Both the position numbers and the translations under genes were made by a program. Of a stretch of DNA of 64,000 nucleotides, positions 1 to 64,000 are shown piece after piece. Under the pieces are notes generated by a model. That model had not been told where the DNA came from. It was given only the letters and a program-made list of their open reading frames with translations, and ran no database searches. Each line of letters starts with the position of its first letter. Position 1 is the first letter of the stretch. This stretch comes from Clostridia bacterium (lineage in GTDB: Bacteria > Bacillota > Clostridia > TANB77 > CAG-508), in contig JAFROW010000008.1 of assembly GCA_017429505.1 (NCBI GenBank), forward strand, positions 1-64,000, read 5' to 3'.

Positions 1-60
1 TAAGTTTAATTCCGGTCTCTTAATAAATACTTATTAAGCACCTTTAAAAATTTACTTTTT

Positions 61-91
61 GGTACTGTGTTTTAGGTTAAAAACACATACC
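61..91. other. Stem-loop of unknown role
   Basis: The left arm GGTACTGTGTTTT pairs with AAAACACATACC across a short AGGTT loop, with one bulged base. No U-tract follows on either strand, so it is not a typical terminator. It could be the 3' part of a transcript that begins left of the window. Confidence 0.4.
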
Positions 92-144
92 GTTTGGTTT
101 CATCTCTAAAGAATTTATTGTTTACTTTTCAATGTACTTTTTTC

Positions 145-166
145 TGTCCCGCAAAGGACATTTTTT
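145..166 (+). terminator. Intrinsic terminator, plus strand
   Basis: TGTCC and GGACA form a 5-bp stem around CGCAAA and are followed directly by six Ts. It would end a plus-strand transcript entering from the left edge of the window. The stem is short. Confidence 0.5.
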
Positions 167-383
167 ATTATACTATGACAATTTTGATTTGTCAATACCT
201 TTTTTAAAAAAAATTCAAAAAATTTTTTTTGATATTTTTTTAGTAAAAAAAGACTTATTTTTATCCTTAATATCTCGTTGTTTTCTGAGGTACTTTTACA
301 TAATATCATGTTTATTTTATCTTGTCAATAACTTTTTAAAAAAATTCAAAAGAAAATTTTGGAAGCTTAATTTTTTTACTTTA

Positions 384-423
384 TATTAAAAAGACTAATC
401 TTATTTATCAGATAAAATTAGCC
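384..423 (-). terminator. Terminator of the P-type ATPase gene
   Basis: Read on the minus strand, GGCTAAT and ATTAGTC arms form an imperfect hairpin, followed by a T-tract (As at 388-392 on the plus strand). It sits about 40 bases after the ATPase stop codon. Confidence 0.65.
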
Positions 424-463
424 TTTTATTATTATGAAACTTAACCTTGTTACTCCGAAAAAA

Positions 464-3325
464 TCATGCGATTTTTCCTATGCAATAAGAAGGATTTTTA
501 AATCTTATTTTATTTATCATTTTTTGCAATTCTATTATTATAATAGGAAGTAAAGAAATTGCTATAGTATAAATCCATTGTATTTTGTTTAATGAAACCA
601 ATTCAAAAATCCTTGCTAAATAAGGTACAACGACAACAACTATCTGCAAAAAGGTTCCTGCAAAAAAGCTTCCTATTAAATACTTATTTTCAAAAATGCC
701 TGTTTTAAAAATTGATTCATCAGTTTTTATATTAAAGCTATGTACAAGTTCTAATAGTCCCAAAGATACAAATGCCATTGTTCTTCCAACTTGAACTCCG
801 TAATATTTGTTACCTAATGCAAAAGCAAAAAGAGTTAGACTTCCAAGCATTATTCCTTCTGTTATTATTTTGTACCATAATCCTCCTGCAAAAATGCTTT
901 CTTTTGAATTTCTAGGTTTTCTTTCCATTATTCCATTTTCTTCTTTTTCTAGTCCTAGTGCAATTGCGGGGAATGAATCTGTAACTAAGTTAATCCATAA
1001 TAACTGAATTGCAAGTAAGGGAGTTTCAAGTCCTAATAATAATCCTATAAATATTGTAACAATTTCACCAATATTTGTTGCTATTAAAAAATGTATTGCT
1101 TTTTTTATGTTGTCATAAATATTTCTTCCTTGCCTTACCGCTTCTACTATTGTTACAAAATTATCATCTACCAAAATCATATCTGCTGCATTTTTTGCAA
1201 CATCTGTTCCAGATTTACCCATTGCAATTCCTATATCTGCATTTTTAAGTGCAGGACTGTCATTTACTCCATCTCCTGTCATTGCAACTACTGCTCCTGT
1301 TTTTTGCCATGCTTTTACTATCCTAACTTTATGTTCAGGTGTAACCCTTGCAAATACTGAATATTTATTTATATTTTTTTCTAAACTTATATTAGAAATC
1401 TTGTCTAATTCTTTTCCTGTAATTGCTTCATCACCTACATTTAAAATTCCTATCTCTTTTGCGATTGCTTTTGCAGTTGCAATATGGTCACCTGTAATCA
1501 TTACAGTTTTTATACCAGCTTTTTTGCAAGTTTGTACCGCTTCTTTAACTCCCTCTCTTGGAGGATCTATCATTCCAATAAGACCAACAAATATTAAATC
1601 CGTGTTGACAGGGACCGGTTCTTTATCAGCACGCTCTTGATTTGTGTTTGACTCTTTTAGGCTGAAATCTACTGTTTTGCTTATTTTTTTCTCATCTTTA
1701 TATGCTACCGCTAGAACTCGTAAAGCATTATTTGCCATATTAAAATTTTCTTGTTTTATTTTATTTCTTTGCATATTTGTTATAGTTTGAATCTTTCCAT
1801 TAACAAGAATTCTTGAACATTTTTCTATTAATACATCAGGAGCTCCTTTTGTAATTATCCTATATGTTGAAGTTGAACTTTCTTCATTTATCTGAATTGC
1901 TTGTTGACCATTTATGTAATTATTATCATTTATCATTTGTTGATGATTATTATTATAGTTATTCATTGTATCTGGGTTATTAGAAAAATTTAAATTATTA
2001 TCTCTTTCAAAAAAATCGCTTTTATAAAAAAAACTATTAGAGCCACTGTTATTTTCAAGTTTATGTATAGTTGTCATCATTTTTACTGATGAATCAAACG
2101 GGATTTCATCTACTCTTGGCATTTTTCTGTACAAGTCTACCTTGTTAATATTTTCATCTAATGCTTTATTTACAATAGCAAGTTCTGTAGCTTCTCCTGT
2201 TGCAATAGGAATCCCATTTTCTTCTTGTATTAGGCAATCTGTACACATTGAGCCAAGTTCAAGTAGAAATTTTTCATTATCACTAAAAGTTTTTACGACT
2301 GTCATTTTGTTTTGTGTAAGTGTTCCGGTTTTGTCTGAACAAATTACAGAACTACTTCCCAAAGTCTCTACTGCAGGAAGCCTTCTTATAATACTATTCT
2401 TTCTCGCCATTTTTGTAACACCTATTGAAAGCATTATTGTAACTATTGCTGGAAGTCCCTCAGGTATTGCTGCAACTGCAAGTCCTACAGATGTCATAAA
2501 CATTTCTATTGGCTCGATTTTTTTAAGTATTCCTATTATAAATATAATTGCACAAATTCCTAAACATACTAGTCCTAAAATTTTTCCAACTTCTGAAAGC
2601 TTCTTTTGTATTGGAGTTTCAGGTGCTTCTTCTTTTATTATCATATTTGCAATTTGTCCAATTTTTGTGTCCATTCCTGTTTCTGTAACTATAGCTTTTC
2701 CATGTCCATGAGTTACAATTGTTGTCATAAATGCCATGTTTTTAAGATCTGCTAGAGTGATATTTTTTTCATGTAATATATTGTCAGTTTTGGTTACAGG
2801 TTCTGTCTCACCTGTAAGACTTGATTCTTCTATTTTCAAATTATAGCTTTCTATTATTCTGCAATCTGCTGGCACATATTTTCCATCTTCTAATTCTATA
2901 ATATCTCCTGGAACAAGCTCTTCTGCGATGACTTCTTCTGTTTTTCCATCACGTATTACTTTTGCCATTTCAGGAGTCATCTTTTTTAAACTCTCTATTG
3001 ATTTTTCTGCTCTTTCTTCCTGAACTAGTCCCATTATTGCATTTAAAATAACAATTGCAATTATAATTATAGAATCAAAATAATCATTTTCTCCTTGCAT
3101 TTTTGAAACTAACGTAGATACTATTGAAGCTATAATTAAAATAATTATCATAAAATCATTGAATTGTTTTATAAATTTTATAAAAATTGACTCTTTCTTT
3201 TGCTCGTCCAATTTGTTTTTGCCAAATTCTATTTTTCTTTTTTCTACTTCTGATTCTGCTAGTCCAATTCTCGTGTTTGTTTTTAGTTTTCTTGCAACTT
3301 CTTCTGTGCTTTGTTCATACCACAT
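464..3325 (-). CDS. Cation-transporting P-type ATPase, calcium type
   Basis: Predicted ATP-driven Ca2+ export pump of the P2A (SERCA/PMCA-like) group in the cytoplasmic membrane, 953 residues. Visible motifs: actuator TGE at 171-173; PEGLP in membrane segment M4 at 288-292; phosphorylated Asp in DKTGT at 331; KGAP at 493-496; TGDGVNDSPAL near the end of the P domain; and NLVTDSFPAIALG in M6, which resembles the Ca2+-binding NLVTDGLPATALG of the family. The N-terminal cation-ATPase domain and C-terminal membrane domain are complete. Residues about 424-486, in the nucleotide-binding domain, are an Asn/Ser/Gln-rich insertion not usual for the family. The start has a GAGGAG site eight bases upstream. 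It is monocistronic, with its terminator at 384-423. Ca2+ is inferred; Mn2+ cannot be excluded. Confidence 0.93.
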   Translation of the reverse strand: MWYEQSTEEVARKLKTNTRIGLAESEVEKRKIEFGKNKLDEQKKESIFIKFIKQFNDFMIIILIIASIVSTLVSKMQGENDYFDSIIIIAIVILNAIMGLVQEERAEKSIESLKKMTPEMAKVIRDGKTEEVIAEELVPGDIIELEDGKYVPADCRIIESYNLKIEESSLTGETEPVTKTDNILHEKNITLADLKNMAFMTTIVTHGHGKAIVTETGMDTKIGQIANMIIKEEAPETPIQKKLSEVGKILGLVCLGICAIIFIIGILKKIEPIEMFMTSVGLAVAAIPEGLPAIVTIMLSIGVTKMARKNSIIRRLPAVETLGSSSVICSDKTGTLTQNKMTVVKTFSDNEKFLLELGSMCTDCLIQEENGIPIATGEATELAIVNKALDENINKVDLYRKMPRVDEIPFDSSVKMMTTIHKLENNSGSNSFFYKSDFFERDNNLNFSNNPDTMNNYNNNHQQMINDNNYINGQQAIQINEESSTSTYRIITKGAPDVLIEKCSRILVNGKIQTITNMQRNKIKQENFNMANNALRVLAVAYKDEKKISKTVDFSLKESNTNQERADKEPVPVNTDLIFVGLIGMIDPPREGVKEAVQTCKKAGIKTVMITGDHIATAKAIAKEIGILNVGDEAITGKELDKISNISLEKNINKYSVFARVTPEHKVRIVKAWQKTGAVVAMTGDGVNDSPALKNADIGIAMGKSGTDVAKNAADMILVDDNFVTIVEAVRQGRNIYDNIKKAIHFLIATNIGEIVTIFIGLLLGLETPLLAIQLLWINLVTDSFPAIALGLEKEENGIMERKPRNSKESIFAGGLWYKIITEGIMLGSLTLFAFALGNKYYGVQVGRTMAFVSLGLLELVHSFNIKTDESIFKTGIFENKYLIGSFFAGTFLQIVVVVVPYLARIFELVSLNKIQWIYTIAISLLPIIIIELQKMINKIRFKNPSYCIGKIA

Positions 3326-3385
3326 AATATCAACTCCTCTTTTGGTCTCTATATAATATATATGCGGTGGGAGTTGAAATTATAA

Positions 3386-3419
3386 CTAAAAAAATCCACG
3401 TCGTGAAGTTACGTGGATT
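3386..3419 (-). terminator. Minus-strand hairpin terminator
   Basis: AATCCACGT and ACGTGGATT form a perfect 9-bp stem. On the minus strand it is followed by seven Ts. It lies upstream of the ATPase start, so it should stop a minus-strand transcript from the right; the nearest such gene is the deaminase-like gene starting at 7451. Confidence 0.6.
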
Positions 3420-3490
3420 CATTATTTTATTCTTAGTATTTTACCATGGGCTGATAAAAATATATCTGACTAAATTTAATCAAACTTAAT

Positions 3491-3519
3491 TTGACATAAA
3501 GTCTTAAAAATGGTATAAT
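3491..3519 (+). promoter_or_regulatory. Sigma-A promoter for the 3588 lipoprotein gene
   Basis: Perfect TTGACA (3491-3496), 17-base spacer and perfect TATAAT (3514-3519), about 70 bases before the start codon of the lipoprotein gene. Confidence 0.85.
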
Positions 3520-3587
3520 GTTATTGTTATGATAATATACATTTTCAGAAATCACCTATAACGAAGAGAAAAATCAAGGAGGATATT

Positions 3588-3908
3588 ATGCGGAAACGGA
3601 AATGGTTTATTATGATAGTAATATTATTGTTCTGTTCTATTCTTTGTTCTTGTTCCGATCCAAACTATGTATATTCTGAAGATTGGTATGAGACTGAAGC
3701 GACATTATTGGAAAAATATCAAGAAGTAAACAAAAATGGACACATAGTAAATATTTTTAAAATTGAAATTGAGGAGGAAGAATTAAAATTCGAAGTAAGC
3801 ACTGCAATGTATGTTTCATATCATAAAAAAGATAAATTAAATATAACCATACATAAAGAATTTAATTCTCAAGGAACCTTAATCGGTATCTACTATTACC
3901 TTGATTAA
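3588..3908 (+). CDS. Small predicted lipoprotein, unknown function
   Basis: A 106-residue protein. The N-terminus has basic residues (MRKRK), a hydrophobic stretch and a lipobox ending at a Cys (LCSC, about residues 20-23), so signal peptidase II processing and membrane anchoring outside the cell are likely. The rest is a compact domain with alternating hydrophobic strands (YETEATLLEKYQ... and KLNITIHKEF), giving a beta-rich impression; I recognise no family. The start is fixed by a strong AAGGAGG site seven bases upstream. It has its own consensus promoter at 3491-3519 and a strong terminator right after the stop, so it is a single-gene unit. It stands on the opposite strand to almost all its neighbours. 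Confidence 0.8.
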   Translation: MRKRKWFIMIVILLFCSILCSCSDPNYVYSEDWYETEATLLEKYQEVNKNGHIVNIFKIEIEEEELKFEVSTAMYVSYHKKDKLNITIHKEFNSQGTLIGIYYYLD

Positions 3909-3914
3909 AACTAA

Positions 3915-3962
3915 GCGCATACGAGCAAATCTATTTTGCCTCGTATGCGCACTTTCCTTTTT
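3915..3962 (+). terminator. Terminator of the small lipoprotein gene
   Basis: GCGCATACGAG (3915-3925) and CTCGTATGCGC (3940-3950) are a perfect 11-bp inverted repeat around a 14-base loop, followed by a T-rich run. It begins six bases after the stop codon. Confidence 0.85.
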
Positions 3963-4013
3963 GTGAGCATAACCATATGATTATTTAGCCACAAATATAT
4001 TTATTTTTAAAAC

Positions 4014-4202
4014 AAATTTCTACGCACCCCTATTTTTGGCACTAGCATGAGAATTGATCGTAACCCATTTTAAGCATGTTTTTAGTTTTAAATAAAGTTT
4101 TATTTATAAATAACGTTTATTATTAAATTTCATAAGTTTTAGATGTATTTATATACTATGTTTCTTACCTTTTGTTTGGTCTCGATTTTTGCGTAGAAAT
4201 TT
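4014..4202. repeat. 189-bp element with 13-bp inverted ends, copy A
   Basis: Bounded by AAATTTCTACGCA (4014-4026) and its exact reverse complement TGCGTAGAAATTT (4190-4202). A diverged second copy in opposite orientation lies at 28234-28423 and is 190 bp long. Similarity runs over the left 50 bases (CCCC, then GAGnATTGAT and TAAC) and the right end (TATnnTATGT and TTTGTTTGGTC). No reading frame is evident. The layout fits a miniature inverted-repeat element; a structured RNA is the alternative. Confidence 0.65.
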
Positions 4203-4291
4203 ATATATAGAAAAATAGTATTTATTATAAATTAAGTAAATAAATAAATTTTCACTAAATTCAGTTAAGATTATTTTAAACATAATATAAT

Positions 4292-4320
4292 TTGAATTTT
4301 ATGTAAATTTATGGTATAAT
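4292..4320 (+). promoter_or_regulatory. Promoter immediately before the truncated lipoprotein frame
   Basis: TTGAAT (4292-4297), 17-base spacer and TATAAT (4315-4320). Transcription would start near 4327, only about seven bases before the first possible TTG codon of the lipoprotein frame, leaving no room for a normal leader and RBS. Confidence 0.6.
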
Positions 4321-4612
4321 AATAATTCTGTCTTTGGCTACATGTGGTACATCTTCAAATAAAACTGACAATGCTACTAATGACGTTGAAAATGACGTTG
4401 AATTTGATGGTTTCACAGCCATAGCTGGAACAAAAAATTTGTTCTATGCTGACGACACCAAAGTAATCTACTATATATTTTCAAGAACAGAATGCCCTTG
4501 TGGCTATCAGGGATATGGCTATGGGTACTGTGCAGAGTATATCAGTATAAATGGTCATCACTGCAGATACATTGATGGACGAATTGTAGAAGTTAACGAT
4601 ACCGACAATTAA
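4307..4612 (+). pseudogene. Lipoprotein gene lacking its start (5' truncated)
   Basis: The open frame runs from just after a TAA at 4304-4306 to the TAA ending at 4612. Read from 4307 it begins IYGIIIILSLATCG, which looks like the tail of a lipoprotein signal peptide with its lipobox Cys, followed by an Asn/Thr/Asp-rich linker and a Cys-rich domain containing TECPCGYQGYGYGYC. No ATG or GTG and no RBS precede the hydrophobic part; the first possible initiator is the TTG at 4334, which would remove the signal peptide. The -10 box of a promoter overlaps the expected start region, so a deletion joining a promoter to the body of the gene is the simplest reading. The family is not recognised. Confidence 0.55.
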
Positions 4613-4643
4613 TATACATCAACTCACAGAAGGGAGAAGTTCA

Positions 4644-4769
4644 ATGTGGGTTACTGAGATGAAAATGAGAGTGCTTTGTCATGGATATTGGCATCATACG
4701 GGGAAGACCCGTTTTTTAGTCAATAAAAACGGCGATTGCATCACTCTCTATTGGATCGAAATGGTCTAA
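4644..4769 (+). CDS. Small 41-residue ORF
   Basis: An ATG at 4644 is preceded by AGGGAG with good spacing and opens a 41-codon frame ending in TAA at 4767-4769. The product starts MWVTEMKMRVLCHGYW and ends LYWIEMV; it is rich in aromatic, Cys and His residues. No family is recognised. Codon and base use are noticeably less AT-rich than the surroundings. It lies 31 bases after the truncated lipoprotein frame and before a strong terminator, so the two probably share a transcript. The stop codon falls inside a large stem-loop (4742-4791). It could also be part of a structured RNA rather than a protein gene. Confidence 0.45.
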   Translation: MWVTEMKMRVLCHGYWHHTGKTRFLVNKNGDCITLYWIEMV

Positions 4770-4791
4770 AAGCCATTAGACCAAGAGAGTG
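4742..4791 (+). other. Compound stem-loop over the end of the 41-codon ORF
   Basis: Outer arms CACTCTC (4742-4748) and GAGAGTG (4785-4791) enclose an inner perfect hairpin TGGTCTAA/TTAGACCA (4762-4769 and 4776-4783) that includes the stop codon. Confidence 0.55.
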
Positions 4792-4796
4792 CAAAA

Positions 4797-4835
4797 ACAG
4801 CAGAGTTAGGATTTGTTTCCTCCTCTGCCGTTTTT
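4797..4835 (+). terminator. Terminator of the plus-strand island
   Basis: ACAGCAGAG (4797-4805) pairs with CTCTGCCGT (4823-4831) with one mismatch and is followed by TTTTT. It ends the plus-strand unit that begins at the 4292-4320 promoter. Confidence 0.75.
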
Positions 4836-4949
4836 CTTATTACGTAACATTTTGACATTTTATTCAGCGATATTTTTTCATTCCTTGATTTTTCCATATT
4901 TCATTCCGTTATTTTTCGGCATTTAATTCCGCATCGCATAGTCTTGCCT

Positions 4950-7451
4950 TTACACAATCTCCGGATTATCTTTCACAATTTTCCTTACAATATCATCATC
5001 CATTTCAAATGGAACAACGTATCCTTCAAGGTTTCTTGCTTTTTGAGCCAAATTTTGATTTTCGTTATTTACATAAATAGAAGCTTTTCCTTTTCCGTTT
5101 TTTGCTTCTTGAACCAAATTTGAAACTGGTGAATTGCCATCAAATGCAATTACAATTGATTTTATTCTTTCAAAAATTTCGTAGTTAAAGCTTTTATAAA
5201 TTCCTGAACTATCGCTGTCTATTGATATAGCAAGTCCTGTAATTCCTGAATTTAAGATTCTTTCCTTTACTTCTTTTGTAAGCATTTTCGGAATTATTGC
5301 ATAAATGTCAAATTTTTTCTTTTGTCTTTTGCAAATCTCTATTATTTCTTTCTCATATCCTCTCATAGAATGACCTATTACAAAATATACTTTTTTAGGA
5401 TTTGTTTCTCTTACTAATTTTTCTAAAATCTCTATGCCACCTTCTTCAACATTAGTGTGAATTCCTCTAGCATTAAAACTTCCTCCTGCTATAACTATTG
5501 GAACTTTGTCAAGTGGAATTGGTTTTATCATATCTTTTAGATATTTAGAAGCAGAAACTTTGTCTGTAAGTCTCCATTTAATATGTACCCCTTGGCTTTC
5601 TTTTTCATATTTTTCTTCTAATTCTAACATAACATCTCTTAAATTTCTTCCATTTAAAAGCTTTTCGAATTTTCTACTCTTTTCTTCAAAATATTCATCT
5701 GCTTGCTTTAAAATTTCTTTTTCTACTTCTCTCATTTTTGCAAAGTCATCATCTGTTAATCCTAAAATATTTTGAAGTGCAAGTTGCTCATCTATTGTGT
5801 CTATTCCATAAAATCCACATCCATCCGTTCCTTGAACACATTTAATGCCATGTTTTAAATATTTTTTTAGTGGATGCTTTGAAATTTTACTTAAATTATT
5901 TAGCCTTATATTTGATGTTATTTGGAATTCCATTACAGCTTCCGCATCCTTAATCGCCTCTATTAATTTAAGACCATCTTCAGAATCAAGTTCAGGTGTA
6001 TAAAGCCCATGACCAATCCTAAGTTTTGGCATTTGTTGACCTTCTGCCAATGAGTCTTTAACACATTTAATAGAGTTATATACATTATCTTTAAGGCTGT
6101 CATTTTCTCCAGCATGAATTCTAATTGTAAATCCCTTGTCTGTTGTTCTTATATATTTTACAATTTCATTTATAACAGGTTGTAACTCAGAAATATCGTT
6201 TATCTCTTCTCCAATGAAATCTGAACCTACAACATAAGGGCTTCTTCCAACCGCTTTTAAAACATTTATGTTTTCTCTTAAATAATCAACATTATTTTCT
6301 GCGTCTTCTACAATTGTTAAAGGAATTCTTCTTATTGCAAACAAAAATCTAATTTTAACTCCGGTTTCTTTTTCAATGTCTGGCATAACTCTATGGATTT
6401 CTTCCAAAAATTCTATAGCCGGAAGTCCTGGCTTTGCAAGTGTTGTATCTGCAATTTCTACGTATTTTATACCTTGTTTTTTATATTCTCTTGCAATCCA
6501 AAGCATTTTATCTTCTCTTAGATTATAGTCTTTGAACTTGCTATCTTCTTTTAAATCTTTTAGCATTGTCAAAACTATTTGTCTAATTTCTGGAATACTG
6601 ATTTTTTCAATTTTATCAAGTTCTTCTTCTAAGTTTAATTTTTCTTCACTTTCAATTCCTCTTGCAAATACATAACGATATAAATAAAGCTTTTCAAGAT
6701 TTGTAAAAACTGCCTGACCATCTTTAAGAATTACAAGGCTTGTTCTAATTTTCTCTAAGTTCTCTTTACAATTCTCTATATTATTTAACACAAAATCCGC
6801 AAAATTTATAAATGTATTATCATCTATTTTTCTATTTAAAAGTTTTTCTGATAAATTACTATCTTTATATTTTTCTGAAACTCTTTCTCTTTGTGCAAAT
6901 ATCTTTTCTTCTTGTTCTTTAGACATTTTAAGTCCAAGCTTTTTTATGTAATATAGAGGATATTTTATTTGATGTTTAATGCCTAAAGCAATTAAAGCAT
7001 CAGGTGAAAGATTTGCATTCATGTGAGTATGTAAGTCTGTTCTAAACTTTAATTTTTTTAAAATAAAAGATTTAACAATTGTTTTTTCTATTGGAAATTT
7101 GTAGTCTTTGGTCTGTGACATCAAAGTCTTTGCAATTGCCGGTATTTGTCCATTTAACTGTACACCTTTGTCATCAAAAATATTTGCAATCTTATATCCA
7201 CCAAGTTTAAAAATATATACATCTTCATTTTTGGCATTAATACTTGCAGGAATTTTGCCTGTAATAATTTTAAGCCCCTTTTCATTTTCTGTAGTTTCTA
7301 CTCCACAAATTCTTGCTAAATTTGAAATCAAGTTTCCTGAATTATGATTTGGCGTTTCTATTACATAAGTCAATTCGTCTTCTCCTGATACATACAAATT
7401 AATAACAATATCTCTTTCTTTATCTAAATAAAAAGTTGTAAAATATTCCAT
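4950..7451 (-). CDS. Adenosine deaminase-like protein with extra C-terminal Rossmann-like domain
   Basis: An 833-residue protein, more than twice the length of ordinary adenosine deaminase (about 340). Residues about 135-560 show deaminase landmarks: HTH at 141-143 (metal ligands), HAGE at 446-449, GHG at 480-482 (H481) and TDG at 542-544 (D543). The family usually has two adjacent Asp here; the second is Gly. A helical insertion of about 180 residues lies between the HTH motif and the next core strand. Residues 650-833 form a separate alpha/beta region with IAGGSFNARG and FVIGHSMRG, reminiscent of a SLOG/LOG-type nucleotide-binding fold; this is inference. Residues 1-130 are unrecognised. 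A GGGAGG site five bases upstream fixes the start. It is a single gene with no RADAR-type ATPase beside it. The substrate is not determinable. Confidence 0.72.
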   Translation of the reverse strand: MEYFTTFYLDKERDIVINLYVSGEDELTYVIETPNHNSGNLISNLARICGVETTENEKGLKIITGKIPASINAKNEDVYIFKLGGYKIANIFDDKGVQLNGQIPAIAKTLMSQTKDYKFPIEKTIVKSFILKKLKFRTDLHTHMNANLSPDALIALGIKHQIKYPLYYIKKLGLKMSKEQEEKIFAQRERVSEKYKDSNLSEKLLNRKIDDNTFINFADFVLNNIENCKENLEKIRTSLVILKDGQAVFTNLEKLYLYRYVFARGIESEEKLNLEEELDKIEKISIPEIRQIVLTMLKDLKEDSKFKDYNLREDKMLWIAREYKKQGIKYVEIADTTLAKPGLPAIEFLEEIHRVMPDIEKETGVKIRFLFAIRRIPLTIVEDAENNVDYLRENINVLKAVGRSPYVVGSDFIGEEINDISELQPVINEIVKYIRTTDKGFTIRIHAGENDSLKDNVYNSIKCVKDSLAEGQQMPKLRIGHGLYTPELDSEDGLKLIEAIKDAEAVMEFQITSNIRLNNLSKISKHPLKKYLKHGIKCVQGTDGCGFYGIDTIDEQLALQNILGLTDDDFAKMREVEKEILKQADEYFEEKSRKFEKLLNGRNLRDVMLELEEKYEKESQGVHIKWRLTDKVSASKYLKDMIKPIPLDKVPIVIAGGSFNARGIHTNVEEGGIEILEKLVRETNPKKVYFVIGHSMRGYEKEIIEICKRQKKKFDIYAIIPKMLTKEVKERILNSGITGLAISIDSDSSGIYKSFNYEIFERIKSIVIAFDGNSPVSNLVQEAKNGKGKASIYVNNENQNLAQKARNLEGYVVPFEMDDDIVRKIVKDNPEIV

Positions 7452-7774
7452 ATTTACCTCCCTTTTTTAAAATATTTGTCTTCAAATATTCTCTAAAACC
7501 TTAAACTAAATCAAAAGTGAATTATTTTTCTGTCCCCAAACTCACTTTTAGGAACAAATCGGAACGCATAAAATTTAGGTTGTTAAGATTGTCAGCACTT
7601 TAACGTAACTTTAAAAACCTTGATTATTAGAGCGTTCCGTAAATTTCTTCTTGTGCGAATTCACGCATAGAATTTCTGCACATCGTGCTTTTTATAAAAG
7701 GAAAGTATAACTTTCCTTTTATAAAAAGCCATATATTATATTGATGTCTCAATACATATATGACTTCTTTGTTT
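7452..7774. other. Intergenic region rich in inverted repeats
   Basis: No gene. It contains CGGAACGC (7560-7567) and its reverse complement GCGTTCCG (7632-7639), an AAAAGTGA/TCACTTTT pair near 7510-7550, the perfect palindrome at 7687-7729, and a TATTGA/TCAATA hairpin at about 7731-7760 just downstream of the tRNA. Confidence 0.6.
7687..7729. repeat. Perfect 20-bp inverted repeat downstream of tRNA-Met
   Basis: GCTTTTTATAAAAGGAAAGT (7687-7706) and its exact reverse complement (7710-7729) are separated by three bases. It lies 45 bases after the tRNA 3' end on the minus strand and could fold into a very stable hairpin that ends or protects the tRNA precursor. Confidence 0.7.
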
Positions 7775-7851
7775 TGGTAGCGATGGTGGGACTTGAACCT
7801 ACGACCTGCCGGGTATGAACCGGATGCTCTAGCCAGCTGAGCTACATCGCC
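7775..7851 (-). tRNA. tRNA-Met (anticodon CAT), elongator type
   Basis: Read on the minus strand it begins GGCGATGTAGCTCAGCTGG and ends CATCGCTACCA, so CCA is encoded. The acceptor stem GGCGATG/CATCGCT closes with one G-T pair; the D arm GCTC/GAGC, T arm GTAGG/CCCAC (wobble-containing) and anticodon loop TTCATAC are present. The anticodon stem lacks the three G-C pairs of initiator tRNA. The sequence resembles clostridial elongator tRNA-Met; a lysidine-modified tRNA-Ile2 is the less likely alternative. Confidence 0.9.
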
Positions 7852-7914
7852 ATTTCAATAATAACTATTATACATTGTTATTCCCGAATTGTCAAGGGGT
7901 TATACGTAAAAAAT

Positions 7915-8811
7915 TTAAAAATCCACATTCCATTTTGGCACATATTCTTCTTCATGCTCTCCAAGTTCTTGAATAAATCCATTTTCAATCTCTATTTCTT
8001 GAACAAAATCTTCAATTTCTTGCCACTCATCTTGTAAAAGTTTTCTATTTAACCTATCATCTTCTTTTGCCTTATATGCAGGAAAATATTGTGCCATAAT
8101 GCTTACATATATATCACTTGGTAAATTATTTTTTATCCATTTAAAAACTTTTTTGCTATTTTCTATGTAATTTGGCAAAACTAAATGGCGAATTAAAACT
8201 CCTTTTTCCATAATACCATTCGAGTTGAATTTTGGTGCACCTACTTGTTTTACCATTTCTTTTATTGCTTCTGTTGCTATTTCAAAATAATTATTTACTT
8301 TTGAATATTTTAAAGCTAAATCATTTTCTGCATATTTTAGATCAGGCAAATATATGTCTACATAGCCATCTAAAGCCTTTATTGTCTCTACATTTTCATA
8401 TCCATTTGTATTATATACAATCGGGATTTTTAATCCATTTTTTCTTGCTATTTTTATTGCTTCAATTATCTGAAATGCATAGCTTGTAGGAGTTACAAGA
8501 TTTATATTTTCTACATTTTTTTCTTGCTGTTTTAAAAAAATTTCAGCTAAGTTTTCTATAGTAATTTCTTTTCCTTTTCCAAGTTGACTAATTTCGTAAT
8601 TTTGGCAAAAAATACAATTCATATTGCAGTTCGAAAAAAATATAGTACCTGAGCCCCCGTTTCCACTTATACAAGGCTCTTCAAAATCATGTGTACTATA
8701 TAATGCAATTTTTATTGTATCTTTTGATTTGCATCTTCCTATTTTATTTTTGTTTCTATTAATACCACATTTGTGAGGACATATCTCACATTTTTCTAAT
8801 TGTTTTATCAT
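7915..8811 (-). CDS. Radical SAM protein, PflX/COG1313 family
   Basis: A 298-residue protein related to pyruvate formate-lyase activating enzymes. The N-terminus carries a Cys cluster (CEICPHKCGINR, then GRCKS), followed by the radical SAM motif C-x3-C-x2-C in SNCNMNCIFCQN (about residues 60-71), which binds the 4Fe-4S cluster and S-adenosylmethionine. Later motifs (VYNTNGYE, YLPDLKY) are typical of COG1313 proteins, whose substrate is generally unknown. No glycyl-radical enzyme partner lies nearby. The start is the ATG at 8811 with an AGGAA site upstream. It stands between the tRNA gene and the hemolysin III gene in the same direction, with an 86-base gap before it. Confidence 0.85.
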   Translation of the reverse strand: MIKQLEKCEICPHKCGINRNKNKIGRCKSKDTIKIALYSTHDFEEPCISGNGGSGTIFFSNCNMNCIFCQNYEISQLGKGKEITIENLAEIFLKQQEKNVENINLVTPTSYAFQIIEAIKIARKNGLKIPIVYNTNGYENVETIKALDGYVDIYLPDLKYAENDLALKYSKVNNYFEIATEAIKEMVKQVGAPKFNSNGIMEKGVLIRHLVLPNYIENSKKVFKWIKNNLPSDIYVSIMAQYFPAYKAKEDDRLNRKLLQDEWQEIEDFVQEIEIENGFIQELGEHEEEYVPKWNVDF

Positions 8812-8897
8812 TTTTATTCCTCTTTATACTATTAATTTATATAAACAAATTCAATTTCATAATCAGGTGACTTTTTCCTCCGTCCCAAAAATAAACC

Positions 8898-9572
8898 TCA
8901 TAGTACATACAAAATTATACACAAAAATTGTAAAAGACTTGCTAAGCAAATACAAAGATGAAATACGGAATGCATATATTTTACTTTAACTCCAACTCCA
9001 TAAAGAATTGCTCCTAAAGTATAGACTACTCCACCTAATACTAATAAAATAAATCCTTTTACTCCAAGTAATGTAGGTAATATATTTATTTTTACTATAA
9101 TGCACCATCCCATAACTAAATAACATATCATTGAAAATACTTTGTATCTTTTTAAATCTATTGCATTTAAAGTAATTCCTATTATTGCCATTGTCCAAGT
9201 TACTCCAAAAATCGCCCATCCAACTGTTGGGTTATACTCTCTTAATGTGCATAATGCAAATGGTGTGTATGTTCCTGCAATTAGTAAAAAGATTGAACAA
9301 TGGTCTAATATTTGAAATACTTTTTTTGCTTTTAAATGTGGGTGCAATCCATGATAAATACTTGACATTGTATAAAGTAAAATCATTGTAATTCCATAAA
9401 TAATACTACTTATAACTCCATAAAAATTGTGCCTTATTATAGAAAATATAATACATAATATTAATGCAATTACTCCAAATCCTGCGCCTACAATATGTGA
9501 TGTCATATTAAATATTTCTTCACCTTTTGTATATGTTGGCAAAATTCTATCATCTAAATTTATTCTCTTCAT
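8898..9572 (-). CDS. Hemolysin III family membrane protein (PAQR-like)
   Basis: A 224-residue polytopic membrane protein with about seven hydrophobic segments. Family marks are SSIYHGLHP, DHCSIFLLIAGTYTPF and, near the end, HSVFHLCICLASLLQF, giving the conserved Ser, Asp and His residues that form the metal site in the PAQR/CREST fold. The N-terminal YTKGEEIFNMTSHIVGAG is also typical. A longer frame begins at 9581, but AGGAG abuts that ATG; the ATG at 9572 has nine bases of spacing and is preferred. A consensus promoter lies just upstream (9603-9631). Despite the name, lytic activity of the family is doubtful; the function here is unknown. Confidence 0.87.
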   Translation of the reverse strand: MKRINLDDRILPTYTKGEEIFNMTSHIVGAGFGVIALILCIIFSIIRHNFYGVISSIIYGITMILLYTMSSIYHGLHPHLKAKKVFQILDHCSIFLLIAGTYTPFALCTLREYNPTVGWAIFGVTWTMAIIGITLNAIDLKRYKVFSMICYLVMGWCIIVKINILPTLLGVKGFILLVLGGVVYTLGAILYGVGVKVKYMHSVFHLCICLASLLQFLCIILYVL

Positions 9573-9602
9573 AAATATCATCTCCTGTATCTAGTTTTTT
9601 TT

Positions 9603-9631
9603 ACTATATCATCTAGTTTATAATATGTCAA
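9603..9631 (-). promoter_or_regulatory. Sigma-A promoter for the hemolysin III gene
   Basis: On the minus strand: TTGACA (9631-9626), 17-base spacer and TATAGT (9608-9603), about 30 bases before the preferred start. Confidence 0.75.
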
Positions 9632-9716
9632 TGATATTTATTCAAAATTTATATTTTAGACTTGATAGTCATTTTCATTAATTTGGTTACCAAATCAATA
9701 TTTAAGTATATAATAA

Positions 9717-10965
9717 TTAAAATAACTTTCCAGCTGTAAATCCTGTAGAATAAGCAATTTGCAAATTAAATCCCCCTGTATAAGCATCTACATCTATTAC
9801 TTCACCTGCAAAATATAGTCCTTTTACAATTTTAGACTCCATAGTTGATGGATTTATTTCTTTTATGTTTATTCCTCCACTTGTTATAATCGCTTCATCT
9901 ATTGGTCTAAAGCCTTTTATTGTAATTTTTAAATCTTTAATTATGTGCACTAATTGTTCTCTTTCCTTTTTGGTTATTTCATTTACTTGTTTTTCAGGAT
10001 TTATTTTTGAAAATTCAATTATCGGATTTATCATTTTTTGTGGTAATAATTTATCTAAGCTATTTTTAAACTTTTTATTTTTCATTTCTGAAAAATCTCT
10101 TAAAATTCTATCATCCAGTTTTTCTTTGCTAAGTGCTGGTTTTAAGTCTATGTGCAATATTATTTTCTTTTTTTGTAATAGATTATCTAAATTTTTGTAT
10201 CTTACCAAATGAGATGATCCACTTAAAATTATAGGTCCTGACACACCAAAATGAGTAAAAATCATTTCTCCAAAATCTTCATATATCTTTTTATTTTTTT
10301 CTATATCCTCTATAAAAATTCCTACATTTCTTAAGCTCAATCCCTGCATTTCTAGGCACAATTCTTTTTCAAAACATGTAAGTGGTACAAGTGATGGCTT
10401 TATTTCTGTTATTGTGTGTCCTTGTCTTTTGGCAAATTCATATCCATCTCCTGTTGAACCTGTTAAAGGATAGCTTTTGCCTCCTGTTGCAATAATTACT
10501 TTATCTGCATTGATATTTTGTTTATTTGTTTTAACACCTTTTGCTTGTCCATCTTCTACAATTATATCTTTTACAATTTCTTCAAAAAATATTTTTACTT
10601 TAACCTCTTTTAGTCTTTTTTCAAAACATTTTAAAACATCTATAGATCTATCTGTTACAGGGAAAATTCTGTTTCCTCTTTCTTCTTTTACTTCTAAGCC
10701 CTGTTTTTTCAAAAAGTGTATAATATCTTTATTTGTGAAATTTTTAAAACTACTATATAAGAACCTTCCGATTACCAGGTATATTTTTTATAAAATCATC
10801 TATATCTATTGAAGATGTAATGTTACATCTACCTTTGCCTGTTATTAAAAGCTTTTTGCCTAATGCTTTATTTTTTTCTATTATAATTACTTCATTTCCA
10901 TTTTCTGCTGCAGTAATTGCAGACATCATTCCTGCAGGCCCTCCGCCAATTATAAGTACTTTCAT
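9717..10965 (-). pseudogene. HI0933/YhiN-type flavoprotein, split by one-base frameshift
   Basis: Two adjacent minus-strand frames together make one NAD(P)/FAD-dependent oxidoreductase of the HI0933 (BaiN/YhiN) family. The first (10965-10753, 70 residues) has the FAD-binding GGGPAGMMSA and GKGRCNITS motifs; the second (10712-9717) continues from EERGNRIFPVTD to the C-terminal AYTGGFNLQIAYSTGFTAG. The two join if one base is removed: an extra G on the plus strand at 10770 turns the expected NGRFLYSSF into NRKVLI followed by a stop. The intervening codons in the other frame read LYSSFKNFTNKDIIHFLKKQG, matching the family. Either the gene is recently inactivated or the base is an assembly error, since the rest looks under selection. 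Confidence 0.8.
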
Positions 10966-11095
10966 TTTCTTTACTTCCTTCTTTTTTAATAAAAAAACTA
11001 AATGCTACCACACATTTAGTTCTTTCGCCTATCTAATGACTTTTAGCTTAATTAAGTAACTATATTTAACTTTATTTTCAAGTATATGTCAAATT

Positions 11096-11539
11096 CTAAA
11101 AAATCGCTCCAACAATAATACCAATAATAGCCCCTACAATAACTTGTGTAGGAGTATGGCCTAAAACTTCTACCAATCTTTCTTGTACCTCCAAATCTGA
11201 TAAGCCTGGGGTCTCTACAATTTTGTTTAATAAAGTTGCTTGCTTGCCTGCTGCTCTTCTTACTCCTGCTGCATCATACATAACTACAAATGCAAAAACC
11301 ATACTTAGTGCAAAAATTGGTGAATTAAATCCATATTCTTTTCCAATTAAAGTCGAAAGTGACATAACTACTGCTGTATGTGAACTTGGCATTCCTCCAG
11401 CTCCTAATATTCTTTTAAAATTAAATTTTTTAGTTGTAACTAAGTCCCAAATCACTTTAAATGTTTGTATAAAGAACCATGTAAGTATTGGTACTATTAA
11501 ATATTTATTTGTAAAAAGTTGTGCAAAATATTCATTCAT
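11096..11539 (-). CDS. Divergent PAP2-family protein (DUF212, YuiD-like)
   Basis: A 147-residue membrane protein of the COG1963/DUF212 family, distant relatives of PAP2 acid phosphatases. The GGMPSSHTAVV motif (about residues 48-58) matches the conserved PSSH segment, and YDAAGVRRAAGKQA is the second family signature. There are three to four hydrophobic segments. It follows xseB after 14 bases, in the same direction, and so probably shares its transcript. Enzyme activity has not been established for the family. Confidence 0.85.
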   Translation of the reverse strand: MNEYFAQLFTNKYLIVPILTWFFIQTFKVIWDLVTTKKFNFKRILGAGGMPSSHTAVVMSLSTLIGKEYGFNSPIFALSMVFAFVVMYDAAGVRRAAGKQATLLNKIVETPGLSDLEVQERLVEVLGHTPTQVIVGAIIGIIVGAIF

Positions 11540-11553
11540 CTTTTTTATTCCTC

Positions 11554-11775
11554 TTATTCTTCTTCAAAATTTTCTTCTTCAATTTCTCCGTCTTTTTCTA
11601 ATAAAATCGTTATCTTTTTTTCTGCTTCTTCAAGCATTTTGTTGCATTCTTTAGATAATTTCATTCCTTGTTCAAATTTTATTAAAGATTCGTCTAAGTT
11701 CATTTCTCCATTTTCAAGTTCATTTACAACTTTTTCTAGTTCAGAAATTTTTTCTTCGAAATTGTTTGCTTTCAT
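11554..11775 (-). CDS. xseB: Exodeoxyribonuclease VII small subunit
   Basis: A 73-residue protein with the family pattern: FEEKISELEKVVNELENGEMNLDESLIKFEQGMKLSKEC and an acidic tail. It forms the small helical subunit that packs on XseA in exonuclease VII, which degrades single-stranded DNA from both ends. The length is normal. In this genome one membrane-protein gene (11869-12480) separates it from xseA; in many Firmicutes the two are adjacent. An AGGAGG-like site (GAGGCAC) lies upstream. Confidence 0.93.
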   Translation of the reverse strand: MKANNFEEKISELEKVVNELENGEMNLDESLIKFEQGMKLSKECNKMLEEAEKKITILLEKDGEIEEENFEEE

Positions 11776-11868
11776 TTTGTGCCTCCTAACCTTATATAAA
11801 TTATTTTTTTATTATTTAATTAAATGTACATATATATTTGTTTTAAACTTTTTCATGATAACTTCAAA

Positions 11869-12480
11869 TTATTCAGTAACAGTTTTTTTATTAACATCAA
11901 CTTTGTATGTTGTCATCTCTATAGTAGTATTGCTGTCTCTAACTACAATTGTATAAATTCCTTTTTTCTCATTTTTATCTTCTACATCAAAATAGACATT
12001 GCTATTTTTCTTTCCCCATTTTTCTTTTGCTAAAGATATAGCAAGTTTTTCAGGATCTTTTTCATTACTATCTGTTTTATATGTTCCACTATTTTTACTT
12101 GTAGAAGTATTTGAACTTGTATTTTTAGTTGAATTATTTTCTTCAGTTGTATTTTCAGAACTTGTATTGCTTGTAGTGTTCTTTGAATTGCTATTTTCTA
12201 CATTTTTATTTTCTTCTTCGCTTTCTGAAACACTATTTTCGTTAGTCGTATTTGCTTCTAATTCATTCTTATAATCATTGTTTTCAGAGCCGTTCTCTTT
12301 TGAAATTTTTTCATTGCTAGAAGAACTTTGATTATTAGTTGAATTTTGAGCAGTTTCTATTTTTTCTTTAGTTTCCTGATACTTATAGCTATTCAAATTT
12401 TTAATTCTTATTCCTAAAATTACTCCTATAATTATTATTGCAATAATTGAAACTATTGCAACTGCTTTTTTATCTACCAT
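11869..12480 (-). CDS. Membrane-anchored protein with Asn/Ser/Thr/Glu-rich linker
   Basis: A 203-residue protein from the preferred start at 12480 (an alternative start three codons upstream has poor spacing). One N-terminal transmembrane helix (about residues 6-24) is followed by a long low-complexity linker of Asn, Ser, Thr and Glu up to about residue 140, then a compact C-terminal domain of about 60 residues (DPEKLAISLAKEKWGKK... IYTIVVRDSNTTIEMTTYKVDV). That domain resembles the small PepSY/YpeB-like or DUF-type extracytoplasmic domains of Firmicutes, but I cannot assign it. The domain should lie outside the membrane. The gene sits between xseA and xseB; this may be chance. Confidence 0.7.
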   Translation of the reverse strand: MVDKKAVAIVSIIAIIIIGVILGIRIKNLNSYKYQETKEKIETAQNSTNNQSSSSNEKISKENGSENNDYKNELEANTTNENSVSESEEENKNVENSNSKNTTSNTSSENTTEENNSTKNTSSNTSTSKNSGTYKTDSNEKDPEKLAISLAKEKWGKKNSNVYFDVEDKNEKKGIYTIVVRDSNTTIEMTTYKVDVNKKTVTE

Positions 12481-12574
12481 AAAAATCATCTCACAATCAT
12501 AATTTTTTATTGCTTAATATATAATTTTAAAATTTATACAAATGCAATCAAATTATATTAACTTTTAACTTTAT

Positions 12575-13768
12575 TTAAATAATCTTAGCCTGCTTCTCTC
12601 CATCAACGAATCTCAGGCTTATTTCATCATCTTTATTTAAATCAGTTTTACTCTTTATAATTTTTCCCTGCTTTTCAGTAATTGAATACCCTCTAGTTAG
12701 AGTCTTCAAAGGACTTAAAGCATCAAGTCTTGCAGCCTTTTCTACAAATTTTTCTTTTGCTTTACTATAAGCATTTTTCACACTTACTTCCAAAGCTCTA
12801 ATGTTTTTATCTAATACCAAAGAATACTCATTTATTTTTTTGTATGGATCTTTAAATACCGCCGAAGCTTGCGTTTTGTCGAACCTTAATCTCATAACTT
12901 CAACTTTTTTCTTTAAAGCTAATCTACTTCGTTGCTTATATAAATTAATTTTTTCTTTTAATTCGAAAATATCGGGATTTGCAAGTTCTGCTGCAGCTGA
13001 AGGTGTAGGAGCTCTTAAATCTGCGACAAAATCAGCAATTGTAAAATCTGTTTCATGTCCTACTGCTGAAATAATTGGAATTTTAGAATTATATATTGCT
13101 CTTGCAACTACTTCTTCATTAAATGGCCAAAGATCTTCTAAAGATCCTCCACCTCTTCCAATTATTAGAACATCTGCTAATTTTTTTTCATTCATAAGTT
13201 TAATTCCTCTTGCTATTTGTTCAGCAGCTCCTGGTCCTTGTACAGACACAGGAAATAGCCTTATATATGTACTTGGATTTCTTCTTGTAGAAACATTTAT
13301 TATGTCTCGAATTACAGAACCTGTTTGTGATGTCAAAACTCCTATTACATTTGGTTTAAGCGGAATTTTCTTTTTATGTGCTTCGTCAAAAAGACCCTCT
13401 TTTTCCAAGTCAGCTTTAAGCTTTTCATAAGCTTCATACAAGTCACCTACTCCATCTTGTTTCATAGCCTTTACATAAATTTGATAAATTCCATCTCTTT
13501 CATAAACAGATACACTACCAAAAACCATTACTTTCATTCCATCTTTTGGCATAAATCCAAGCCTTTCGGCATAGCTTTTAAACATAATACATTTAATTAA
13601 AGATTTATCATCTTTTAATGTAAAATATAGATGGCCTGTGTAATGGTTTTTAAAATTTGATATTTCTCCTTTAACAACAACTGCACTTAAAGCTTCATCT
13701 CCTGCAATTTTATCTTTAATATATAAGTTCAAATCTGTAACCGAAACTGCTACCAAATCATAATTCAT
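12575..13768 (-). CDS. xseA: Exodeoxyribonuclease VII large subunit
   Basis: A 397-residue catalytic subunit of exonuclease VII. It has an N-terminal OB fold (about residues 5-100: VVVKGEISNFKNHYTGHLYFTLKDD), then the catalytic domain with GVLTSQTGSVIRDI, DVLIIGRGGGSLEDLWPFN and SAVGHETDFTIADFVADLRAPTPSAAAE, followed by a coiled-coil region and the C-terminal LTRGYSI segment. The length is normal. It follows nusB with a 226-base gap occupied by a palindromic element (13802-13978). It processes single-stranded DNA in repair. Confidence 0.95.
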   Translation of the reverse strand: MNYDLVAVSVTDLNLYIKDKIAGDEALSAVVVKGEISNFKNHYTGHLYFTLKDDKSLIKCIMFKSYAERLGFMPKDGMKVMVFGSVSVYERDGIYQIYVKAMKQDGVGDLYEAYEKLKADLEKEGLFDEAHKKKIPLKPNVIGVLTSQTGSVIRDIINVSTRRNPSTYIRLFPVSVQGPGAAEQIARGIKLMNEKKLADVLIIGRGGGSLEDLWPFNEEVVARAIYNSKIPIISAVGHETDFTIADFVADLRAPTPSAAAELANPDIFELKEKINLYKQRSRLALKKKVEVMRLRFDKTQASAVFKDPYKKINEYSLVLDKNIRALEVSVKNAYSKAKEKFVEKAARLDALSPLKTLTRGYSITEKQGKIIKSKTDLNKDDEISLRFVDGEKQAKII

Positions 13769-13801
13769 CTCATCACAATCCTTTTTCGTTATTTACCCTT
13801 T

Positions 13802-13978
13802 TTGAATATATAAATATTTTGAAAATAATCTTATTTAACTAAATAACTTAAAAATTCTTAGTAATTTTTCAAGGGAATCTAAAAACAAATTTTTTAGGGT
13901 GCTTGCAAAATTAATTAGAATTTTTTAGTGTTAAATGAAAGTTAGCTAAGATTATTTGAAAAATATTTATATATTCAA
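13802..13978. repeat. 177-bp palindromic MITE-like element
   Basis: The left end starts TTGAATATATAAATATTTT (13802) and the right end (13947-13978) is its reverse complement; 30 of 32 positions match across the two arms. Inner segments (AAAAATTCTTA against TAGAATTTTTTA) also pair, so the whole unit can fold into one long hairpin. There is no coding potential. It fills the nusB-xseA gap. A 25-base stretch at 22614-22638 resembles one arm. Confidence 0.72.
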
Positions 13979-13994
13979 TTGCAAATTTTTAAAT

Positions 13995-14408
13995 TTACAC
14001 AAGTTTCATTTGCTTCACAGCTGTTGCTAAAGCCCCATTTATAAACTTACTAGAAGTATCTTCTCCATATTTTTTTGCAAGTTCTACTGCTTCATTTATT
14101 TCTACTTTGTATGGAATATCTTTATATTTAATTTCATATATAGCAAGCTTTAAAATACTTATATTTATTTTTGAAATTCTTTCAATTGTCCATTTTTCTG
14201 TTAAACAATTTTTTATTATATTTTTAATTTCAGCATAATTATCTTTAATTCCAAAAATAACATCTTTTATGTATTCTATAGTTTCTGCTTTTTCGATTTC
14301 ATTATGTTCAATAAACAAATCAACTTGTTCTTCTAAATTTTCTGTTTGCTGTATTTCCAAACTATATATTAACTTAAATGCTGATTCCCTCATTTTTGTT
14401 CTGCTCAT
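13995..14408 (-). CDS. nusB: Transcription antitermination factor NusB
   Basis: A 137-residue all-helical RNA-binding protein that acts with NusE/S10 at boxA in rRNA antitermination. Family features are the N-terminal [20 protein letters not shown], and near the C-terminus [35 protein letters not shown]. The length is normal. In Firmicutes it is commonly found between the Asp23 group and xseA, as here. Confidence 0.94.
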
Positions 14409-14482
14409 TATTAATTCCCCTTATTTTAGAATATGCGTTATAAATATATTTTTTTTACAATCTCTTATCATTTATTTTATTA

Positions 14483-14518
14483 TATAGGAAACACTATAAA
14501 ACTTCTAAGTTTCCTATA
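14483..14518. terminator. Hairpin between DUF2273 gene and nusB
   Basis: TATAGGAAAC (14483-14492) and GTTTCCTATA (14509-14518) form a perfect 10-bp stem. No clear U-tract follows on the minus strand, so it may be a weak terminator or a processing site after the alkaline-shock genes. The 15-base loop segment CTATAAAACTTCTAA recurs at about 28495. Confidence 0.4.
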
Positions 14519-14563
14519 TTTGCGTGATTGCTTTACACTCTTATTCGAAGTCTAAGTCAATTT

Positions 14564-14767
14564 TTAAAATCTATCTATAAAATTCTTTAATCTGTCTTTT
14601 ACAATTTGTTTATTTTGTTGAATGTAATTTCCAACAAAAGCTCCTAAAAATATTAATATAATTGCAACAATTAGCTTGTATAAATTTGTAAAAATAATTA
14701 AAACTGCAAGTATAACTCCTAATATTGCACCTTTATAACTATTCCAAAAGTCTTTTATACTGTTCAT
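14564..14767 (-). CDS. DUF2273 small membrane protein
   Basis: A 67-residue protein with two hydrophobic helices (about residues 12-26 and 30-48) and a basic C-terminus (QIVKDRLKNFIDRF). It has the DUF2273 pattern and follows amaP, the usual position of this family in Firmicute alkaline-shock clusters. A role in the Asp23/AmaP membrane complex is inferred from context. Confidence 0.82.
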   Translation of the reverse strand: MNSIKDFWNSYKGAILGVILAVLIIFTNLYKLIVAIILIFLGAFVGNYIQQNKQIVKDRLKNFIDRF

Positions 14768-14838
14768 AATAAATTCATCCCTTTCTTGATTAGCACGAAA
14801 GTAAACATAGCTTTAATAGATTTTATCTTTCAAACTAA

Positions 14839-15399
14839 TTATTCCTCCGATTCTAGATTTACTACATTTTTTATTCTAACATTAACTTCATTTACATCTA
14901 AGTCTGATGTTTTGTTTATAGCTTCTTTTATTCTATTTTGCATATTTAATGTTAAATCTTTTATAACAACATCTTTAGTTACTAATAAATCAACAAAAAC
15001 TGCTACATTGTTTTGCTCATCTAATTCAATTCTTGTATGTGCTTCTTTTGCTCCAGGAAATTCTTTTACAACGGCATTTACAAGATTCTCTAATGTGTCA
15101 CGAGAAATCATTAATTTACCATTATCATTTTGCATTAACACATCTCTGCTATTTTTGCTTTCTTCTTTGCTTCCTGAATCTGCAAAAATACAAATAACTG
15201 CAAATAACATGCAAAATCCATTTATAACTAAAACTACCTTATTTTGTGGTGATGTAGTTAAAATCTTTTGGATTATCGAAAATGCTGTATCATAATCAAG
15301 CCATCCAATAACTAATAAATTTATTACAACTCCAATTATTAAAATTATTACTGAAAACAGTACTAAAACTAATTTACTTAATTTTTTCATTTTTTTCAT
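14839..15399 (-). CDS. amaP: Alkaline shock response membrane anchor protein
   Basis: A 186-residue protein. Two N-terminal transmembrane segments (about residues 10-33 and 53-72) are followed by a cytoplasmic Asp23-like domain ending VRIKNVVNLESEE. In Staphylococcus aureus AmaP tethers Asp23 to the membrane. Here it lies between the asp23-like gene upstream and the DUF2273 gene downstream, the canonical order. The length is normal. Two adjacent ATG codons (MKKMKK) leave a three-codon uncertainty at the start. Confidence 0.86.
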   Translation of the reverse strand: MKKMKKLSKLVLVLFSVIILIIGVVINLLVIGWLDYDTAFSIIQKILTTSPQNKVVLVINGFCMLFAVICIFADSGSKEESKNSRDVLMQNDNGKLMISRDTLENLVNAVVKEFPGAKEAHTRIELDEQNNVAVFVDLLVTKDVVIKDLTLNMQNRIKEAINKTSDLDVNEVNVRIKNVVNLESEE

Positions 15400-15514
15400 T
15401 CCTTCCCAAACTATCTCTTGTACGAGGTTTTTCCTCTAAATAGTATTTATTCTATTATTTAGTGACCAATATTTTTGCCAATTTGTAGTATTTAGATTAT
15501 TTTTTGCAAATATT

Positions 15515-15952
15515 TTAATCGTTTTTTTCTTCTTCTTTACTTTCTTCTACAATTTCTTCAACAGGTTCAGCATTAAGGCTTTGTGTATTTACTCCTTGAA
15601 CATGTACATTTACTTCTGTAACTTTAAGTCCTGTCATGTTTTCTACTGACTTTTTTACTCTGTTTTGAATTTCGAATGCAACATCTGGAATTCTGCTTCC
15701 ATATTCTACTATAATGTTTACGTCAATATTTGCTGTAATTTCTGTTGCCTCAACTTTGATTCCTTTTGCTAAATTTTTCTTTCCTTTTAAAGCTTCTGTT
15801 AATCCTCCTGTTAGTCCTCCAGCCATTGCTGCAACTCCTGGTACTTCTGATGCAGCCACTCCTGCAATAACTGCGATTACATCATTAGAAATCTTAATTC
15901 CTTCTGACTCCTTTACTTCCTCTACTACCTCTATATTTTTGTTTTCTTCCAT
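15515..15952 (-). CDS. Asp23/Gls24 family envelope stress protein
   Basis: A 145-residue protein. The Asp23 core is clear: IKISNDVIAVIAGVAASEVPGVAAMAGG, then AKGIKVEATEITANIDVNIIVEYGSRIPDVAFEIQNRVKKSVENMTGL and VNVHVQGV. An acidic N-terminus and tail flank it. A longer frame starting with GTG at 15961 leaves almost no RBS spacing, so the ATG at 15952 is preferred. It is the first gene of the asp23-amaP-DUF2273 group. Such proteins sit at the membrane and relate to cell-wall stress. Confidence 0.9.
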   Translation of the reverse strand: MEENKNIEVVEEVKESEGIKISNDVIAVIAGVAASEVPGVAAMAGGLTGGLTEALKGKKNLAKGIKVEATEITANIDVNIIVEYGSRIPDVAFEIQNRVKKSVENMTGLKVTEVNVHVQGVNTQSLNAEPVEEIVEESKEEEKND

Positions 15953-16042
15953 ATAAATCACTTTCCTTTCATTATTTTTATATGCCTATAGTATATCAAT
16001 TTTTTCTATAATTTACAACTATTTTTTTAAAAAAAATGCAAA

Positions 16043-16079
16043 AACTTCCTTTGACAAAATTAGTTTGTCAAAAGAAGTT
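16043..16079 (-). terminator. Terminator of the LPXTG surface protein gene
   Basis: AACTTCCTTTGACAAA (16043-16058) pairs with TTTGTCAAAAGAAGTT (16064-16079), 15 of 16 bases, with a 5-base loop. T-rich runs follow on both strands, so it may act in both directions. Confidence 0.8.
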
Positions 16080-16152
16080 CTGTTTTTTCTATATTCTTTT
16101 TATTTTTCACTACTTTCTTGTTTGTATATGAATGGAAATATTAATAATAACA

Positions 16153-17778
16153 CTATAATCCCTTATATTTATTGTTCTTAACTTTGAAGAACACTGCAAA
16201 CCCTGTAATCACTACAATCGTCAAGCCTATTGTTGTAGCTCCTGTGTATGGTAATTTACTTGGCGAACTTGATTTTTTTGTATTTTCTTTGGTAGTTGTT
16301 CCTGTTGTTTTTCCATCAACTGTAGTTGTTCCTGTTTGAACAACACCAAAATCATCCCATTTAAAATCGTCGTTTCCTAAAAAGAACAAGTACCAATCTC
16401 CATTATTATGTACACTTGCCTTTGCCAAAGTTAACCCAGAAACAGGATAATATTTTCCGTTTTCATCATCAAATACGACATACATATAGTAATATGCACT
16501 ATTTTCAAGATTTTTAAGTTGTATTACATCTCTATTTTCTCCAAAATTTGTGCCATATTCAGCAAAACTTGATGTTTTATTAGTTGTAAGTTTGTTATTA
16601 TAAACAGCATTATTGTTTTTAGCATATTCTAATAAAGAATTCCAAGCATCTCCGTTATTATTTTTAATACCATTTAAAATATTTTTGTCTGTTATCTTTC
16701 CTATTTTTAAAGTGAATTTTCTTTCTGTTTGTTGTGCATATGGAATAGTGTAAATTATTTGAGTAGAATCATGTGTCATAAAAGTAGAACTCGTAAAAGT
16801 CTCGGCATAACCAGGATACTTAAGTCTTTCAAGTTTTTGACCTGATACAACATATTGAGTTTTATAACCTATTGAGTTTCCATTATCATCATAATAATTT
16901 GTTTCAAATTTTTCTTGATCTATTATCCACAAATACAAATCCTGATTTAATTGAACATATTCTTCCAATTGAGAAGCATATAAATATCCATCTTTTTCAT
17001 TATATCCAAATGTTTTCCATTTAGAATCTGATGTATCTATATTTCCATTATCCTTTAATTTTATTTCAGGTTTTTGATTTTGTGCAGTTATACAATAATA
17101 AAGTCGGTCACTATTATTTGTTACATTTTTTATATGTAAATTAACACGTGAAACGCCATCTTTAACTAATTCATATTCTGCTTTTGAAAAATCAGTAAAA
17201 GTTGGTGCATCTGTTACTGTAACATTAATATCTTTAGTTCCACCTGCAACTGTTGCAGTTATTGTTGCAGTTCCTGCCTTAACCGCAGTTATTTTTCCAT
17301 TACTATCTACCCTAGCAATACTTTCATCACTACTTTTCCATTGTACTTCAGGATTTGTAATATCTTTATGATTGTAATCAGTTGCAGTAATTGTAATAGT
17401 TTTGCTTTCATATTCTCCAAGTACTAAAACCACATCAGTAATATTTGATTTAACATAGCTACTATATACAACATTTATTATACATGTTGCTGTTTGTGAA
17501 CCTGCTGTTGCAGTTATCGTTGCAGTTCCTATTGCTTTAGCTGTAACTTGTCCGTTAGAATCAACAGAAGCAATATCATTATTTGAGCTACTCCATGTTA
17601 TTGTTTCTCCAGTAGGTTTATTTTCACAATAAAGATATTTAGTTCTATTTAATTCAACATCTTCACTATCTTTAGATAACTTAAATTCTCCATCTGCCTT
17701 AACGATTGTTGCAAATCCTAATATCATAATTAAACTTACAATAAATAAAATAATTAATTTTTTTGACTTTTGTTTCAT
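16153..17778 (-). CDS. LPXTG-type surface protein with two Big_2 domains
   Basis: A 541-residue secreted protein. The signal peptide spans about residues 1-28 (KKLIILFIVSLIMILGF). Two bacterial Ig-like group 2 domains follow (about 33-105 and 115-190), each with the SSDESIARVDSNGKITAVKAGTATI-type pattern. The central part (200-480) is unrecognised and predicted extracellular. The C-terminus has a Ser/Thr/Lys linker, an LPYTG sorting motif at 509-513, a hydrophobic segment and a basic tail, so sortase should attach it to peptidoglycan. No sortase gene is in the window. A likely adhesin or surface decoration; the ligand is unknown. It is a single-gene unit with its own promoter (17837-17865) and terminator (16043-16079). 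Confidence 0.85.
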   Translation of the reverse strand: MKQKSKKLIILFIVSLIMILGFATIVKADGEFKLSKDSEDVELNRTKYLYCENKPTGETITWSSSNNDIASVDSNGQVTAKAIGTATITATAGSQTATCIINVVYSSYVKSNITDVVLVLGEYESKTITITATDYNHKDITNPEVQWKSSDESIARVDSNGKITAVKAGTATITATVAGGTKDINVTVTDAPTFTDFSKAEYELVKDGVSRVNLHIKNVTNNSDRLYYCITAQNQKPEIKLKDNGNIDTSDSKWKTFGYNEKDGYLYASQLEEYVQLNQDLYLWIIDQEKFETNYYDDNGNSIGYKTQYVVSGQKLERLKYPGYAETFTSSTFMTHDSTQIIYTIPYAQQTERKFTLKIGKITDKNILNGIKNNNGDAWNSLLEYAKNNNAVYNNKLTTNKTSSFAEYGTNFGENRDVIQLKNLENSAYYYMYVVFDDENGKYYPVSGLTLAKASVHNNGDWYLFFLGNDDFKWDDFGVVQTGTTTVDGKTTGTTTKENTKKSSSPSKLPYTGATTIGLTIVVITGFAVFFKVKNNKYKGL

Positions 17779-17836
17779 TTTTTATTCCTCCATCATTTTT
17801 ATAAATTAAAAATTTTAAAACCTAACTTCACTTAAA

Positions 17837-17865
17837 ATAATATCATTTTTTTTTTATCCTTACAA
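17837..17865 (-). promoter_or_regulatory. Promoter of the LPXTG surface protein gene
   Basis: On the minus strand: TTGTAA (17865-17860), a 17-base A-rich spacer and TATTAT (17842-17837). The leader before the start codon is about 60 bases. Confidence 0.5.
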
Positions 17866-17984
17866 TACTTTAAAATTATATTTGTATATGCATATTTTGT
17901 GTATAACTGATATTTCAAGTGTTTTACATTTTATTACATTTCTGTTACTTTTTTGTAATATTTTTGTAACATTTCTTAAGAAAT

Positions 17985-18013
17985 CAAAAAAATACAGACA
18001 CTATTTGTCTGCA
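17985..18013 (-). terminator. Terminator of pyk
   Basis: Minus-strand stem TGCAGAC/GTCTGTA with a 7-base loop, followed by seven Ts (As at 17985-17992 on the plus strand), about 40 bases after the pyk stop. Confidence 0.8.
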
Positions 18014-18052
18014 TTTTTCAATCACCTTTATTATTTCATACTTGGAATTCTT

Positions 18053-19489
18053 TTATATTCTTATCATTCCACAAGCAATTCTACTTTCTGTTCCTGCATT
18101 TAAAAGTTTAGATCCACCTGAAACTATAACTAAATCTCCACTTTCTAAAATCTTATCTTTTTTTAATTGTTTTAATCCTACCTCTACAGTTTTATCTGTA
18201 GTTTCTTGAGCTTCCACAAAAATTGGATGAACATTCCATACTAATCCCAATTGATTAAATGTTCTTCTATTGTCTGTAATAGCAAGTACTGGGCATGCTG
18301 TTCCTATTCCTGCTAATCTTCTTGCACTATCTCCTGTATTTGTATATGCAACGATTGCATCTGCATTCATTTTTTGTGCTAGTACACAGGCAGCTTTTGC
18401 AACATTCATTTCAAAAGTTGATGTATCTATATCATCTTCTTTATTTTTAAATCTTTTCCAATAATGAACTTCTGGCTCAACTCTTCTTGCTATTTTATCC
18501 ATTGTCTGTACACATTCTATTGGGTAATCTCCCATAGCACATTCTCCTGAAAGCATAACTGCACTTGTTCTATCAAATATAGCATTTGCAACATCACTTG
18601 CTTCAGCTCTTGTAGGTAATGGATTATGAGTCATAGACTCAAGCATTTGTGTTGCAGTTATTGCAGGTTTATTAAGATTATTTGCCAATCTTATTATCTT
18701 TTTTTGCATAATTGGTGGTTCTGTAAAATCAGTTTCTGTTGCCATATCTCCTCTTGCTATCATTTGAGCATCTGCCATTTCTACTATAGACTCATAATTT
18801 TCTAATCCCTCAACATTTTCTATTTTTGTAATAATTTTTATGTCTTTTCCACCATTTTCATCTAAAACTTTTCTTACTTGTTTAATATCATCTACATTTC
18901 TTGTAAATGACATTGCAACATAATCATAATCATGTTCACATGCAGTTTTAAGGTCTTGAATATCTTTTTCTGCAAGTGCTGGTAATTTAATTGCAGTTCC
19001 TGGCACATTTACAGTTTTTCTACTTCCTAATCCATTTCCATGAATTACTGTACAAACTATATCTTTGTCTTGAATTTCATCAACTCTTAATTCTATAGCT
19101 CCATCATCAATTAAAATCTTAGCTCCTAGTGTAACATCTTTATATAGTTCTTTATATGATATAGAAACTTTTTGTTCATCTCCAGTAATATCTTCATTTA
19201 CTAGAGTGAATTTTTGACCATCTTTAAGTTCAACTTTTGTATTTGTTCCTGTGTATAGCATTCCTGTTCTTATTTCTGGTCCTTTCATATCTAAAATCAT
19301 TGCAATTGGTAAATTTAACTCTTTTCTTAATCTAATTATTTCCTCTGTTTTCTCTTTTTGTTCTTCATAACTTCCATGAGAATAATTTATTCTACATACA
19401 TTTAATCCTGCCTCAAATAATTCTCTTAATTTGTGTTCGCTTGCAGGTCCTATAGTTCCTACTATTTTTGTTTTTCTTAATTGTTTCAT
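18053..19489 (-). CDS. pyk: Pyruvate kinase
   Basis: A 478-residue glycolytic enzyme converting phosphoenolpyruvate and ADP to pyruvate and ATP. It begins KTKIVGTIGPAS and contains NVCRINYSHG, IAMILDMKGPEIRTG, IITKIENVEG, IMIARGDMATE-type metal/phosphate motifs (QMIARGDMATE) and KPAITATQMLESMTHNPLPTRAEASDVANAI, then the C-terminal regulatory domain. The length fits the short form without the extra PEP-utiliser domain seen in bacilli. An upstream ATG (19507) exists, but the RBS AGGAAG sits seven bases before the ATG at 19489, which also matches the family start. Its own promoter is at 19545-19574 and its terminator at 17985-18013. Confidence 0.95.
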   Translation of the reverse strand: MKQLRKTKIVGTIGPASEHKLRELFEAGLNVCRINYSHGSYEEQKEKTEEIIRLRKELNLPIAMILDMKGPEIRTGMLYTGTNTKVELKDGQKFTLVNEDITGDEQKVSISYKELYKDVTLGAKILIDDGAIELRVDEIQDKDIVCTVIHGNGLGSRKTVNVPGTAIKLPALAEKDIQDLKTACEHDYDYVAMSFTRNVDDIKQVRKVLDENGGKDIKIITKIENVEGLENYESIVEMADAQMIARGDMATETDFTEPPIMQKKIIRLANNLNKPAITATQMLESMTHNPLPTRAEASDVANAIFDRTSAVMLSGECAMGDYPIECVQTMDKIARRVEPEVHYWKRFKNKEDDIDTSTFEMNVAKAACVLAQKMNADAIVAYTNTGDSARRLAGIGTACPVLAITDNRRTFNQLGLVWNVHPIFVEAQETTDKTVEVGLKQLKKDKILESGDLVIVSGGSKLLNAGTESRIACGMIRI

Positions 19490-19544
19490 ATTTTTACTTC
19501 CTTTCATTTTTACTTTTATTATATGTATTTTTTAACACTTGGTT

Positions 19545-19574
19545 ATTATAACACAATTATGCATTAATATTCAA
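19545..19574 (-). promoter_or_regulatory. Promoter of pyk
   Basis: On the minus strand: TTGAAT (19574-19569), 18-base spacer and perfect TATAAT (19550-19545). Confidence 0.65.
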
Positions 19575-19643
19575 GTAATTTTAATTTTTTTGTTAAAATC
19601 CTAGTTATTAGTTTTAGTATAAATTTTTCGTGTAATTTGCGTA

Positions 19644-20756
19644 TTAACTTAAATCTACATTCTTATTATAAATATAATCTGAAACCATAAGTTTAATTAG
19701 CACAGCTACAGGCACAGCCAAAAACATTCCAATCACCCCAAAATATGCTCCACCAATTGTAACAGAAAAAATAATAAGTAATGGACTAACATTTAATTTA
19801 GAACCTGTAATTCTAGGATTTATAATATTTGCATCAAGTTGTTGAACAATTGTAACAATTATGACCATTATTAAAGCCTGTTGCCAACCACCTGTAAGTA
19901 TTGTAATAATGCCTGCTATTCCAATTGCAACAATAGCCCCGAAATATGGTATCAAGTTAAATAGACCAATTATAAACCCAAGTAAAACAGCATATTTTAC
20001 TTTCATTATTAGTAGTGTAATGGAAGCTAAAATTGAAACTACTATTGCATCTATAAATTGGCTAGTTAAAAATCCAAAAAATATTGTATTTCCGCTTGTA
20101 AAATATCTATTAAATTTTGCATAATTTCTTTCAGACATTGAAGCTTTTGCAAATTTATTTATTGAGTCAACAATTTTTTCTCTTTCTGACAAAATATATA
20201 CAGAACATATTATAGCTATAAAAAAGCTAAATATGGTTTTTACAACTCCAATAGCTGAAGATAAGTATTCTAACATTCTTTCAGGTGTAAGCATATATTT
20301 AAAGTCTAATCCCTGTATATACTCAACTAATGGCTTAATAATATTGTCTTTAATAAATGGCGCCCAACTTTCTCCAATTTCGTTTGTTGCAATCGAGTTA
20401 TAGTAACTTTGTATATTATTTACTAAATCTACAACACTATTAATTACAACAGGTATAACGAATTTTAACACAAAAAACAAAAATGCAAAAACAATAGCAT
20501 ATACAATAAATATACTTAATCCTCTTGAATGTTTCATTTTTTTCTTTATTCTTTTTTCTATTTTTGAACATGGCTTGTACAATACATAAGAAATTATAAT
20601 CGCAACAAGAAATGGAGCTAATATACCAATCAAATTAGCTATCCATTTTCCTATTCCTGTAAAATTATCAAAAAATTTATATATTATTATTAGTATTGTT
20701 CCAATAGATACCCAAAAAATCCATCTTTTTGTTCCCATTATTTTTTCTGTTTTCAA
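19644..20756 (-). CDS. AI-2E family transporter (UPF0118)
   Basis: A 370-residue polytopic membrane protein with about eight hydrophobic segments and a large extracytoplasmic loop (about residues 110-165). Family marks: the N-terminal half ends with the FFIAIICSVYILSEREKI segment, and the C-terminal half has LLGFIIGLFNLIPYFGAIVAI and the QQLDANIINPRITGSKLNVSPLLIIFSV signature. The family includes the E. coli AI-2 exporter TqsA and Na+/H+ antiporters, so the substrate is open. It lies 13 bases after argS and probably shares its transcript. Confidence 0.88.
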   Translation of the reverse strand: MKTEKIMGTKRWIFWVSIGTILIIIYKFFDNFTGIGKWIANLIGILAPFLVAIIISYVLYKPCSKIEKRIKKKMKHSRGLSIFIVYAIVFAFLFFVLKFVIPVVINSVVDLVNNIQSYYNSIATNEIGESWAPFIKDNIIKPLVEYIQGLDFKYMLTPERMLEYLSSAIGVVKTIFSFFIAIICSVYILSEREKIVDSINKFAKASMSERNYAKFNRYFTSGNTIFFGFLTSQFIDAIVVSILASITLLIMKVKYAVLLGFIIGLFNLIPYFGAIVAIGIAGIITILTGGWQQALIMVIIVTIVQQLDANIINPRITGSKLNVSPLLIIFSVTIGGAYFGVIGMFLAVPVAVLIKLMVSDYIYNKNVDLS

Positions 20757-20769
20757 TTTAATTCCTCCA

Positions 20770-22554
20770 TTACATCTTCTCTGGCATTTGTATTCCTAAA
20801 AGTTTTGCTCCATCTTTTAGAACCTTTCCTGTTGCGAAAGTCAAATAAACTCTTGCATTTTGTAAATTTTCATCATCACAAATAATTTTATTTTCGTTAT
20901 AAAAATTACTATAAGCTTTAGACAAATCTATTAGGTATCTTGCCAAAATTGAAGGCTCAGATTTTTCTATTACTTGATTTAATATTTCTTCAAAATTATA
21001 TATTAGTTTTATAATTTTTTGAGAATACTCATCTTGCAATAAATCTGTATCTACATCTTCAAATTTTGGCATACTTTTGGCTTTTTCAAGTACACTATTT
21101 GTTCTTACATAGGTGTATTGAATATATGGTCCTGTCTCTCCTTGGAAATTGAGCATTGCGTCTATATCAAATATTTCGTCTTTAATTCTACTTGTTGCTA
21201 AATCGTTGAATATAATAGCTCCTATTCCAACTTTTTTAGCTATTTCTTCTTTATTTTCAAGATTTGGATTTTTTTCTTCTATTATTTTTTTAGCTTGGTT
21301 TATAGCATCATTAAGCAAATCTTCTACTTTTACAAAATTTCCAAGTCTTGTTGACATTCTTCCTGTTGAAAGTCTAACAAATCCATAAGGCACGTGTTCT
21401 AAACCATTTGTATATTTTTCGTCTAAGCCTAATAGTTTTGCAACTTCAAAAATTTGCTTAAAATGTAAGTTTTGTTCATAAGATGTTACATATAAAGCTT
21501 TATCAAAATCATAAGTTCTTGATCTGTAAAGAATAGCAGCTAGATCCCTTGTTGCATATATGGTTGAACCATTAGTTTTGCAAATTATGCAAGGTGTATC
21601 TATTCCTTTATCTGATAAATCTACAATCATCGCACCTTCTGATTCTTGAAGATTTCCTGTCTTTTGTAATATTTGGATTACCTCATCAGTTTTGTCTGCA
21701 TAAAAAGCCTCTCCATTCCAAGAGTCAAATTTTGATCCAAGTAAATCATAAATTTTTTGAAATTCTTTAATACTTAAATCTTTAAATTCTTGCCATAATT
21801 TTGTACAATATTCATCGCCTTGTTCCAATAATTTAAAGTTTTCACGGCAATTATCTAGAACTTTTTCGTCTTCTTTACAAAGCTCATTTATTCTTTTATA
21901 AATATCTGCTAATTTGTCTATAGGGTCTTCGCTTAAATCATATTCGCTCCCCCATAGTTTGTACCCCTCAATTAACTTTCCAAATTGAGTTCCATAATCT
22001 CCTAAATGGTTAACACCTGTAACATTGTATCCTAAATATTTGTATATATTGTATAACGCTCCACCTATTACAGTTGTTTTTAAATGCCCAATATGGAAAG
22101 GTTTTGCAATATTTGGTGAAGAATAATCTATAACTATATTTTTATTTTTTTGATTTATTGCCTTTCCATATTGTTCTTCATTTTCAATTTTTTCTAAAAC
22201 TTCTTTTGTCATATATTGATTGTTTATATAAAAATTAAGATATCCTCCTGCTATATCAATCTTTGTGATTTTATCATTGCTGTCATTTTCATCATTATAC
22301 ATAGGCATTTTTCCTTTACCTTGAGTCACTTTATCTGCAGATATTGTATCTTCAAAAGATATTTTTTCCTTTATTTCTGTCGCAATTTGTTGTGGTGATT
22401 TTTTCATTATTTTAGCAAGTTTAAAGCATGGGAACGCATAGTCCCCATTGCTTATATCTTTTGGTATCTCTATATACCCATATATTTCTTTTTGGTCTAT
22501 ATTTGTAACTTTTGCAATTACATTTGCTATTATAGTTTTAAAATCTGTCATCAT
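20770..22554 (-). CDS. argS: Arginyl-tRNA synthetase
   Basis: A 594-residue class I aminoacyl-tRNA synthetase that charges tRNA-Arg. The N-terminal Add-1 domain (about 1-120) is followed by the Rossmann fold with VIDYSSPNIAKPFHIGHLKT (HIGH at 154-157) and GVNHLGDYGTQFGKLI. The KMSKS region reads RMSTRLGN, and the C-terminal DALR anticodon-binding domain ends ATGKVLKDGAKLLGIQMPEKM. A short polar insertion (about residues 73-98) lies in the N-terminal domain. GGAG precedes two adjacent ATG codons. No T-box leader is visible. Confidence 0.95.
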   Translation of the reverse strand: MMTDFKTIIANVIAKVTNIDQKEIYGYIEIPKDISNGDYAFPCFKLAKIMKKSPQQIATEIKEKISFEDTISADKVTQGKGKMPMYNDENDSNDKITKIDIAGGYLNFYINNQYMTKEVLEKIENEEQYGKAINQKNKNIVIDYSSPNIAKPFHIGHLKTTVIGGALYNIYKYLGYNVTGVNHLGDYGTQFGKLIEGYKLWGSEYDLSEDPIDKLADIYKRINELCKEDEKVLDNCRENFKLLEQGDEYCTKLWQEFKDLSIKEFQKIYDLLGSKFDSWNGEAFYADKTDEVIQILQKTGNLQESEGAMIVDLSDKGIDTPCIICKTNGSTIYATRDLAAILYRSRTYDFDKALYVTSYEQNLHFKQIFEVAKLLGLDEKYTNGLEHVPYGFVRLSTGRMSTRLGNFVKVEDLLNDAINQAKKIIEEKNPNLENKEEIAKKVGIGAIIFNDLATSRIKDEIFDIDAMLNFQGETGPYIQYTYVRTNSVLEKAKSMPKFEDVDTDLLQDEYSQKIIKLIYNFEEILNQVIEKSEPSILARYLIDLSKAYSNFYNENKIICDDENLQNARVYLTFATGKVLKDGAKLLGIQMPEKM

Positions 22555-22667
22555 CTTTTCTCCTTCTGTTTATTTTTTAGGTGGTTCTTTTTTACACTTT
22601 TATGTAAAAATTATTGAATATATAAGTATTTTGAAGCATTTCTTTTTACAATTATATACGCTTAAAT

Positions 22668-25649
22668 TTAATTAGTTTTATCTTTGTCTTTTTCTTTATC
22701 TTTATCTTTTTCTTTATCTGTTGATGTATTGCCACCACTCGTTGTATTGTCTGCCTCCGGCTTGCTTGGTATTTCTGGCTTTTCAGCGTTGCTTGGGTTT
22801 GATGGTTCCGATGGAGTTGTAGGTGTTGAAGGTTTCTCTGTTGGTTGAGATTCTTTGTCTTTAACTATAATTGTTCTAGTTTTTGTCGTTTCTTTACCTG
22901 CAGAATTTTTTACTGTGTATTTAATTGTATAAGTTCCTGCTTTCGATGTATTTACACTTCCTGAAGTTTTTATATCATTTGTCAAATCTCCATCTTTGTC
23001 ATCTTTTGCAGTAGCATATTGTTCTGTATATGTATCTCCCACATTAAGTGTAATTGTTGATTCCCCATTTAAGCTAATTTTTGGTGCTTTTGCATTTTCT
23101 TTTTCTGTTTCTTCATTATGTTCTGTACATACATCTCCAGGAGCTTTGCTTAAGTTCATAGGTGTTTTCCATAATTTTAATCTTTCTTTAGGTAATACAT
23201 AAGAAAAATATCTTATTTTTTTGTTTGGACAAAATTCATTTGCAAGTTTTCCGCTATCTTCACATATTTCTACAGCATTTCCAGATTCATCACAATAATC
23301 TGGAATATTATCTTCTGAAAATAATTCTGAATATGTTGAACCACATTTTTTAGAAGCTCTTAATCCTGTTTCTTTACATACTTTTATCCATACTACTCCA
23401 TCAGGTTTTGAAAATCTAGAAGATTTTTTACCTTTGTGCAAATTTCTCATAGTTGCAGCCCAAATGTCTCCAGATGGATTGCTTCTGTTATAATAAACTG
23501 TTTCAGGGTCATCAAATCCGTACCATGTAGCTCCTGTATAATAATTTGTAAATCCACATAGCCATCTATCATAATCATCATTTGTTGTACCAGTTTTAAC
23601 TGCGACATCCATTCCAGAAATTGAACAATATGGTGCAGTTCCACCACTAGCTACAACTGATGTTAATAAATCTTTTAAAATATATGCGTTTTGTTTTGAA
23701 CAAACTTCTCTTGTTTCTTGTTTTGGCTCTAATACTGTATTTCCTTTATCATCTTCTATTTTTGTGTATAATAAAGGTGTTCTATATACTCCATCATTTG
23801 CAATTGTTGCATAAGCACCTGCCATTTCTAATGGACTAATTCCTCTATATAAACCTCCAATTGCCAAAGCTAATCCTACATCTCTTTCATCATTCAAAGA
23901 AGTAACTCCCATTTTTTTAAGATATTCTCTTGAAACTTCGTTTGTTAGCTCTGCCATTATTTTAACAAATGGAACGTTATGTGATTTTGCAATTGCTGTT
24001 CTTATACTGATGTTTCCTAAATATGAACCATGATCATTTTTTGGTTCAAATTTGCCATTATCAAATTTTGTTTTTTCATCTAAATATCTTGTTGAAGCAG
24101 TTAAAATTCCTTCTTGCAATGCAGGTAAAACATCTGCTATAGGCTTAATTGATGAACCTGTTTGTCTTGGACTTTGTGTTGCTCTATTTAATCCTCTTGA
24201 AGTTGTCTTTTCTCCAAGCCCTCCAACAACACCTACAACATAGCCTGTTTCATTGTCTATTATAACCATTGCAGCTTGACTTTTAACATATTTACCATCT
24301 TCATCTTTTTTCTTTCTAGAACTTCTTTGATATGTACTTGCATTATCTACCATAGTCTTTTCAATTGTTTTTTGAACATCTGTATTCTGTGTTGAATAAA
24401 TCTTTAATCCTCCACCATAAACATATGTTGTTGCATATTCTTCAGACCAGCCTTTTTCTTTTACAAAGTCTGATATAACTTGTGCAATTGTTGCATCTGT
24501 ATGGTATGAATAAATCGAACCTTTTGATGTTCCTTTTTTAAACTTTAGACCTTCATCAACTTTTTTTACAGCTTCATCATGTTTTTCTTGGTCTATATAG
24601 CCTAAATCTAGCATCTTTTTAAGAACTGTTTTAGTTCTTTTATTTATTGCATTTGTTTTTGTTTCATCTTTTCCATATTTTCCTCCATATTTAGCTGTTT
24701 TTTCATATGGATTATAGTTATTAGGTTCATTATTTATTCCTGCTAAAAAGGCACATTCTTCAAGACTTAATTTTTTTGCAGTTTTATTAAAATAGAATTC
24801 TGCTCCTACTTCCACTCCACAATTCTTTTCTCCAACAAATATTACATTTAAATATGTTTCTAGAATTTGGTCTTTTGAAAGCATTTTTTCAATTTGGAAA
24901 GCTTTTGCCCATTCCTTAATTTTTCTTGTAATACCTTCTTTTCCAGTTTTGGCTTTTTCGTTTGTAATATTTTTTACTAATTGTTGGGTAATTGTACTTC
25001 CACCATAAGAAGATGACCCTCTGTGTAATACATAAGTTGCAATTGCTGCTCCTGTTCTTTTGTAATCTACTCCGTCATGTTCATAAAACCTTTCGTCTTC
25101 TATTGCAACATAAGCCTTTGGCAAATATTCTGACATTTCTTCTAATTTAATTATTTTTCTATTTTCATCACCTTTAAGTTCAGCAAGAACTTTTCCTTCG
25201 CTATCGTAAAGAATTGAATTTCCTGAGACTTTTAACTCTTCTTCTGAAATTTCAAAATCTTGTCCCCACATTCCATATAGCATTCCAACAACAATTCCTG
25301 CAGCAATTACAACAAATGCTAATATTGCTAAAAATCCTATTTTTATTGTTAAAGAAAGCTTTGGATGCTTGCTAGAAAATTTAGATTTTTTCTTTTTTTC
25401 TTTTTTTGTTTTTGGAACTTTATTAAATTTAGAATTATTTTTAGTGTTTGATTTTCCATTTTTCTTTGTGTTTTGCTCATGGTTTTGGTCACCATATATT
25501 TTTGTGTTAAATTCGTAGCCTGAATTGTTATATATTTGAGTATTAAACTTATTGCTATTTTGAGTATTCTTAGGCTTTACTGCTACTTTATTTTTTTGTT
25601 TAGTAGTTTGTTTTTTTGTTGCCTTTTTAGATTTATTGTTTTTTTTCAT
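22668..25649 (-). CDS. Class A penicillin-binding protein (PBP1a-type)
   Basis: A bifunctional peptidoglycan synthase of 993 residues from the ATG at 25649; a frame starting at 25670 exists, but AAGGAA precedes the later ATG. Order: a long basic cytoplasmic tail (1-100); one transmembrane helix (about 101-126); a GT51 glycosyltransferase with EDERFYEHDGVDYKRTGAA and SSYGGSTITQQLVKN; and a transpeptidase with TGSSIKPI (active-site Ser), SHN and VKTGTTNDDYD motifs. After the catalytic part come an Ig-like DUF5011-type domain (LNVGDTYTEQYATAKDDKDGDLT), a Pro/Ser/Glu linker, and a highly charged Lys/Asp/Glu repeat tail. It extends and cross-links the wall outside the membrane. Confidence 0.93.
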   Translation of the reverse strand: MKKNNKSKKATKKQTTKQKNKVAVKPKNTQNSNKFNTQIYNNSGYEFNTKIYGDQNHEQNTKKNGKSNTKNNSKFNKVPKTKKEKKKKSKFSSKHPKLSLTIKIGFLAILAFVVIAAGIVVGMLYGMWGQDFEISEEELKVSGNSILYDSEGKVLAELKGDENRKIIKLEEMSEYLPKAYVAIEDERFYEHDGVDYKRTGAAIATYVLHRGSSSYGGSTITQQLVKNITNEKAKTGKEGITRKIKEWAKAFQIEKMLSKDQILETYLNVIFVGEKNCGVEVGAEFYFNKTAKKLSLEECAFLAGINNEPNNYNPYEKTAKYGGKYGKDETKTNAINKRTKTVLKKMLDLGYIDQEKHDEAVKKVDEGLKFKKGTSKGSIYSYHTDATIAQVISDFVKEKGWSEEYATTYVYGGGLKIYSTQNTDVQKTIEKTMVDNASTYQRSSRKKKDEDGKYVKSQAAMVIIDNETGYVVGVVGGLGEKTTSRGLNRATQSPRQTGSSIKPIADVLPALQEGILTASTRYLDEKTKFDNGKFEPKNDHGSYLGNISIRTAIAKSHNVPFVKIMAELTNEVSREYLKKMGVTSLNDERDVGLALAIGGLYRGISPLEMAGAYATIANDGVYRTPLLYTKIEDDKGNTVLEPKQETREVCSKQNAYILKDLLTSVVASGGTAPYCSISGMDVAVKTGTTNDDYDRWLCGFTNYYTGATWYGFDDPETVYYNRSNPSGDIWAATMRNLHKGKKSSRFSKPDGVVWIKVCKETGLRASKKCGSTYSELFSEDNIPDYCDESGNAVEICEDSGKLANEFCPNKKIRYFSYVLPKERLKLWKTPMNLSKAPGDVCTEHNEETEKENAKAPKISLNGESTITLNVGDTYTEQYATAKDDKDGDLTNDIKTSGSVNTSKAGTYTIKYTVKNSAGKETTKTRTIIVKDKESQPTEKPSTPTTPSEPSNPSNAEKPEIPSKPEADNTTSGGNTSTDKEKDKDKEKDKDKTN

Positions 25650-25836
25650 ATTTACTATAATTCCTTTCATTTATGACGAAATAATTTGATAAAAATTAAC
25701 ATTGTTCATCAAACCATTCCTTTTGGGTGAAATTTTTATTAATTATCTAACATTATTAAAAATCTTTTTTCACACACATATTATATTACAAAAAATTAAA
25801 AAAAGCAATACAAAAATTGAAGTTACAAAAAGCTTG

Positions 25837-27732
25837 TTAGAATAAGCAATATATCACAACTGCCAATCCCCATGCAAGAATAGTTTGAAATAATATTGCT
25901 ATAAACATTTTTCTAAAACTTCCAAGTTCTTTTTTCATAGCAGAAATTGCAGAAATACATGGTGCACTAAAAAGATTAAATATAACAAATGAAATTGCAG
26001 AAGCAATATTAAAAAAACCAAAAGCTTGGCTTTCAAATATTTCTTTATTTTCAAGCCCTGAAATTATAGCCATTGATGAAATAACTTGTTCTTTCGCGAT
26101 TAATCCTTGCATTGCAGAAATAGTTGCTTGCCAACTATTTACTCCAAGCATTGGATAAAAAACCCACGATATTTTTTTCCCTATACTTGCTAAAATACTA
26201 TTTTCAAGATTTACTCCATATTCTAATTTTGTTGAAAATGATAGTAAAAACCAAATTACTATTGATGACAAAAAAATTGTTGTTCCTGCTCTTTTAATAA
26301 AATCTATTGTTTTCTCAAAAACATCTCTCGCAACATATTTTATGCTTGGCAATTTGTAGTCTGGGAGTTCTAAAACAAATCCCTCATTTGTATTCTGTAA
26401 GCTATATCTTTTAAAAATTAGACTACTTAGGATTATTATAAAAATCGCAAAAAAATATATTAAGCTACTTATAATTCCTGCTTTTTCTTTAAAGAAATAA
26501 CTAGAAAAAAGTACAATAATCGGAAGTTTTGCACTACATGGTATAAATGGAACCAATATAGATACTTTTTTTCTTTCTTCATTATTTTCCAAAATTTTAG
26601 TTGACATTATTCCAGGAACACTACATCCAGAACCTATTATAAAAGGAATTATTGCTTTACCACTAAGTCCAATTTTTCTAAAAATATTATCTAGCAAAAA
26701 CGCAATTCTTGCCATATAACCTGTTGTCTCCAAAATTGCGATACAAATAAAAAGCATTATAAGTTGTGGAATAAATGTTAATACAGTCGTAATTCCCTTA
26801 ATTGCACCATTTATAATCAGACTTTGTAACCACTGGCTTATTTGAAAATTTATAAGTATTTTTTCAATACCGCTAGAAATAACTTGCACTATATTATTAC
26901 TTAAATTAATTGTATATTTTCCAACCACTCCAACAGATAAAAAATAGACTAAAAACATAATAATTACAAAAATTGGAAATGAAAAAATTTTATTTAAAAA
27001 TATTTTATCTAACATTTCTGTTATATTAATCCATTTTTTCTTTTTGTATAAGCACTTTGCGGTTATCTTCTCTATAAATTTATATCTTTGAGTTATGCTC
27101 TCTTCATATAATTTGTACTCTTGATTTTTGTTTTTTTTATAAAATTTGTATTTTTGAGTTTTATTTTCTTCATATAAATGTTTAGTGTCATTATTATTCT
27201 TAAAAATACAAATCTCACAATTATTACAATTTAACTTATGATAAGTTTGCTTTTGATTTGCCATTTTTCTTATGCAATTTATTAGCTCTTTTATTCCTAT
27301 TTGCTTTAAAGCAGAAATTCCACATACTTCAGTATTTAGGTCATTTTTCAATTGATTAATATCAATCTTAATTCCCTTTTTTTCTAAAACATCTACCATA
27401 TTTAATGCTATAATAGTCTTTGTATCTAGTTCTAGAAGTTGTGTTGTAAGATATAAGCTTCTTTCTAAACATGTTGCATCTATTATATTTATAATTATTT
27501 CAGGTCTTTGAGTTAAAATAAAATCTCTTGAAATCTTTTCTTCTTCTGTATATGGATTTAATGAATAAATACCAGGCAAATCTACTAATTCAAAATTTGT
27601 TTCTTTTATTATACCTACTTTTTTCTCAATAGTCACTCCTGGCCAATTTCCTATTTTTTGATTCATTCCTGTTAAAGCGTTAAATAACGTGGTTTTTCCA
27701 CAATTTTGATTTCCTACTAAACAAATATTCAT
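25837..27732 (-). CDS. feoB: Ferrous iron transporter B
   Basis: A Fe2+ uptake GTPase and permease, 631 residues from the preferred ATG at 27732 (MNICLVGNQNCGKTT). The G domain shows GNQNCGKTT (G1), VDLPGIYSLNPYTEEE (G3) and NMVD (G4). The membrane part has the paired gate motifs (IPFIIGSGCSVPGIM and LIAKEQVISSM, with LVPFIPCSAKLPI). A Cys-rich stretch and three degenerate YKFYEE-type units (about residues 170-220, DNA 27075-27177) replace the usual linker between the two parts. It follows feoA after 65 bases. Frames upstream of 27732 lack an RBS. Confidence 0.93.
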   Translation of the reverse strand: MNICLVGNQNCGKTTLFNALTGMNQKIGNWPGVTIEKKVGIIKETNFELVDLPGIYSLNPYTEEEKISRDFILTQRPEIIINIIDATCLERSLYLTTQLLELDTKTIIALNMVDVLEKKGIKIDINQLKNDLNTEVCGISALKQIGIKELINCIRKMANQKQTYHKLNCNNCEICIFKNNNDTKHLYEENKTQKYKFYKKNKNQEYKLYEESITQRYKFIEKITAKCLYKKKKWINITEMLDKIFLNKIFSFPIFVIIMFLVYFLSVGVVGKYTINLSNNIVQVISSGIEKILINFQISQWLQSLIINGAIKGITTVLTFIPQLIMLFICIAILETTGYMARIAFLLDNIFRKIGLSGKAIIPFIIGSGCSVPGIMSTKILENNEERKKVSILVPFIPCSAKLPIIVLFSSYFFKEKAGIISSLIYFFAIFIIILSSLIFKRYSLQNTNEGFVLELPDYKLPSIKYVARDVFEKTIDFIKRAGTTIFLSSIVIWFLLSFSTKLEYGVNLENSILASIGKKISWVFYPMLGVNSWQATISAMQGLIAKEQVISSMAIISGLENKEIFESQAFGFFNIASAISFVIFNLFSAPCISAISAMKKELGSFRKMFIAILFQTILAWGLAVVIYCLF

Positions 27733-27797
27733 CTTAAATTCTATTCCTTTCTCGCTTTGTTCGAAGTCACACATAGTTATAAAAAGTAAGTAAATTT

Positions 27798-28037
27798 CTA
27801 TCTCATTCCCAAATATACTCGTATTTTTGAAGCATCTTTTTTACTAATACATAGTTCATATCCTCTAAGTTCAATACTTATAGGTTCTCCTGTTGGTGCA
27901 ATTTTTTTTATTTTTATTTTTGTTCCTAAAGTAAGTCCCATCTCTAGTAAGCGGATTTTTCTTTTTGGATTGTCTATATTTATTTCTTGGATTACCCCAC
28001 TTTGTCCTTTTTTCATATTTGATAAAAAATTTTGCAT
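27798..28037 (-). CDS. feoA: Ferrous iron transport protein A
   Basis: A 79-residue SH3-like protein with the FeoA pattern: GQSGVIQEINIDNPKRKIRLLEMGLTLGTKIKIKKIAPTGEPISIELRGYELCISKKDASKIRV. It works with FeoB in Fe2+ uptake at the membrane. It is the first gene of feoAB. The RBS (AAAGGG) is rather far from the first ATG; an internal ATG at codon 8 is an alternative start. No obvious Fur-type operator was recognised upstream. Confidence 0.9.
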   Translation of the reverse strand: MQNFLSNMKKGQSGVIQEINIDNPKRKIRLLEMGLTLGTKIKIKKIAPTGEPISIELRGYELCISKKDASKIRVYLGMR

Positions 28038-28233
28038 TTTTAATAATATCCCTTTCCTCTAAGACATAAAATAGTATCAAAAACAATTTTTATAACTAAT
28101 TTTAAATTATAAATCTATACATTCTTTTTTTACAATATTTGATTAATCTTTATTCTAAATAATATATAATAGAACTAAAAAATTTGAAACAGTTATTATA
28201 ATTTTGATAAGTAAATAATATATTATCTAAAGA

Positions 28234-28423
28234 AAATTTGTAAAGCCTTTTTTTGACCAAACAAAGTGTATGAGACATACTATAATAATGTTTCTAATAA
28301 TCTTAAAATTTTGAAATAAGCCATTTTTGTTAAGAAAGCTTTTTCTTTTAATTTAAAATATCGTCAAAACGCGTTAGAATCAATCCTCAGCTTGCTATCA
28401 AAAAAGGGGGTGCGTAGAAATTT
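28234..28423. repeat. 190-bp element, copy B (opposite orientation)
   Basis: The end TGCGTAGAAATTT (28411-28423), preceded by GGGG, is the exact reverse complement of the left 17 bases of copy A at 4014-4030. Similarity continues inward (ATCAATCCTCA against TGAGAATTGAT) and at the far end, where GACCAAACAAA and ACATACTATA match the right part of copy A. The far terminal repeat here is degraded (AAATTTGTAAAGCC). The length agrees with copy A within one base. Confidence 0.65.
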
Positions 28424-28583
28424 TTTTACAAAACTTGATATATTTTTGTGACATAGTGTAAATTTCTACACATATGTTTTTATTTAATAAAAAACTCTAT
28501 AAAACTTCTAAAGTAGCTACGCAACACAAAGCATAAATATAAAAATCATATTTTCAATGGAAAGTGTTATTTTTCAATTATAT

Positions 28584-28622
28584 AAAAAAACGTCTCTTAA
28601 AACCTTTATCGTTTCAAGAAAC
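28584..28622 (-). terminator. Terminator of tyrS
   Basis: Minus-strand stem GTTTCTT/AAGAGAC extended by GAAAC/GTTTT around a 7-base loop, followed by seven Ts (As at 28584-28590). Confidence 0.75.
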
Positions 28623-28648
28623 ATTTTTTATGTAATTTTCTTTCATTT

Positions 28649-28740
28649 ATCTCCAAAATAAAACTTCTCAAAATGAGCCTCCACAAAAATGAACCTTCCA
28701 AAAATGGAACTTCCAAAAAGCTGATCACTCAAAATGTGGC
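28649..28740. repeat. Degenerate 15-16 bp tandem repeat after tyrS
   Basis: Five to six units of the type CTTCCAAAAATGGAAC (for example CTTCTCAAAATGAGC, CTCCACAAAAATGAAC, CTTCCAAAAATGGAA) run right up to the tyrS stop codon. Several units are self-complementary at their ends (CTC...GAG, TTCC...GGAA). Confidence 0.6.
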
Positions 28741-29904
28741 TTATGCTTTTACAACTTTTTTAAATTTATTTTTTCCAAATTGAATTACAGGTTTTCCTAC
28801 AACCTCTACCATTGTTGTAATATCTGTTACAGGCTCTCCATTAACTTTTACACCATTTCCTGTAATCATTCTTTTTGCTTCTCCACGTGATGTTGCAAAT
28901 CCTGCTGCAACTAATAAGTCACAAATATTTACTGAATCTTCTAAAACTTCCATTTCTTCTACTTCTGTTGGAATTCCACCTTTTGCAATATTTAAGTATT
29001 TTTCTTTAAGAGAATCAAATTCATTTACATCATCATACATTGCAAGTAATTCTTTTGCAAATCTAAAGTGTGCTTCTCTTATATCTCCACTCATTATTTC
29101 ATTGATTTCTTCAATTGGCAAATCTGTAGCAAGTTCAAAATATTGTCTTAATACATCATCTGGAATTTTCATTGATTTTTCTAATTTTGTAAATGGATCT
29201 TCTGAAATTCCTATGTAGTTATCTAAAGATTTACTCATTTTTTCTTTTCCATCTAAACCTACAAGTAGTGGAAATGTCATTACAACTTGCCTATCTTGGT
29301 CATAATCTTTTTGTAATTCTCTTCCTACTAAAAGATTAAATGTTTGGTCTGTTCCACCAATTTCAATATCTGCATGCAATGCAACTGAATCATATCCTTG
29401 CATTAATGGGTATAATAATTCATGCATAGAAAGTGGAAGATTGTTTTCAAATCTATTTTTGAAATCATCTCTTTCCATAATTCTTGCAACTGTGTATTTT
29501 CCAGCAAGTTTTATAACATCTTCAAATGTCATCTTTGAAAGCCACTCTGAATTATATACTATTTTTGTTTTATTTTTATCTAATATTTTTGAAGCTTGTT
29601 CTACATAAGTTTCAGCTGACTTTCTAGTTTGCTCAAATGTAAGAGCAGGTCTTGTTTTACTCTTTCCTGATGGGTCTCCTATCATTCCAGTAAAATCTCC
29701 CACTAGAAATACAACATCATGTCCCATATCTTGAAATTGTTTTAAAACTCTTAAAACTACACTATGTCCAATATGTAAATCAGGTCTTGATGGGTCTGCT
29801 CCAAATTTTATAACTAATTTTTTTCCACTTTTTATCTTTTTTTCTAAATCTTCTTCATTAAAGATTTGTACTGCTTTTCTTTTTATAATATTTAAATTAT
29901 CCAT
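28741..29904 (-). CDS. tyrS: Tyrosyl-tRNA synthetase
   Basis: A 387-residue class I synthetase that charges tRNA-Tyr. HIGH is at 44-47 in SRPDLHIGHSVVL, KMSKS occurs in DGKEKMSKSLDNYIG, and the C-terminal S4 RNA-binding domain reads ATSRGEAKRMITGNGVKVNGEPV. The sequence is closer to the longer TyrRS-Z type than to the B. subtilis TyrS type. It is a single gene with a terminator downstream. No T-box leader is visible upstream. Confidence 0.95.
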   Translation of the reverse strand: MDNLNIIKRKAVQIFNEEDLEKKIKSGKKLVIKFGADPSRPDLHIGHSVVLRVLKQFQDMGHDVVFLVGDFTGMIGDPSGKSKTRPALTFEQTRKSAETYVEQASKILDKNKTKIVYNSEWLSKMTFEDVIKLAGKYTVARIMERDDFKNRFENNLPLSMHELLYPLMQGYDSVALHADIEIGGTDQTFNLLVGRELQKDYDQDRQVVMTFPLLVGLDGKEKMSKSLDNYIGISEDPFTKLEKSMKIPDDVLRQYFELATDLPIEEINEIMSGDIREAHFRFAKELLAMYDDVNEFDSLKEKYLNIAKGGIPTEVEEMEVLEDSVNICDLLVAAGFATSRGEAKRMITGNGVKVNGEPVTDITTMVEVVGKPVIQFGKNKFKKVVKA

Positions 29905-30111
29905 TTATATCTCTCCTATCTGTTCAACCTATGAACTACATTCTACCACTATTTATCTTAAAAATCAACACTTTTTACAAATAAATATTTAATAGTTGTT
30001 ATAGTCAATTAGAATAACCAATTATCAGAAATATTGATTTATAAATATTTTTCTCACATATAGTTAATATTTAAACAATTTTCTATATAATATTGATAGC
30101 TCACAATGATT

Positions 30112-31215
30112 TTAGTCACTATAATCGGTGTCTAATATCACAAAATAGCTATATTCTGAGTATTTTTCTTTAATTTCTTTTACAACTTCATCCTTTATAT
30201 TTTCTTTGTTATCTGCCTTAAAATCTATAATCAAATCAAAAGAAACAGTTTTTGTTTCTTCATCAACATAAAATCCATGCATTTGCAATATTTCAGGATA
30301 TTTTCGAATGATTTTGGTAAGTTCACTTTTTATTTGTACATAATGCTCTTCACTGGTATTTGAGGCATAAATTCCAATTGTTAAAACTATTCCAAGTTCT
30401 TCATATATGTAGAGTTGAATTTTTCTTGTTAATTTATGTATTTCTTTTGCTGTCATATTATCATCTACTTGAATATGAATTGAACCCATTATTTGTGATG
30501 GTCCATAATTGTGAAGTGTTATATCATATACTCCTTGAACTTCTTCAAATTCATTTACTTTTTCTCTTAGTTTTTGAGTAAGTTCACTATCTGCTCTTGC
30601 CCCAATTATACTATTTAATGTTTCTTTCATTATTTCAAAACTAGATTTTACAATTATTACAGAAATTACAAAACCTAAATATCCTTCAAGACTTATTCCC
30701 CATATTAAACTTATAACAGCTGCTACAAGTGTTGAAAATGATAAAACTGCATCCATAAAAGCATCTGTTCCTGAAGCAATTAAGCTTTGTGAGTCAATTT
30801 TTTCTCCCACACTTTTTACATGTCTTCCCAAGAAAAATTTTACAATTACTGCAACTATAATTATTATAAGTGAAGCAATAGTATAATCTGCTTTTACAGG
30901 GTGAATTATTTTTTCAATAGACTCTTTACCTGATGTAACACCTGCAACTAGTACGATTACAGCAATTATTAAAGAAGCAAAATATTCTATTCTTCCATGA
31001 CCATAAGGATGCTCTTTATCAGGTCTTTTTCCTGCAAGTTTGGTTCCAATTATTGTAATTATTGAGGAAATTGCATCACTTAAGTTATTTACTGCATCTA
31101 AAATAATTGCTATAGAATTTACTATAACTCCTACAATTGCTTTAAATATTACGAGTATGATATTTACAATTATTCCTTGTATACTTGTTTTTATAATAAT
31201 TTTATTTCTTTCCAT
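30112..31215 (-). CDS. Cation diffusion facilitator family transporter
   Basis: A 367-residue metal/proton antiporter of the CDF family. The transmembrane part includes NSIAIILDAVNNLSDAISSIITIIG, giving the metal-binding Asp residues of TM2, then RPDKEHPYGHGRIEYFASLI (the CDF histidine motif) and SGTDAFMDAVLSFSTLV in TM5. A cytoplasmic domain follows (about 210-300) with VYDITLHNYGPSQIMGSIHIQVD, and an additional C-terminal region of about 80 residues. The likely substrates are Zn2+, Fe2+ or Mn2+; the choice cannot be read from the sequence. Monocistronic. Confidence 0.9.
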   Translation of the reverse strand: MERNKIIIKTSIQGIIVNIILVIFKAIVGVIVNSIAIILDAVNNLSDAISSIITIIGTKLAGKRPDKEHPYGHGRIEYFASLIIAVIVLVAGVTSGKESIEKIIHPVKADYTIASLIIIIVAVIVKFFLGRHVKSVGEKIDSQSLIASGTDAFMDAVLSFSTLVAAVISLIWGISLEGYLGFVISVIIVKSSFEIMKETLNSIIGARADSELTQKLREKVNEFEEVQGVYDITLHNYGPSQIMGSIHIQVDDNMTAKEIHKLTRKIQLYIYEELGIVLTIGIYASNTSEEHYVQIKSELTKIIRKYPEILQMHGFYVDEETKTVSFDLIIDFKADNKENIKDEVVKEIKEKYSEYSYFVILDTDYSD

Positions 31216-31298
31216 GTTTTCCTCCTATTTTCCTAATCTATCTTGTTTTACCTTTTTCAATCAATTTTATCATTTTTCTTTTTAAGAATCAAGAAATA

Positions 31299-31328
31299 AC
31301 GCAAATCTTTTTTGAGATTCGCGTTTTT
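31299..31328 (-). terminator. Terminator downstream of groEL
   Basis: ACGCAAATCT (31299-31308) and AGATTCGCGT (31315-31324) form a stem with one mismatch. The T-run is better on the plus strand (TTTTT), with a weaker one on the minus strand, so it may be bidirectional. Confidence 0.6.
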
Positions 31329-31372
31329 CCATATTAAATATTATTATACTACTAATTATAATAATAAATTTA

Positions 31373-33031
<1,659 letters not shown>

Positions 33032-33238
33032 TTATTGAGCTACTTGCCATTCTTTTATATCTTTTATAGCAAATGCTCTTTGTGCATCCTTTTCAATATC
33101 AATTGCATTTAATATCTATTGTTCTTCTAGATGCCACTTAGTTGATTTAAATTCTATAGATATAGGTTCTATTAATCTATATCTTGTTTCATTTTTCCAA
33201 TTTGTATATAGTATTTTTATTTTTTTCTTATCTTTCAT
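33032..33238 (-). pseudogene. WYL-like small protein gene interrupted by an in-frame TAG
   Basis: Read on the minus strand from the ATG at 33238, a 69-codon frame encodes MKDKKKIKILYTNWKNETRY... and ends AFAIKDIKEWQVAQ before a TAA at 33034-33032. Codon 41 (33118-33116) is TAG. The product matches a known small family with the pattern YTNW...STeWHPEEQWLLkAyDvEKdA.R.FALKDI; the interrupted codon falls exactly where that pattern has a Trp after EEQ, so one G-to-A change of TGG explains it. The rest of the frame is intact on both sides. It sits between groES and groEL in the same direction. Either recently dead, read through, or a sequencing error. Confidence 0.7.
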
Positions 33239-33295
33239 TTTTGCCACTTTCTATTCTATTTAAATAAATCAAATAAAAGTAGTGTTAGACAAAAT

Positions 33296-33580
<285 letters not shown>

Positions 33581-33627
33581 TCATTCCTCCTTTTAAGTTT
33601 TAATTTTAAAAAGAATGCTTTGTACTT

Positions 33628-33654
33628 TTAGCACTCTTAACTTTTAACTGCTAA
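33628..33654 (-). promoter_or_regulatory. CIRCE operator (HrcA site)
   Basis: TTAGCACTC, nine bases, then AACTGCTAA. The left half is the perfect consensus TTAGCACTC; the right half matches GAGTGCTAA at seven of nine. It lies directly downstream of the -10 box, the usual place for HrcA repression of groESL. Confidence 0.88.
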
Positions 33655-33656
33655 TA

Positions 33657-33685
33657 ATAATATACCCATTTTTATAAAATGTCAA
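33657..33685 (-). promoter_or_regulatory. Promoter of groESL
   Basis: On the minus strand: TTGACA (33685-33680), 17-base spacer and TATTAT (33662-33657), three bases from the CIRCE operator. Confidence 0.8.
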
Positions 33686-33845
33686 TACTTATTTTAAAAT
33701 TTCACATTATTTTCACATTTTATTTTATTCTTATAATTGCTGATTATGAATAAAAAATTTTTCATCTTTTTTTTAGTTATATTTCAATATGAATTAGTCA
33801 CTTTATTTTTAATTTTTTATTTCACTTTTATTTTTAATTTTTCAC

Positions 33846-33874
33846 TTGACAATAATTCTAACTTATGGTATTAT
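33846..33874 (+). promoter_or_regulatory. Promoter of the coiled-coil repeat gene
   Basis: TTGACA (33846-33851), 17-base spacer and TATTAT (33869-33874), about 110 bases before the start codon. It runs divergently from the groESL promoter; apart from these two promoters I see nothing in the 33578-33984 gap. Confidence 0.7.
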
Positions 33875-33984
33875 ATTATTGCATTTGATTTAAATGCAAC
33901 AAATCTTTACAATCCCAGATTTATTAAATCAATTATTTATTTCTATAATTGCAATTCTATTTAAGAGGTAGAATTTAAGAGGAG

Positions 33985-34512
33985 GTGAAATTTATGACAA
34001 ACGATCAAAGAGACGAACTATTGATTTCTCTTTCAAAAGGACTTAATAATTTATTTATATCAAACGAAAAAAGAGATGAATTATTAAACTCTCTTTCAAA
34101 AAAATTTGATGATTTATATATATCAAATGAAAAAAGAGATGAATTATTAAACTCTCTTTCAAAGAAATTTGATAATTTACAAGAATCTTTAGATGACTTT
34201 AGAAAAGAAGTTAATGACAAATTTGATTATTTTGAAAAGAAATATGATAATAAAATTGATGTTGTTGACAAAAAAATCGATTCTGTTAAGATTGAACTCA
34301 ATGATAAAATCGATTCTGTTAATAATGATCTTAGTAATAAGATTCAACAAGTTGCAGAAGATTCAAAAAGAGACCTTAAGGAAGCTATAAAAACTAATAG
34401 TTTCGCTACATCTGAAATAATTCATGATATTTGGAAGCGTGAATCTGAAATGCAAAATCAACTTAATAAACATGACTCAGATATAGATGAACTAAAAGCT
34501 AAATTGGCGTAA
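33985..34512 (+). CDS. Coiled-coil protein with three 21-residue N-terminal repeats
   Basis: A 175-residue, highly charged soluble protein; the family is not recognised. Residues 4-66 are three tandem copies of N(D/E)KRDELLNSLSKKFDDLYIS; at DNA level the second and third 63-base units (about 34060-34185) are almost identical, so the expansion is recent. The rest is a heptad-like coiled coil (KFDYFEKKYDNKIDVVDKKIDSV...), ending EMQNQLNKHDSDIDELKAKLA. No signal or membrane segment. A perfect AGGAGGTGA site fixes the start, and the gene has its own promoter and terminator on the strand opposite to its neighbours. It resembles small coiled-coil proteins such as those of phage or toxin-antitoxin regions, but no function can be given. 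Confidence 0.82.
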   Translation: MKFMTNDQRDELLISLSKGLNNLFISNEKRDELLNSLSKKFDDLYISNEKRDELLNSLSKKFDNLQESLDDFRKEVNDKFDYFEKKYDNKIDVVDKKIDSVKIELNDKIDSVNNDLSNKIQQVAEDSKRDLKEAIKTNSFATSEIIHDIWKRESEMQNQLNKHDSDIDELKAKLA

Positions 34513-34524
34513 AATAAAAGAAAA

Positions 34525-34568
34525 AAGAATTAGACTCTAGTTTTTACTAAAATCTAATTCTTATTTCA
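34525..34568 (+). terminator. Terminator of the coiled-coil gene
   Basis: AAGAATTAGA (34525-34534) and TCTAATTCTT (34553-34562) form a perfect 10-bp stem, followed by a T-rich run. Confidence 0.75.
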
Positions 34569-34639
34569 TATTTTGCAAATTATAAAATCTATATTTTTAA
34601 CTAAAAGACATTTTTTCTTATTTGTTAAAGTAAAACATT

Positions 34640-35443
34640 CTATCTAAACAAATATAATCCAATTACAATTAAACCAATTACAACTCTATAAATTGCAAAC
34701 CCTTTGAAACTTCCTTTTTTTAAGTAATCCATTAAAAATTTTATTACAAAAAATCCAACTATAAAACTTGTTAAAATTCCAATAAAGAATGATGCATCAA
34801 AAACAAAGTGCTTTAAATCAAATACAACTGCTGCAAGTGTTATTGGAGTTGCTAGTAGAAAAGAATATTTTGCTGCACTTTCTCTGTCTACTCCTAAATA
34901 TCTTGCTGTTGTCATTGTAATTCCTGAACGTGAAGTTCCAGGAAATGCTGCAGCTATTGCTTGTGAACAAGCAATCCATAAAGATTGTTTAAATGTAATA
35001 TGTTCATAATTTGTTTTTGATTTTGATCTTTCATCAACAAGATAAAGTACAATACCTAAAACAATTAATGCAATTGCAATTAAAACCATCTCTAAATCTA
35101 AATTGTCTCCTACAATTTTTTCAGCTATTTTATCTAATACTAAGCTTAATATTCCTGCAGGTATTGTAGATAGCACAATATACCAAAATATTTTTCCTTC
35201 TGTTGATGGCTTTTTCTTTATTGTTTGGTTATATCCACCCATTATTAGACCTAGCCAGTCTTTCCAAAAATATATTACTATTGCAAGTAATGTTCCTATA
35301 TGTAATGCTACGTCAAATGATTCTGGCATTTGTTGCCATCCTAATACCCATGGAAATAAGTTAAGATGCCCAGAACTTGAAATTGGTAAAAACTCTGTTA
35401 ATCCTTGAACTATTCCTAAAATTATTGATTGTATTATTGTCAT
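34640..35443 (-). CDS. uppP: Undecaprenyl-diphosphatase (UppP/BacA family)
   Basis: A 267-residue polytopic membrane enzyme that dephosphorylates undecaprenyl diphosphate, recycling the lipid carrier for wall synthesis and giving bacitracin resistance when abundant. Catalytic motifs: GIVQGLTEFLPISSSGHL near the N-terminus and FPGTSRSGITM in the middle. The length is normal. It is transcribed alone; the upstream neighbour on the minus strand is far away. Confidence 0.95.
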   Translation of the reverse strand: MTIIQSIILGIVQGLTEFLPISSSGHLNLFPWVLGWQQMPESFDVALHIGTLLAIVIYFWKDWLGLIMGGYNQTIKKKPSTEGKIFWYIVLSTIPAGILSLVLDKIAEKIVGDNLDLEMVLIAIALIVLGIVLYLVDERSKSKTNYEHITFKQSLWIACSQAIAAAFPGTSRSGITMTTARYLGVDRESAAKYSFLLATPITLAAVVFDLKHFVFDASFFIGILTSFIVGFFVIKFLMDYLKKGSFKGFAIYRVVIGLIVIGLYLFR

Positions 35444-35598
35444 TTTAATTCCTCCATTTCTTTCTTTTTCATTATATTACTTATTATTATTTTAATTCTT
35501 ATTATAATTAATTCCTTACTTGTTTCTCTAAAAGGTACACATAGCTATGAAATCTTTCAAACTATATTCCTTGTTAAATTTCCTATTAAGATTTATTG

Positions 35599-37935
35599 TT
35601 ATGTATTTGGCTTTGCAGTAAAATATCCTGGATTTGATGTTCCTCCATCAATGTGAGCATAGGTTTTGTCTATGTATGAATAATTATATCTTGTTCCTGA
35701 TTGACCTACTAATTTAGTACATGCACTAAACATATTATCACTTTCAGTAACAAGAGTTGTATTCCAATTTCCACCATATATTGTTGTTAACTCTGAGCAT
35801 CGAACAAACATATTTGACATATTAGTAACTTTTGATGTATTAAATCCACTTATATCTATTGTTGTTAATGCACTACATTCATAAAACACAGAATTCATAT
35901 TTTCAACTTTTTGCGTATTAAACCCACTTAAATCAATGTTTGTAATTTTATCTGTTCCACGAAACATGGATTCCATATTCTTGACCTTCTCTGTATTAAA
36001 GCCACTTAAATCCAAGCTTGTAATTTTTTTTAAATCACGAAACATTCCACTCATATCTTCAACATTTGAAGTATCAAAATTATCTAACTCTAAACTAGAT
36101 AATTCTTTACAATTATAAAACATGTGACTCATATTAGTTACTTTTGATGTATTAAATCCACTTATATCTAATTCTGTAAGAGCTTTACATGAAGAAAACA
36201 TAGAATTCATCTTTTCAACATTTGAAGTATTAAAATTGCTTAAATCTAATCCTGTTAATTTATAACAATTAGCAAACATACTATCCATGCCTTTTACATT
36301 TTCTGTTTTGAATTTACTTACATCTATAGTTGTTAAATTATTGCAATTACTAAACATTCCGCTCATACTATTTACATTTTGTGTATCAAATTCTGCTACA
36401 TTTAAATTTGCTAGATTATAACAATCTAGAAACATAGCATTCATAGATGTTGCACTAGATGTATTAAATCCGCTAACATCTAAAGTTGTTATATTTCTAC
36501 ATTTTCTAAACATACTAGAAAATCTTCTTACTTTTGATGTATCAAAACCACTCACATCTATCTCCGTTAAGCTACTACATCCATAAAACAAATAATACAT
36601 TTCTTTTACATTTAAAGTATCAAAGTTACTTACATCTAATTTGGTTAAACTACCACAATTATGAAACATCTGATGCATACTTTCTACATTTGACGTATTA
36701 AAGTTACTTACATCTAGTTTTGTTAGGTTATAACAATTATAAAACATATTTTTCATATTTGTTACATTACTTGTATCTAATGTTTCTACTTCTATTTTTT
36801 CTACTTTTGTTAATGTAGCATAAAACTCTTCACTATTTTCATTCAACTCTGGATTTTTATCTTTTGTATACCAATATATTGTTCCATTTGTATTATCAAA
36901 CCACATATAAATAGGAGTGTTCGAACCTTCTTGTTCAGAAGTAGATACTATATTTGAATCATTTTTATTTTCATCAGATATTTCTGTTGCTCTTTTTATT
37001 TCTATTATGTTTGTATCTTCCGTTTCGTAAGTTGCACCTTCTGTTCCCGCAAGTTGTTTCATTTTTGCATTTACTTCTTGTCCTGTTTTAAAAATTGCTC
37101 TTGGCTCTATTAGTGTTATAGGTTTTTGATTTGATTTATTATCTAAAGTAGACACTTTTATATCATAAGATTTGTATTCTAAATTATCAAGATGATATGC
37201 TTTTCCATCATTATATGTTGTTTCAGTAATACTGTTTGTAACATCTTTCCAAGAATTAGCTTCATGTTCTGAAATTAATACTCTAAATTTGCTAACATCA
37301 AATTCATTATTTTGATTATCTACAAATTTCAAATTATAAATAAATAATTCTTTATAGTCACCTTGTTCTACGTCAAAATTTACTGTGTTTAGTTCATTAT
37401 AAGAAACATTCATTAACCCAAAATCCTCTGCTGTATAATATTTTTCCCCATTATACAAAACACCATTAAATAATATAACTTGTCTTTCTGGAATATTTAC
37501 AAGATAATCATATGCAAAATCAGTACCTAGCTTATTTTTCAAAAATTCTGCAGATAAAAACCTGAAATCCCCAGCTGTAGCTGTATATCCTTTTTCTTGA
37601 ATATCTTGAATGGTACTGTTTAGTTTTGTCCCATCACAAGAAGAATCGCTCGTTGGTACTCCATACTGTGCAATAAATAGTTGTTGCTTGCCATCTAAAA
37701 CATCTTCTTCTGTTTCTCCTTCTGGTATTTCATCTTCTTTAACCTCAATTTTTCTATACTCATTATACCAAGTATTTACATTTGCTTGCATTATTTGCAT
37801 TTCAGCTTTTGCTTTGTTATAATTTGTATATCTTATTGTTCCTACTCCAGAGTATGTTGCTATAGAAGCTAAAATAATTAAAACAATTATCATTATTACC
37901 AAAGATGTAAGCGTAATACCTTTTTCATTTTTCAT
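35599..37935 (-). CDS. Pilin-like protein with 14 BspA/DUF285 leucine-rich-type repeats
   Basis: A 778-residue surface protein. The N-terminus KNEKGITLTSLVIMIIVLIILASIAT is a class III (type IV pilin-like) signal: a basic leader, Gly, then a hydrophobic helix, though the usual Glu at position 5 is Ser. Residues about 60-385 are an unrecognised extracellular region. Residues about 388-725 are 14 repeats of 24 residues of the form NTSNVTNMSxMFYNCxxLTxLDVSGF (DNA about 35760-36775), the DUF285/BspA pattern found in adhesion proteins. A short C-terminal domain ends HIDGGTSNPGYFTAK. An adhesive role is inferred. No pilus assembly genes are in the window. It lies nine bases after the GH15 gene. Confidence 0.88.
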   Translation of the reverse strand: MKNEKGITLTSLVIMIIVLIILASIATYSGVGTIRYTNYNKAKAEMQIMQANVNTWYNEYRKIEVKEDEIPEGETEEDVLDGKQQLFIAQYGVPTSDSSCDGTKLNSTIQDIQEKGYTATAGDFRFLSAEFLKNKLGTDFAYDYLVNIPERQVILFNGVLYNGEKYYTAEDFGLMNVSYNELNTVNFDVEQGDYKELFIYNLKFVDNQNNEFDVSKFRVLISEHEANSWKDVTNSITETTYNDGKAYHLDNLEYKSYDIKVSTLDNKSNQKPITLIEPRAIFKTGQEVNAKMKQLAGTEGATYETEDTNIIEIKRATEISDENKNDSNIVSTSEQEGSNTPIYMWFDNTNGTIYWYTKDKNPELNENSEEFYATLTKVEKIEVETLDTSNVTNMKNMFYNCYNLTKLDVSNFNTSNVESMHQMFHNCGSLTKLDVSNFDTLNVKEMYYLFYGCSSLTEIDVSGFDTSKVRRFSSMFRKCRNITTLDVSGFNTSSATSMNAMFLDCYNLANLNVAEFDTQNVNSMSGMFSNCNNLTTIDVSKFKTENVKGMDSMFANCYKLTGLDLSNFNTSNVEKMNSMFSSCKALTELDISGFNTSKVTNMSHMFYNCKELSSLELDNFDTSNVEDMSGMFRDLKKITSLDLSGFNTEKVKNMESMFRGTDKITNIDLSGFNTQKVENMNSVFYECSALTTIDISGFNTSKVTNMSNMFVRCSELTTIYGGNWNTTLVTESDNMFSACTKLVGQSGTRYNYSYIDKTYAHIDGGTSNPGYFTAKPNT

Positions 37936-37944
37936 CTTTTTTCT

Positions 37945-39843
37945 TTATCCTTTCATCATCTTTTCCAAAACTATAATAAACATAGCATGGCTCCATCCAA
38001 GTCCTATAACCCAATTAGGTTGTAAAGTCTCGTTATTTACTTGTTCTCCTAGAAAGCTATGTAATCCTGCTGTTTTTACAACAAAATCAAACGTTTCTTT
38101 AGCCTTTTTATTTTCTCCTTTTGATAAATAATATAGAGTCATCCAACAATTTGCGATAGGCCATGGATTTCCATTCATATAGTGATCTTCTTCAAATCTT
38201 TTATATCCACCTGTATAAGTTCTTAAACTCATATTTATTCTTTCTATTGTGTTTTCTACTTTCTTTTCGTTTGGAGTAAACACATTATACGGTACAACAG
38301 ATCCTAAAATGCTAATATCCATTTTTTTGTCTTCTATATTTCTTACAAAGCATTTCTTTTCATCATCATACATTTTTTCTTCGATATATAATTTTAGGTC
38401 TTTTCTAAGTTTTTCAACTTCTACTTTTGATTTAGAAATTTTTTCATCTTTAAGTCTGTTGTTTTCAAAATTTGATACATTTTTTCCAAGAACATTATAG
38501 ATTTCTAACATTGAATCAAATGCTGAATAAATACTTGATAAACTGTACATATGAGTTCCTTCACACATTTCCCATAAATCATAACTAACATGATATTTAT
38601 GTGTTTCTTCTAGCAAATCTTTTACATATCTTTTTAAGAAATCTAATGCTTTTTCACACATTGGAAGATTTTCTTTTAAAAACTTAAAATTGTTTGTGTA
38701 TTTATAGTGTGTATAAACTCCATAAATTACAGAAGCTGTTTCGTCAATTTGATATCCCCAAGAAGGTGCAAATTTTCCATCTGAAAAGAATCTTTGTTCC
38801 CACATTCCGTTTTTGCTTTGTGTCATTTTACAAAATATTTTATAAAATTTTTCGGTTTCTTTTTCCATTTTTAAAATATCCATTGCTCTGGTTATAAAAG
38901 CTGCATCTCTTGGCCAACAATAGGCATATCTGCCACATTTTGTAAAATCTTCATCTATTTCTGGTGATGCAATAATTCCACCTGTATCATGATTTGTAAG
39001 TAATGGAAATAGTAAGATACTTCTATAGTATATTTGTTGCAATTTTTCTTCATAGCTGTTTTCAGGTTCTTTAAATTCTAGTCCATCATGTGTTTTTACA
39101 TATTTTCTCCAATAACTTTTTGTTTTTGCATATTCTGAATTAATATCTATTCTTCTAATTCTTTCTATCTCTTTTTCAAAATCTGCCATATTGCTTGGAT
39201 GAGCTTGCAAAACTACACATAATTCAAAAGTTTTCTTTTCATTTGGCTTAATATTTCCAATTTCATAAGCAATACTTGAATCATTTGACATTCCTATATA
39301 GTCTTTGTCATAGATATTTGTTGACTTTATAGTATTCTTGCTTCCATTTATTTGATGGTCACAAATTTTTCTTTCTTGACTTATGGTAGATACCATAAAA
39401 TCATGTGCATATTGCACCATTCCATAGTCTGTAACCATGCATCCAACATGATTATTTCTATCTGATAAAATTTCTGAATGAACAAAAAATTTCAAATTTA
39501 AGTCTAAGTGATTTTCATTTATAATTGTGTATTTTCTAATTAATACATTTTCTTTGATTGGTACAAAATCAGTCTGTAAAATTTTCAGATTAAAATATGT
39601 ATTTGTTATTTCTGTATTTAAAATATTTGTATTTACATCATAAAACTGTTTATACACATTATTTATATCATCATGTAAATAAATTAAATCAGAGTCATTA
39701 ACTTTTACTCCTATATTATAAAAACTAATATATTGTCTATTATCTTTTGTTGGATAATACATCCTTTGCATATTTCCTCGTCTTGTAAATGTTACTAATA
39801 TTTCCTTATTACCAATTAATGCTTCATTTAAGTACTTCTCCAT
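37945..39843 (-). CDS. Glycoside hydrolase family 15 protein
   Basis: A 632-residue protein of the glucoamylase/trehalase-like family GH15, without a signal peptide, so probably cytoplasmic. An N-terminal beta-sandwich (about 1-255) precedes the (alpha/alpha)6 barrel with GRYAYCWPRDAAFITRAMD, SWGYQIDETASVIYG and YDLWEMCEGTHMYSLSS, which carry the substrate-contact and catalytic Glu residues; GLHSFLGEQ near the C-terminus is the place of the second catalytic Glu. Likely substrates are alpha-glucosides from glycogen, maltodextrin or trehalose; the exact one cannot be read. It is upstream of the BspA/pilin-like gene with a nine-base gap, so the two probably share a transcript. Confidence 0.9.
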   Translation of the reverse strand: MEKYLNEALIGNKEILVTFTRRGNMQRMYYPTKDNRQYISFYNIGVKVNDSDLIYLHDDINNVYKQFYDVNTNILNTEITNTYFNLKILQTDFVPIKENVLIRKYTIINENHLDLNLKFFVHSEILSDRNNHVGCMVTDYGMVQYAHDFMVSTISQERKICDHQINGSKNTIKSTNIYDKDYIGMSNDSSIAYEIGNIKPNEKKTFELCVVLQAHPSNMADFEKEIERIRRIDINSEYAKTKSYWRKYVKTHDGLEFKEPENSYEEKLQQIYYRSILLFPLLTNHDTGGIIASPEIDEDFTKCGRYAYCWPRDAAFITRAMDILKMEKETEKFYKIFCKMTQSKNGMWEQRFFSDGKFAPSWGYQIDETASVIYGVYTHYKYTNNFKFLKENLPMCEKALDFLKRYVKDLLEETHKYHVSYDLWEMCEGTHMYSLSSIYSAFDSMLEIYNVLGKNVSNFENNRLKDEKISKSKVEVEKLRKDLKLYIEEKMYDDEKKCFVRNIEDKKMDISILGSVVPYNVFTPNEKKVENTIERINMSLRTYTGGYKRFEEDHYMNGNPWPIANCWMTLYYLSKGENKKAKETFDFVVKTAGLHSFLGEQVNNETLQPNWVIGLGWSHAMFIIVLEKMMKG

Positions 39844-39935
39844 TTTTTTCTTTCCTTTCGTTAAAATAATATCATTTAAATTATAATTCTTCTTAAGTTT
39901 ACCATATTTGGTTTACAATATTTTGTTTACATAAT

Positions 39936-39964
39936 TTGACAAATTATGTAATTTGTGTTATAAT
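39936..39964 (+). promoter_or_regulatory. Consensus sigma-A promoter with no downstream ORF
   Basis: Perfect TTGACA (39936-39941), 17-base spacer and perfect TATAAT (39959-39964) on the plus strand, in a gap between two minus-strand genes. Confidence 0.8.
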
Positions 39965-39970
39965 AATAAT

Positions 39971-40037
39971 AGCATAACTATTATGCAAAATCCATATCTT
40001 TTGTTACCCCCCATATATAAATATGGGGGATTTTTTT
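39971..40037 (+). ncRNA. Candidate small RNA of about 65 nt
   Basis: The transcript expected from the promoter at 39936-39964 would begin near 39971 and end at the terminator at 40008-40037. It contains a first hairpin, GCATAA/TTATGC (39972-39986), an unpaired A/U-rich stretch (AAAATCCATATCTTTTG), and the terminator hairpin. No start codon with an RBS and no useful frame exist. It is antisense to nothing annotated; both flanking genes run on the other strand and end or start outside it. The family is unknown; promoter, size and terminator spacing are the evidence. Confidence 0.6.
40008..40037 (+). terminator. Strong plus-strand intrinsic terminator
   Basis: CCCCCATAT (40008-40016) and ATATGGGGG (40021-40029) form a perfect stem with a 4-base loop, followed by seven Ts at 40031-40037. 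Confidence 0.88.
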
Positions 40038-40116
40038 CAGAGCAACAAGACCTAAGTCCATTTTATAATTTGTGCGTTTCAAATAGTAACTAGCATATGA
40101 GGCGAATCCACTTTTC

Positions 40117-42015
40117 TTATTCAAAAAATTTCTTAAATTCCTCTGCATTTATTTTTTCCGTAGCTAAAAGTCTTTGTGCTATTGCATCTAATTTATCATA
40201 ATGTTCTCTTAAAATTGTTTGTGCATCATTGTAAGCAGTATCTAGTAATTGTTTAATTTCTTTACCAATTTTGTCTCCCATATTTAGTCCAAACATTTCT
40301 AACTGATAATCCCCATTCTCATCTTTTAAAGAAATTGTTCCAATTGTTTTATTCATACCATATTTAATTACCATATCTCTTGCAATTTGTGTTGCAACTT
40401 CTATATCATTACTTGCACCTGTAGAAATTTCGTTTAATGCTACTTGTTCTGCGGCACGTCCTCCAAGTAATGCAATAAGCTTTTCTTCCATCTCTGTTTT
40501 TGATATATATGACTTGTCTTCGTCATTTTTGTACATTGTGTATCCACCAGCCATACCACGAGGCACAATAGAGATTTCTTTAACTTCTGTTTGTGTTGGC
40601 AAATACCAACTTACAACTGCATGTCCTGCTTCATGATATGCAGTAATTTTTTTCTCTTTGTCTGAAATAACTCTATTTTTCTTTTCAAGTCCAACTGTTA
40701 CTTTTTTAACAGCTTCTTCTACATCCATTTGCTCAATTACTTGATGTTCATTTTTTGTCGCTATAATTGCTGCTTCATTTAAAATATTTGCAAGTTCTGC
40801 TCCTGTAAATCCTGCTGTATCTTCTGCAATACTTTTAAATGTAATATCTTCTGCAAATTTCTTGTCTTTTGCATGAATTTTTAAAATTTCTTCTCTTCCT
40901 CTTAAATCAGGTGTTGGAACTACTATTTGTCTATCAAACCTTCCCGGTCTTAGCAAAGCTTTATCTAGCATTTCTGGTCTATTAGTTGCAGCCAAAACTA
41001 TAATTGTTTCTTCTGAAGAAAACCCATCCATTTCTACTAATAATTGGTTTAATGTTTGATTATTTTCAGATTCTGCTCCACTTGCATTTGTTCTTCTTGA
41101 ACCTATAGCATCAATCTCATCTATAAATACTATACAAGGCTCTAGCTTTCTAGCTCTATCAAAAAGCTTTCTAACTCTTGAAGCTCCAAGTCCTGCAAAC
41201 ATCTCTATAAATTCAGAACCACTCATAGAAATAAAAGGAACATTTGCTTCTCCTGCAATAGCTTTAGCAATTAATGTTTTTCCTGTTCCTGGTTTTCCAT
41301 AAAGTAAAATCCCCTTTGGAATTTTTGCTCCCATTTGAGTATATCTTTTAGGATTTTTTAAAAAGTCTACTATTTCTATAAGCTCGCCTTTTTCTTCATT
41401 AAGTCCTGCAACATCTTCAAATTTAACTTTTATTTTTCTTTCTGTATCATCATAAACTTCGCCTTTTTCTGTTAAACCTTGCATTTTAAATATCATAATA
41501 AATAATGCAAGCATTATAAATGTTGGTAAAAGTGAAAAAATGTATGATGGAAGTTTTGTTAAAAAGCTTGGTGTTTTTTGGATTAATTCTATATCATTTT
41601 CCTTTGCAACTTCATCTTGAATTAACCCTATAAAACTTTCTGTATTTGGAACTATTGTTGTTTTTACAAGCTTTTCTTCCATTTGAGTCTCTTCTTCACT
41701 TTTTTGTGTAACAAACAAATCTTTTATGCTTTTTGATTGTTCCTCTTTTTTTTCTTTATATTCTATACCATCTTTTACAATATTACCTTTTTCATCTATT
41801 TCTTTTTTTAGAGTAACTTTTACTGTTGTACTTCCTGTTGTCATCTCAACTTTCGCAATATTTTGACTCGCTATTTGTTTTATTAAATCTGTATATGGCA
41901 ATACTTTATCTTCTTGCTTTTTTCCTGAATTAGTCGTAAGTAATACCACAGCCAAAAATACAATTGCCAAAATCAAAATTAATACTGCTATGCCTAATCC
42001 TTTATTCTTTTTCAT
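40117..42015 (-). CDS. ftsH: ATP-dependent zinc metalloprotease FtsH
   Basis: A 632-residue membrane-bound AAA+ protease that degrades misfolded membrane and regulatory proteins. Two transmembrane helices (about 8-27 and 155-177) frame an extracytoplasmic domain. Walker A GKPGTGKT is at 240-247, Walker B VFIDEID at 296-302, the second region of homology is NRPEMLDKALLRPGRFDRQI, and the zinc site HEAGH is at 461-465. The length is normal. The 203-base gap upstream contains a palindromic element (42056-42200), which must lie in its leader or promoter region. Confidence 0.96.
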   Translation of the reverse strand: MKKNKGLGIAVLILILAIVFLAVVLLTTNSGKKQEDKVLPYTDLIKQIASQNIAKVEMTTGSTTVKVTLKKEIDEKGNIVKDGIEYKEKKEEQSKSIKDLFVTQKSEEETQMEEKLVKTTIVPNTESFIGLIQDEVAKENDIELIQKTPSFLTKLPSYIFSLLPTFIMLALFIMIFKMQGLTEKGEVYDDTERKIKVKFEDVAGLNEEKGELIEIVDFLKNPKRYTQMGAKIPKGILLYGKPGTGKTLIAKAIAGEANVPFISMSGSEFIEMFAGLGASRVRKLFDRARKLEPCIVFIDEIDAIGSRRTNASGAESENNQTLNQLLVEMDGFSSEETIIVLAATNRPEMLDKALLRPGRFDRQIVVPTPDLRGREEILKIHAKDKKFAEDITFKSIAEDTAGFTGAELANILNEAAIIATKNEHQVIEQMDVEEAVKKVTVGLEKKNRVISDKEKKITAYHEAGHAVVSWYLPTQTEVKEISIVPRGMAGGYTMYKNDEDKSYISKTEMEEKLIALLGGRAAEQVALNEISTGASNDIEVATQIARDMVIKYGMNKTIGTISLKDENGDYQLEMFGLNMGDKIGKEIKQLLDTAYNDAQTILREHYDKLDAIAQRLLATEKINAEEFKKFFE

Positions 42016-42055
42016 TATTTAAATCATTCCTTTCTCTATATCTTTAATCCAATCA

Positions 42056-42200
42056 TTAGTATAAATATTAAAATTTAAAAACATGCGTAAGCGACCAAAC
42101 GAAGCGTAGCTGAGTGCGAACTGGAGCAATCTTCATACTAGTATTTTTGAATATGGGGATTGCGACACCAAATGTTTAAAAATTTTAATATTTATACTAA
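42056..42200. repeat. 145-bp palindromic MITE-like element upstream of ftsH
   Basis: TTAGTATAAATATTAAAATT (42056-42075) recurs exactly in reverse complement at the other end (42181-42200), and the match continues for about 29 bases with two mismatches. The interior is much richer in GC (GCGTAAGCGACCAAACGAAG...) and has its own pairs: GCAATC (42126-42131) with GATTGC, and ATACTAGTAT. No coding potential. Different family from 13802-13978. Confidence 0.7.
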
Positions 42201-42218
42201 GTAATTTTTACAAAAATT

Positions 42219-43241
42219 CTAAGCTTCTCCCTCTACAGTTGGAGGCGTTTCTTTTTTCTCCTTTTCATCTTTATTATTTTCTTCTTTTTCTTCTTGTTCT
42301 TCTTTTTTATCTTCTTCCTTCTTTTCTTCTTTTTTTTCTTCGTCTTTTTGTTCTTCCTGCTCTTGCTTTTTTGCTTCTATTACTTTCATTAGCTCTATTT
42401 GTTGCCTAATAACATCTGATTTTATCATAAAAATTGCAGCTGTTAAGCAAATAAACGAAATTGCTGTATACATTAAATCAAAATATTTAATATTAAATCC
42501 TGTAAAAGTATTTATAATTATATATATAAGCTGTAAGATTGTTGAAAGAGTAATAGAATAAACTGACATATTAAATACTGCTCTATATCTTATTCTAATT
42601 CCTGCAACTAATGTTGTTATCATACCAAATAGTGACAAAATAAGTACATCTAATAATGTTTTTATAAAATATCCTATAAAAAGATATATTGTTCCTGTTA
42701 TTAAAAATACTATATAAATATTTGGTCCATTTAGCTGTTCATTTACAAAATTAATTATTTTAGCTTTATCAAAACTTTTTATTTCAAAATTATCTAAAAT
42801 GTCTTTATAATATAGCCTAAAACTTCCCTCATCATATTTTACTATTGCAAATTCTTTTAACCATATTATCTCAGTATTGACTAAAGATTTTTTATTTTCT
42901 AATTCTTTTATTTGCTCCTCTGTAAGTTCTTCAGTGTTTACTATAATATTACCCCACTCTGTTGTTGCACTTTTGTTTACTGAATCTAAATTTAAAACTC
43001 CTTCAGAATAAGTTATTTCATTAAAATTTTTATCTAAGAAATCTACGCCTTGTCTTGTAAGTCTAACAAATTTTATCATAAATGCAACACTAAGAACTAT
43101 AGAAAATATAAACATAAACCATATAAGATATCTAAAGGCTCTTCCAACTCCTTCTGTAGCCATTTCTGGATATCTTTCAAATTTTGTAATTGAATACCAA
43201 ACCTTTTTATGTTTTGGTATATATACAATTTCTTCTTCCAT
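42219..43241 (-). CDS. DUF1189 family membrane protein with acidic/basic tail
   Basis: A 340-residue protein. The N-terminus has YIPKHKKVWYSITKFERYPEMATEGVGRAFRYLIWFMF, which is characteristic of DUF1189. One transmembrane helix (about 36-60) is followed by an extracytoplasmic domain to about 175, then four to five further helices. The last 55 residues are almost only Glu, Lys, Gln and Asp (low complexity). The function is unknown. It lies between alr and ftsH in the same direction; the family is often seen in Firmicute envelope contexts. Confidence 0.8.
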   Translation of the reverse strand: MEEEIVYIPKHKKVWYSITKFERYPEMATEGVGRAFRYLIWFMFIFSIVLSVAFMIKFVRLTRQGVDFLDKNFNEITYSEGVLNLDSVNKSATTEWGNIIVNTEELTEEQIKELENKKSLVNTEIIWLKEFAIVKYDEGSFRLYYKDILDNFEIKSFDKAKIINFVNEQLNGPNIYIVFLITGTIYLFIGYFIKTLLDVLILSLFGMITTLVAGIRIRYRAVFNMSVYSITLSTILQLIYIIINTFTGFNIKYFDLMYTAISFICLTAAIFMIKSDVIRQQIELMKVIEAKKQEQEEQKDEEKKEEKKEEDKKEEQEEKEENNKDEKEKKETPPTVEGEA

Positions 43242-43300
43242 TATTAATCCTCTTTTCTTTGTAAAAAAATCCTTTAATAGTCTTAGATACTAGCTAAAAT

Positions 43301-44494
43301 TCACCTGTATTCCCTTCTAATACTGCTATCTACATACATTGGGCTTACATTAAATAAAACTTCATCATTTATATTTACATCTTTTCCTGTTATATCTGCA
43401 GAAACATGATACATTCCAATTCTTCCTAAAACCTTACATTTTTGACCATTTATCTCAACATACAAATCTTGCTTTTTAAAATAATCTTTTATATCTCTTA
43501 CTATATATCTTATTTTATCTCTTATTCTAAACATATCTCTTTGGACAGAAACGTTAAATCCATCTGCATATCCACAAGGAATAATTGCAATTTTTGTTTG
43601 ACTTTTAGCTGTGTATGAATTTGAATACCCTATATTGTATCCTTTTTGTAGAATTTTTATTTCTGCTACATTTGATTTTAAAAATCCTATTTTTTTAAGT
43701 CCATAAATATTTGGAATAGAAAGTCTACCTAAAAATGCAGATCCCACTCTTACCGCATTTAGTCTCATTTCTTTATATTTTAAAAATGCAGAAGAATTGC
43801 ATATATGTAACATTCCTGTTTCAATTCCATTTTGTTTTAAAAATTCAACACAATCTATAAACCTGTCAAATTGCTGTTTTGAAAATTTGTCTTTTTCATA
43901 AAAAGCTAGTGATAAATGTGAAAAAGTTCCTGTTATTTTTATGTTTGCTGTTTCATTTGTTTTATCAGTTTTATTCGTCTTTTCTGTTTTATCTGTGTTG
44001 TTAGCTTCATCTGTTTTAGTAGTCTCTTTTAATGCTTGAACCATTTCATCTTTTTTATCATAGCAAAAACCATATCTTCCAAAACCTGTATCAATTTTTA
44101 AATGTGCTTCTATAGTTTTATTAAGCTTGATTGCAACTTTTTGGGCCATTTGCAATGCATCTTTTGAACCTATAGAAATAATTATATTGTTGTTTGCTAA
44201 AAGTTCTACTTCTTTTTCTATAGCAGTTGAAGAAAGCATTATAATTTTCGTAATAACTCCGGATTCTCTTAATTTTATTGCTTCTTCCACAGTAGATACT
44301 GCTAAAAAATTAATTCCATTATCTATTAAAAAATTAGCATATTGCACAAGTCCTAATCCATAGCCATTTCCTTTAACAACCGCAATAATTTGTAAAGGCT
44401 TGTGATTATCGCTTCTTCCGTTTTTTTCTGCTATTTCTTTAATCACTCTAATATTATGTTTTAAGTCTTGCCTGTTTACTAATAAAGATTTCAT
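43301..44494 (-). CDS. alr: Alanine racemase
   Basis: A 397-residue PLP enzyme making D-alanine for peptidoglycan. Lys41 in AVVKGNGYG binds PLP; LKIDTGFGRYG, the substrate-side Tyr region YNIGYSNSYTAK and IAIIPCGYADGF are family motifs. Residues about 157-185 are a Thr/Lys/Asn/Asp-rich repeat insertion (units like TDKTEKTNK) between the barrel strands, not typical for the family (DNA 43940-44026). It starts 11 bases after the femX-like gene, so both probably form one cell-wall operon. Confidence 0.93.
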   Translation of the reverse strand: MKSLLVNRQDLKHNIRVIKEIAEKNGRSDNHKPLQIIAVVKGNGYGLGLVQYANFLIDNGINFLAVSTVEEAIKLRESGVITKIIMLSSTAIEKEVELLANNNIIISIGSKDALQMAQKVAIKLNKTIEAHLKIDTGFGRYGFCYDKKDEMVQALKETTKTDEANNTDKTEKTNKTDKTNETANIKITGTFSHLSLAFYEKDKFSKQQFDRFIDCVEFLKQNGIETGMLHICNSSAFLKYKEMRLNAVRVGSAFLGRLSIPNIYGLKKIGFLKSNVAEIKILQKGYNIGYSNSYTAKSQTKIAIIPCGYADGFNVSVQRDMFRIRDKIRYIVRDIKDYFKKQDLYVEINGQKCKVLGRIGMYHVSADITGKDVNINDEVLFNVSPMYVDSSIRREYR

Positions 44495-44505
44495 TTTGAT
44501 CCACC

Positions 44506-45552
44506 TTATTTCTTAAACTTTAACTTTAATGCTCTTACATTTCTAAATACTTTTTCTGCAAATTTATATGTTCTATATCTTAAAGGCTTAAATTCCATAT
44601 ATACTTCACCAATAAATTCTGTATATTCAGCTCCAAATCCTTTTTTAAATCTATATAATCCATTGCTATTATCTGCAATTCCCGGAACTCCACGTAAATC
44701 GTATATATCGCTTTTGTTTGCAAGTGCAATTTTTATCATTTCCCATTGCAATAGATAATTTGGCATCAAATTTCTGTGTTCATTACTACTTGCTCCATAT
44801 AAATACCAAGTTTTATTTCCATACATAATTACTATAACACCTGATATAGGCTTGTCCTCAAAATATGCCATTAAAAGCTTCATGTGTTTTGGTGCTAAAC
44901 AATCATACATTTTTTCAAAGTAACTTAAAGGTCTTGTTATAAAACCATCTCTGATTCCTGTTGTAACCATTATTTTGTGGAAGTCTTTTAAATCTTCTCT
45001 TGTTCCTTCTTTAATAGTTACTCCTTTTTTTGTTGCAAGCCTCACATTATATCTTGTTTTTGAATGTAAATTGCTAAATAACTCTTCTTCTGTTTTGCCT
45101 TTAGTATCTAGCCTAAATACATATCTTGGTTGAATTTCTTCTCTAAAATTTTTGGCATCATCTTTTATTTGATAACCCAAATCTAACATTATATTTCTAA
45201 AACTTTGATCATCACTTTTTATATCTGGCTCAATTCTAATTACTATTGCATTATATTTTTTTGCTAAAGCCCCAACCCCTTCATTTATTTGTTTTAAAAC
45301 TTCCATATTGTGAACATCACAAACAGGGCCTCTTGCTGAATACATTATGTTTCCGAAAATAGGGATTTTCCTAATCCAAACCATAAGTGCACCTATTATT
45401 TTTCCACTACTATCTTCTGCTAAAATTACTTCATGTTTCCAACTTGTTTTTACTTTTGACCATTCTATAGATTGTTGAAAATTACATCTTTCGTGTGATT
45501 CTAAAAAACTTGTATATTCTGCCTCTGACTTTTCGTCTGTTACAAATCTCAT
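44506..45552 (-). CDS. FemX/FemABX peptidoglycan bridge aminoacyltransferase
   Basis: A 348-residue protein of the FemABX family, two GNAT-like domains that transfer amino acids from aminoacyl-tRNA to the lipid II stem peptide. Recognisable pieces: CNFQQSIEWSKVKTSWKHE, RGPVCDVHNMEVL, FSNLHSKTRYNVRLATKKGV, WYLYGASSNEHRNLMPNYLLQWEMI and YDLRGVPGI, then GLYRFKKGFGAE. The transferred amino acid (Gly, Ala, Ser) cannot be told. It precedes alr by 11 bases. Cytoplasmic, acting at the membrane surface. Confidence 0.92.
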   Translation of the reverse strand: MRFVTDEKSEAEYTSFLESHERCNFQQSIEWSKVKTSWKHEVILAEDSSGKIIGALMVWIRKIPIFGNIMYSARGPVCDVHNMEVLKQINEGVGALAKKYNAIVIRIEPDIKSDDQSFRNIMLDLGYQIKDDAKNFREEIQPRYVFRLDTKGKTEEELFSNLHSKTRYNVRLATKKGVTIKEGTREDLKDFHKIMVTTGIRDGFITRPLSYFEKMYDCLAPKHMKLLMAYFEDKPISGVIVIMYGNKTWYLYGASSNEHRNLMPNYLLQWEMIKIALANKSDIYDLRGVPGIADNSNGLYRFKKGFGAEYTEFIGEVYMEFKPLRYRTYKFAEKVFRNVRALKLKFKK

Positions 45553-45708
45553 TTTGTTTTTCTTCCTTTCAAATTCTTATTCTTTCTAATTTCGTTTACA
45601 TTATACTATAACTAATTTTTTATTTCAACAATTTTTGAGAAATTTTTATATAGAAAAATAGGAACACATAAATTTAATTTTTTATATACGTAAAATTTTC
45701 TATGCAAT

Positions 45709-45737
45709 AAAAAACACCCAATACATTGAGTGTTTTT
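45709..45737 (-). terminator. Terminator of the toxin-antitoxin operon
   Basis: AACACCCAAT and ATTGAGTGTT arms around ACA, with As on the left and Ts on the right, so it can act on both strands. On the minus strand it follows the YoeB-type gene by about 35 bases. Confidence 0.75.
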
Positions 45738-45770
45738 CTATTTTTATAACATCTTCCCTTATATTATAAA

Positions 45771-46037
45771 TTATTTATCTCTATAATGAGAACCACATTG
45801 TGCAATTTCTATTACATCATTTTTTATTCTATAAACTATTCTATTTTTAATGTCTATTCTTCTACTCCAAAACTCTGATAAATCATTAGATAATCTTTCA
45901 GGCTTCCCTATGCCTTTATATCCGTTTCTTTCTATGTCCTTAATTAATTCATTTATTCTTTTTAGAGTTTTCTTATCTTCTTTTTGCCAATATAGATAAT
46001 CTTCCCAAGCCCCATCATGCCACATCTTATTCATCAC
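45771..46037 (-). CDS. yoeB: YoeB/Txe-family mRNA endoribonuclease toxin
   Basis: An 88-residue toxin of type II TA systems that cuts mRNA at the ribosome. The match is strong: AWEDYLYWQKEDKKTLKRINELIKDI, GKPERLSNDLSEFWSRRIDIKNRIVYRI and the C-terminal GSHYRDK with catalytic His and Tyr. The start overlaps the antitoxin stop by 11 bases, so expression is translationally coupled; an internal ATG four codons later is an alternative start. Length and active residues are intact, so it should be functional. Confidence 0.92.
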   Translation of the reverse strand: MMNKMWHDGAWEDYLYWQKEDKKTLKRINELIKDIERNGYKGIGKPERLSNDLSEFWSRRIDIKNRIVYRIKNDVIEIAQCGSHYRDK

Positions 46038-46293
46038 TCATCTCTATTATTTCATGCTTGGTTCCTTTTCCATTATCCAAATCTTTTATAGCTTTTTTTA
46101 ATCTTTTCATATTTTGTTCACTATAAAAAGGATCATCTGCAGTTATTTCAAATGGAATTCTTTGTTCTCTTACTGATTTTTTTGCAAATATACAAAATGC
46201 TGTTGTCATTGTCATTCCAACATCCTTACAAAATTTATCAAATTGTTCTTTTAAATTTTTATCCATCCTAATATTCACATTTGTTTGAGTCAT
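46027..46293 (-). CDS. RelB/DinJ-family antitoxin
   Basis: An 88-residue antitoxin from the ATG at 46293 (the longer frame starting with GTG at 46302 has the RBS overlapping it). The N-terminal ribbon-helix-helix (TQTNVNIRMDKNLKEQFDKFCKDVGMTMTTAFCIFAKKSV) binds operator DNA; the C-terminal part (DPFYSEQNMKRLKKAIKDLDNG) should wrap the toxin. It is first in the operon, preceded by a consensus promoter (46316-46344), and is expected to repress it with YoeB. Confidence 0.9.
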   Translation of the reverse strand: MTQTNVNIRMDKNLKEQFDKFCKDVGMTMTTAFCIFAKKSVREQRIPFEITADDPFYSEQNMKRLKKAIKDLDNGKGTKHEIIEMSDE

Positions 46294-46315
46294 TTTTCTC
46301 ACTCCTTTCTCTTAT

Positions 46316-46344
46316 ATTATACTATTATTTATTTACAATGTCAA
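46316..46344 (-). promoter_or_regulatory. Promoter of the RelB/YoeB operon
   Basis: On the minus strand: TTGACA (46344-46339), 17-base spacer and TATAAT (46321-46316), about 20 bases before the antitoxin start. Confidence 0.82.
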
Positions 46345-46472
46345 TATATTTATTTGTTTTGTGTATTATATATAATTTATTATAAACATCTTGATATCAT
46401 TTACTTCATTTATTATATACAACATTCCTATTTTTAACATTTTTTGTTTTAAATATATGACATTTTTTCGTC

Positions 46473-46501
46473 TTGACAATTTTTCTTTTTATTTGTATAA
46501 T
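46473..46501 (+). promoter_or_regulatory. Promoter of the COG2426 gene
   Basis: TTGACA (46473-46478), 17-base spacer and TATAAT (46496-46501), 44 bases before the start codon. Confidence 0.82.
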
Positions 46502-46545
46502 TTGTTTTGAAAATTTTTTAACTTAAGTGAAAGGATGAAGTAAAA

Positions 46546-47046
46546 ATGTCAACTTTACCCATATTTTTAAAATACATATTAACGGGATTAATTGGAATGG
46601 TTCCAATTATAGAGCTTAGAGGTGCTATACCTATTGGAGTAGGAGTATTTCACCTAAACTATGTTGAGGCTTTTTTATGTAGCTTGATTGGAAATATAAT
46701 TCCTGTATATTTTATTGTTAAATACATTAGACCTTTATTTGATTTTTTTGGAAGATGGAAACCTTTTAAAAAAATAATTGATTTTGCTTCTGAAAAAGCA
46801 AATAAGCAAATTGCAGAAAATAAAAAATTGCAAACAGCTGTGAGTTTTGCGCTATTTGCATTTGTTGCAATTCCACTTCCCGGAACAGGTGCATGGGTTG
46901 GTTCACTTATTGCAAACTTCTTAGACTTAAAACCTAAAAAAGCTATACCTCCAATTATTGTAGGTGTTTTTACAGCAGGAGTTATTGTTTTAAGTGCAAC
47001 AGCTATGGCTAAAGGTGGAATTGAATATTTGGTACAACATAACTAA
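46546..47046 (+). CDS. COG2426 small multidrug-export-like membrane protein
   Basis: A 166-residue membrane protein of the 'putative small multi-drug export' family. Typical motifs: GMVPIIELRGAIPIGV near the N-terminus and ALFAFVAIPLPGTGAWVGSLIA in the second half, with about four helices. The paired Glu-Leu-Arg-Gly and Pro-Leu-Pro-Gly-Thr-Gly elements resemble a distant DedA/VTT-like re-entrant fold. The name is historical; transport has not been shown for most members. It has its own promoter on the plus strand, divergent from the toxin-antitoxin operon. Confidence 0.87.
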   Translation: MSTLPIFLKYILTGLIGMVPIIELRGAIPIGVGVFHLNYVEAFLCSLIGNIIPVYFIVKYIRPLFDFFGRWKPFKKIIDFASEKANKQIAENKKLQTAVSFALFAFVAIPLPGTGAWVGSLIANFLDLKPKKAIPPIIVGVFTAGVIVLSATAMAKGGIEYLVQHN

Positions 47047-47144
47047 TATTTTAAAAATTCATAAACTAATCTTGATAAGGTCCTATATCTTAAGTATATT
47101 TTATATTTTTATACTTTTGCCAACATTTTCAAACAAAAAATAAA

Positions 47145-47191
47145 CCCCGGGAGTAGCTGCGTAAGACATTTTCGTCGACGCACTCCCGGGG
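47145..47191 (-). terminator. GC-rich terminator of the secreted-protein gene
   Basis: CCCCGGGAGT (47145-47154) and ACTCCCGGGG (47182-47191) are a perfect 10-bp stem, extended inward by GCGT/ACGC, and followed on the minus strand by TTTATTTTTT. Such a GC-rich stem is out of character with the rest of the window. Confidence 0.8.
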
Positions 47192-47232
47192 CCTGTTCAG
47201 CCATTATTTAGTTTTTTTTTGAAAGCTAGGCT

Positions 47233-47700
47233 TTACTCGCCAGCTTCCCAGATTTTCTCATTTGCCCACTCGCGCTGAGGAGTGGGGTCTCCCCCATAGG
47301 GGATCTCAGGAATGTCATTAATGTTAACTTCTACGGGTTGAATCACCACGCCATCGGGGATCATTTCCAAGGATTCGTACGCTTCCTGACGTTCCTCGTC
47401 CGGCTTAAAGCCGTCTTCGCCTTCTGTGTATGCACCACCTGTATAATAGGCTGTTTCTTCCCCTGATTCGTTAGCTATAATGCCAACATTTTGGTTGTCC
47501 TTATATACTTCTGTCAAATATGAACCTCCTTCGTCATATGTATCCTCATGGTAGTTAGAGCCTTCCAGACAGGAATTTTCCTCCTGATAGGAGGTAGACC
47601 CATCCAAGCGCATCTCGCAGGCCATTGCCGGCAGAACCAGTGTCATCACGAATGCCAAAACAACTGCAACAATCATCAGTTTCTTCATAATTTTTTTCAT
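47233..47700 (-). CDS. Secreted protein, high-GC gene, unknown function
   Basis: A 155-residue protein from the ATG at 47700, which has AAGGAG seven bases upstream; a longer frame to 47742 lacks an RBS. The signal peptide is clear (KKIMKKLMIVAVVLAFVMTLVLPAMA, cleavage after AMA, then CEM). The mature part is acidic, rich in Glu, Gly and Tyr, with YEESLE-like and YYTGGAYTEGEDGF segments and no recognised domain. Base use is near balanced, with GC-rich third positions, in contrast to neighbours; the terminator is also GC-rich. It therefore looks horizontally acquired, perhaps from a higher-GC gut Firmicute. It has its own strong promoter, with direct repeats upstream. Confidence 0.8.
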   Translation of the reverse strand: MKKIMKKLMIVAVVLAFVMTLVLPAMACEMRLDGSTSYQEENSCLEGSNYHEDTYDEGGSYLTEVYKDNQNVGIIANESGEETAYYTGGAYTEGEDGFKPDEERQEAYESLEMIPDGVVIQPVEVNINDIPEIPYGGDPTPQREWANEKIWEAGE

Positions 47701-47775
47701 GTCTTCTCCTTTCTCCATCGTTTTCAACGATTGAGGTTGCAAAATTGGCTGAACAACTATATTTACTACAATTCT

Positions 47776-47804
47776 ATTATACCATATTTTTCTATTGTTG
47801 TCAA
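47776..47804 (-). promoter_or_regulatory. Promoter of the high-GC secreted-protein gene
   Basis: On the minus strand: TTGACA (47804-47799), 17-base spacer and TATAAT (47781-47776). Confidence 0.82.
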
Positions 47805-47806
47805 TA

Positions 47807-47842
47807 TTTTATGTAAATCACACTGCTTTTTTATGTAAATCA
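47807..47842. repeat. Two 14-bp direct repeats upstream of the -35 box
   Basis: TTTTATGTAAATCA occurs at 47807-47820 and again at 47829-47842, 22 bases apart (about two helical turns), directly upstream of the -35 element. This is the geometry of an activator or response-regulator site. Confidence 0.55.
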
Positions 47843-47901
47843 TGTTGTTCTATTGTGTAAATAATACTACACTATTGCTATAATTCTATTATAAAAATAT
47901 T

Positions 47902-48192
47902 TTATTTGTTATTATAATTGCTCACTATCTCTGATGGAATTTGATCAAGTTCTTTTTCATAACCTTCTCTTTCTCTTTTTAACCTATCAATTTGAAATCT
48001 TAATTCTTCTATAATTGAATCTTTTTCAAATATTATTTTTTTATTTTCTTTTTCAAGATCCCTTGCTTTTTTTAAATATTCAGTTTTAAGATTTGCAATC
48101 TTTTTTTCATTTTCCTCATGTCTTTTTTTCAATTTTTCATTATACTTTAATAACCTATTAAAATTAAATTTTACAAATTCTTCTTTTAACAT
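47902..48192 (-). CDS. Small coiled-coil protein (paralogue 1)
   Basis: A 96-residue, strongly charged alpha-helical protein with heptads from about residue 15 to 80 (NEKLKKRHEENEKKIANLKTEYL...). The C-terminal stretch LKREREGYEKELDQIPSEIVSNY resembles the end of the next gene upstream (QLNNIPFSVRKMY), so the two are paralogues. No membrane segment. It is the last gene of the 47.9-62.5 kb cluster; AAGGTG precedes the ATG. The function is unknown; a scaffolding or partner-binding role is guesswork. Confidence 0.75.
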   Translation of the reverse strand: MLKEEFVKFNFNRLLKYNEKLKKRHEENEKKIANLKTEYLKKARDLEKENKKIIFEKDSIIEELRFQIDRLKREREGYEKELDQIPSEIVSNYNNK

Positions 48193-48317
48193 TTTTACAC
48201 CTTTTCCCCTTCTTTATAATATCTTTAAAACTATATTTCTTATATCAAAAATATATCCAAATTAAAATATATTACCAATAAAGTCACAATCTTAAATTCC
48301 ATTAACCTCATAATTTT

Positions 48318-48614
48318 TTAAAAACTAATTTTTTTATACATTTTTCTAACAGAAAATGGAATATTATTAAGTTGTTTTCTCAAACTATTTGTTTCGTTTT
48401 TCAAATCTTGTAACTGAATTTTTAAAATATTTATTTCATTATCTTTTGAATTTATTATTCCATCATACCTTTGAGCATATTTTTGTATAATATTTTCACT
48501 TTCTTCTATCAATTGCTGAGTTTTATTATAGTCATCGTTTGTCTTGTTTTCCATTAAAACAGCGAAATTATAATGTTTTATAAAATCTTGTTTAAATTGT
48601 TCATCTATTACCAT
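48318..48614 (-). CDS. Small coiled-coil protein (paralogue 2)
   Basis: A 98-residue helical protein: FKQDFIKHYNFAVLMENKTNDDYNKTQQLIEESENIIQKYAQRYDG..., then a coiled coil ILKIQLQDLKNETNSLRKQLNNIPFSVRKMYKK. The pattern at the end (helix, short acidic or Asn segment, IP, hydrophobic tail) is shared with the gene at 47902-48192. It is soluble. AGGAG lies 12 bases before the start, somewhat far. It stands 103 bases after the SGNH/beta-helix gene, the widest spacing in the cluster apart from the next gap. Confidence 0.75.
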   Translation of the reverse strand: MVIDEQFKQDFIKHYNFAVLMENKTNDDYNKTQQLIEESENIIQKYAQRYDGIINSKDNEINILKIQLQDLKNETNSLRKQLNNIPFSVRKMYKKISF

Positions 48615-48717
48615 ATTTTCTTAAGCTCCTTTTAATTATTTAGGTTTTTAATCAAGGTTCTACCTATAAACCATTATTTAAAAATATGTTACTTTATAAA
48701 TATTTCCATTCCAAAAA

Positions 48718-51522
48718 TCATCTTTCTTTACTCATACTTATATGTTCAATAGCTTTATAAAAATTATTTAAGGTATAATATCCTCCCTTATATTGAAAAC
48801 TTTTTGAATTAGGTTTCTCTATTTTATCGTTAAATTTAAATTCATTATTTTTTTCAAAATCAATATCATAACACAATTTTTCGGGCATTTTAATATTTAT
48901 AACTCTAACTTTTCCTTCTTCGTCTGAGATAAATTTGTTATTTTTTATTGTTACATTGTTGCACTTTGTAAGAGTAAGCATTTCCGAGTCTTTGCTACCA
49001 CAATTCTGTAATTCATTACCTTCAAAAATAACTTTATAAACTGTTCCTCTTTTTTCTTCAAATCCGCCAATCTGGACACCATATAAACAATTTAAAATGT
49101 AATTATTTTTTACTGTAATATTCTCTGTTTCTCCATTTTTTGTTCCAGAATATGCAGTGTTTGCTATTTCTGCACCTATTTCAATTCCGCCCTCACATAA
49201 ACTTACTGTATTATTTTCTATTAAAATATCTTCCCCACCATCTACATAAATTCCGTAAGCTGAATCTGGATCATAAGGAGATTTACACTTACTAACATTA
49301 CAATTTCTAATTGTACCATTTCTTGGTCTATCTAACTTCTTATCTTCACAAGTACCTTGATTTCCACAAATACATATTCCAATATTTGATTTTACATTAT
49401 TTGAAGTAATCATAACGTTTTCTATTAAAAAGTTTGTAATATTGCCTTCAAATGAAATTACTTCTGAGAATCCTGCTGCAACATCTTTACACTTGCAATT
49501 TTTAACTACTATGTTATTAATTGGAGTAATACTGCTTCCTACAACATAAATTGCATTAGAGCCTTTATCTGGATCTTTTTCATGCACACATCTTATATCT
49601 TCAAATGTACAATTATCAATTGTAATATCTGAAGTATTATCTCCATAAACCTTAACTCCTTGAGAATTATCTGCTAACATATGTGCAAATACAAATCCTT
49701 CTACATATATTTTTTTTGAATTTTTTATTGAAAATAAGCTTCCACTTAGATTTTTTCCATCTATTATAACTTCTCCTTCTGCTTTAATGGTTATATCTTG
49801 TTTATTATGTATTTTTACTTTTTCATTATAGTCCCCTTCTTTAACAATTATAGTATCACCTGGTTGTGCTTTTTCTACCGCTTCTGAAATAGTTTTATAT
49901 GTTCGTTCATCTTCGCTATCTTCTTTAGATACATAATATATATTTCCATTATTATTTTGAGTGTCTGCACCAGTGTTTTCGGTAGATTGATCAGTTGTAG
50001 AGTTCTGAGATACGTTTTGATGATTTTTTAAATATATTTCTTTTTCTACATCTTGTATAGCTTTTTCTATATTTTCAATCAGCTTCTTTTGTTGTTCTGG
50101 GTTTACTATATGTATAGCAGCATCTTTATTTCCATAAACTTCATCTTCTTCACCTATTATGTCTCCATTTTCATGTGCTAAATTATGTTTATTGTTTGTT
50201 ATTTCTATATAATATGCATAATCTAGCTTGCTACATAATTCTTTACTATGTTCATTAAATTCTTTTAGTTGATTTCTTCCATTTTCATCAAACCTATTTG
50301 GAACATATTCTTCTTGAACCAAAATAATTGCATTAGGATATTTTTCGTGAGCTTCTTCTATTAATTTGTCCATATCACTCTTTACTAAATCGTTAACTCC
50401 CATAGATATGTATACTCTTGTAATAGTAGTATTTTCATTTGCAGATTGCATCCATTTTATTCCATCAGCTGTTGTTGCGCTATCTACTGCATAATAGTTT
50501 TCTTCTTTAATACTTTTAGGTAATAAATGCTTTATTCCATTCATTCTAGAGTGAGAGATTATGACCATGTTTTCATTGAAAAAGTCTGAAATATCTCCTG
50601 TGAATGGTTTTCCTTCAATTGTTTTCGCCTCAGAATTATTTGTGTCTGTTGCTTGAGTTTGATTGTCAGATTGGGTTTGAGTTTGGTCTAAAGTTTGAGA
50701 TAAATCTGTATTATAATAATATAAGCTTCCATCTTCTATTTCTGGAAATACTAGTGGCTCATCTGTATAATCTAAATAAAATTTCCAACCATAGTTTCCA
50801 AAAATCAAAGTTCCAATCATTCCATATAAAGCAAGTCTAAAATTTCTGTTTTCTTTTTCTTCTCTTATTTTGTTCTCTTCTCTTTTTAATTTCCATTTAT
50901 TTAAAGTTCTTTTTATAAAGCCTTCTTTTTTTGGTTCTATTCTTTTTAATTGACTGTCACTTTTTTTTGTTGGAATTTCTTCTTTCTTCTTATCTCTATT
51001 CTGTATAATAGCTGTATCTTCGCCTTTAGTTTCACTTTTATTATCTTCTTTTCTTTTTTCAGAATCAGATTTGACTACATTTACAGCTTTTTCTTCTACT
51101 ATTCCTTCAGAAACTATTTCTCTTTCTTTTGAATCAACTTCAACAACATTTACAGCTGTATCTTCTACTTTTTCATCAGGAACTATTTTTCTTGTTTTTT
51201 GTTTTTGCTTTGATTGTGTTTTTGCCTGCTTGGTTAAATTACTAGGATTTTTTTGTCCTTTTATTATCTCATCTGGATCTATTCCAAATTTTCTTATAAA
51301 AACTTGCTTTGTAGGATATATATATGGTGAATGAATTGACTTTCCTCTTTTATTTAAAAACTCAATTTTATATTTAGAAGATTCTTTTTTCACTTTTAAT
51401 TCACAGACTTTTTCAAGCTTTTTTCTTAGTTCATAAAAATCTTCCCTATCACTATATTTAAAATCAAAGTATTTTTTATTTTTTTCTATTATATCCCCTT
51501 TTTTACTACTATACGTAGACAT
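48718..51522 (-). CDS. Membrane protein with SGNH-like and parallel beta-helix domains
   Basis: A 934-residue type II membrane protein. Residues 1-228 are cytoplasmic and highly charged, with an internal duplication (EDTAVNVVEVDSKE and EEKAVNVVKSDSEK at about 120-157). One transmembrane helix lies at about 229-247. Residues about 318-490 resemble an SGNH hydrolase: Ser in IISHSRMNG (S323), GVND at 375-378, and DAAIHIVN with the His at 471; the usual GDS is replaced by SHS. Residues about 528-880 are a right-handed parallel beta-helix (repeated ITIDNCTFEDI, ILIENNTVSLCEGGIEIG, ITVKNNYILNCLYGVQIG), the fold of polysaccharide lyases and carbohydrate-binding proteins. Probable extracellular esterase plus carbohydrate binding. 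The catalytic assignment is inference. Confidence 0.78.
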   Translation of the reverse strand: MSTYSSKKGDIIEKNKKYFDFKYSDREDFYELRKKLEKVCELKVKKESSKYKIEFLNKRGKSIHSPYIYPTKQVFIRKFGIDPDEIIKGQKNPSNLTKQAKTQSKQKQKTRKIVPDEKVEDTAVNVVEVDSKEREIVSEGIVEEKAVNVVKSDSEKRKEDNKSETKGEDTAIIQNRDKKKEEIPTKKSDSQLKRIEPKKEGFIKRTLNKWKLKREENKIREEKENRNFRLALYGMIGTLIFGNYGWKFYLDYTDEPLVFPEIEDGSLYYYNTDLSQTLDQTQTQSDNQTQATDTNNSEAKTIEGKPFTGDISDFFNENMVIISHSRMNGIKHLLPKSIKEENYYAVDSATTADGIKWMQSANENTTITRVYISMGVNDLVKSDMDKLIEEAHEKYPNAIILVQEEYVPNRFDENGRNQLKEFNEHSKELCSKLDYAYYIEITNNKHNLAHENGDIIGEEDEVYGNKDAAIHIVNPEQQKKLIENIEKAIQDVEKEIYLKNHQNVSQNSTTDQSTENTGADTQNNNGNIYYVSKEDSEDERTYKTISEAVEKAQPGDTIIVKEGDYNEKVKIHNKQDITIKAEGEVIIDGKNLSGSLFSIKNSKKIYVEGFVFAHMLADNSQGVKVYGDNTSDITIDNCTFEDIRCVHEKDPDKGSNAIYVVGSSITPINNIVVKNCKCKDVAAGFSEVISFEGNITNFLIENVMITSNNVKSNIGICICGNQGTCEDKKLDRPRNGTIRNCNVSKCKSPYDPDSAYGIYVDGGEDILIENNTVSLCEGGIEIGAEIANTAYSGTKNGETENITVKNNYILNCLYGVQIGGFEEKRGTVYKVIFEGNELQNCGSKDSEMLTLTKCNNVTIKNNKFISDEEGKVRVINIKMPEKLCYDIDFEKNNEFKFNDKIEKPNSKSFQYKGGYYTLNNFYKAIEHISMSKER

Positions 51523-51549
51523 CTTTCTTCTCCCTATAATTATTCTTAA

Positions 51550-53367
51550 CTATTTTTCCTCTCTAGGATCAACATCAGTTTTCACTAAAATTACATCTTT
51601 ATAATCTCCACTATCTACTACATTTGAACTTATTTTATTATAACTTATTGGAACACGTAAATGTTGTAGTTTTCTTTGTCTATCTAATTCTCTTCTTATA
51701 AATTCACTTTGTATTCTTTTAGCCTTTTTTCTTCCTTTTCTTTTTTTATTTGCATTTACGAAAAGCACAACAGCTAATTTCGCAATATTTTGCGCAGTTT
51801 CCTTGGCTTTCTTTATTGCATCTGTCTTCCATATAAAACCTTTAGTTATTATATTACTTTGAATTACAACTTCATCTTTTTTCAAATCTTCTTCCATATC
51901 TTCTTCTATAGATAATGAACCATCTTCTTCATATGTAATTATTTCTTTCTTTTTTTCCTCTATTTTCATTGAAATTGCAGGCTGATTACCACGTGTATCA
52001 ATAACACTATTTATTTTTCTTAAATAACTTCTATAATTTCTCAATTTTTCTCCAATAGGGCCTTCTTCAAAACTATGTTTAGCTTTATCATATAAATAAT
52101 CATAGAACTCATTTGGTTTTCCGTTAAAGTCTCTTACTAATCGTATCATCTCTTTTGTGTATGGCATATTTAATTTTGCCCATTCTCTTCTTGCAGATTT
52201 TGTTTCATATCCTCCAAATGGATTAGTTATTATTATTTCCCAATCTATATTATCATCTTTAAAATCTTTTTTTTCATCTTTTGTTTTAAATTCATATCCT
52301 AAATCCATTAGTTCTCTTAAAGTCTTATGTGCTCCATATTCTATAAACTTAATTTGTTCTCCTGTTGGTATATAATTTCCATCACTATCAAGTTCAAACC
52401 CTTTTTTTGTTTTTCTTACCTTATTTTTCCTACATAAAATTTTTATTGTTTGACTAGATATTTTGTTTAAAAATTCACATTGTTTCTCATTAAGAAAAGC
52501 TACTGACTTAGTTTCCTTATCAACTGCATAATATTTTTCACCATCAAAAAGTATAGTTATAGAGTTATATTCATCCTTCATCCAATCTGTTAATTCTTTT
52601 ACTGCAGTTAAACTATATTTATTTCCTTCAGAATCAAGTTCTTGCATATAAGTTTCTAGAATATAATTTATTTCGTTTGCTAATCGATTTTCATTTGTTA
52701 AACCTTGCATGCTTGAAATATACCTTGAAAACTTATATGGAAGACAATGTCTTTGTCCATTAAACTCTACAATAAATGTTCCATCTGTTAATACATCTAT
52801 AATATATTTAGGTACATTTTTGTTGTTTATAGTTTCTAATGTATCTGTATCTAGCTCTTTATCTGAAGGATTTAAAAACATGTTTTTTATAATGTTTTGT
52901 TTAATAGCTTTTATATCTCTATATATTGAGTTTTCATCATCTTTATCATATATATCAAGTTTTTCTATAAGATGTATTAATTCTTGATCAGTAACATATA
53001 TTTCTTTTCCTTTTAAACTAATCTTACATATTCTATTTTTATCTATTTGAATAGAATCTCCAGACTCTTTATATAATTCAATTATTTGAAATGGAATTTC
53101 TCCATTTTCTGTTTTTTCAAGTTCTTCACGAAAAAATCTTCTATATGATATTTGTTGACTAGTTCTTCTTGCCTCTTCTACACTTTTTGCCATTGGAACT
53201 TGATCACATTCTTTAATAAATTCTTCCATAGCTTCTATAAGAGTAAGTTTTAACTTTTTTAGTTTTCTTCTATCCGCTTCTGTATTGCTTTCTATTCTAA
53301 TCATATTAGCATTTATATTTTTCTTTCTATTACTAATAAATTGTAAAAGCTCTTCTAAACTTGGCAT
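51550..53367 (-). CDS. Unrecognised 605-residue cluster protein
   Basis: The family is not recognised. It is predicted mainly soluble and charged. The N-terminal part (1-100) is helical (FISNRKKNINANMIRIESNTEADRRKLKKLKL). The middle contains repeated beta-strand motifs of the type GTFIVEFNGQRHCLPYKFSRYI and ITILFDGEKYYAVDKETKSVAFLNEKQ, which look like two related small domains. The C-terminal part has one weakly hydrophobic stretch (AQNIAKLAVVLFVNA, about 538-552), followed by a strongly basic segment (KKRKGRKKAKRIQ). It could be a cytoplasmic partner that contacts the membrane or nucleic acid. GAGGAGG before the ATG fixes the start. It is the only large product of the cluster without a clear export or anchor signal. 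Confidence 0.7.
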   Translation of the reverse strand: MPSLEELLQFISNRKKNINANMIRIESNTEADRRKLKKLKLTLIEAMEEFIKECDQVPMAKSVEEARRTSQQISYRRFFREELEKTENGEIPFQIIELYKESGDSIQIDKNRICKISLKGKEIYVTDQELIHLIEKLDIYDKDDENSIYRDIKAIKQNIIKNMFLNPSDKELDTDTLETINNKNVPKYIIDVLTDGTFIVEFNGQRHCLPYKFSRYISSMQGLTNENRLANEINYILETYMQELDSEGNKYSLTAVKELTDWMKDEYNSITILFDGEKYYAVDKETKSVAFLNEKQCEFLNKISSQTIKILCRKNKVRKTKKGFELDSDGNYIPTGEQIKFIEYGAHKTLRELMDLGYEFKTKDEKKDFKDDNIDWEIIITNPFGGYETKSARREWAKLNMPYTKEMIRLVRDFNGKPNEFYDYLYDKAKHSFEEGPIGEKLRNYRSYLRKINSVIDTRGNQPAISMKIEEKKKEIITYEEDGSLSIEEDMEEDLKKDEVVIQSNIITKGFIWKTDAIKKAKETAQNIAKLAVVLFVNANKKRKGRKKAKRIQSEFIRRELDRQRKLQHLRVPISYNKISSNVVDSGDYKDVILVKTDVDPREEK

Positions 53368-53400
53368 TTTTTACCTCCTCGTTTTTTATCTTGCTTATTA

Positions 53401-54804
53401 TTATCTATCTATACCTTTTTCAAATATTTTTCCAACATTCGAATTTTTGGGTTGTATCGTTGTATTTTCTAAAAAGTTATTTTCAAAAGCTGTTGTCGTT
53501 GTACTTCTTTCAAATGCATTTTTAAAAGCTTTTGTTTTTCTTCCCTCAAATGCATCTTCAAAAGCACTTGCTACTTTTTCTATACCTTTATAATCTATAA
53601 GCTTTGGGTCTAATCTAATATATTCTTTTAGTAGATATGTAGCTGCTTTAGCTCCACTTTCAAACTCTTGTTCATTATAAATATTTACTGTACTTTTTCC
53701 TTTTTTCACAAAAATATCATAGCTTCCTTTAAGATAATAAGCCATTTGTGGTTCAATATCATCAAATTTATAATCTGTACCATTTTCTGTATTATATTTT
53801 TCTAAAAATTTTACATAATCTTCCTTTAAAGAATATGACCATTGCATTACTCCAAAAAATTTGAATGCATCTCTTGAAACTGCATTAGGATTAAGTCCTG
53901 ATAAAAATAGCATATCTACTAGTGTTCCTATATTTTGTTCATCTTTTACTCCTTCACTTTTTAAATATGCATAAGCTTTAGATGCTACTTCTATCTGTTT
54001 GTCTGTTAAATTTAAAGTATTTTCATTTTCTAATTTTTGTTTTGCTTCTTGATAGTACATATATTTATATATTGCTTTTTCATATTTTTCTTTCAAAAGT
54101 TGTCTATCTTCTTTACTTATTTCTCTACCAATGCCTAATTCTTCATCTATAATACGATCGAAATTTTGATTTTTTATCATCCTGTCCCAAGGCACCTTTG
54201 CAAACCAAAGAGGTCTTATATCTATATTATTATTATTTCCTATATTGTATTTTAACGGAAATCTATCTACTTTCCCCTCTATTCCTGTATTACCTTCAAC
54301 TGTTGAAAACTTGCCGTCTTTATAATCTATAACTATTCCCATATGATCTATAAAGTCAGGATTACTATCTGAATCGAAAAATACAAGATTTCCTGCTTGT
54401 GGAATATGACTTGCATCATTTTTTACTATTAATCCTTGATCTTTATACCATTTTAAAAATTTAGCAATGTTTAAATATTTAGCTCCCTGTGGTATTACAT
54501 CTTCTGATATTCCACTTCGTTTTGCACTGTCCATTATAAATTCTGCAGAACTTACATCACTTATTTCACCTATATGGCTTTGAGCTTCTTTTACATATCT
54601 TTCTATTAAAAGTTGTCTGTCTTTTTTACTTATGTCTCTACCAATGCCTTGTTCCTCATCTTCATTTTGAGTATTGTTTTGATTTACAATGCTTACATGT
54701 TGTAAATTTGGTGTTAATGCAACCATAATTGCTGCTATAATTCCTGCTAATCTAACACTCATTCCTCTTATTATTCCTTTTTTACTTTCATTTTTATTTT
54801 CCAT
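53401..54804 (-). CDS. Degenerate CHAP plus lysozyme-like protein (probable pseudo-enzyme)
   Basis: A 467-residue protein from the ATG at 54804, which has AAGGAG ten bases upstream; a longer frame starts at 54825. N-terminal signal/anchor (about 15-30, SVRLAGIIAAIMVALTP). Residues about 80-200 match the CHAP domain of the next gene upstream (IPQAGNLVFFDSDSNPDFIDHMGIVID), but the catalytic Cys is Ser (SSAEFIMDSA). Residues about 265-370 match its phage-tail lysozyme domain (FGVMQWSYSLKEDYVKFLEKYNTENGTDY), with the catalytic Glu position replaced by Leu. A block, GIGR(D/E)ISK(K/E)DRQLL, occurs twice (about 54 and 224). The C-terminus has AFE-type short repeats. So it is a paralogue that probably binds rather than cuts. 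Confidence 0.78.
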   Translation of the reverse strand: MENKNESKKGIIRGMSVRLAGIIAAIMVALTPNLQHVSIVNQNNTQNEDEEQGIGRDISKKDRQLLIERYVKEAQSHIGEISDVSSAEFIMDSAKRSGISEDVIPQGAKYLNIAKFLKWYKDQGLIVKNDASHIPQAGNLVFFDSDSNPDFIDHMGIVIDYKDGKFSTVEGNTGIEGKVDRFPLKYNIGNNNNIDIRPLWFAKVPWDRMIKNQNFDRIIDEELGIGREISKEDRQLLKEKYEKAIYKYMYYQEAKQKLENENTLNLTDKQIEVASKAYAYLKSEGVKDEQNIGTLVDMLFLSGLNPNAVSRDAFKFFGVMQWSYSLKEDYVKFLEKYNTENGTDYKFDDIEPQMAYYLKGSYDIFVKKGKSTVNIYNEQEFESGAKAATYLLKEYIRLDPKLIDYKGIEKVASAFEDAFEGRKTKAFKNAFERSTTTTAFENNFLENTTIQPKNSNVGKIFEKGIDR

Positions 54805-54831
54805 TTCTTTCAATCTCCTTTTCATTTTTTA

Positions 54832-57228
54832 TTATCTTTCCTCACTTCTAAAGGCTAATCCTTTTTTATTTTCTTCAATTATTTGTCCATAGTATCTTTC
54901 TTTTTTTTCTTCTATCTCTTTATCTTCTGCTTTACATAAAAATTCTTCTACTTGTTTTACAAATTTGTTCCAATCAAAATTAGTAACATCTTTTTCATTT
55001 AATTGTTTTGTATAACTTGATAAAATTATATTTTTTTGATTTTTTTTATTAAAAGATATATTTTTTTGATGATTTTTTATTATATTGTTATAGAACTTTT
55101 GCGCTGTTTCACCTCTGTTTGGATCAATATATTCTGGTCTTTCCCAATGTTCACAAAACCACATTGCTGCTTCTCTTGCATCTTTAAAATCTGTTTCCAA
55201 ATATGCTTCAATTGTACGTTTATCACCATATGTATCTGGATCTCCATATAATAAATAATCCATTTGCACTAAGGTATTTCTCCAATCATAATTAGTGCCA
55301 TGTTCTTTATTATATTTTTCAGTATACTCTAGTAAAGCTGTTTTTCGTCCCTCTGTCCATTGGCAATATCCTATTGAATCATATCCATCAGAAGATTTAG
55401 CTGCTATATGAAATGACGATTCATGATAAATATTTGCCCATATTCCAGCCATATGTATTAAATCTATATTTTTTTGTCTTAAAATATTAGCAACATCTTG
55501 AGCATTTTTTGATTGTTCATTATTAAATCCTAATCCTATGTCTACATCATCTGCTGTTATTTCACCTTTTATTGTTACTTGTGTTTGGCTTTTCTCTTGT
55601 TCTGGTACCATATTATTCCAAGGCACCTTTGCAAACCACATAGGCTTCATTTTTCCACTATTGTCAACTTTATTATCTCCAATTTTATATTTCAAATCAT
55701 ATACTGATACCTTCCCGCCTGTAGTATTTCCTTCAACTGTTGAAAATTTACCTTCTTTTGAATCTGTTACAACTCCTACATGATTTATCCATTCAGAATC
55801 ACCATCAGAATCAAAAAACACAATATCTCCTTCTTGTGGAATATAACTTCCATCATTTTTTACTATTAACCCTTGCTTTTCAAAAAACTTATACATCACT
55901 GCACAACTTGCATATTGAGCTCCCTGTGGTATTACATCTTCAGGCACTCCATTATCATATGCCAAACGCATTATAGCGGCTGCACAATACTGATCTTTTG
56001 CTGAAGAACCTAATCCTAAATATTTAGTATATTTTTCGTCTTCATTTGTATCCCCCTTACGATTTTTAAATGCTTGTACATAATTATGTCTTGCATTTTT
56101 CTGCATTTGAGAAGACGTAAAATTTGAAACACTTTGAGATGATGTGAAATTTGAAACATAATTATTGTTATTATTTGTATAATAGTTTCCACCTTGATAC
56201 CCAATTGCTTCGTCTAATTCTTCTTGAATTGCCAAACTACTGCTTGTTTCTACCAAATCTTTCGTTTCAATATTTATTCCAAAACCATTTAAAGAATATG
56301 TAGTTACATATAGTTTATTTGTATTAATGTCATATTGAACATCTGAGCCAAGTACTCTGTTTTTTGAATCACCTTTTTTATAGTATTCAGAAATACCTTT
56401 TGCATATATATAAATTGGTTGTTTATTTAATGCCATAGAATTTTTCTCATTTATTTGGTCTTTTATTTCTTTTGCTTCAACTTGGTACTCTTTTTCATCT
56501 ATCCAATAAATAGCTTCATTACCTATAAGCTTTATTTCTGTTCCCTTCTTTAATGTTTGCTCACCAAAAGCTTCTGTTTTTATTTTTACATCTTGTTTTG
56601 TTTTAAATGTATTTGCAATATTTAAATCAACATCATTTTTGGAAATTAATGCATATTTATCATTCCTAAAATCATATTTAATTAAATAATAGTCGCCATT
56701 TTCGACTTTTATTTTTCTTCCTGCAAAAAGCTTTTTTGATGGTATTTGTACCATTTTTTGTTCTTCTTTATCAGCAAATTTATATCCAAACATATTACAT
56801 GGTATTGCTTGAATATTACTATCATCTTTAGTCGTAAAGAACCAATACTGTTTTTGCCATTGCAATGCTGTTGCATAAGCTTCAGGAGAAATGTTTTCTT
56901 CTGTCACAGTATCAGGAATTCCCAATGCTTTTCGAAATTTACCCATGTCTCCGAATTCTTTTTTTGCTGTTTCATTTAAGTCAAACATTTTAAATCCAAC
57001 ATTTTCGACTAGTTGAAAAGTTTCATCCGTCATAACATCCCATAATATAGATGGACCGTTATCTATTTCTTTTTCTAGTTCTTCACTTATTTGCTCCTTA
57101 CTTGAAAACTCAAATTTATCAACAAAAGTATGCCAATTGAGTAAAAGAGTAGCTGTTAAACCTGCCAATGCACTTTTTAAAATAATTTTTGGAATTTTAA
57201 TATTTTCATCTTCATTATTATCTTTCAT
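54832..57228 (-). CDS. Membrane-anchored CHAP and phage-tail-type lysozyme protein
   Basis: A 798-residue type II membrane protein. One transmembrane helix (about 12-31); residues 32-340 are an unrecognised extracellular region; an Asn/Ser-rich linker lies at 345-385. The CHAP domain (about 405-535) has Cys415 in DQYCAAAIMRLA and His483 in INHVGVVTD, so an intact Cys/His pair for amidase or endopeptidase action. Residues about 565-720 match the phage-tail lysozyme family: NIYHESSF with Glu603, IGYCQWTEGRKTALLEY and the conserved WFCEHWERP. It is thus a two-enzyme wall hydrolase fixed in the membrane. The start lies nine bases after the 57238 gene; AGGGAAAG is the RBS. Similar enzymes open the wall in conjugation or phage systems. 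Confidence 0.82.
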   Translation of the reverse strand: MKDNNEDENIKIPKIILKSALAGLTATLLLNWHTFVDKFEFSSKEQISEELEKEIDNGPSILWDVMTDETFQLVENVGFKMFDLNETAKKEFGDMGKFRKALGIPDTVTEENISPEAYATALQWQKQYWFFTTKDDSNIQAIPCNMFGYKFADKEEQKMVQIPSKKLFAGRKIKVENGDYYLIKYDFRNDKYALISKNDVDLNIANTFKTKQDVKIKTEAFGEQTLKKGTEIKLIGNEAIYWIDEKEYQVEAKEIKDQINEKNSMALNKQPIYIYAKGISEYYKKGDSKNRVLGSDVQYDINTNKLYVTTYSLNGFGINIETKDLVETSSSLAIQEELDEAIGYQGGNYYTNNNNNYVSNFTSSQSVSNFTSSQMQKNARHNYVQAFKNRKGDTNEDEKYTKYLGLGSSAKDQYCAAAIMRLAYDNGVPEDVIPQGAQYASCAVMYKFFEKQGLIVKNDGSYIPQEGDIVFFDSDGDSEWINHVGVVTDSKEGKFSTVEGNTTGGKVSVYDLKYKIGDNKVDNSGKMKPMWFAKVPWNNMVPEQEKSQTQVTIKGEITADDVDIGLGFNNEQSKNAQDVANILRQKNIDLIHMAGIWANIYHESSFHIAAKSSDGYDSIGYCQWTEGRKTALLEYTEKYNKEHGTNYDWRNTLVQMDYLLYGDPDTYGDKRTIEAYLETDFKDAREAAMWFCEHWERPEYIDPNRGETAQKFYNNIIKNHQKNISFNKKNQKNIILSSYTKQLNEKDVTNFDWNKFVKQVEEFLCKAEDKEIEEKKERYYGQIIEENKKGLAFRSEER

Positions 57229-57237
57229 ATTCTTTCC

Positions 57238-60105
57238 CTATTTTTCTATTTCATTTTGATTGTCTTTATCTTTTTCTCCAAGTTTTCCTATTAATGTAAA
57301 TCGTGCTTCAAGCTCACCTTGAGTTTGTTCTTTTACTTCTGTTCCTAAACATTTTTTATTATCTTCTGTTATTTTTATATTTTCTGGAGAACATATAGTC
57401 ATTTTTTTTCTACCAGTTCTAGCTCCCCATACATATTTATTAGTTGTGTTGTCATAATATATATGTATATCATTTGTTTCTATAAATACTTCTTTCCATC
57501 TATCATTATATACAAGTAAATCTGAACTTGGTATAGTACCTGCAACATCCTTTCCAATAATAAGTTCACTTACAATTGCTGTATTGCCCACAATTAATAT
57601 TTCCCTTCCTGCTTGTACATCATAAGCAGTTCCGTTTTGATCCGTTAATTTAGTATTTCTTATAACTAAAGCAGTACGTACAGTTTTTAATAAACTTCCA
57701 TTATTTACTAATGCATATATTTCTTTTATATTGCCATTTTCATCGACTATTTCATCTTTTATTACTCTACAATTTTTTTCTGCTGTATCAAACTTTGGAT
57801 TTACAGCATAATATGCAGGATACATTTTTTCCGAATTTAGCGAATATAACTGATTTGGATCTTCATAACTACCATTTTCATCACATATTATTCCTTGTGT
57901 ATTTGGCATTGGAATAACCATTGAATATTTCCTTTTTTCTCCTAACAGTCCAGCTACTGTTCCAAATAGTCTTTCCGCAAAATTTGGAATATCTCTTGCT
58001 CTTGGTTCTACTAGATTTTCTCCAGTTGTGTTTAATTTAGATAGAGTTGTAGCACCATTTTGCATATTTACATCATCTATTTTTATTATTCTTACACCAT
58101 CTGATGTAGTTGCACCTTGTCTTGTGTTCAAAGTATTATTATCGCTTGTATTGGCTTTATATATCATATCTCCTACTTCTTTTTTATCTTTTATCTGTGC
58201 CACAATTGCTTGTTGTTGTTCCACATTTAGTTCTTTTTTTGGTTTATAACTTCTTACTTTTGCATCTTTTGGAATTTGCAAATTAAATGTACTTATTGTA
58301 TTTCCTTGAGTATCTTGAATCACATAAGGCACAATTTCAACATTCTGATATATTTCCGGAGTAATTACACCATGTGCTGATACCGAAAACTTTACACCAT
58401 TATTATATATAACACTATAAACAATTCCAAATTTTCCAGCTCTTGCAACTCTAATAGTTGACTCTGTTGTCGGGAATTTTTTAGAATTATCTTGCCACCA
58501 ATTTGAAATAGTATATTTTGGTTGAATTGCTACAATAAATTCTTCTATATTACTAGTTTTCATAGAATGGTGACTTAATTTAAATATATCAGCCCTAACA
58601 TCAATCCCTTCTTCTAAAAGCTCTTTTTCTAAACCTGCTTCAATATCTCCACAAGTTAAGTAACGAATTTCTTTTCCATCTAAAGTTTGAACAGATATCC
58701 TTAATACTAAAGATTTATTATTTGTATAAGATTCATTATTATAATCTTTTCTTTTGTTATTTGGGTTATAAAGTACTTCAAATTTAGCCTTTCCTATATA
58801 AAATGTATCATATTGTTTTAGTCTTACTACTCTTATACCCTTTTGTTTTGCAATTCTTTCTAACTTAGAATACATACTTTCTTTTCCTTCAGGCAAATAT
58901 AATGTATCTACTTTATAATTTTTCATTAAATATACTGCATTGCCCCAATGATCATCATGATTATGTGTAATTAATATATCAAAATGTTTATCTTTATAGT
59001 TTTTATCATTCATAAATTTAATAACAGAATCTCTTAAATCATCTTCCGAGGTATCTATCATTAAATAATGTCCATCACTTCCTATCATTGTCATATCACC
59101 ATGTGCTGTTCTTTTTATTTTCGGTTGTCCAGCACACTTTATGTTAGCACAATCAATTGTCATTAAAGTTTCATCTTGAGTAAAATTTACTATTTCAGTT
59201 GTATTGGTTTGTTCATTATTGGTTGCTGTTTTACTATTTGTTTCTGTTACATTATCAGGTAATTTTTCATTATTAGATGAATGCTCATTATTTGTATTAC
59301 TTAAAACATAACTAACATCAATCTCTTTTTCCTCATAGACTAATTTTCCTTTATCTGGATCAAAATATGCCTTAGTTGAATTTGGAAAGTCAAAAACCTT
59401 AAGGTGTATTATTTTTCTTTCTATACCTTTAGTACTCTTTGAATTAGCTTCGTGAACTTTCCCTATATTCACACCTTCTCCTTTTTTATGCCCAGAACTG
59501 CATGAAACTTTTTTACCATTTCCTAAATAAAAATATACATGATTATTACGTCCACTTCCGTGATGTTCCCAAATAATATCTCCTGGAGACGCATTAGAAT
59601 AATCCCATTTTTCTCCTTTTTCAAAGTGAGCTACATCTACAGAATTTGGACAACCTCCATAGCCCCATTTTTCAGATTTAACATGTTCATTTAATATTCC
59701 TTCATGTTCCAATACTCTAAATATATACCAAGAACAATCTGAATAGCCTTTTTCTAATTTACCATGGTTTCTAAAATCTCCATGAGAAGAATCTATATAG
59801 GTAATATGTCCTCCCTTTTGAGTCGAAAAACTACATGCATAATTTAAAGTATCCTCAAGTTTTTTGATTGCTTCCAGATATTTTTCTGCATCAGTATTTG
59901 AGTTTTCTTCTATTTCTGTATTAGATTTTCCATCATTATTAGTAGTATTTGCCTCATTATTTTGTTCTATCTCTATAGCATAAACATTTTCTCCTATCGG
60001 ATTACTTGGTAATTGTGGAGTACTTCCTAGCATTGTTAAAGCAAGAGCTGCTGTACCCAATCTTATTCCTCTTTTTTTTGATTTTTTTTCAATTGGATTT
60101 TTCAT
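57238..60105 (-). CDS. Secreted NlpC/P60-like peptidase fused to a metallo-beta-lactamase domain
   Basis: A 955-residue protein. The signal peptide or anchor is at about 13-30 (GIRLGTAALALTMLGSTP). Residues about 75-235 form a papain-like NlpC/P60 or amidase domain with Cys124 in GYSDCSWYIFRVL, NASPGDIIW and His189 in NNHVYFYLGNG. After a low-complexity linker, residues about 312-580 are a ComEC-type metallo-beta-lactamase domain: THNHDDHWGN (380-389), Asp487 in LTCGDIEA, and SHHS at 511-514. The C-terminal 370 residues are unrecognised and predicted extracellular. The combination of a wall peptidase with a metallohydrolase on one secreted chain is unusual. Second gene of the cluster, 23 bases after the first; AAGGAA is the RBS. 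Confidence 0.8.
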   Translation of the reverse strand: MKNPIEKKSKKRGIRLGTAALALTMLGSTPQLPSNPIGENVYAIEIEQNNEANTTNNDGKSNTEIEENSNTDAEKYLEAIKKLEDTLNYACSFSTQKGGHITYIDSSHGDFRNHGKLEKGYSDCSWYIFRVLEHEGILNEHVKSEKWGYGGCPNSVDVAHFEKGEKWDYSNASPGDIIWEHHGSGRNNHVYFYLGNGKKVSCSSGHKKGEGVNIGKVHEANSKSTKGIERKIIHLKVFDFPNSTKAYFDPDKGKLVYEEKEIDVSYVLSNTNNEHSSNNEKLPDNVTETNSKTATNNEQTNTTEIVNFTQDETLMTIDCANIKCAGQPKIKRTAHGDMTMIGSDGHYLMIDTSEDDLRDSVIKFMNDKNYKDKHFDILITHNHDDHWGNAVYLMKNYKVDTLYLPEGKESMYSKLERIAKQKGIRVVRLKQYDTFYIGKAKFEVLYNPNNKRKDYNNESYTNNKSLVLRISVQTLDGKEIRYLTCGDIEAGLEKELLEEGIDVRADIFKLSHHSMKTSNIEEFIVAIQPKYTISNWWQDNSKKFPTTESTIRVARAGKFGIVYSVIYNNGVKFSVSAHGVITPEIYQNVEIVPYVIQDTQGNTISTFNLQIPKDAKVRSYKPKKELNVEQQQAIVAQIKDKKEVGDMIYKANTSDNNTLNTRQGATTSDGVRIIKIDDVNMQNGATTLSKLNTTGENLVEPRARDIPNFAERLFGTVAGLLGEKRKYSMVIPMPNTQGIICDENGSYEDPNQLYSLNSEKMYPAYYAVNPKFDTAEKNCRVIKDEIVDENGNIKEIYALVNNGSLLKTVRTALVIRNTKLTDQNGTAYDVQAGREILIVGNTAIVSELIIGKDVAGTIPSSDLLVYNDRWKEVFIETNDIHIYYDNTTNKYVWGARTGRKKMTICSPENIKITEDNKKCLGTEVKEQTQGELEARFTLIGKLGEKDKDNQNEIEK

Positions 60106-60128
60106 TTTTTATTCCTTCTTATTATCTA

Positions 60129-62510
60129 TTAATAATCTATCTCATCTCCGTCCCATTCTTCTCCTAATGCATCAAATGAGCTTTTTTCTGTGTCATCTGT
60201 AGTTTCTTCACTTTCTTCTAAATAATCTTCTTCATCTTGACTTTCATACTCTTCTTCGTAACTATCTTCATCTTCATATTCATCTTCTGTTTCATCATCA
60301 AGTGAATATTCTTGGTCATTTTCTTGCGCTATTAAATCTTTAAGAAGTTCTCCGTCTTTTAGACTAATACTACCAAAATGATCATTTTCATCTTCTACAG
60401 TATATCCAGAGCTATGTTCACATAATGTAATATGTACTCCTTCTCCGAATATAAATTCTGGAATACCTTCTATATTAGTTGATGGATAAACATACAATTG
60501 TCCAATATTCTCATCTATCGTATATTCTCCCACTGGTGTATATCCTTGAGTTATATTATCTGTCATTTCTTCTTTTTTGTATTTATCTATACTTGAATTA
60601 ATTTTTCCTGTTTCTTCTCCTTCTATTGTAGTTACCATCATTCTTGGTTGTTCATTATTTTGTTCTTCTGACATTATTCCTATAGCATTAATCTTTTCTC
60701 CATCTGCTGTAATCTCTTTACTTCCTAAAAAAGTCATTCCGCTTGGAATTATATTCTCTTCTTGTTCAGCTGTAGTAACTTCTTCTTTAGTTGTTAAAAA
60801 TGTTGGAATTAATGTAACTAATGATATTTTATTTTTTCCATCATTATATTCCTCCATTATATAATCACCTATTTCCATCTTCTCGAGTTTTTTTGCTGAT
60901 ATTTCACTTGTATAAACATTATCACCATCATTATAGAAATAAGTATAGTAATCATTTTCATTTGCATCTTGAGGATTATAATCTAAAACATCTATGTAAC
61001 TTCCACCTTCTATCTCAATGTCATCTGTTACGTCTAATACTGTATTTCCATCTACACTCATTCTAGTTATTACAGGAGTTATCTCATACCTATCTACATT
61101 TTCTACAACTCCATCTTCTGTTATAATAACATTATCTTCTGGAATTACAAATTCATCTCTATCCATTTGAAGATAACCTAATTTTGTTTCTTTAGAAATA
61201 GGATCTGTATATTTAACAATATAATATTTCCTATTATCTTCTTGTAAAACTTCTGGCATTTCTTGTTTTGTGTCTTCAAAAGCCTTCTCTTCCTCACTTC
61301 CTAATTCAGTAACAGTTTCTGTAGATGTATTTTTTAAAGAATCTGATTTATTATAAAAAAAAGTTTTTACAGATAAAAATGCAGTTATCATCATACCTGC
61401 TGCTCCTAAGATAAGTATAGGCATTCTTTTAAACTTTCTATCTACTCCGATATTTTTTGGTAAATTTTTTAACCTTCTTTTATTATTTTGTTCTGTAAAA
61501 ATATCATTTACTATACTTGTTGCTTTTGTTTTTACTTTTGATGTTTGATAATTTGCAATCAATGTTTTTAAATCTTCTACACTTATTTCACACAAATTTC
61601 CATAATTATCAAAAACTCTATCTTTTTTTAATTTTTCATATTCATCTTTTTTTAAATCTAAAATTGGTTGAAGAATTTTTTTCATTAAAACATCTTTACT
61701 AATCTCATTTTCTTCAATTGCAAGAACAAGTTTTTTTAAAACAGATATATCTCCATGTTTATTAACTATTTTCGAAATCATATTAACAAATTCTTTTAAA
61801 TGTACTGGTTTATCAATACATTCAAATTTATCCATAAAATGCACAGCAATTTCTAAAATTTCATTTCCTTTCGGATCACATGCAATCTTGCTAATAACAA
61901 TTACAAAATTACGATTATTAACTTTATTATTGTCACCAAATTTTTCACTTATTGCTTTTATAATTTTCTTAGTCTCTTCTAAATTAATTTTTGAGTAACT
62001 TTTTTTTACTCCTTCAATAATACCTTTCTCAATATTATATACATAATCTCCTTCTGCATCTCTTTCTGAATCACTTTTGATATAGTTATAATCATATGTA
62101 TCATACAAATAATTTGTTAAATATGCTAAATCTTTGTATATAGATTCACACTTAGATTTTCTTACTATTTTACTTTCTAAAAGTTCTCTTAAAACTTCTA
62201 CTGAATTATCATCTATATGTTGAACAGAATCTATACTTTCTGCGTTTACTTTTTTGTTATACTTTAATGCATCAAAGTAAATTCCTCGCCATGGAAAACG
62301 TTCTTCATTTTCATTGTTACTACTTATGTATTCTTGAGATTGTTCTTGTTCTTGAGCTTCTAAATCTGATGAATTTATTGATTGTGCATCTAAATTATCT
62401 GATGAAGAATTTGATTGTGGTTGTTCCTCTCCATTATTAAATTCAACTATTACCTTTCTCGCTCCAACTTTTTGAACTTGTGTTAAAAAATCTTGTTCAT
62501 TAATATTCAT
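60129..62510 (-). CDS. First gene of cluster: bitopic membrane protein with acidic tail
   Basis: A 793-residue protein, family not recognised. Residues 1-360 are cytoplasmic, with a Ser/Gln/Glu-rich linker (25-70) and a helical domain (75-345) whose repeated hydrophobic helices (ILEIAVHFMDKF, LKEFVNMISKIVNKHGDISVLKKLVLAIEENE) look like alpha-solenoid units. One transmembrane helix lies at about 363-385. The outside part (400-725) has several beta-strand-rich units (YYIVKYTDPISKETKLGYLQ, GSYIDVLDYNPQD), and the tail (about 727-775) is nearly all Glu, Asp, Ser and Tyr. GGAGGAG lies six bases before the ATG, a very strong site. Its position behind the only clear promoter suggests it is the cluster's organising membrane protein; that is inference. 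Confidence 0.75.
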   Translation of the reverse strand: MNINEQDFLTQVQKVGARKVIVEFNNGEEQPQSNSSSDNLDAQSINSSDLEAQEQEQSQEYISSNNENEERFPWRGIYFDALKYNKKVNAESIDSVQHIDDNSVEVLRELLESKIVRKSKCESIYKDLAYLTNYLYDTYDYNYIKSDSERDAEGDYVYNIEKGIIEGVKKSYSKINLEETKKIIKAISEKFGDNNKVNNRNFVIVISKIACDPKGNEILEIAVHFMDKFECIDKPVHLKEFVNMISKIVNKHGDISVLKKLVLAIEENEISKDVLMKKILQPILDLKKDEYEKLKKDRVFDNYGNLCEISVEDLKTLIANYQTSKVKTKATSIVNDIFTEQNNKRRLKNLPKNIGVDRKFKRMPILILGAAGMMITAFLSVKTFFYNKSDSLKNTSTETVTELGSEEEKAFEDTKQEMPEVLQEDNRKYYIVKYTDPISKETKLGYLQMDRDEFVIPEDNVIITEDGVVENVDRYEITPVITRMSVDGNTVLDVTDDIEIEGGSYIDVLDYNPQDANENDYYTYFYNDGDNVYTSEISAKKLEKMEIGDYIMEEYNDGKNKISLVTLIPTFLTTKEEVTTAEQEENIIPSGMTFLGSKEITADGEKINAIGIMSEEQNNEQPRMMVTTIEGEETGKINSSIDKYKKEEMTDNITQGYTPVGEYTIDENIGQLYVYPSTNIEGIPEFIFGEGVHITLCEHSSGYTVEDENDHFGSISLKDGELLKDLIAQENDQEYSLDDETEDEYEDEDSYEEEYESQDEEDYLEESEETTDDTEKSSFDALGEEWDGDEIDY

Positions 62511-62550
62511 TTTTTCTCCTCCAACATTATTGTATACATTTTATGTCAAT

Positions 62551-62579
62551 ATTATATCATATTTTCTTTTTTTAGTCAA
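62551..62579 (-). promoter_or_regulatory. Promoter of the 47.9-62.5 kb cluster
   Basis: On the minus strand: TTGACT (62579-62574), 17-base spacer and perfect TATAAT (62556-62551), 41 bases before the start of the first gene. No other comparable promoter was seen in the intergenic gaps of the cluster. Confidence 0.75.
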
Positions 62580-62649
62580 CATAATATCTAAATTTTATGT
62601 ATTAAATTTAATGAGTATTTCCACTAATTAATATATTTTTAAAATTATT

Positions 62650-62685
62650 GTTTACTTTTTCTGTAAACTATGATATAATGTTTAC
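62650..62685 (+). promoter_or_regulatory. Promoter with GTTTAC inverted repeats for the divergent gene
   Basis: TTTACT (62651-62656), 17-base spacer and TATAAT (62674-62679). GTTTAC at 62650-62655, its reverse complement GTAAAC at 62663-62668, and GTTTAC again at 62680-62685 overlap the -35, spacer and start region, suggesting a repressor operator. The start codon is 130 bases further on. Confidence 0.6.
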
Positions 62686-62809
62686 ATAAATTACATTTCT
62701 ATAGTGACTATTTGCTCTTTTATTAAGCAAATTTTACACTATTTAAAATATATGGTTTGAGAAAGGAGGGATTTATTCGATTTTTTTACACAAGATAAGG
62801 AGAAGTATT

Positions 62810-64000
62810 ATGTTTATATTATATATTTTTGGACCAATCTTTATTTTTTTACTCTTGATAAAAATCATTTTCAAAAAACCTGGAGAATTATTTGTTGAAG
62901 GCTTGGGGTGGACTGCACTAATAGCATTTCTTATTGTTTTATTTATAGCTGTATTGTCTTTTAGTTTAAAAAAACTGGTTCCATTTGATCCTAGTTTTAA
63001 AGAACCTCTAGCTTTTATTGAAAATTTGATAGATAAATTTCCAATAAAATCTCCATTTTCTGGTTTAAATCCAGGAAATGAAACAGTTCCAAATAGTTCA
63101 TCAAATTCGAATAATTCTAACAATTCGAAAGATTCGGAAAGTTCTGATAATTCAGATAACGAAACTGTAATATCTACAGAGGAACTTTCTGAAATGAAAG
63201 AAGAATTAAATAAAAGGATTTCAGATGTACTTTCCGATGAGACAGAAAAAAATGATAATGTAATAATTAATAGAAATTTCTCAATGTATTGGAGAGATTT
63301 TGGTGCTGACACAAAATGGAACAAAAAAGATTTTGAAAAATATTTTTTCTCTGTATATTCAAAAAAGCTAGAGTTCAATCATATTACTTCGGCTGAAGCC
63401 AAATATCCTAATATTGATTATACTCTTGATCTCAAAGAAAAAAAGGGAAAATTAATATGTACCATTGAGTTTACTAACTCAAAAAAATTCAATGGAACCT
63501 TTAGCCAAATTGAGGACCGATACGTATCAGGTCCTATAGGTCAAAGTAAGCAAAAATCTTCAATATTTAATTCCATTAAAGATTTGTTTCTTGACATGCC
63601 TATGGAAAAAACAAGTAATTCTATGTTTGATGAACATGGTCATTCAGAAGAAATGACTGTGGCAAAACTTTTAAATGAATTAAGTGACCCCATAGTGAAT
63701 GCCAAAAAGAAACAAATTCTTACGGAGTTAGCTACATGTAAGTATTTTTCCGATATCTATACAGTTAAATTGAACGAAAAAATTTATCTGAAAAAAGAAG
63801 GTATAGTAAAAACTAACTTTTCAGATGAAGAGATTGAATCAATTTTTGGTTCAACTAAGAAAAAAGATACCACTGTCGTTAAAAAACCAAGTAGCAAATG
63901 TTATGTTTGTATTACAAACACTCTTTGTTATAATTCATCATCTACAACATCTGCTATTGAATTAATACAAATAGCAGAAAATATTAACTTGGATGGTTTA
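62810..64000 (+). CDS. Divergent membrane protein, incomplete at window end
   Basis: An open frame of 397 codons from the ATG at 62810, still open at base 64000. AAGGAG lies seven bases before the ATG. Two N-terminal transmembrane helices (about 2-21 and 35-55) are followed by a Ser/Asn/Asp-rich linker (about 87-125) and a large domain that I do not recognise, with segments such as NFSMYWRDFGADTKW, KGKLICTIEFTNSKKFNGTFSQIEDRY and KPSSKCYVCITNTLCYNSSS. A minus-strand frame at 62773-63378 is only its shadow. Gene architecture (membrane helix, polar linker, unknown domain) resembles the products of the divergent cluster, with which it shares a 299-base control region (62511-62809), so a common role is likely but unproven. 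Confidence 0.78.
   Translation, partial: MFILYIFGPIFIFLLLIKIIFKKPGELFVEGLGWTALIAFLIVLFIAVLSFSLKKLVPFDPSFKEPLAFIENLIDKFPIKSPFSGLNPGNETVPNSSSNSNNSNNSKDSESSDNSDNETVISTEELSEMKEELNKRISDVLSDETEKNDNVIINRNFSMYWRDFGADTKWNKKDFEKYFFSVYSKKLEFNHITSAEAKYPNIDYTLDLKEKKGKLICTIEFTNSKKFNGTFSQIEDRYVSGPIGQSKQKSSIFNSIKDLFLDMPMEKTSNSMFDEHGHSEEMTVAKLLNELSDPIVNAKKKQILTELATCKYFSDIYTVKLNEKIYLKKEGIVKTNFSDEEIESIFGSTKKKDTTVVKKPSSKCYVCITNTLCYNSSSTTSAIELIQIAENINLDGL

Follow-up and report, generated by a model that had tools for sequence, protein, structure and literature searches.

A putative lineage-specific island of a Clostridia bacterium encodes a predicted wall hydrolase beside a tandem copy that lacks both predicted catalytic residues

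Wall hydrolases need restraint until the right place and time. Here we describe, in the first 64,000 nucleotides of contig JAFROW010000008.1 of a Clostridia bacterium (the window), a cluster of eight genes (P1 to P8) in which a hydrolase predicted to be active, P3, is encoded next to P4, a tandem copy that by alignment has lost both predicted catalytic residues while its reading frame is still open. This copy is what is new here. The cluster sits inside a stretch of about 21 kb (about 47.06 to 68.2 kb of the contig) that is missing from G133, the closest relative found. Our reading, held at slightly less than even confidence, is that this stretch is a lineage-specific island whose main operon encodes a membrane-anchored and secreted set that remodels the producer's own wall and in which P4 is a regulator or scaffold. 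Such a set may act as a switchable wall-opening device.

All eight open reading frames named in the first-pass annotation were present at its coordinates on the minus strand, with intact frames: P1 (60129..62510, 793 aa), P2 (57238..60105, 955 aa), P3 (54832..57228, 798 aa), P4 (53401..54825, 474 aa), P5 (51550..53367, 605 aa), P6 (48718..51522, 934 aa), P7 (48318..48614, 98 aa), and P8 (47902..48192, 96 aa). From P1 to P8, the intergenic gaps are 23, 9, 6, 33, 27, 103, and 125 bases, which confirms the spacing of 6 to 33 bases claimed for the first six genes, and a purine-rich, ribosome-site-like stretch was seen by eye before each of the eight starts. The promoter proposed for the operon exists as a site (62551..62579, minus strand; TTGACT-17-TATAAT, 11/12 match) but is plausible only, since chance sites are common: three of this quality occur in 17.6 kb versus 1.45 expected, and at least three were present in 18 of 100 random sequences. 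A second promoter-like site (62651..62679, plus strand) shares its layout, has a palindrome (GTTTAC-N7-GTAAAC), and belongs to a divergent gene for a 428-aa membrane protein; this gene (62810..64000 in the window, plus strand, ending at contig base 64096) also lies within the stretch absent from G133. Downstream of P8, P9 (47233-47742) has its own promoter-like site (12/12) and is probably separate from the P1-to-P8 unit. No match to a noncoding RNA was detected at Rfam gathering thresholds between 46 and 64 kb.

The P3 product consists of a borderline N-terminal membrane anchor, an unrecognized part, a CHAP domain (C415/H483/E499), and a phage-tail lysozyme domain (Phage_lysozyme2; E603). Both domains score above the Pfam cut-offs, and P3 is predicted to be active. 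P4 is an anchored tandem copy of the CHAP-lysozyme half of P3, with Phage_lysozyme2 above the Pfam cut-off and CHAP just below it (24.1 versus 26). The whole P4 protein contains no cysteine (C415 corresponds to S93), and the lysozyme glutamate E603 corresponds to S309; P4 is predicted to be inactive at both sites. The CHAP cysteine is kept in P3 and in all three phage or plasmid relatives aligned, and the lysozyme glutamate is present in five of six aligned rows, P4 being the exception. An earlier alignment had the glutamate in seven of nine rows, with serine in P4 and one row short of the site. When 5% random change was simulated in the P4 frame, a mean of 5.3 stops arose, and zero stops were obtained in 3 of 1,000 trials. 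P3 and P4 have diverged to a dS of 0.49 (CHAP) and 0.84 (lysozyme), with a dN/dS of 0.7 to 0.8, which suggests weak constraint on both. Gut phage CHAP endolysins share the Cys/His/Glu layout of the P3 CHAP domain; unlike them, P3 and P4 have N-terminal membrane anchors (borderline in P3), carry the lysozyme behind CHAP, and have no recognized phage structural genes nearby. SH3-like repeats common to P1, P2, and P3, suspected by eye, received no support from single-sequence comparison.

P2 combines a weak signal-like start, an NlpC/P60 domain (C124, H189), a metallo-beta-lactamase domain (HNHDDH 381-386, D487, HH512-513), and 360 unrecognized C-terminal residues; both domains score above the Pfam cut-offs. 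The best sequence match of the metallo-hydrolase is the C-terminal nuclease domain of ComEC (PDB chains 9vc6 and 9ic4; partial match to NCBIfam TIGR00361, confined to the C-terminal domain, at 68.4 bits versus a cut-off of 190.05). PMC8579336 describes this ComEC domain as a Mn-dependent nuclease. As read from the alignment, P2 apparently has an Asn in the motif-III region, which that paper states for ComEC, whereas motif II reads HxHxDH in P2 and has Asp in place of one His in ComEC. We rejected P2 as a ComEC protein because the competence transmembrane channel domain is absent and the score is below the cut-off. P2 also resembles the pneumococcal phosphorylcholine esterase Pce/CbpE in its HxHxDH motif and in the alignment of the metallo-hydrolase domains, but differs in having an NlpC/P60 domain and no choline-binding repeats recognized in the libraries searched with P2.

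P6 has a charged N-terminal part, a weak hydrophobic segment near residue 230, an SGNH-like part (S325, N377, and H471, read by eye), and a parallel beta-helix at about 530 to 840. Its SGNH (Pfam) and beta-helix (NCBIfam) scores are under the family cut-offs; the beta-helix is backed by plasmid proteins 28 to 34% identical across it (13 records) and is matched in one phage record. The earlier assignment of wall or carbohydrate domains thus holds in Pfam for P2 to P4, given the near-threshold CHAP of P4, and is weaker for P6. P1 places about 360 residues before and about 400 after a single predicted transmembrane segment (about 363 to 381), ends in an acidic tail, and matched no family in Pfam, PHROGs, or NCBIfam. 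P5 likewise has no recognizable domain in these three libraries and no relatives found, and is probably cytoplasmic. The first-pass annotation had given five of the six large products a signal or transmembrane segment. Only P1, with its internal segment, and P4 show one clearly; that of P3 is borderline, and simple hydropathy gives weak segments in P2 and P6, which leaves the place of these two proteins in the envelope uncertain.

Membrane segments occur in P1, in P4, and, as a weak signal, at the start of P3, which suggests that the set works on the producer's own wall from the membrane. For the activities, topology, and assembly of this set, we infer the following scheme. Anchored at its N terminus, P3 would cut glycan strands with its phage-tail-type muramidase and peptides with CHAP. 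P4, anchored and dead at both sites, would most likely restrain, position, or recruit P3. Secreted P2 would act with NlpC/P60 on stem peptides and with its metallo-hydrolase on a phosphodiester (teichoic acid or DNA), and the SGNH and beta-helix parts of P6 might deacylate or bind wall glycan. P1 would connect the cytoplasm with the wall, and P5, P7, and P8 would act on the inside. By analogy, PrgK of pCF10 offers a precedent for a dead hydrolase restraining a muramidase: according to PMC11323569, the activity of its muramidase is lowered by its degenerate LytM domain and by a CHAP domain in which no activity was detectable, and the closest database relatives of that muramidase are phage-tail lysozymes. 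The catalytic Glu of this muramidase type is kept in P3. If the scheme is true, a live and a dead copy encoded side by side would form a simple, testable gating device in trans, where PrgK relates the two within one protein. Compact gene order with ribosome-site-like sequences, the domain matches, the catalytic residues kept in P3 and its relatives but lost in P4, and the open frame of P4 speak for this reading; the dN/dS of 0.7 to 0.8, the lack of recurrence described below, the weak segments of P2 and P6, the absence of recognizable domains in P1 and P5, and the purely coiled-coil-like signals of P7 and P8 speak against it.

DNA without a counterpart in G133 extends to about 68.2 kb, so 62510 is not the end of the unit. 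The right-hand genes include those for the 428-aa membrane protein, a lipoprotein, and an SPFH scaffold, and five right-hand proteins were analyzed. Inspection of the region right of 64000 revealed no known conjugative element or prophage to which the cluster might belong, and homologues of the cluster were not scattered in this genome. G133 was the sole genome usable for same-site comparison, as no tRNA-Gln/His was found in the spo0A stretches of five further genomes of the genus.

The first-pass annotation had asked whether the same genes recur in related genomes; no recurrence was found. P1 was detected in 1 of 55 and 1 of 385 genomes, the single one being its own in both, and the noncatalytic parts of P2 and P3 in 1 of 385, again their own. 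P5 had no relative beyond its own genome among 391 genomes, save one match in G715 (75 residues, E = 1.6e-4, 1 of 391 genomes) that lies in an unrelated transport locus and was taken as chance. These large searches scored only two or three candidates per genome and did not extend to P6, P7, P8, the 263-aa protein, or the 133-aa protein. Scans based on exact short peptides, which diverged relatives would escape, gave no confirmed relative. Titles and abstracts of the open-licence literature held nothing on such a gene combination. Because the genes do not recur in other genomes, evolutionary evidence that they work together is lacking. The main support that a machine could have, conservation, is missing, and the trans-envelope or contact-dependent device first proposed is hypothetical. 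We consider it unlikely that the island amounts to an undescribed kind of self-contained trans-envelope assembly for opening the wall. Such an assembly would combine a live anchored muramidase/CHAP enzyme, gated in trans by its own double-dead copy, with bitopic P1, an SGNH/beta-helix protein, and a secreted NlpC/phosphodiesterase, in one regulon with the right-hand genes and with no ATPase or nucleic acid transfer gene.

The statement that the cluster fits no standard system was borne out: apart from the domain-level and weak coiled-coil matches in PHROGs given below, neither Pfam nor PHROGs recognized an ATPase, relaxase, pilin, integrase, or phage structural gene in P1 to P9 or the five right-hand proteins. 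VirB4-type ATPases were also sought with hhalign, at below 1% for ten P1-to-P6 queries and the right-hand proteins. VirB6/VirB8-like comparisons stayed below 1% for the ten queries and reached no more than 1.7% with the right-hand proteins, with single sequences as queries, and such subunits are hard to find by sequence according to PMC12857230; P1 or the 263-aa protein could therefore be diverged forms of them. With no VirB4-type ATPase or relaxase recognized and VirB6/VirB8 not found by sequence, the island was rejected as a type IV secretion system in its own right. Its wall-hydrolase domains, phage-tail-type muramidase and CHAP/NlpC, are shared with VirB1-like hydrolases (PrgK of pCF10, TraG of pIP501, and genus relatives L113-L118); the phage-tail type of muramidase is that of PrgK, and PMC11323569 is the source for PrgK and TraG. 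In contrast to these hydrolases, the live and dead domains are split here between two proteins, and no ATPase, coupling protein, or relaxase was recognized beside them. Counterparts of the catalytic domains of P2, P3, and P4 are present in the VirB1-like hydrolases encoded by chromosomal type IV secretion loci of the genus, with matches to the VirB1-like alignment at 62, 80, and 76% probability, and the P2 NlpC domain is 46% identical to the VirB1-like protein of its own genome over 47-258 (E = 3.7e-25), the sole strong NlpC match among 55 genomes. That genome also encodes a VirB4-type ATPase, PrgI, and a VirB2-type pilin at C8:288-295 kb and a detached trio at C8:119-127 kb, made up of a protein called VirB8-like from its gene order, one called VirB1-like from its domains, and one of 436 aa. 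In relatives, homologues of the trio adjoin the ATPase gene. The island might thus be an accessory wall-opening module of this system, but we judge this quite unlikely: VirB4 and its neighbors occur in two near relatives searched (G133 and G057) and P1 in neither, the island's promoter layout is absent from the C8 stretches scanned, and most of the operon has no sequence relation to the VirB1-bearing machine (profile comparison with six protein families from the type IV secretion loci of the genus linked none of them to P1, P5, N-terminal P3 and P6, C-terminal P2, or the five right-hand proteins). The island also shows that VirB1-like wall-opening domains can occur without a recognizable secretion machine, which matters when conjugation or secretion is called from such domains alone.

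We also have little confidence that the set is lytic toward neighbors, its metallo-nuclease degrading released DNA and P4 serving as a self-protecting decoy. In its favor are the similarity of the catalytic domains to endolysins and tail lysozymes, the ComEC nuclease domain as nearest match of the metallo-hydrolase, and the position of the genes in an accessory stretch, but P1, P4, and weakly P3 have membrane segments, and no secretion machine or receptor-binding part was recognized. PADLOC returned no anti-phage defense family for P1 to P6 and four right-hand proteins. A prophage or tail module was rejected, as PHROGs revealed no capsid, portal, terminase, or tail structural gene and P1 and P5 had no tblastn match in phages; the matches of P2 to P4, a few of them to tail-protein families, came through their metallo-beta-lactamase, CHAP, and lysozyme domains, SPFH matched a "lipoprotein" family, P5, P6, P8, and P9 matched weak unknown families only, and P1 matched none. 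Equally doubtful is that a mobile element used this tRNA-side hot spot and that the genes are its cargo or a decayed remnant of it, accessory and possibly with no coherent function. In support, G133 has another element at the same site beside tRNA-Gln/His, one that encodes a serine recombinase and a relaxase; the P2 and P3 domains have phage relatives, no relatives of most parts were found, and the P3/P4 dN/dS is 0.7 to 0.8. Against this, no recombinase or relaxase was recognized in the island, exact repeats between its ends (46.9 to 48.0 kb versus 67.7 to 68.7 kb) do not exceed 11 bases, and the eight frames are intact. Nor was a foreign base composition seen: third-position G+C and codon preference of P1 to P6 fall within the range of 15 core genes, with overall G+C within or just below it. 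Very improbable, finally, is a role in which beta-helix, SGNH, and phosphodiesterase trim capsule or teichoic acid and the wall enzymes are secondary. The P6 signals and the esterase-like motif and alignment of P2 suit it, but no glycosyltransferase, flippase, or polymerase was recognized in the island, and the P6 SGNH match is subthreshold.

The small proteins P7 and P8 have coiled-coil-like signals and no other recognized domain. P7 gave weak coiled-coil matches in PHROGs, including virion and tape-measure families (E = 0.012 and 0.07). The two proteins are 24% identical (E = 0.045), and P8 is possibly a distant copy of P7.

The region 47902-62510 is occupied by eight minus-strand genes, P1 to P8, with intergenic gaps of 23, 9, 6, 33, 27, 103, and 125 bases; the tight spacing among the first six that the first-pass annotation described is real. 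Their contig is 293.5 kb long, the window being its first 64 kb, and the genome (1.98 Mb, low G+C) carries spo0A. A purine-rich stretch was detected upstream of all eight starts, including those of the two small genes P7 (48318-48614) and P8 (47902-48192). The promoter proposed before P1 (60129-62510) was found as a minus-strand promoter-like site with 11/12 matches, 40 bases upstream of the gene, but three sites with at least 11 matches occur in 17.6 kb (1.45 expected by chance); the genes they precede are P1, P9, and one at 46546. P9 (47233-47742), which encodes 169 amino acids with a signal-like start and has its own 12/12 promoter-like site, gave only subthreshold or weak family matches.

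To place this cluster in its genomic setting, we compared the site with that of G133, the closest relative found and the one genome on which this comparison rests. The flanks are the same, and the FemAB-family protein and Spo0A are 99% and 97% identical, respectively. On the left, DNA identity stops at 47058; on the right, where tRNA-Gln and tRNA-His lie, it restarts at contig position 68203/68339. Because the flanks are shared and the middle differs, the intervening ~21 kb is either an insert relative to G133 or was lost there. G133 carries other DNA at this place, including a 14-kb element on the tRNA-Gln side (locus L097, 5252-19682) with a serine recombinase, a MobA-type relaxase, and genes that resemble, by eye, those for radical-SAM enzymes and FAD oxidoreductases. 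In the window's contig, a 91-base piece adjoining tRNA-Gln (68203-68293) is 87% identical to the interior of a G133 gene named by eye as AraC type, and is perhaps a scar of the pre-island occupant. The longest exact word common to both island ends is at most 11 bases. To the right of P1, the island encodes three membrane proteins (428, 263, and 133 aa), a lipoprotein-like product with a lipobox read by eye, and an SPFH protein; SPFH is the sole recognized family. Outside the island, a YoeB/RelB toxin-antitoxin pair (Pfam; 45771-46302) lies between FemAB-family and small multidrug-export genes, in a gap holding a different gene in G133. At 35599-37935 lies a gene for a 778-aa protein whose start looks pilin-like by eye and in which Pfam recognizes repeats of the DUF285/leucine-rich type.

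The cluster is unusual for a pair of related genes, one predicted live and one predicted dead, and for having no close counterpart in the genomes searched. P3 (54832-57228) contains CHAP and Phage_lysozyme2 domains (Pfam), and its C-terminal half is duplicated in tandem as P4 (53401-54825), in which Phage_lysozyme2 is recognized and CHAP falls slightly below the cutoff. The CHAP parts are 55% identical over 130 residues and the lysozyme parts 32% over 118. P3 retains the CHAP Cys 415 and lysozyme Glu 603, whereas P4 has Ser at both positions. Because P4 lacks any cysteine, it cannot function as a CHAP hydrolase, regardless of which Cys is catalytic. The CHAP Cys is retained in three phage or plasmid relatives, and the lysozyme Glu in the genome's own VirB1-like protein, those of two relatives, and one phage protein. 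From these catalytic residues, P3 is predicted to be a live enzyme and P4 a dead copy. The P4 frame is intact, whereas even 5% random change left it open in only 3 of 1,000 trials. A dN/dS of 0.7 to 0.8 nevertheless points to weak constraint on the copies. P4 also contains a 74-base internal duplication (54075-54148 and 54588-54661, 86%), with one copy ahead of the CHAP part and the other ahead of the lysozyme part. The closest parallel identified is the pCF10 protein PrgK, whose phage-tail-type muramidase activity is reduced by two other domains, a degenerate LytM domain and a CHAP domain with no detectable activity (PMC11323569). P4 would regulate or scaffold P3, and the best-supported reading, which we hold tentatively, is a lineage-specific wall-remodeling set acting in cis. 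Such a set may serve a host secretion machine, a structure of its own, attack on neighbors, or no purpose.

Wall or carbohydrate enzyme domains had been proposed across the cluster. Pfam supports them in P3 and in P2 (57238-60105; NlpC/P60 and metallo-beta-lactamase), but the SGNH and beta-helix signals of P6 (48718-51522) remain under cutoffs. The P2 metallo-hydrolase aligns with ComEC and pneumococcal phosphorylcholine esterase; it retains the HxHxDH motif of the esterase, unlike ComEC, in which Asp replaces one His (PMC8579336). Matches to this domain came from 19 phage records and 29 plasmid records; among those listed, the annotated plasmid proteins are mostly of ComEC type. P3 matched four phage records and one plasmid record, in the CHAP or lysozyme part only. 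Proteins in 13 plasmid records, 7 of them from Lactococcus, share 28 to 34% identity with the P6 beta-helix, which also matched one phage record. P1 and P5 (51550-53367) have no family in Pfam or NCBIfam, and in PHROGs P5 has only weak matches to unknown families.

Recurrence in other genomes, which would favor the proposed new trans-envelope machine, was not seen. In searches of 55 and of 385 genomes, P1 was found in one genome each time, its own; the noncatalytic parts of P2 and P3 were found in 1 of 385, again their own. P5 was found in 1 of 55 genomes and 2 of 391; the second match in the larger search, of 75 residues, is chance-like and was rejected. The large searches scored two or three candidates per genome and covered P1, P5, the noncatalytic parts of P2 and P3, and the right-hand query. 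P3 matched 8 of 55 genomes, the other seven through a CHAP or lysozyme domain only, and P2 matched 52 of 55, nearly all of those listed through the metallo-hydrolase domain. Matches to the right-hand query came from 251 of 385 genomes, and those listed from other genomes all fall in the SPFH part. No confirmed relative emerged when viral and genome collections were scanned for exact peptides, or when P1 and P5 were run by tblastn against phages and plasmids.

In line with the first-pass annotation, no ATPase or relaxase was recognized in the cluster, and for this reason we did not classify it among type IV secretion systems. Chromosomal loci of genus relatives that carry a VirB4-type ATPase also encode giant proteins combining wall domains such as Phage_lysozyme2, CHAP, and amidase, together with VirB6-like and VirB8-like proteins, names assigned by gene order and topology. 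One such VirB1-like protein, of 1,878 aa (genome G009, locus L113, 4387-10023), combines Phage_lysozyme2, C39 peptidase, Beta-lactamase2, Amidase_3, and CHAP in one chain. The window's genome has its own secretion locus on another contig, C8 (288-295 kb, L128), with a VirB4-type ATPase, PrgI, a VirB2-type pilin, and a VirB6-like protein that has subthreshold NCBIfam matches to conjugal-transfer membrane proteins. A detached trio on C8 (119.5-126.6 kb, L035) encodes VirB8-like, VirB1-like (1,272 aa), and 436-aa proteins and adjoins TelA, Halogen_Hydrol, and VWA-domain genes. Homology within each secretion-protein family was checked across this genome and its relatives. The genome's own VirB1-like protein is the closest match of the P2 NlpC domain. 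Against the VirB1-like family, the match probability was 62% for P2, 80% for P3, and 76% for P4, in each case for the catalytic domains; no other tested island part matched. In single-sequence queries against six secretion families, P1, P5, the N termini of P3 and P6, and the P2 C terminus scored no higher than 2% probability, and none of the five right-hand proteins exceeded 2.1%. Diverged secretion membrane subunits may nevertheless be present among the island proteins, since the queries were single sequences and a review describes subunits besides VirB4 and the coupling protein as difficult to identify from sequence (PMC12857230).

The promoters of P1, the divergent 428-aa gene, and the lipoprotein gene have in common a 40-base layout, GTTKACT...TGATATAATRTTKA, at window positions 62551-62679 and contig positions 65954-65982; the 428-aa gene promoter includes GTTTAC-N7-GTAAAC. 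The 428-aa and lipoprotein promoters agree at 20 of 29 noncore positions, first among 5,879 pairs in 177 kb. The P1 promoter agrees with each at 18 of 29, in an A+T-rich genome where unrelated pairs reach 19. This layout is no more than suggestive of joint regulation of the P1 operon with the right-hand genes. The SPFH promoter is less similar to those three (12 to 15).
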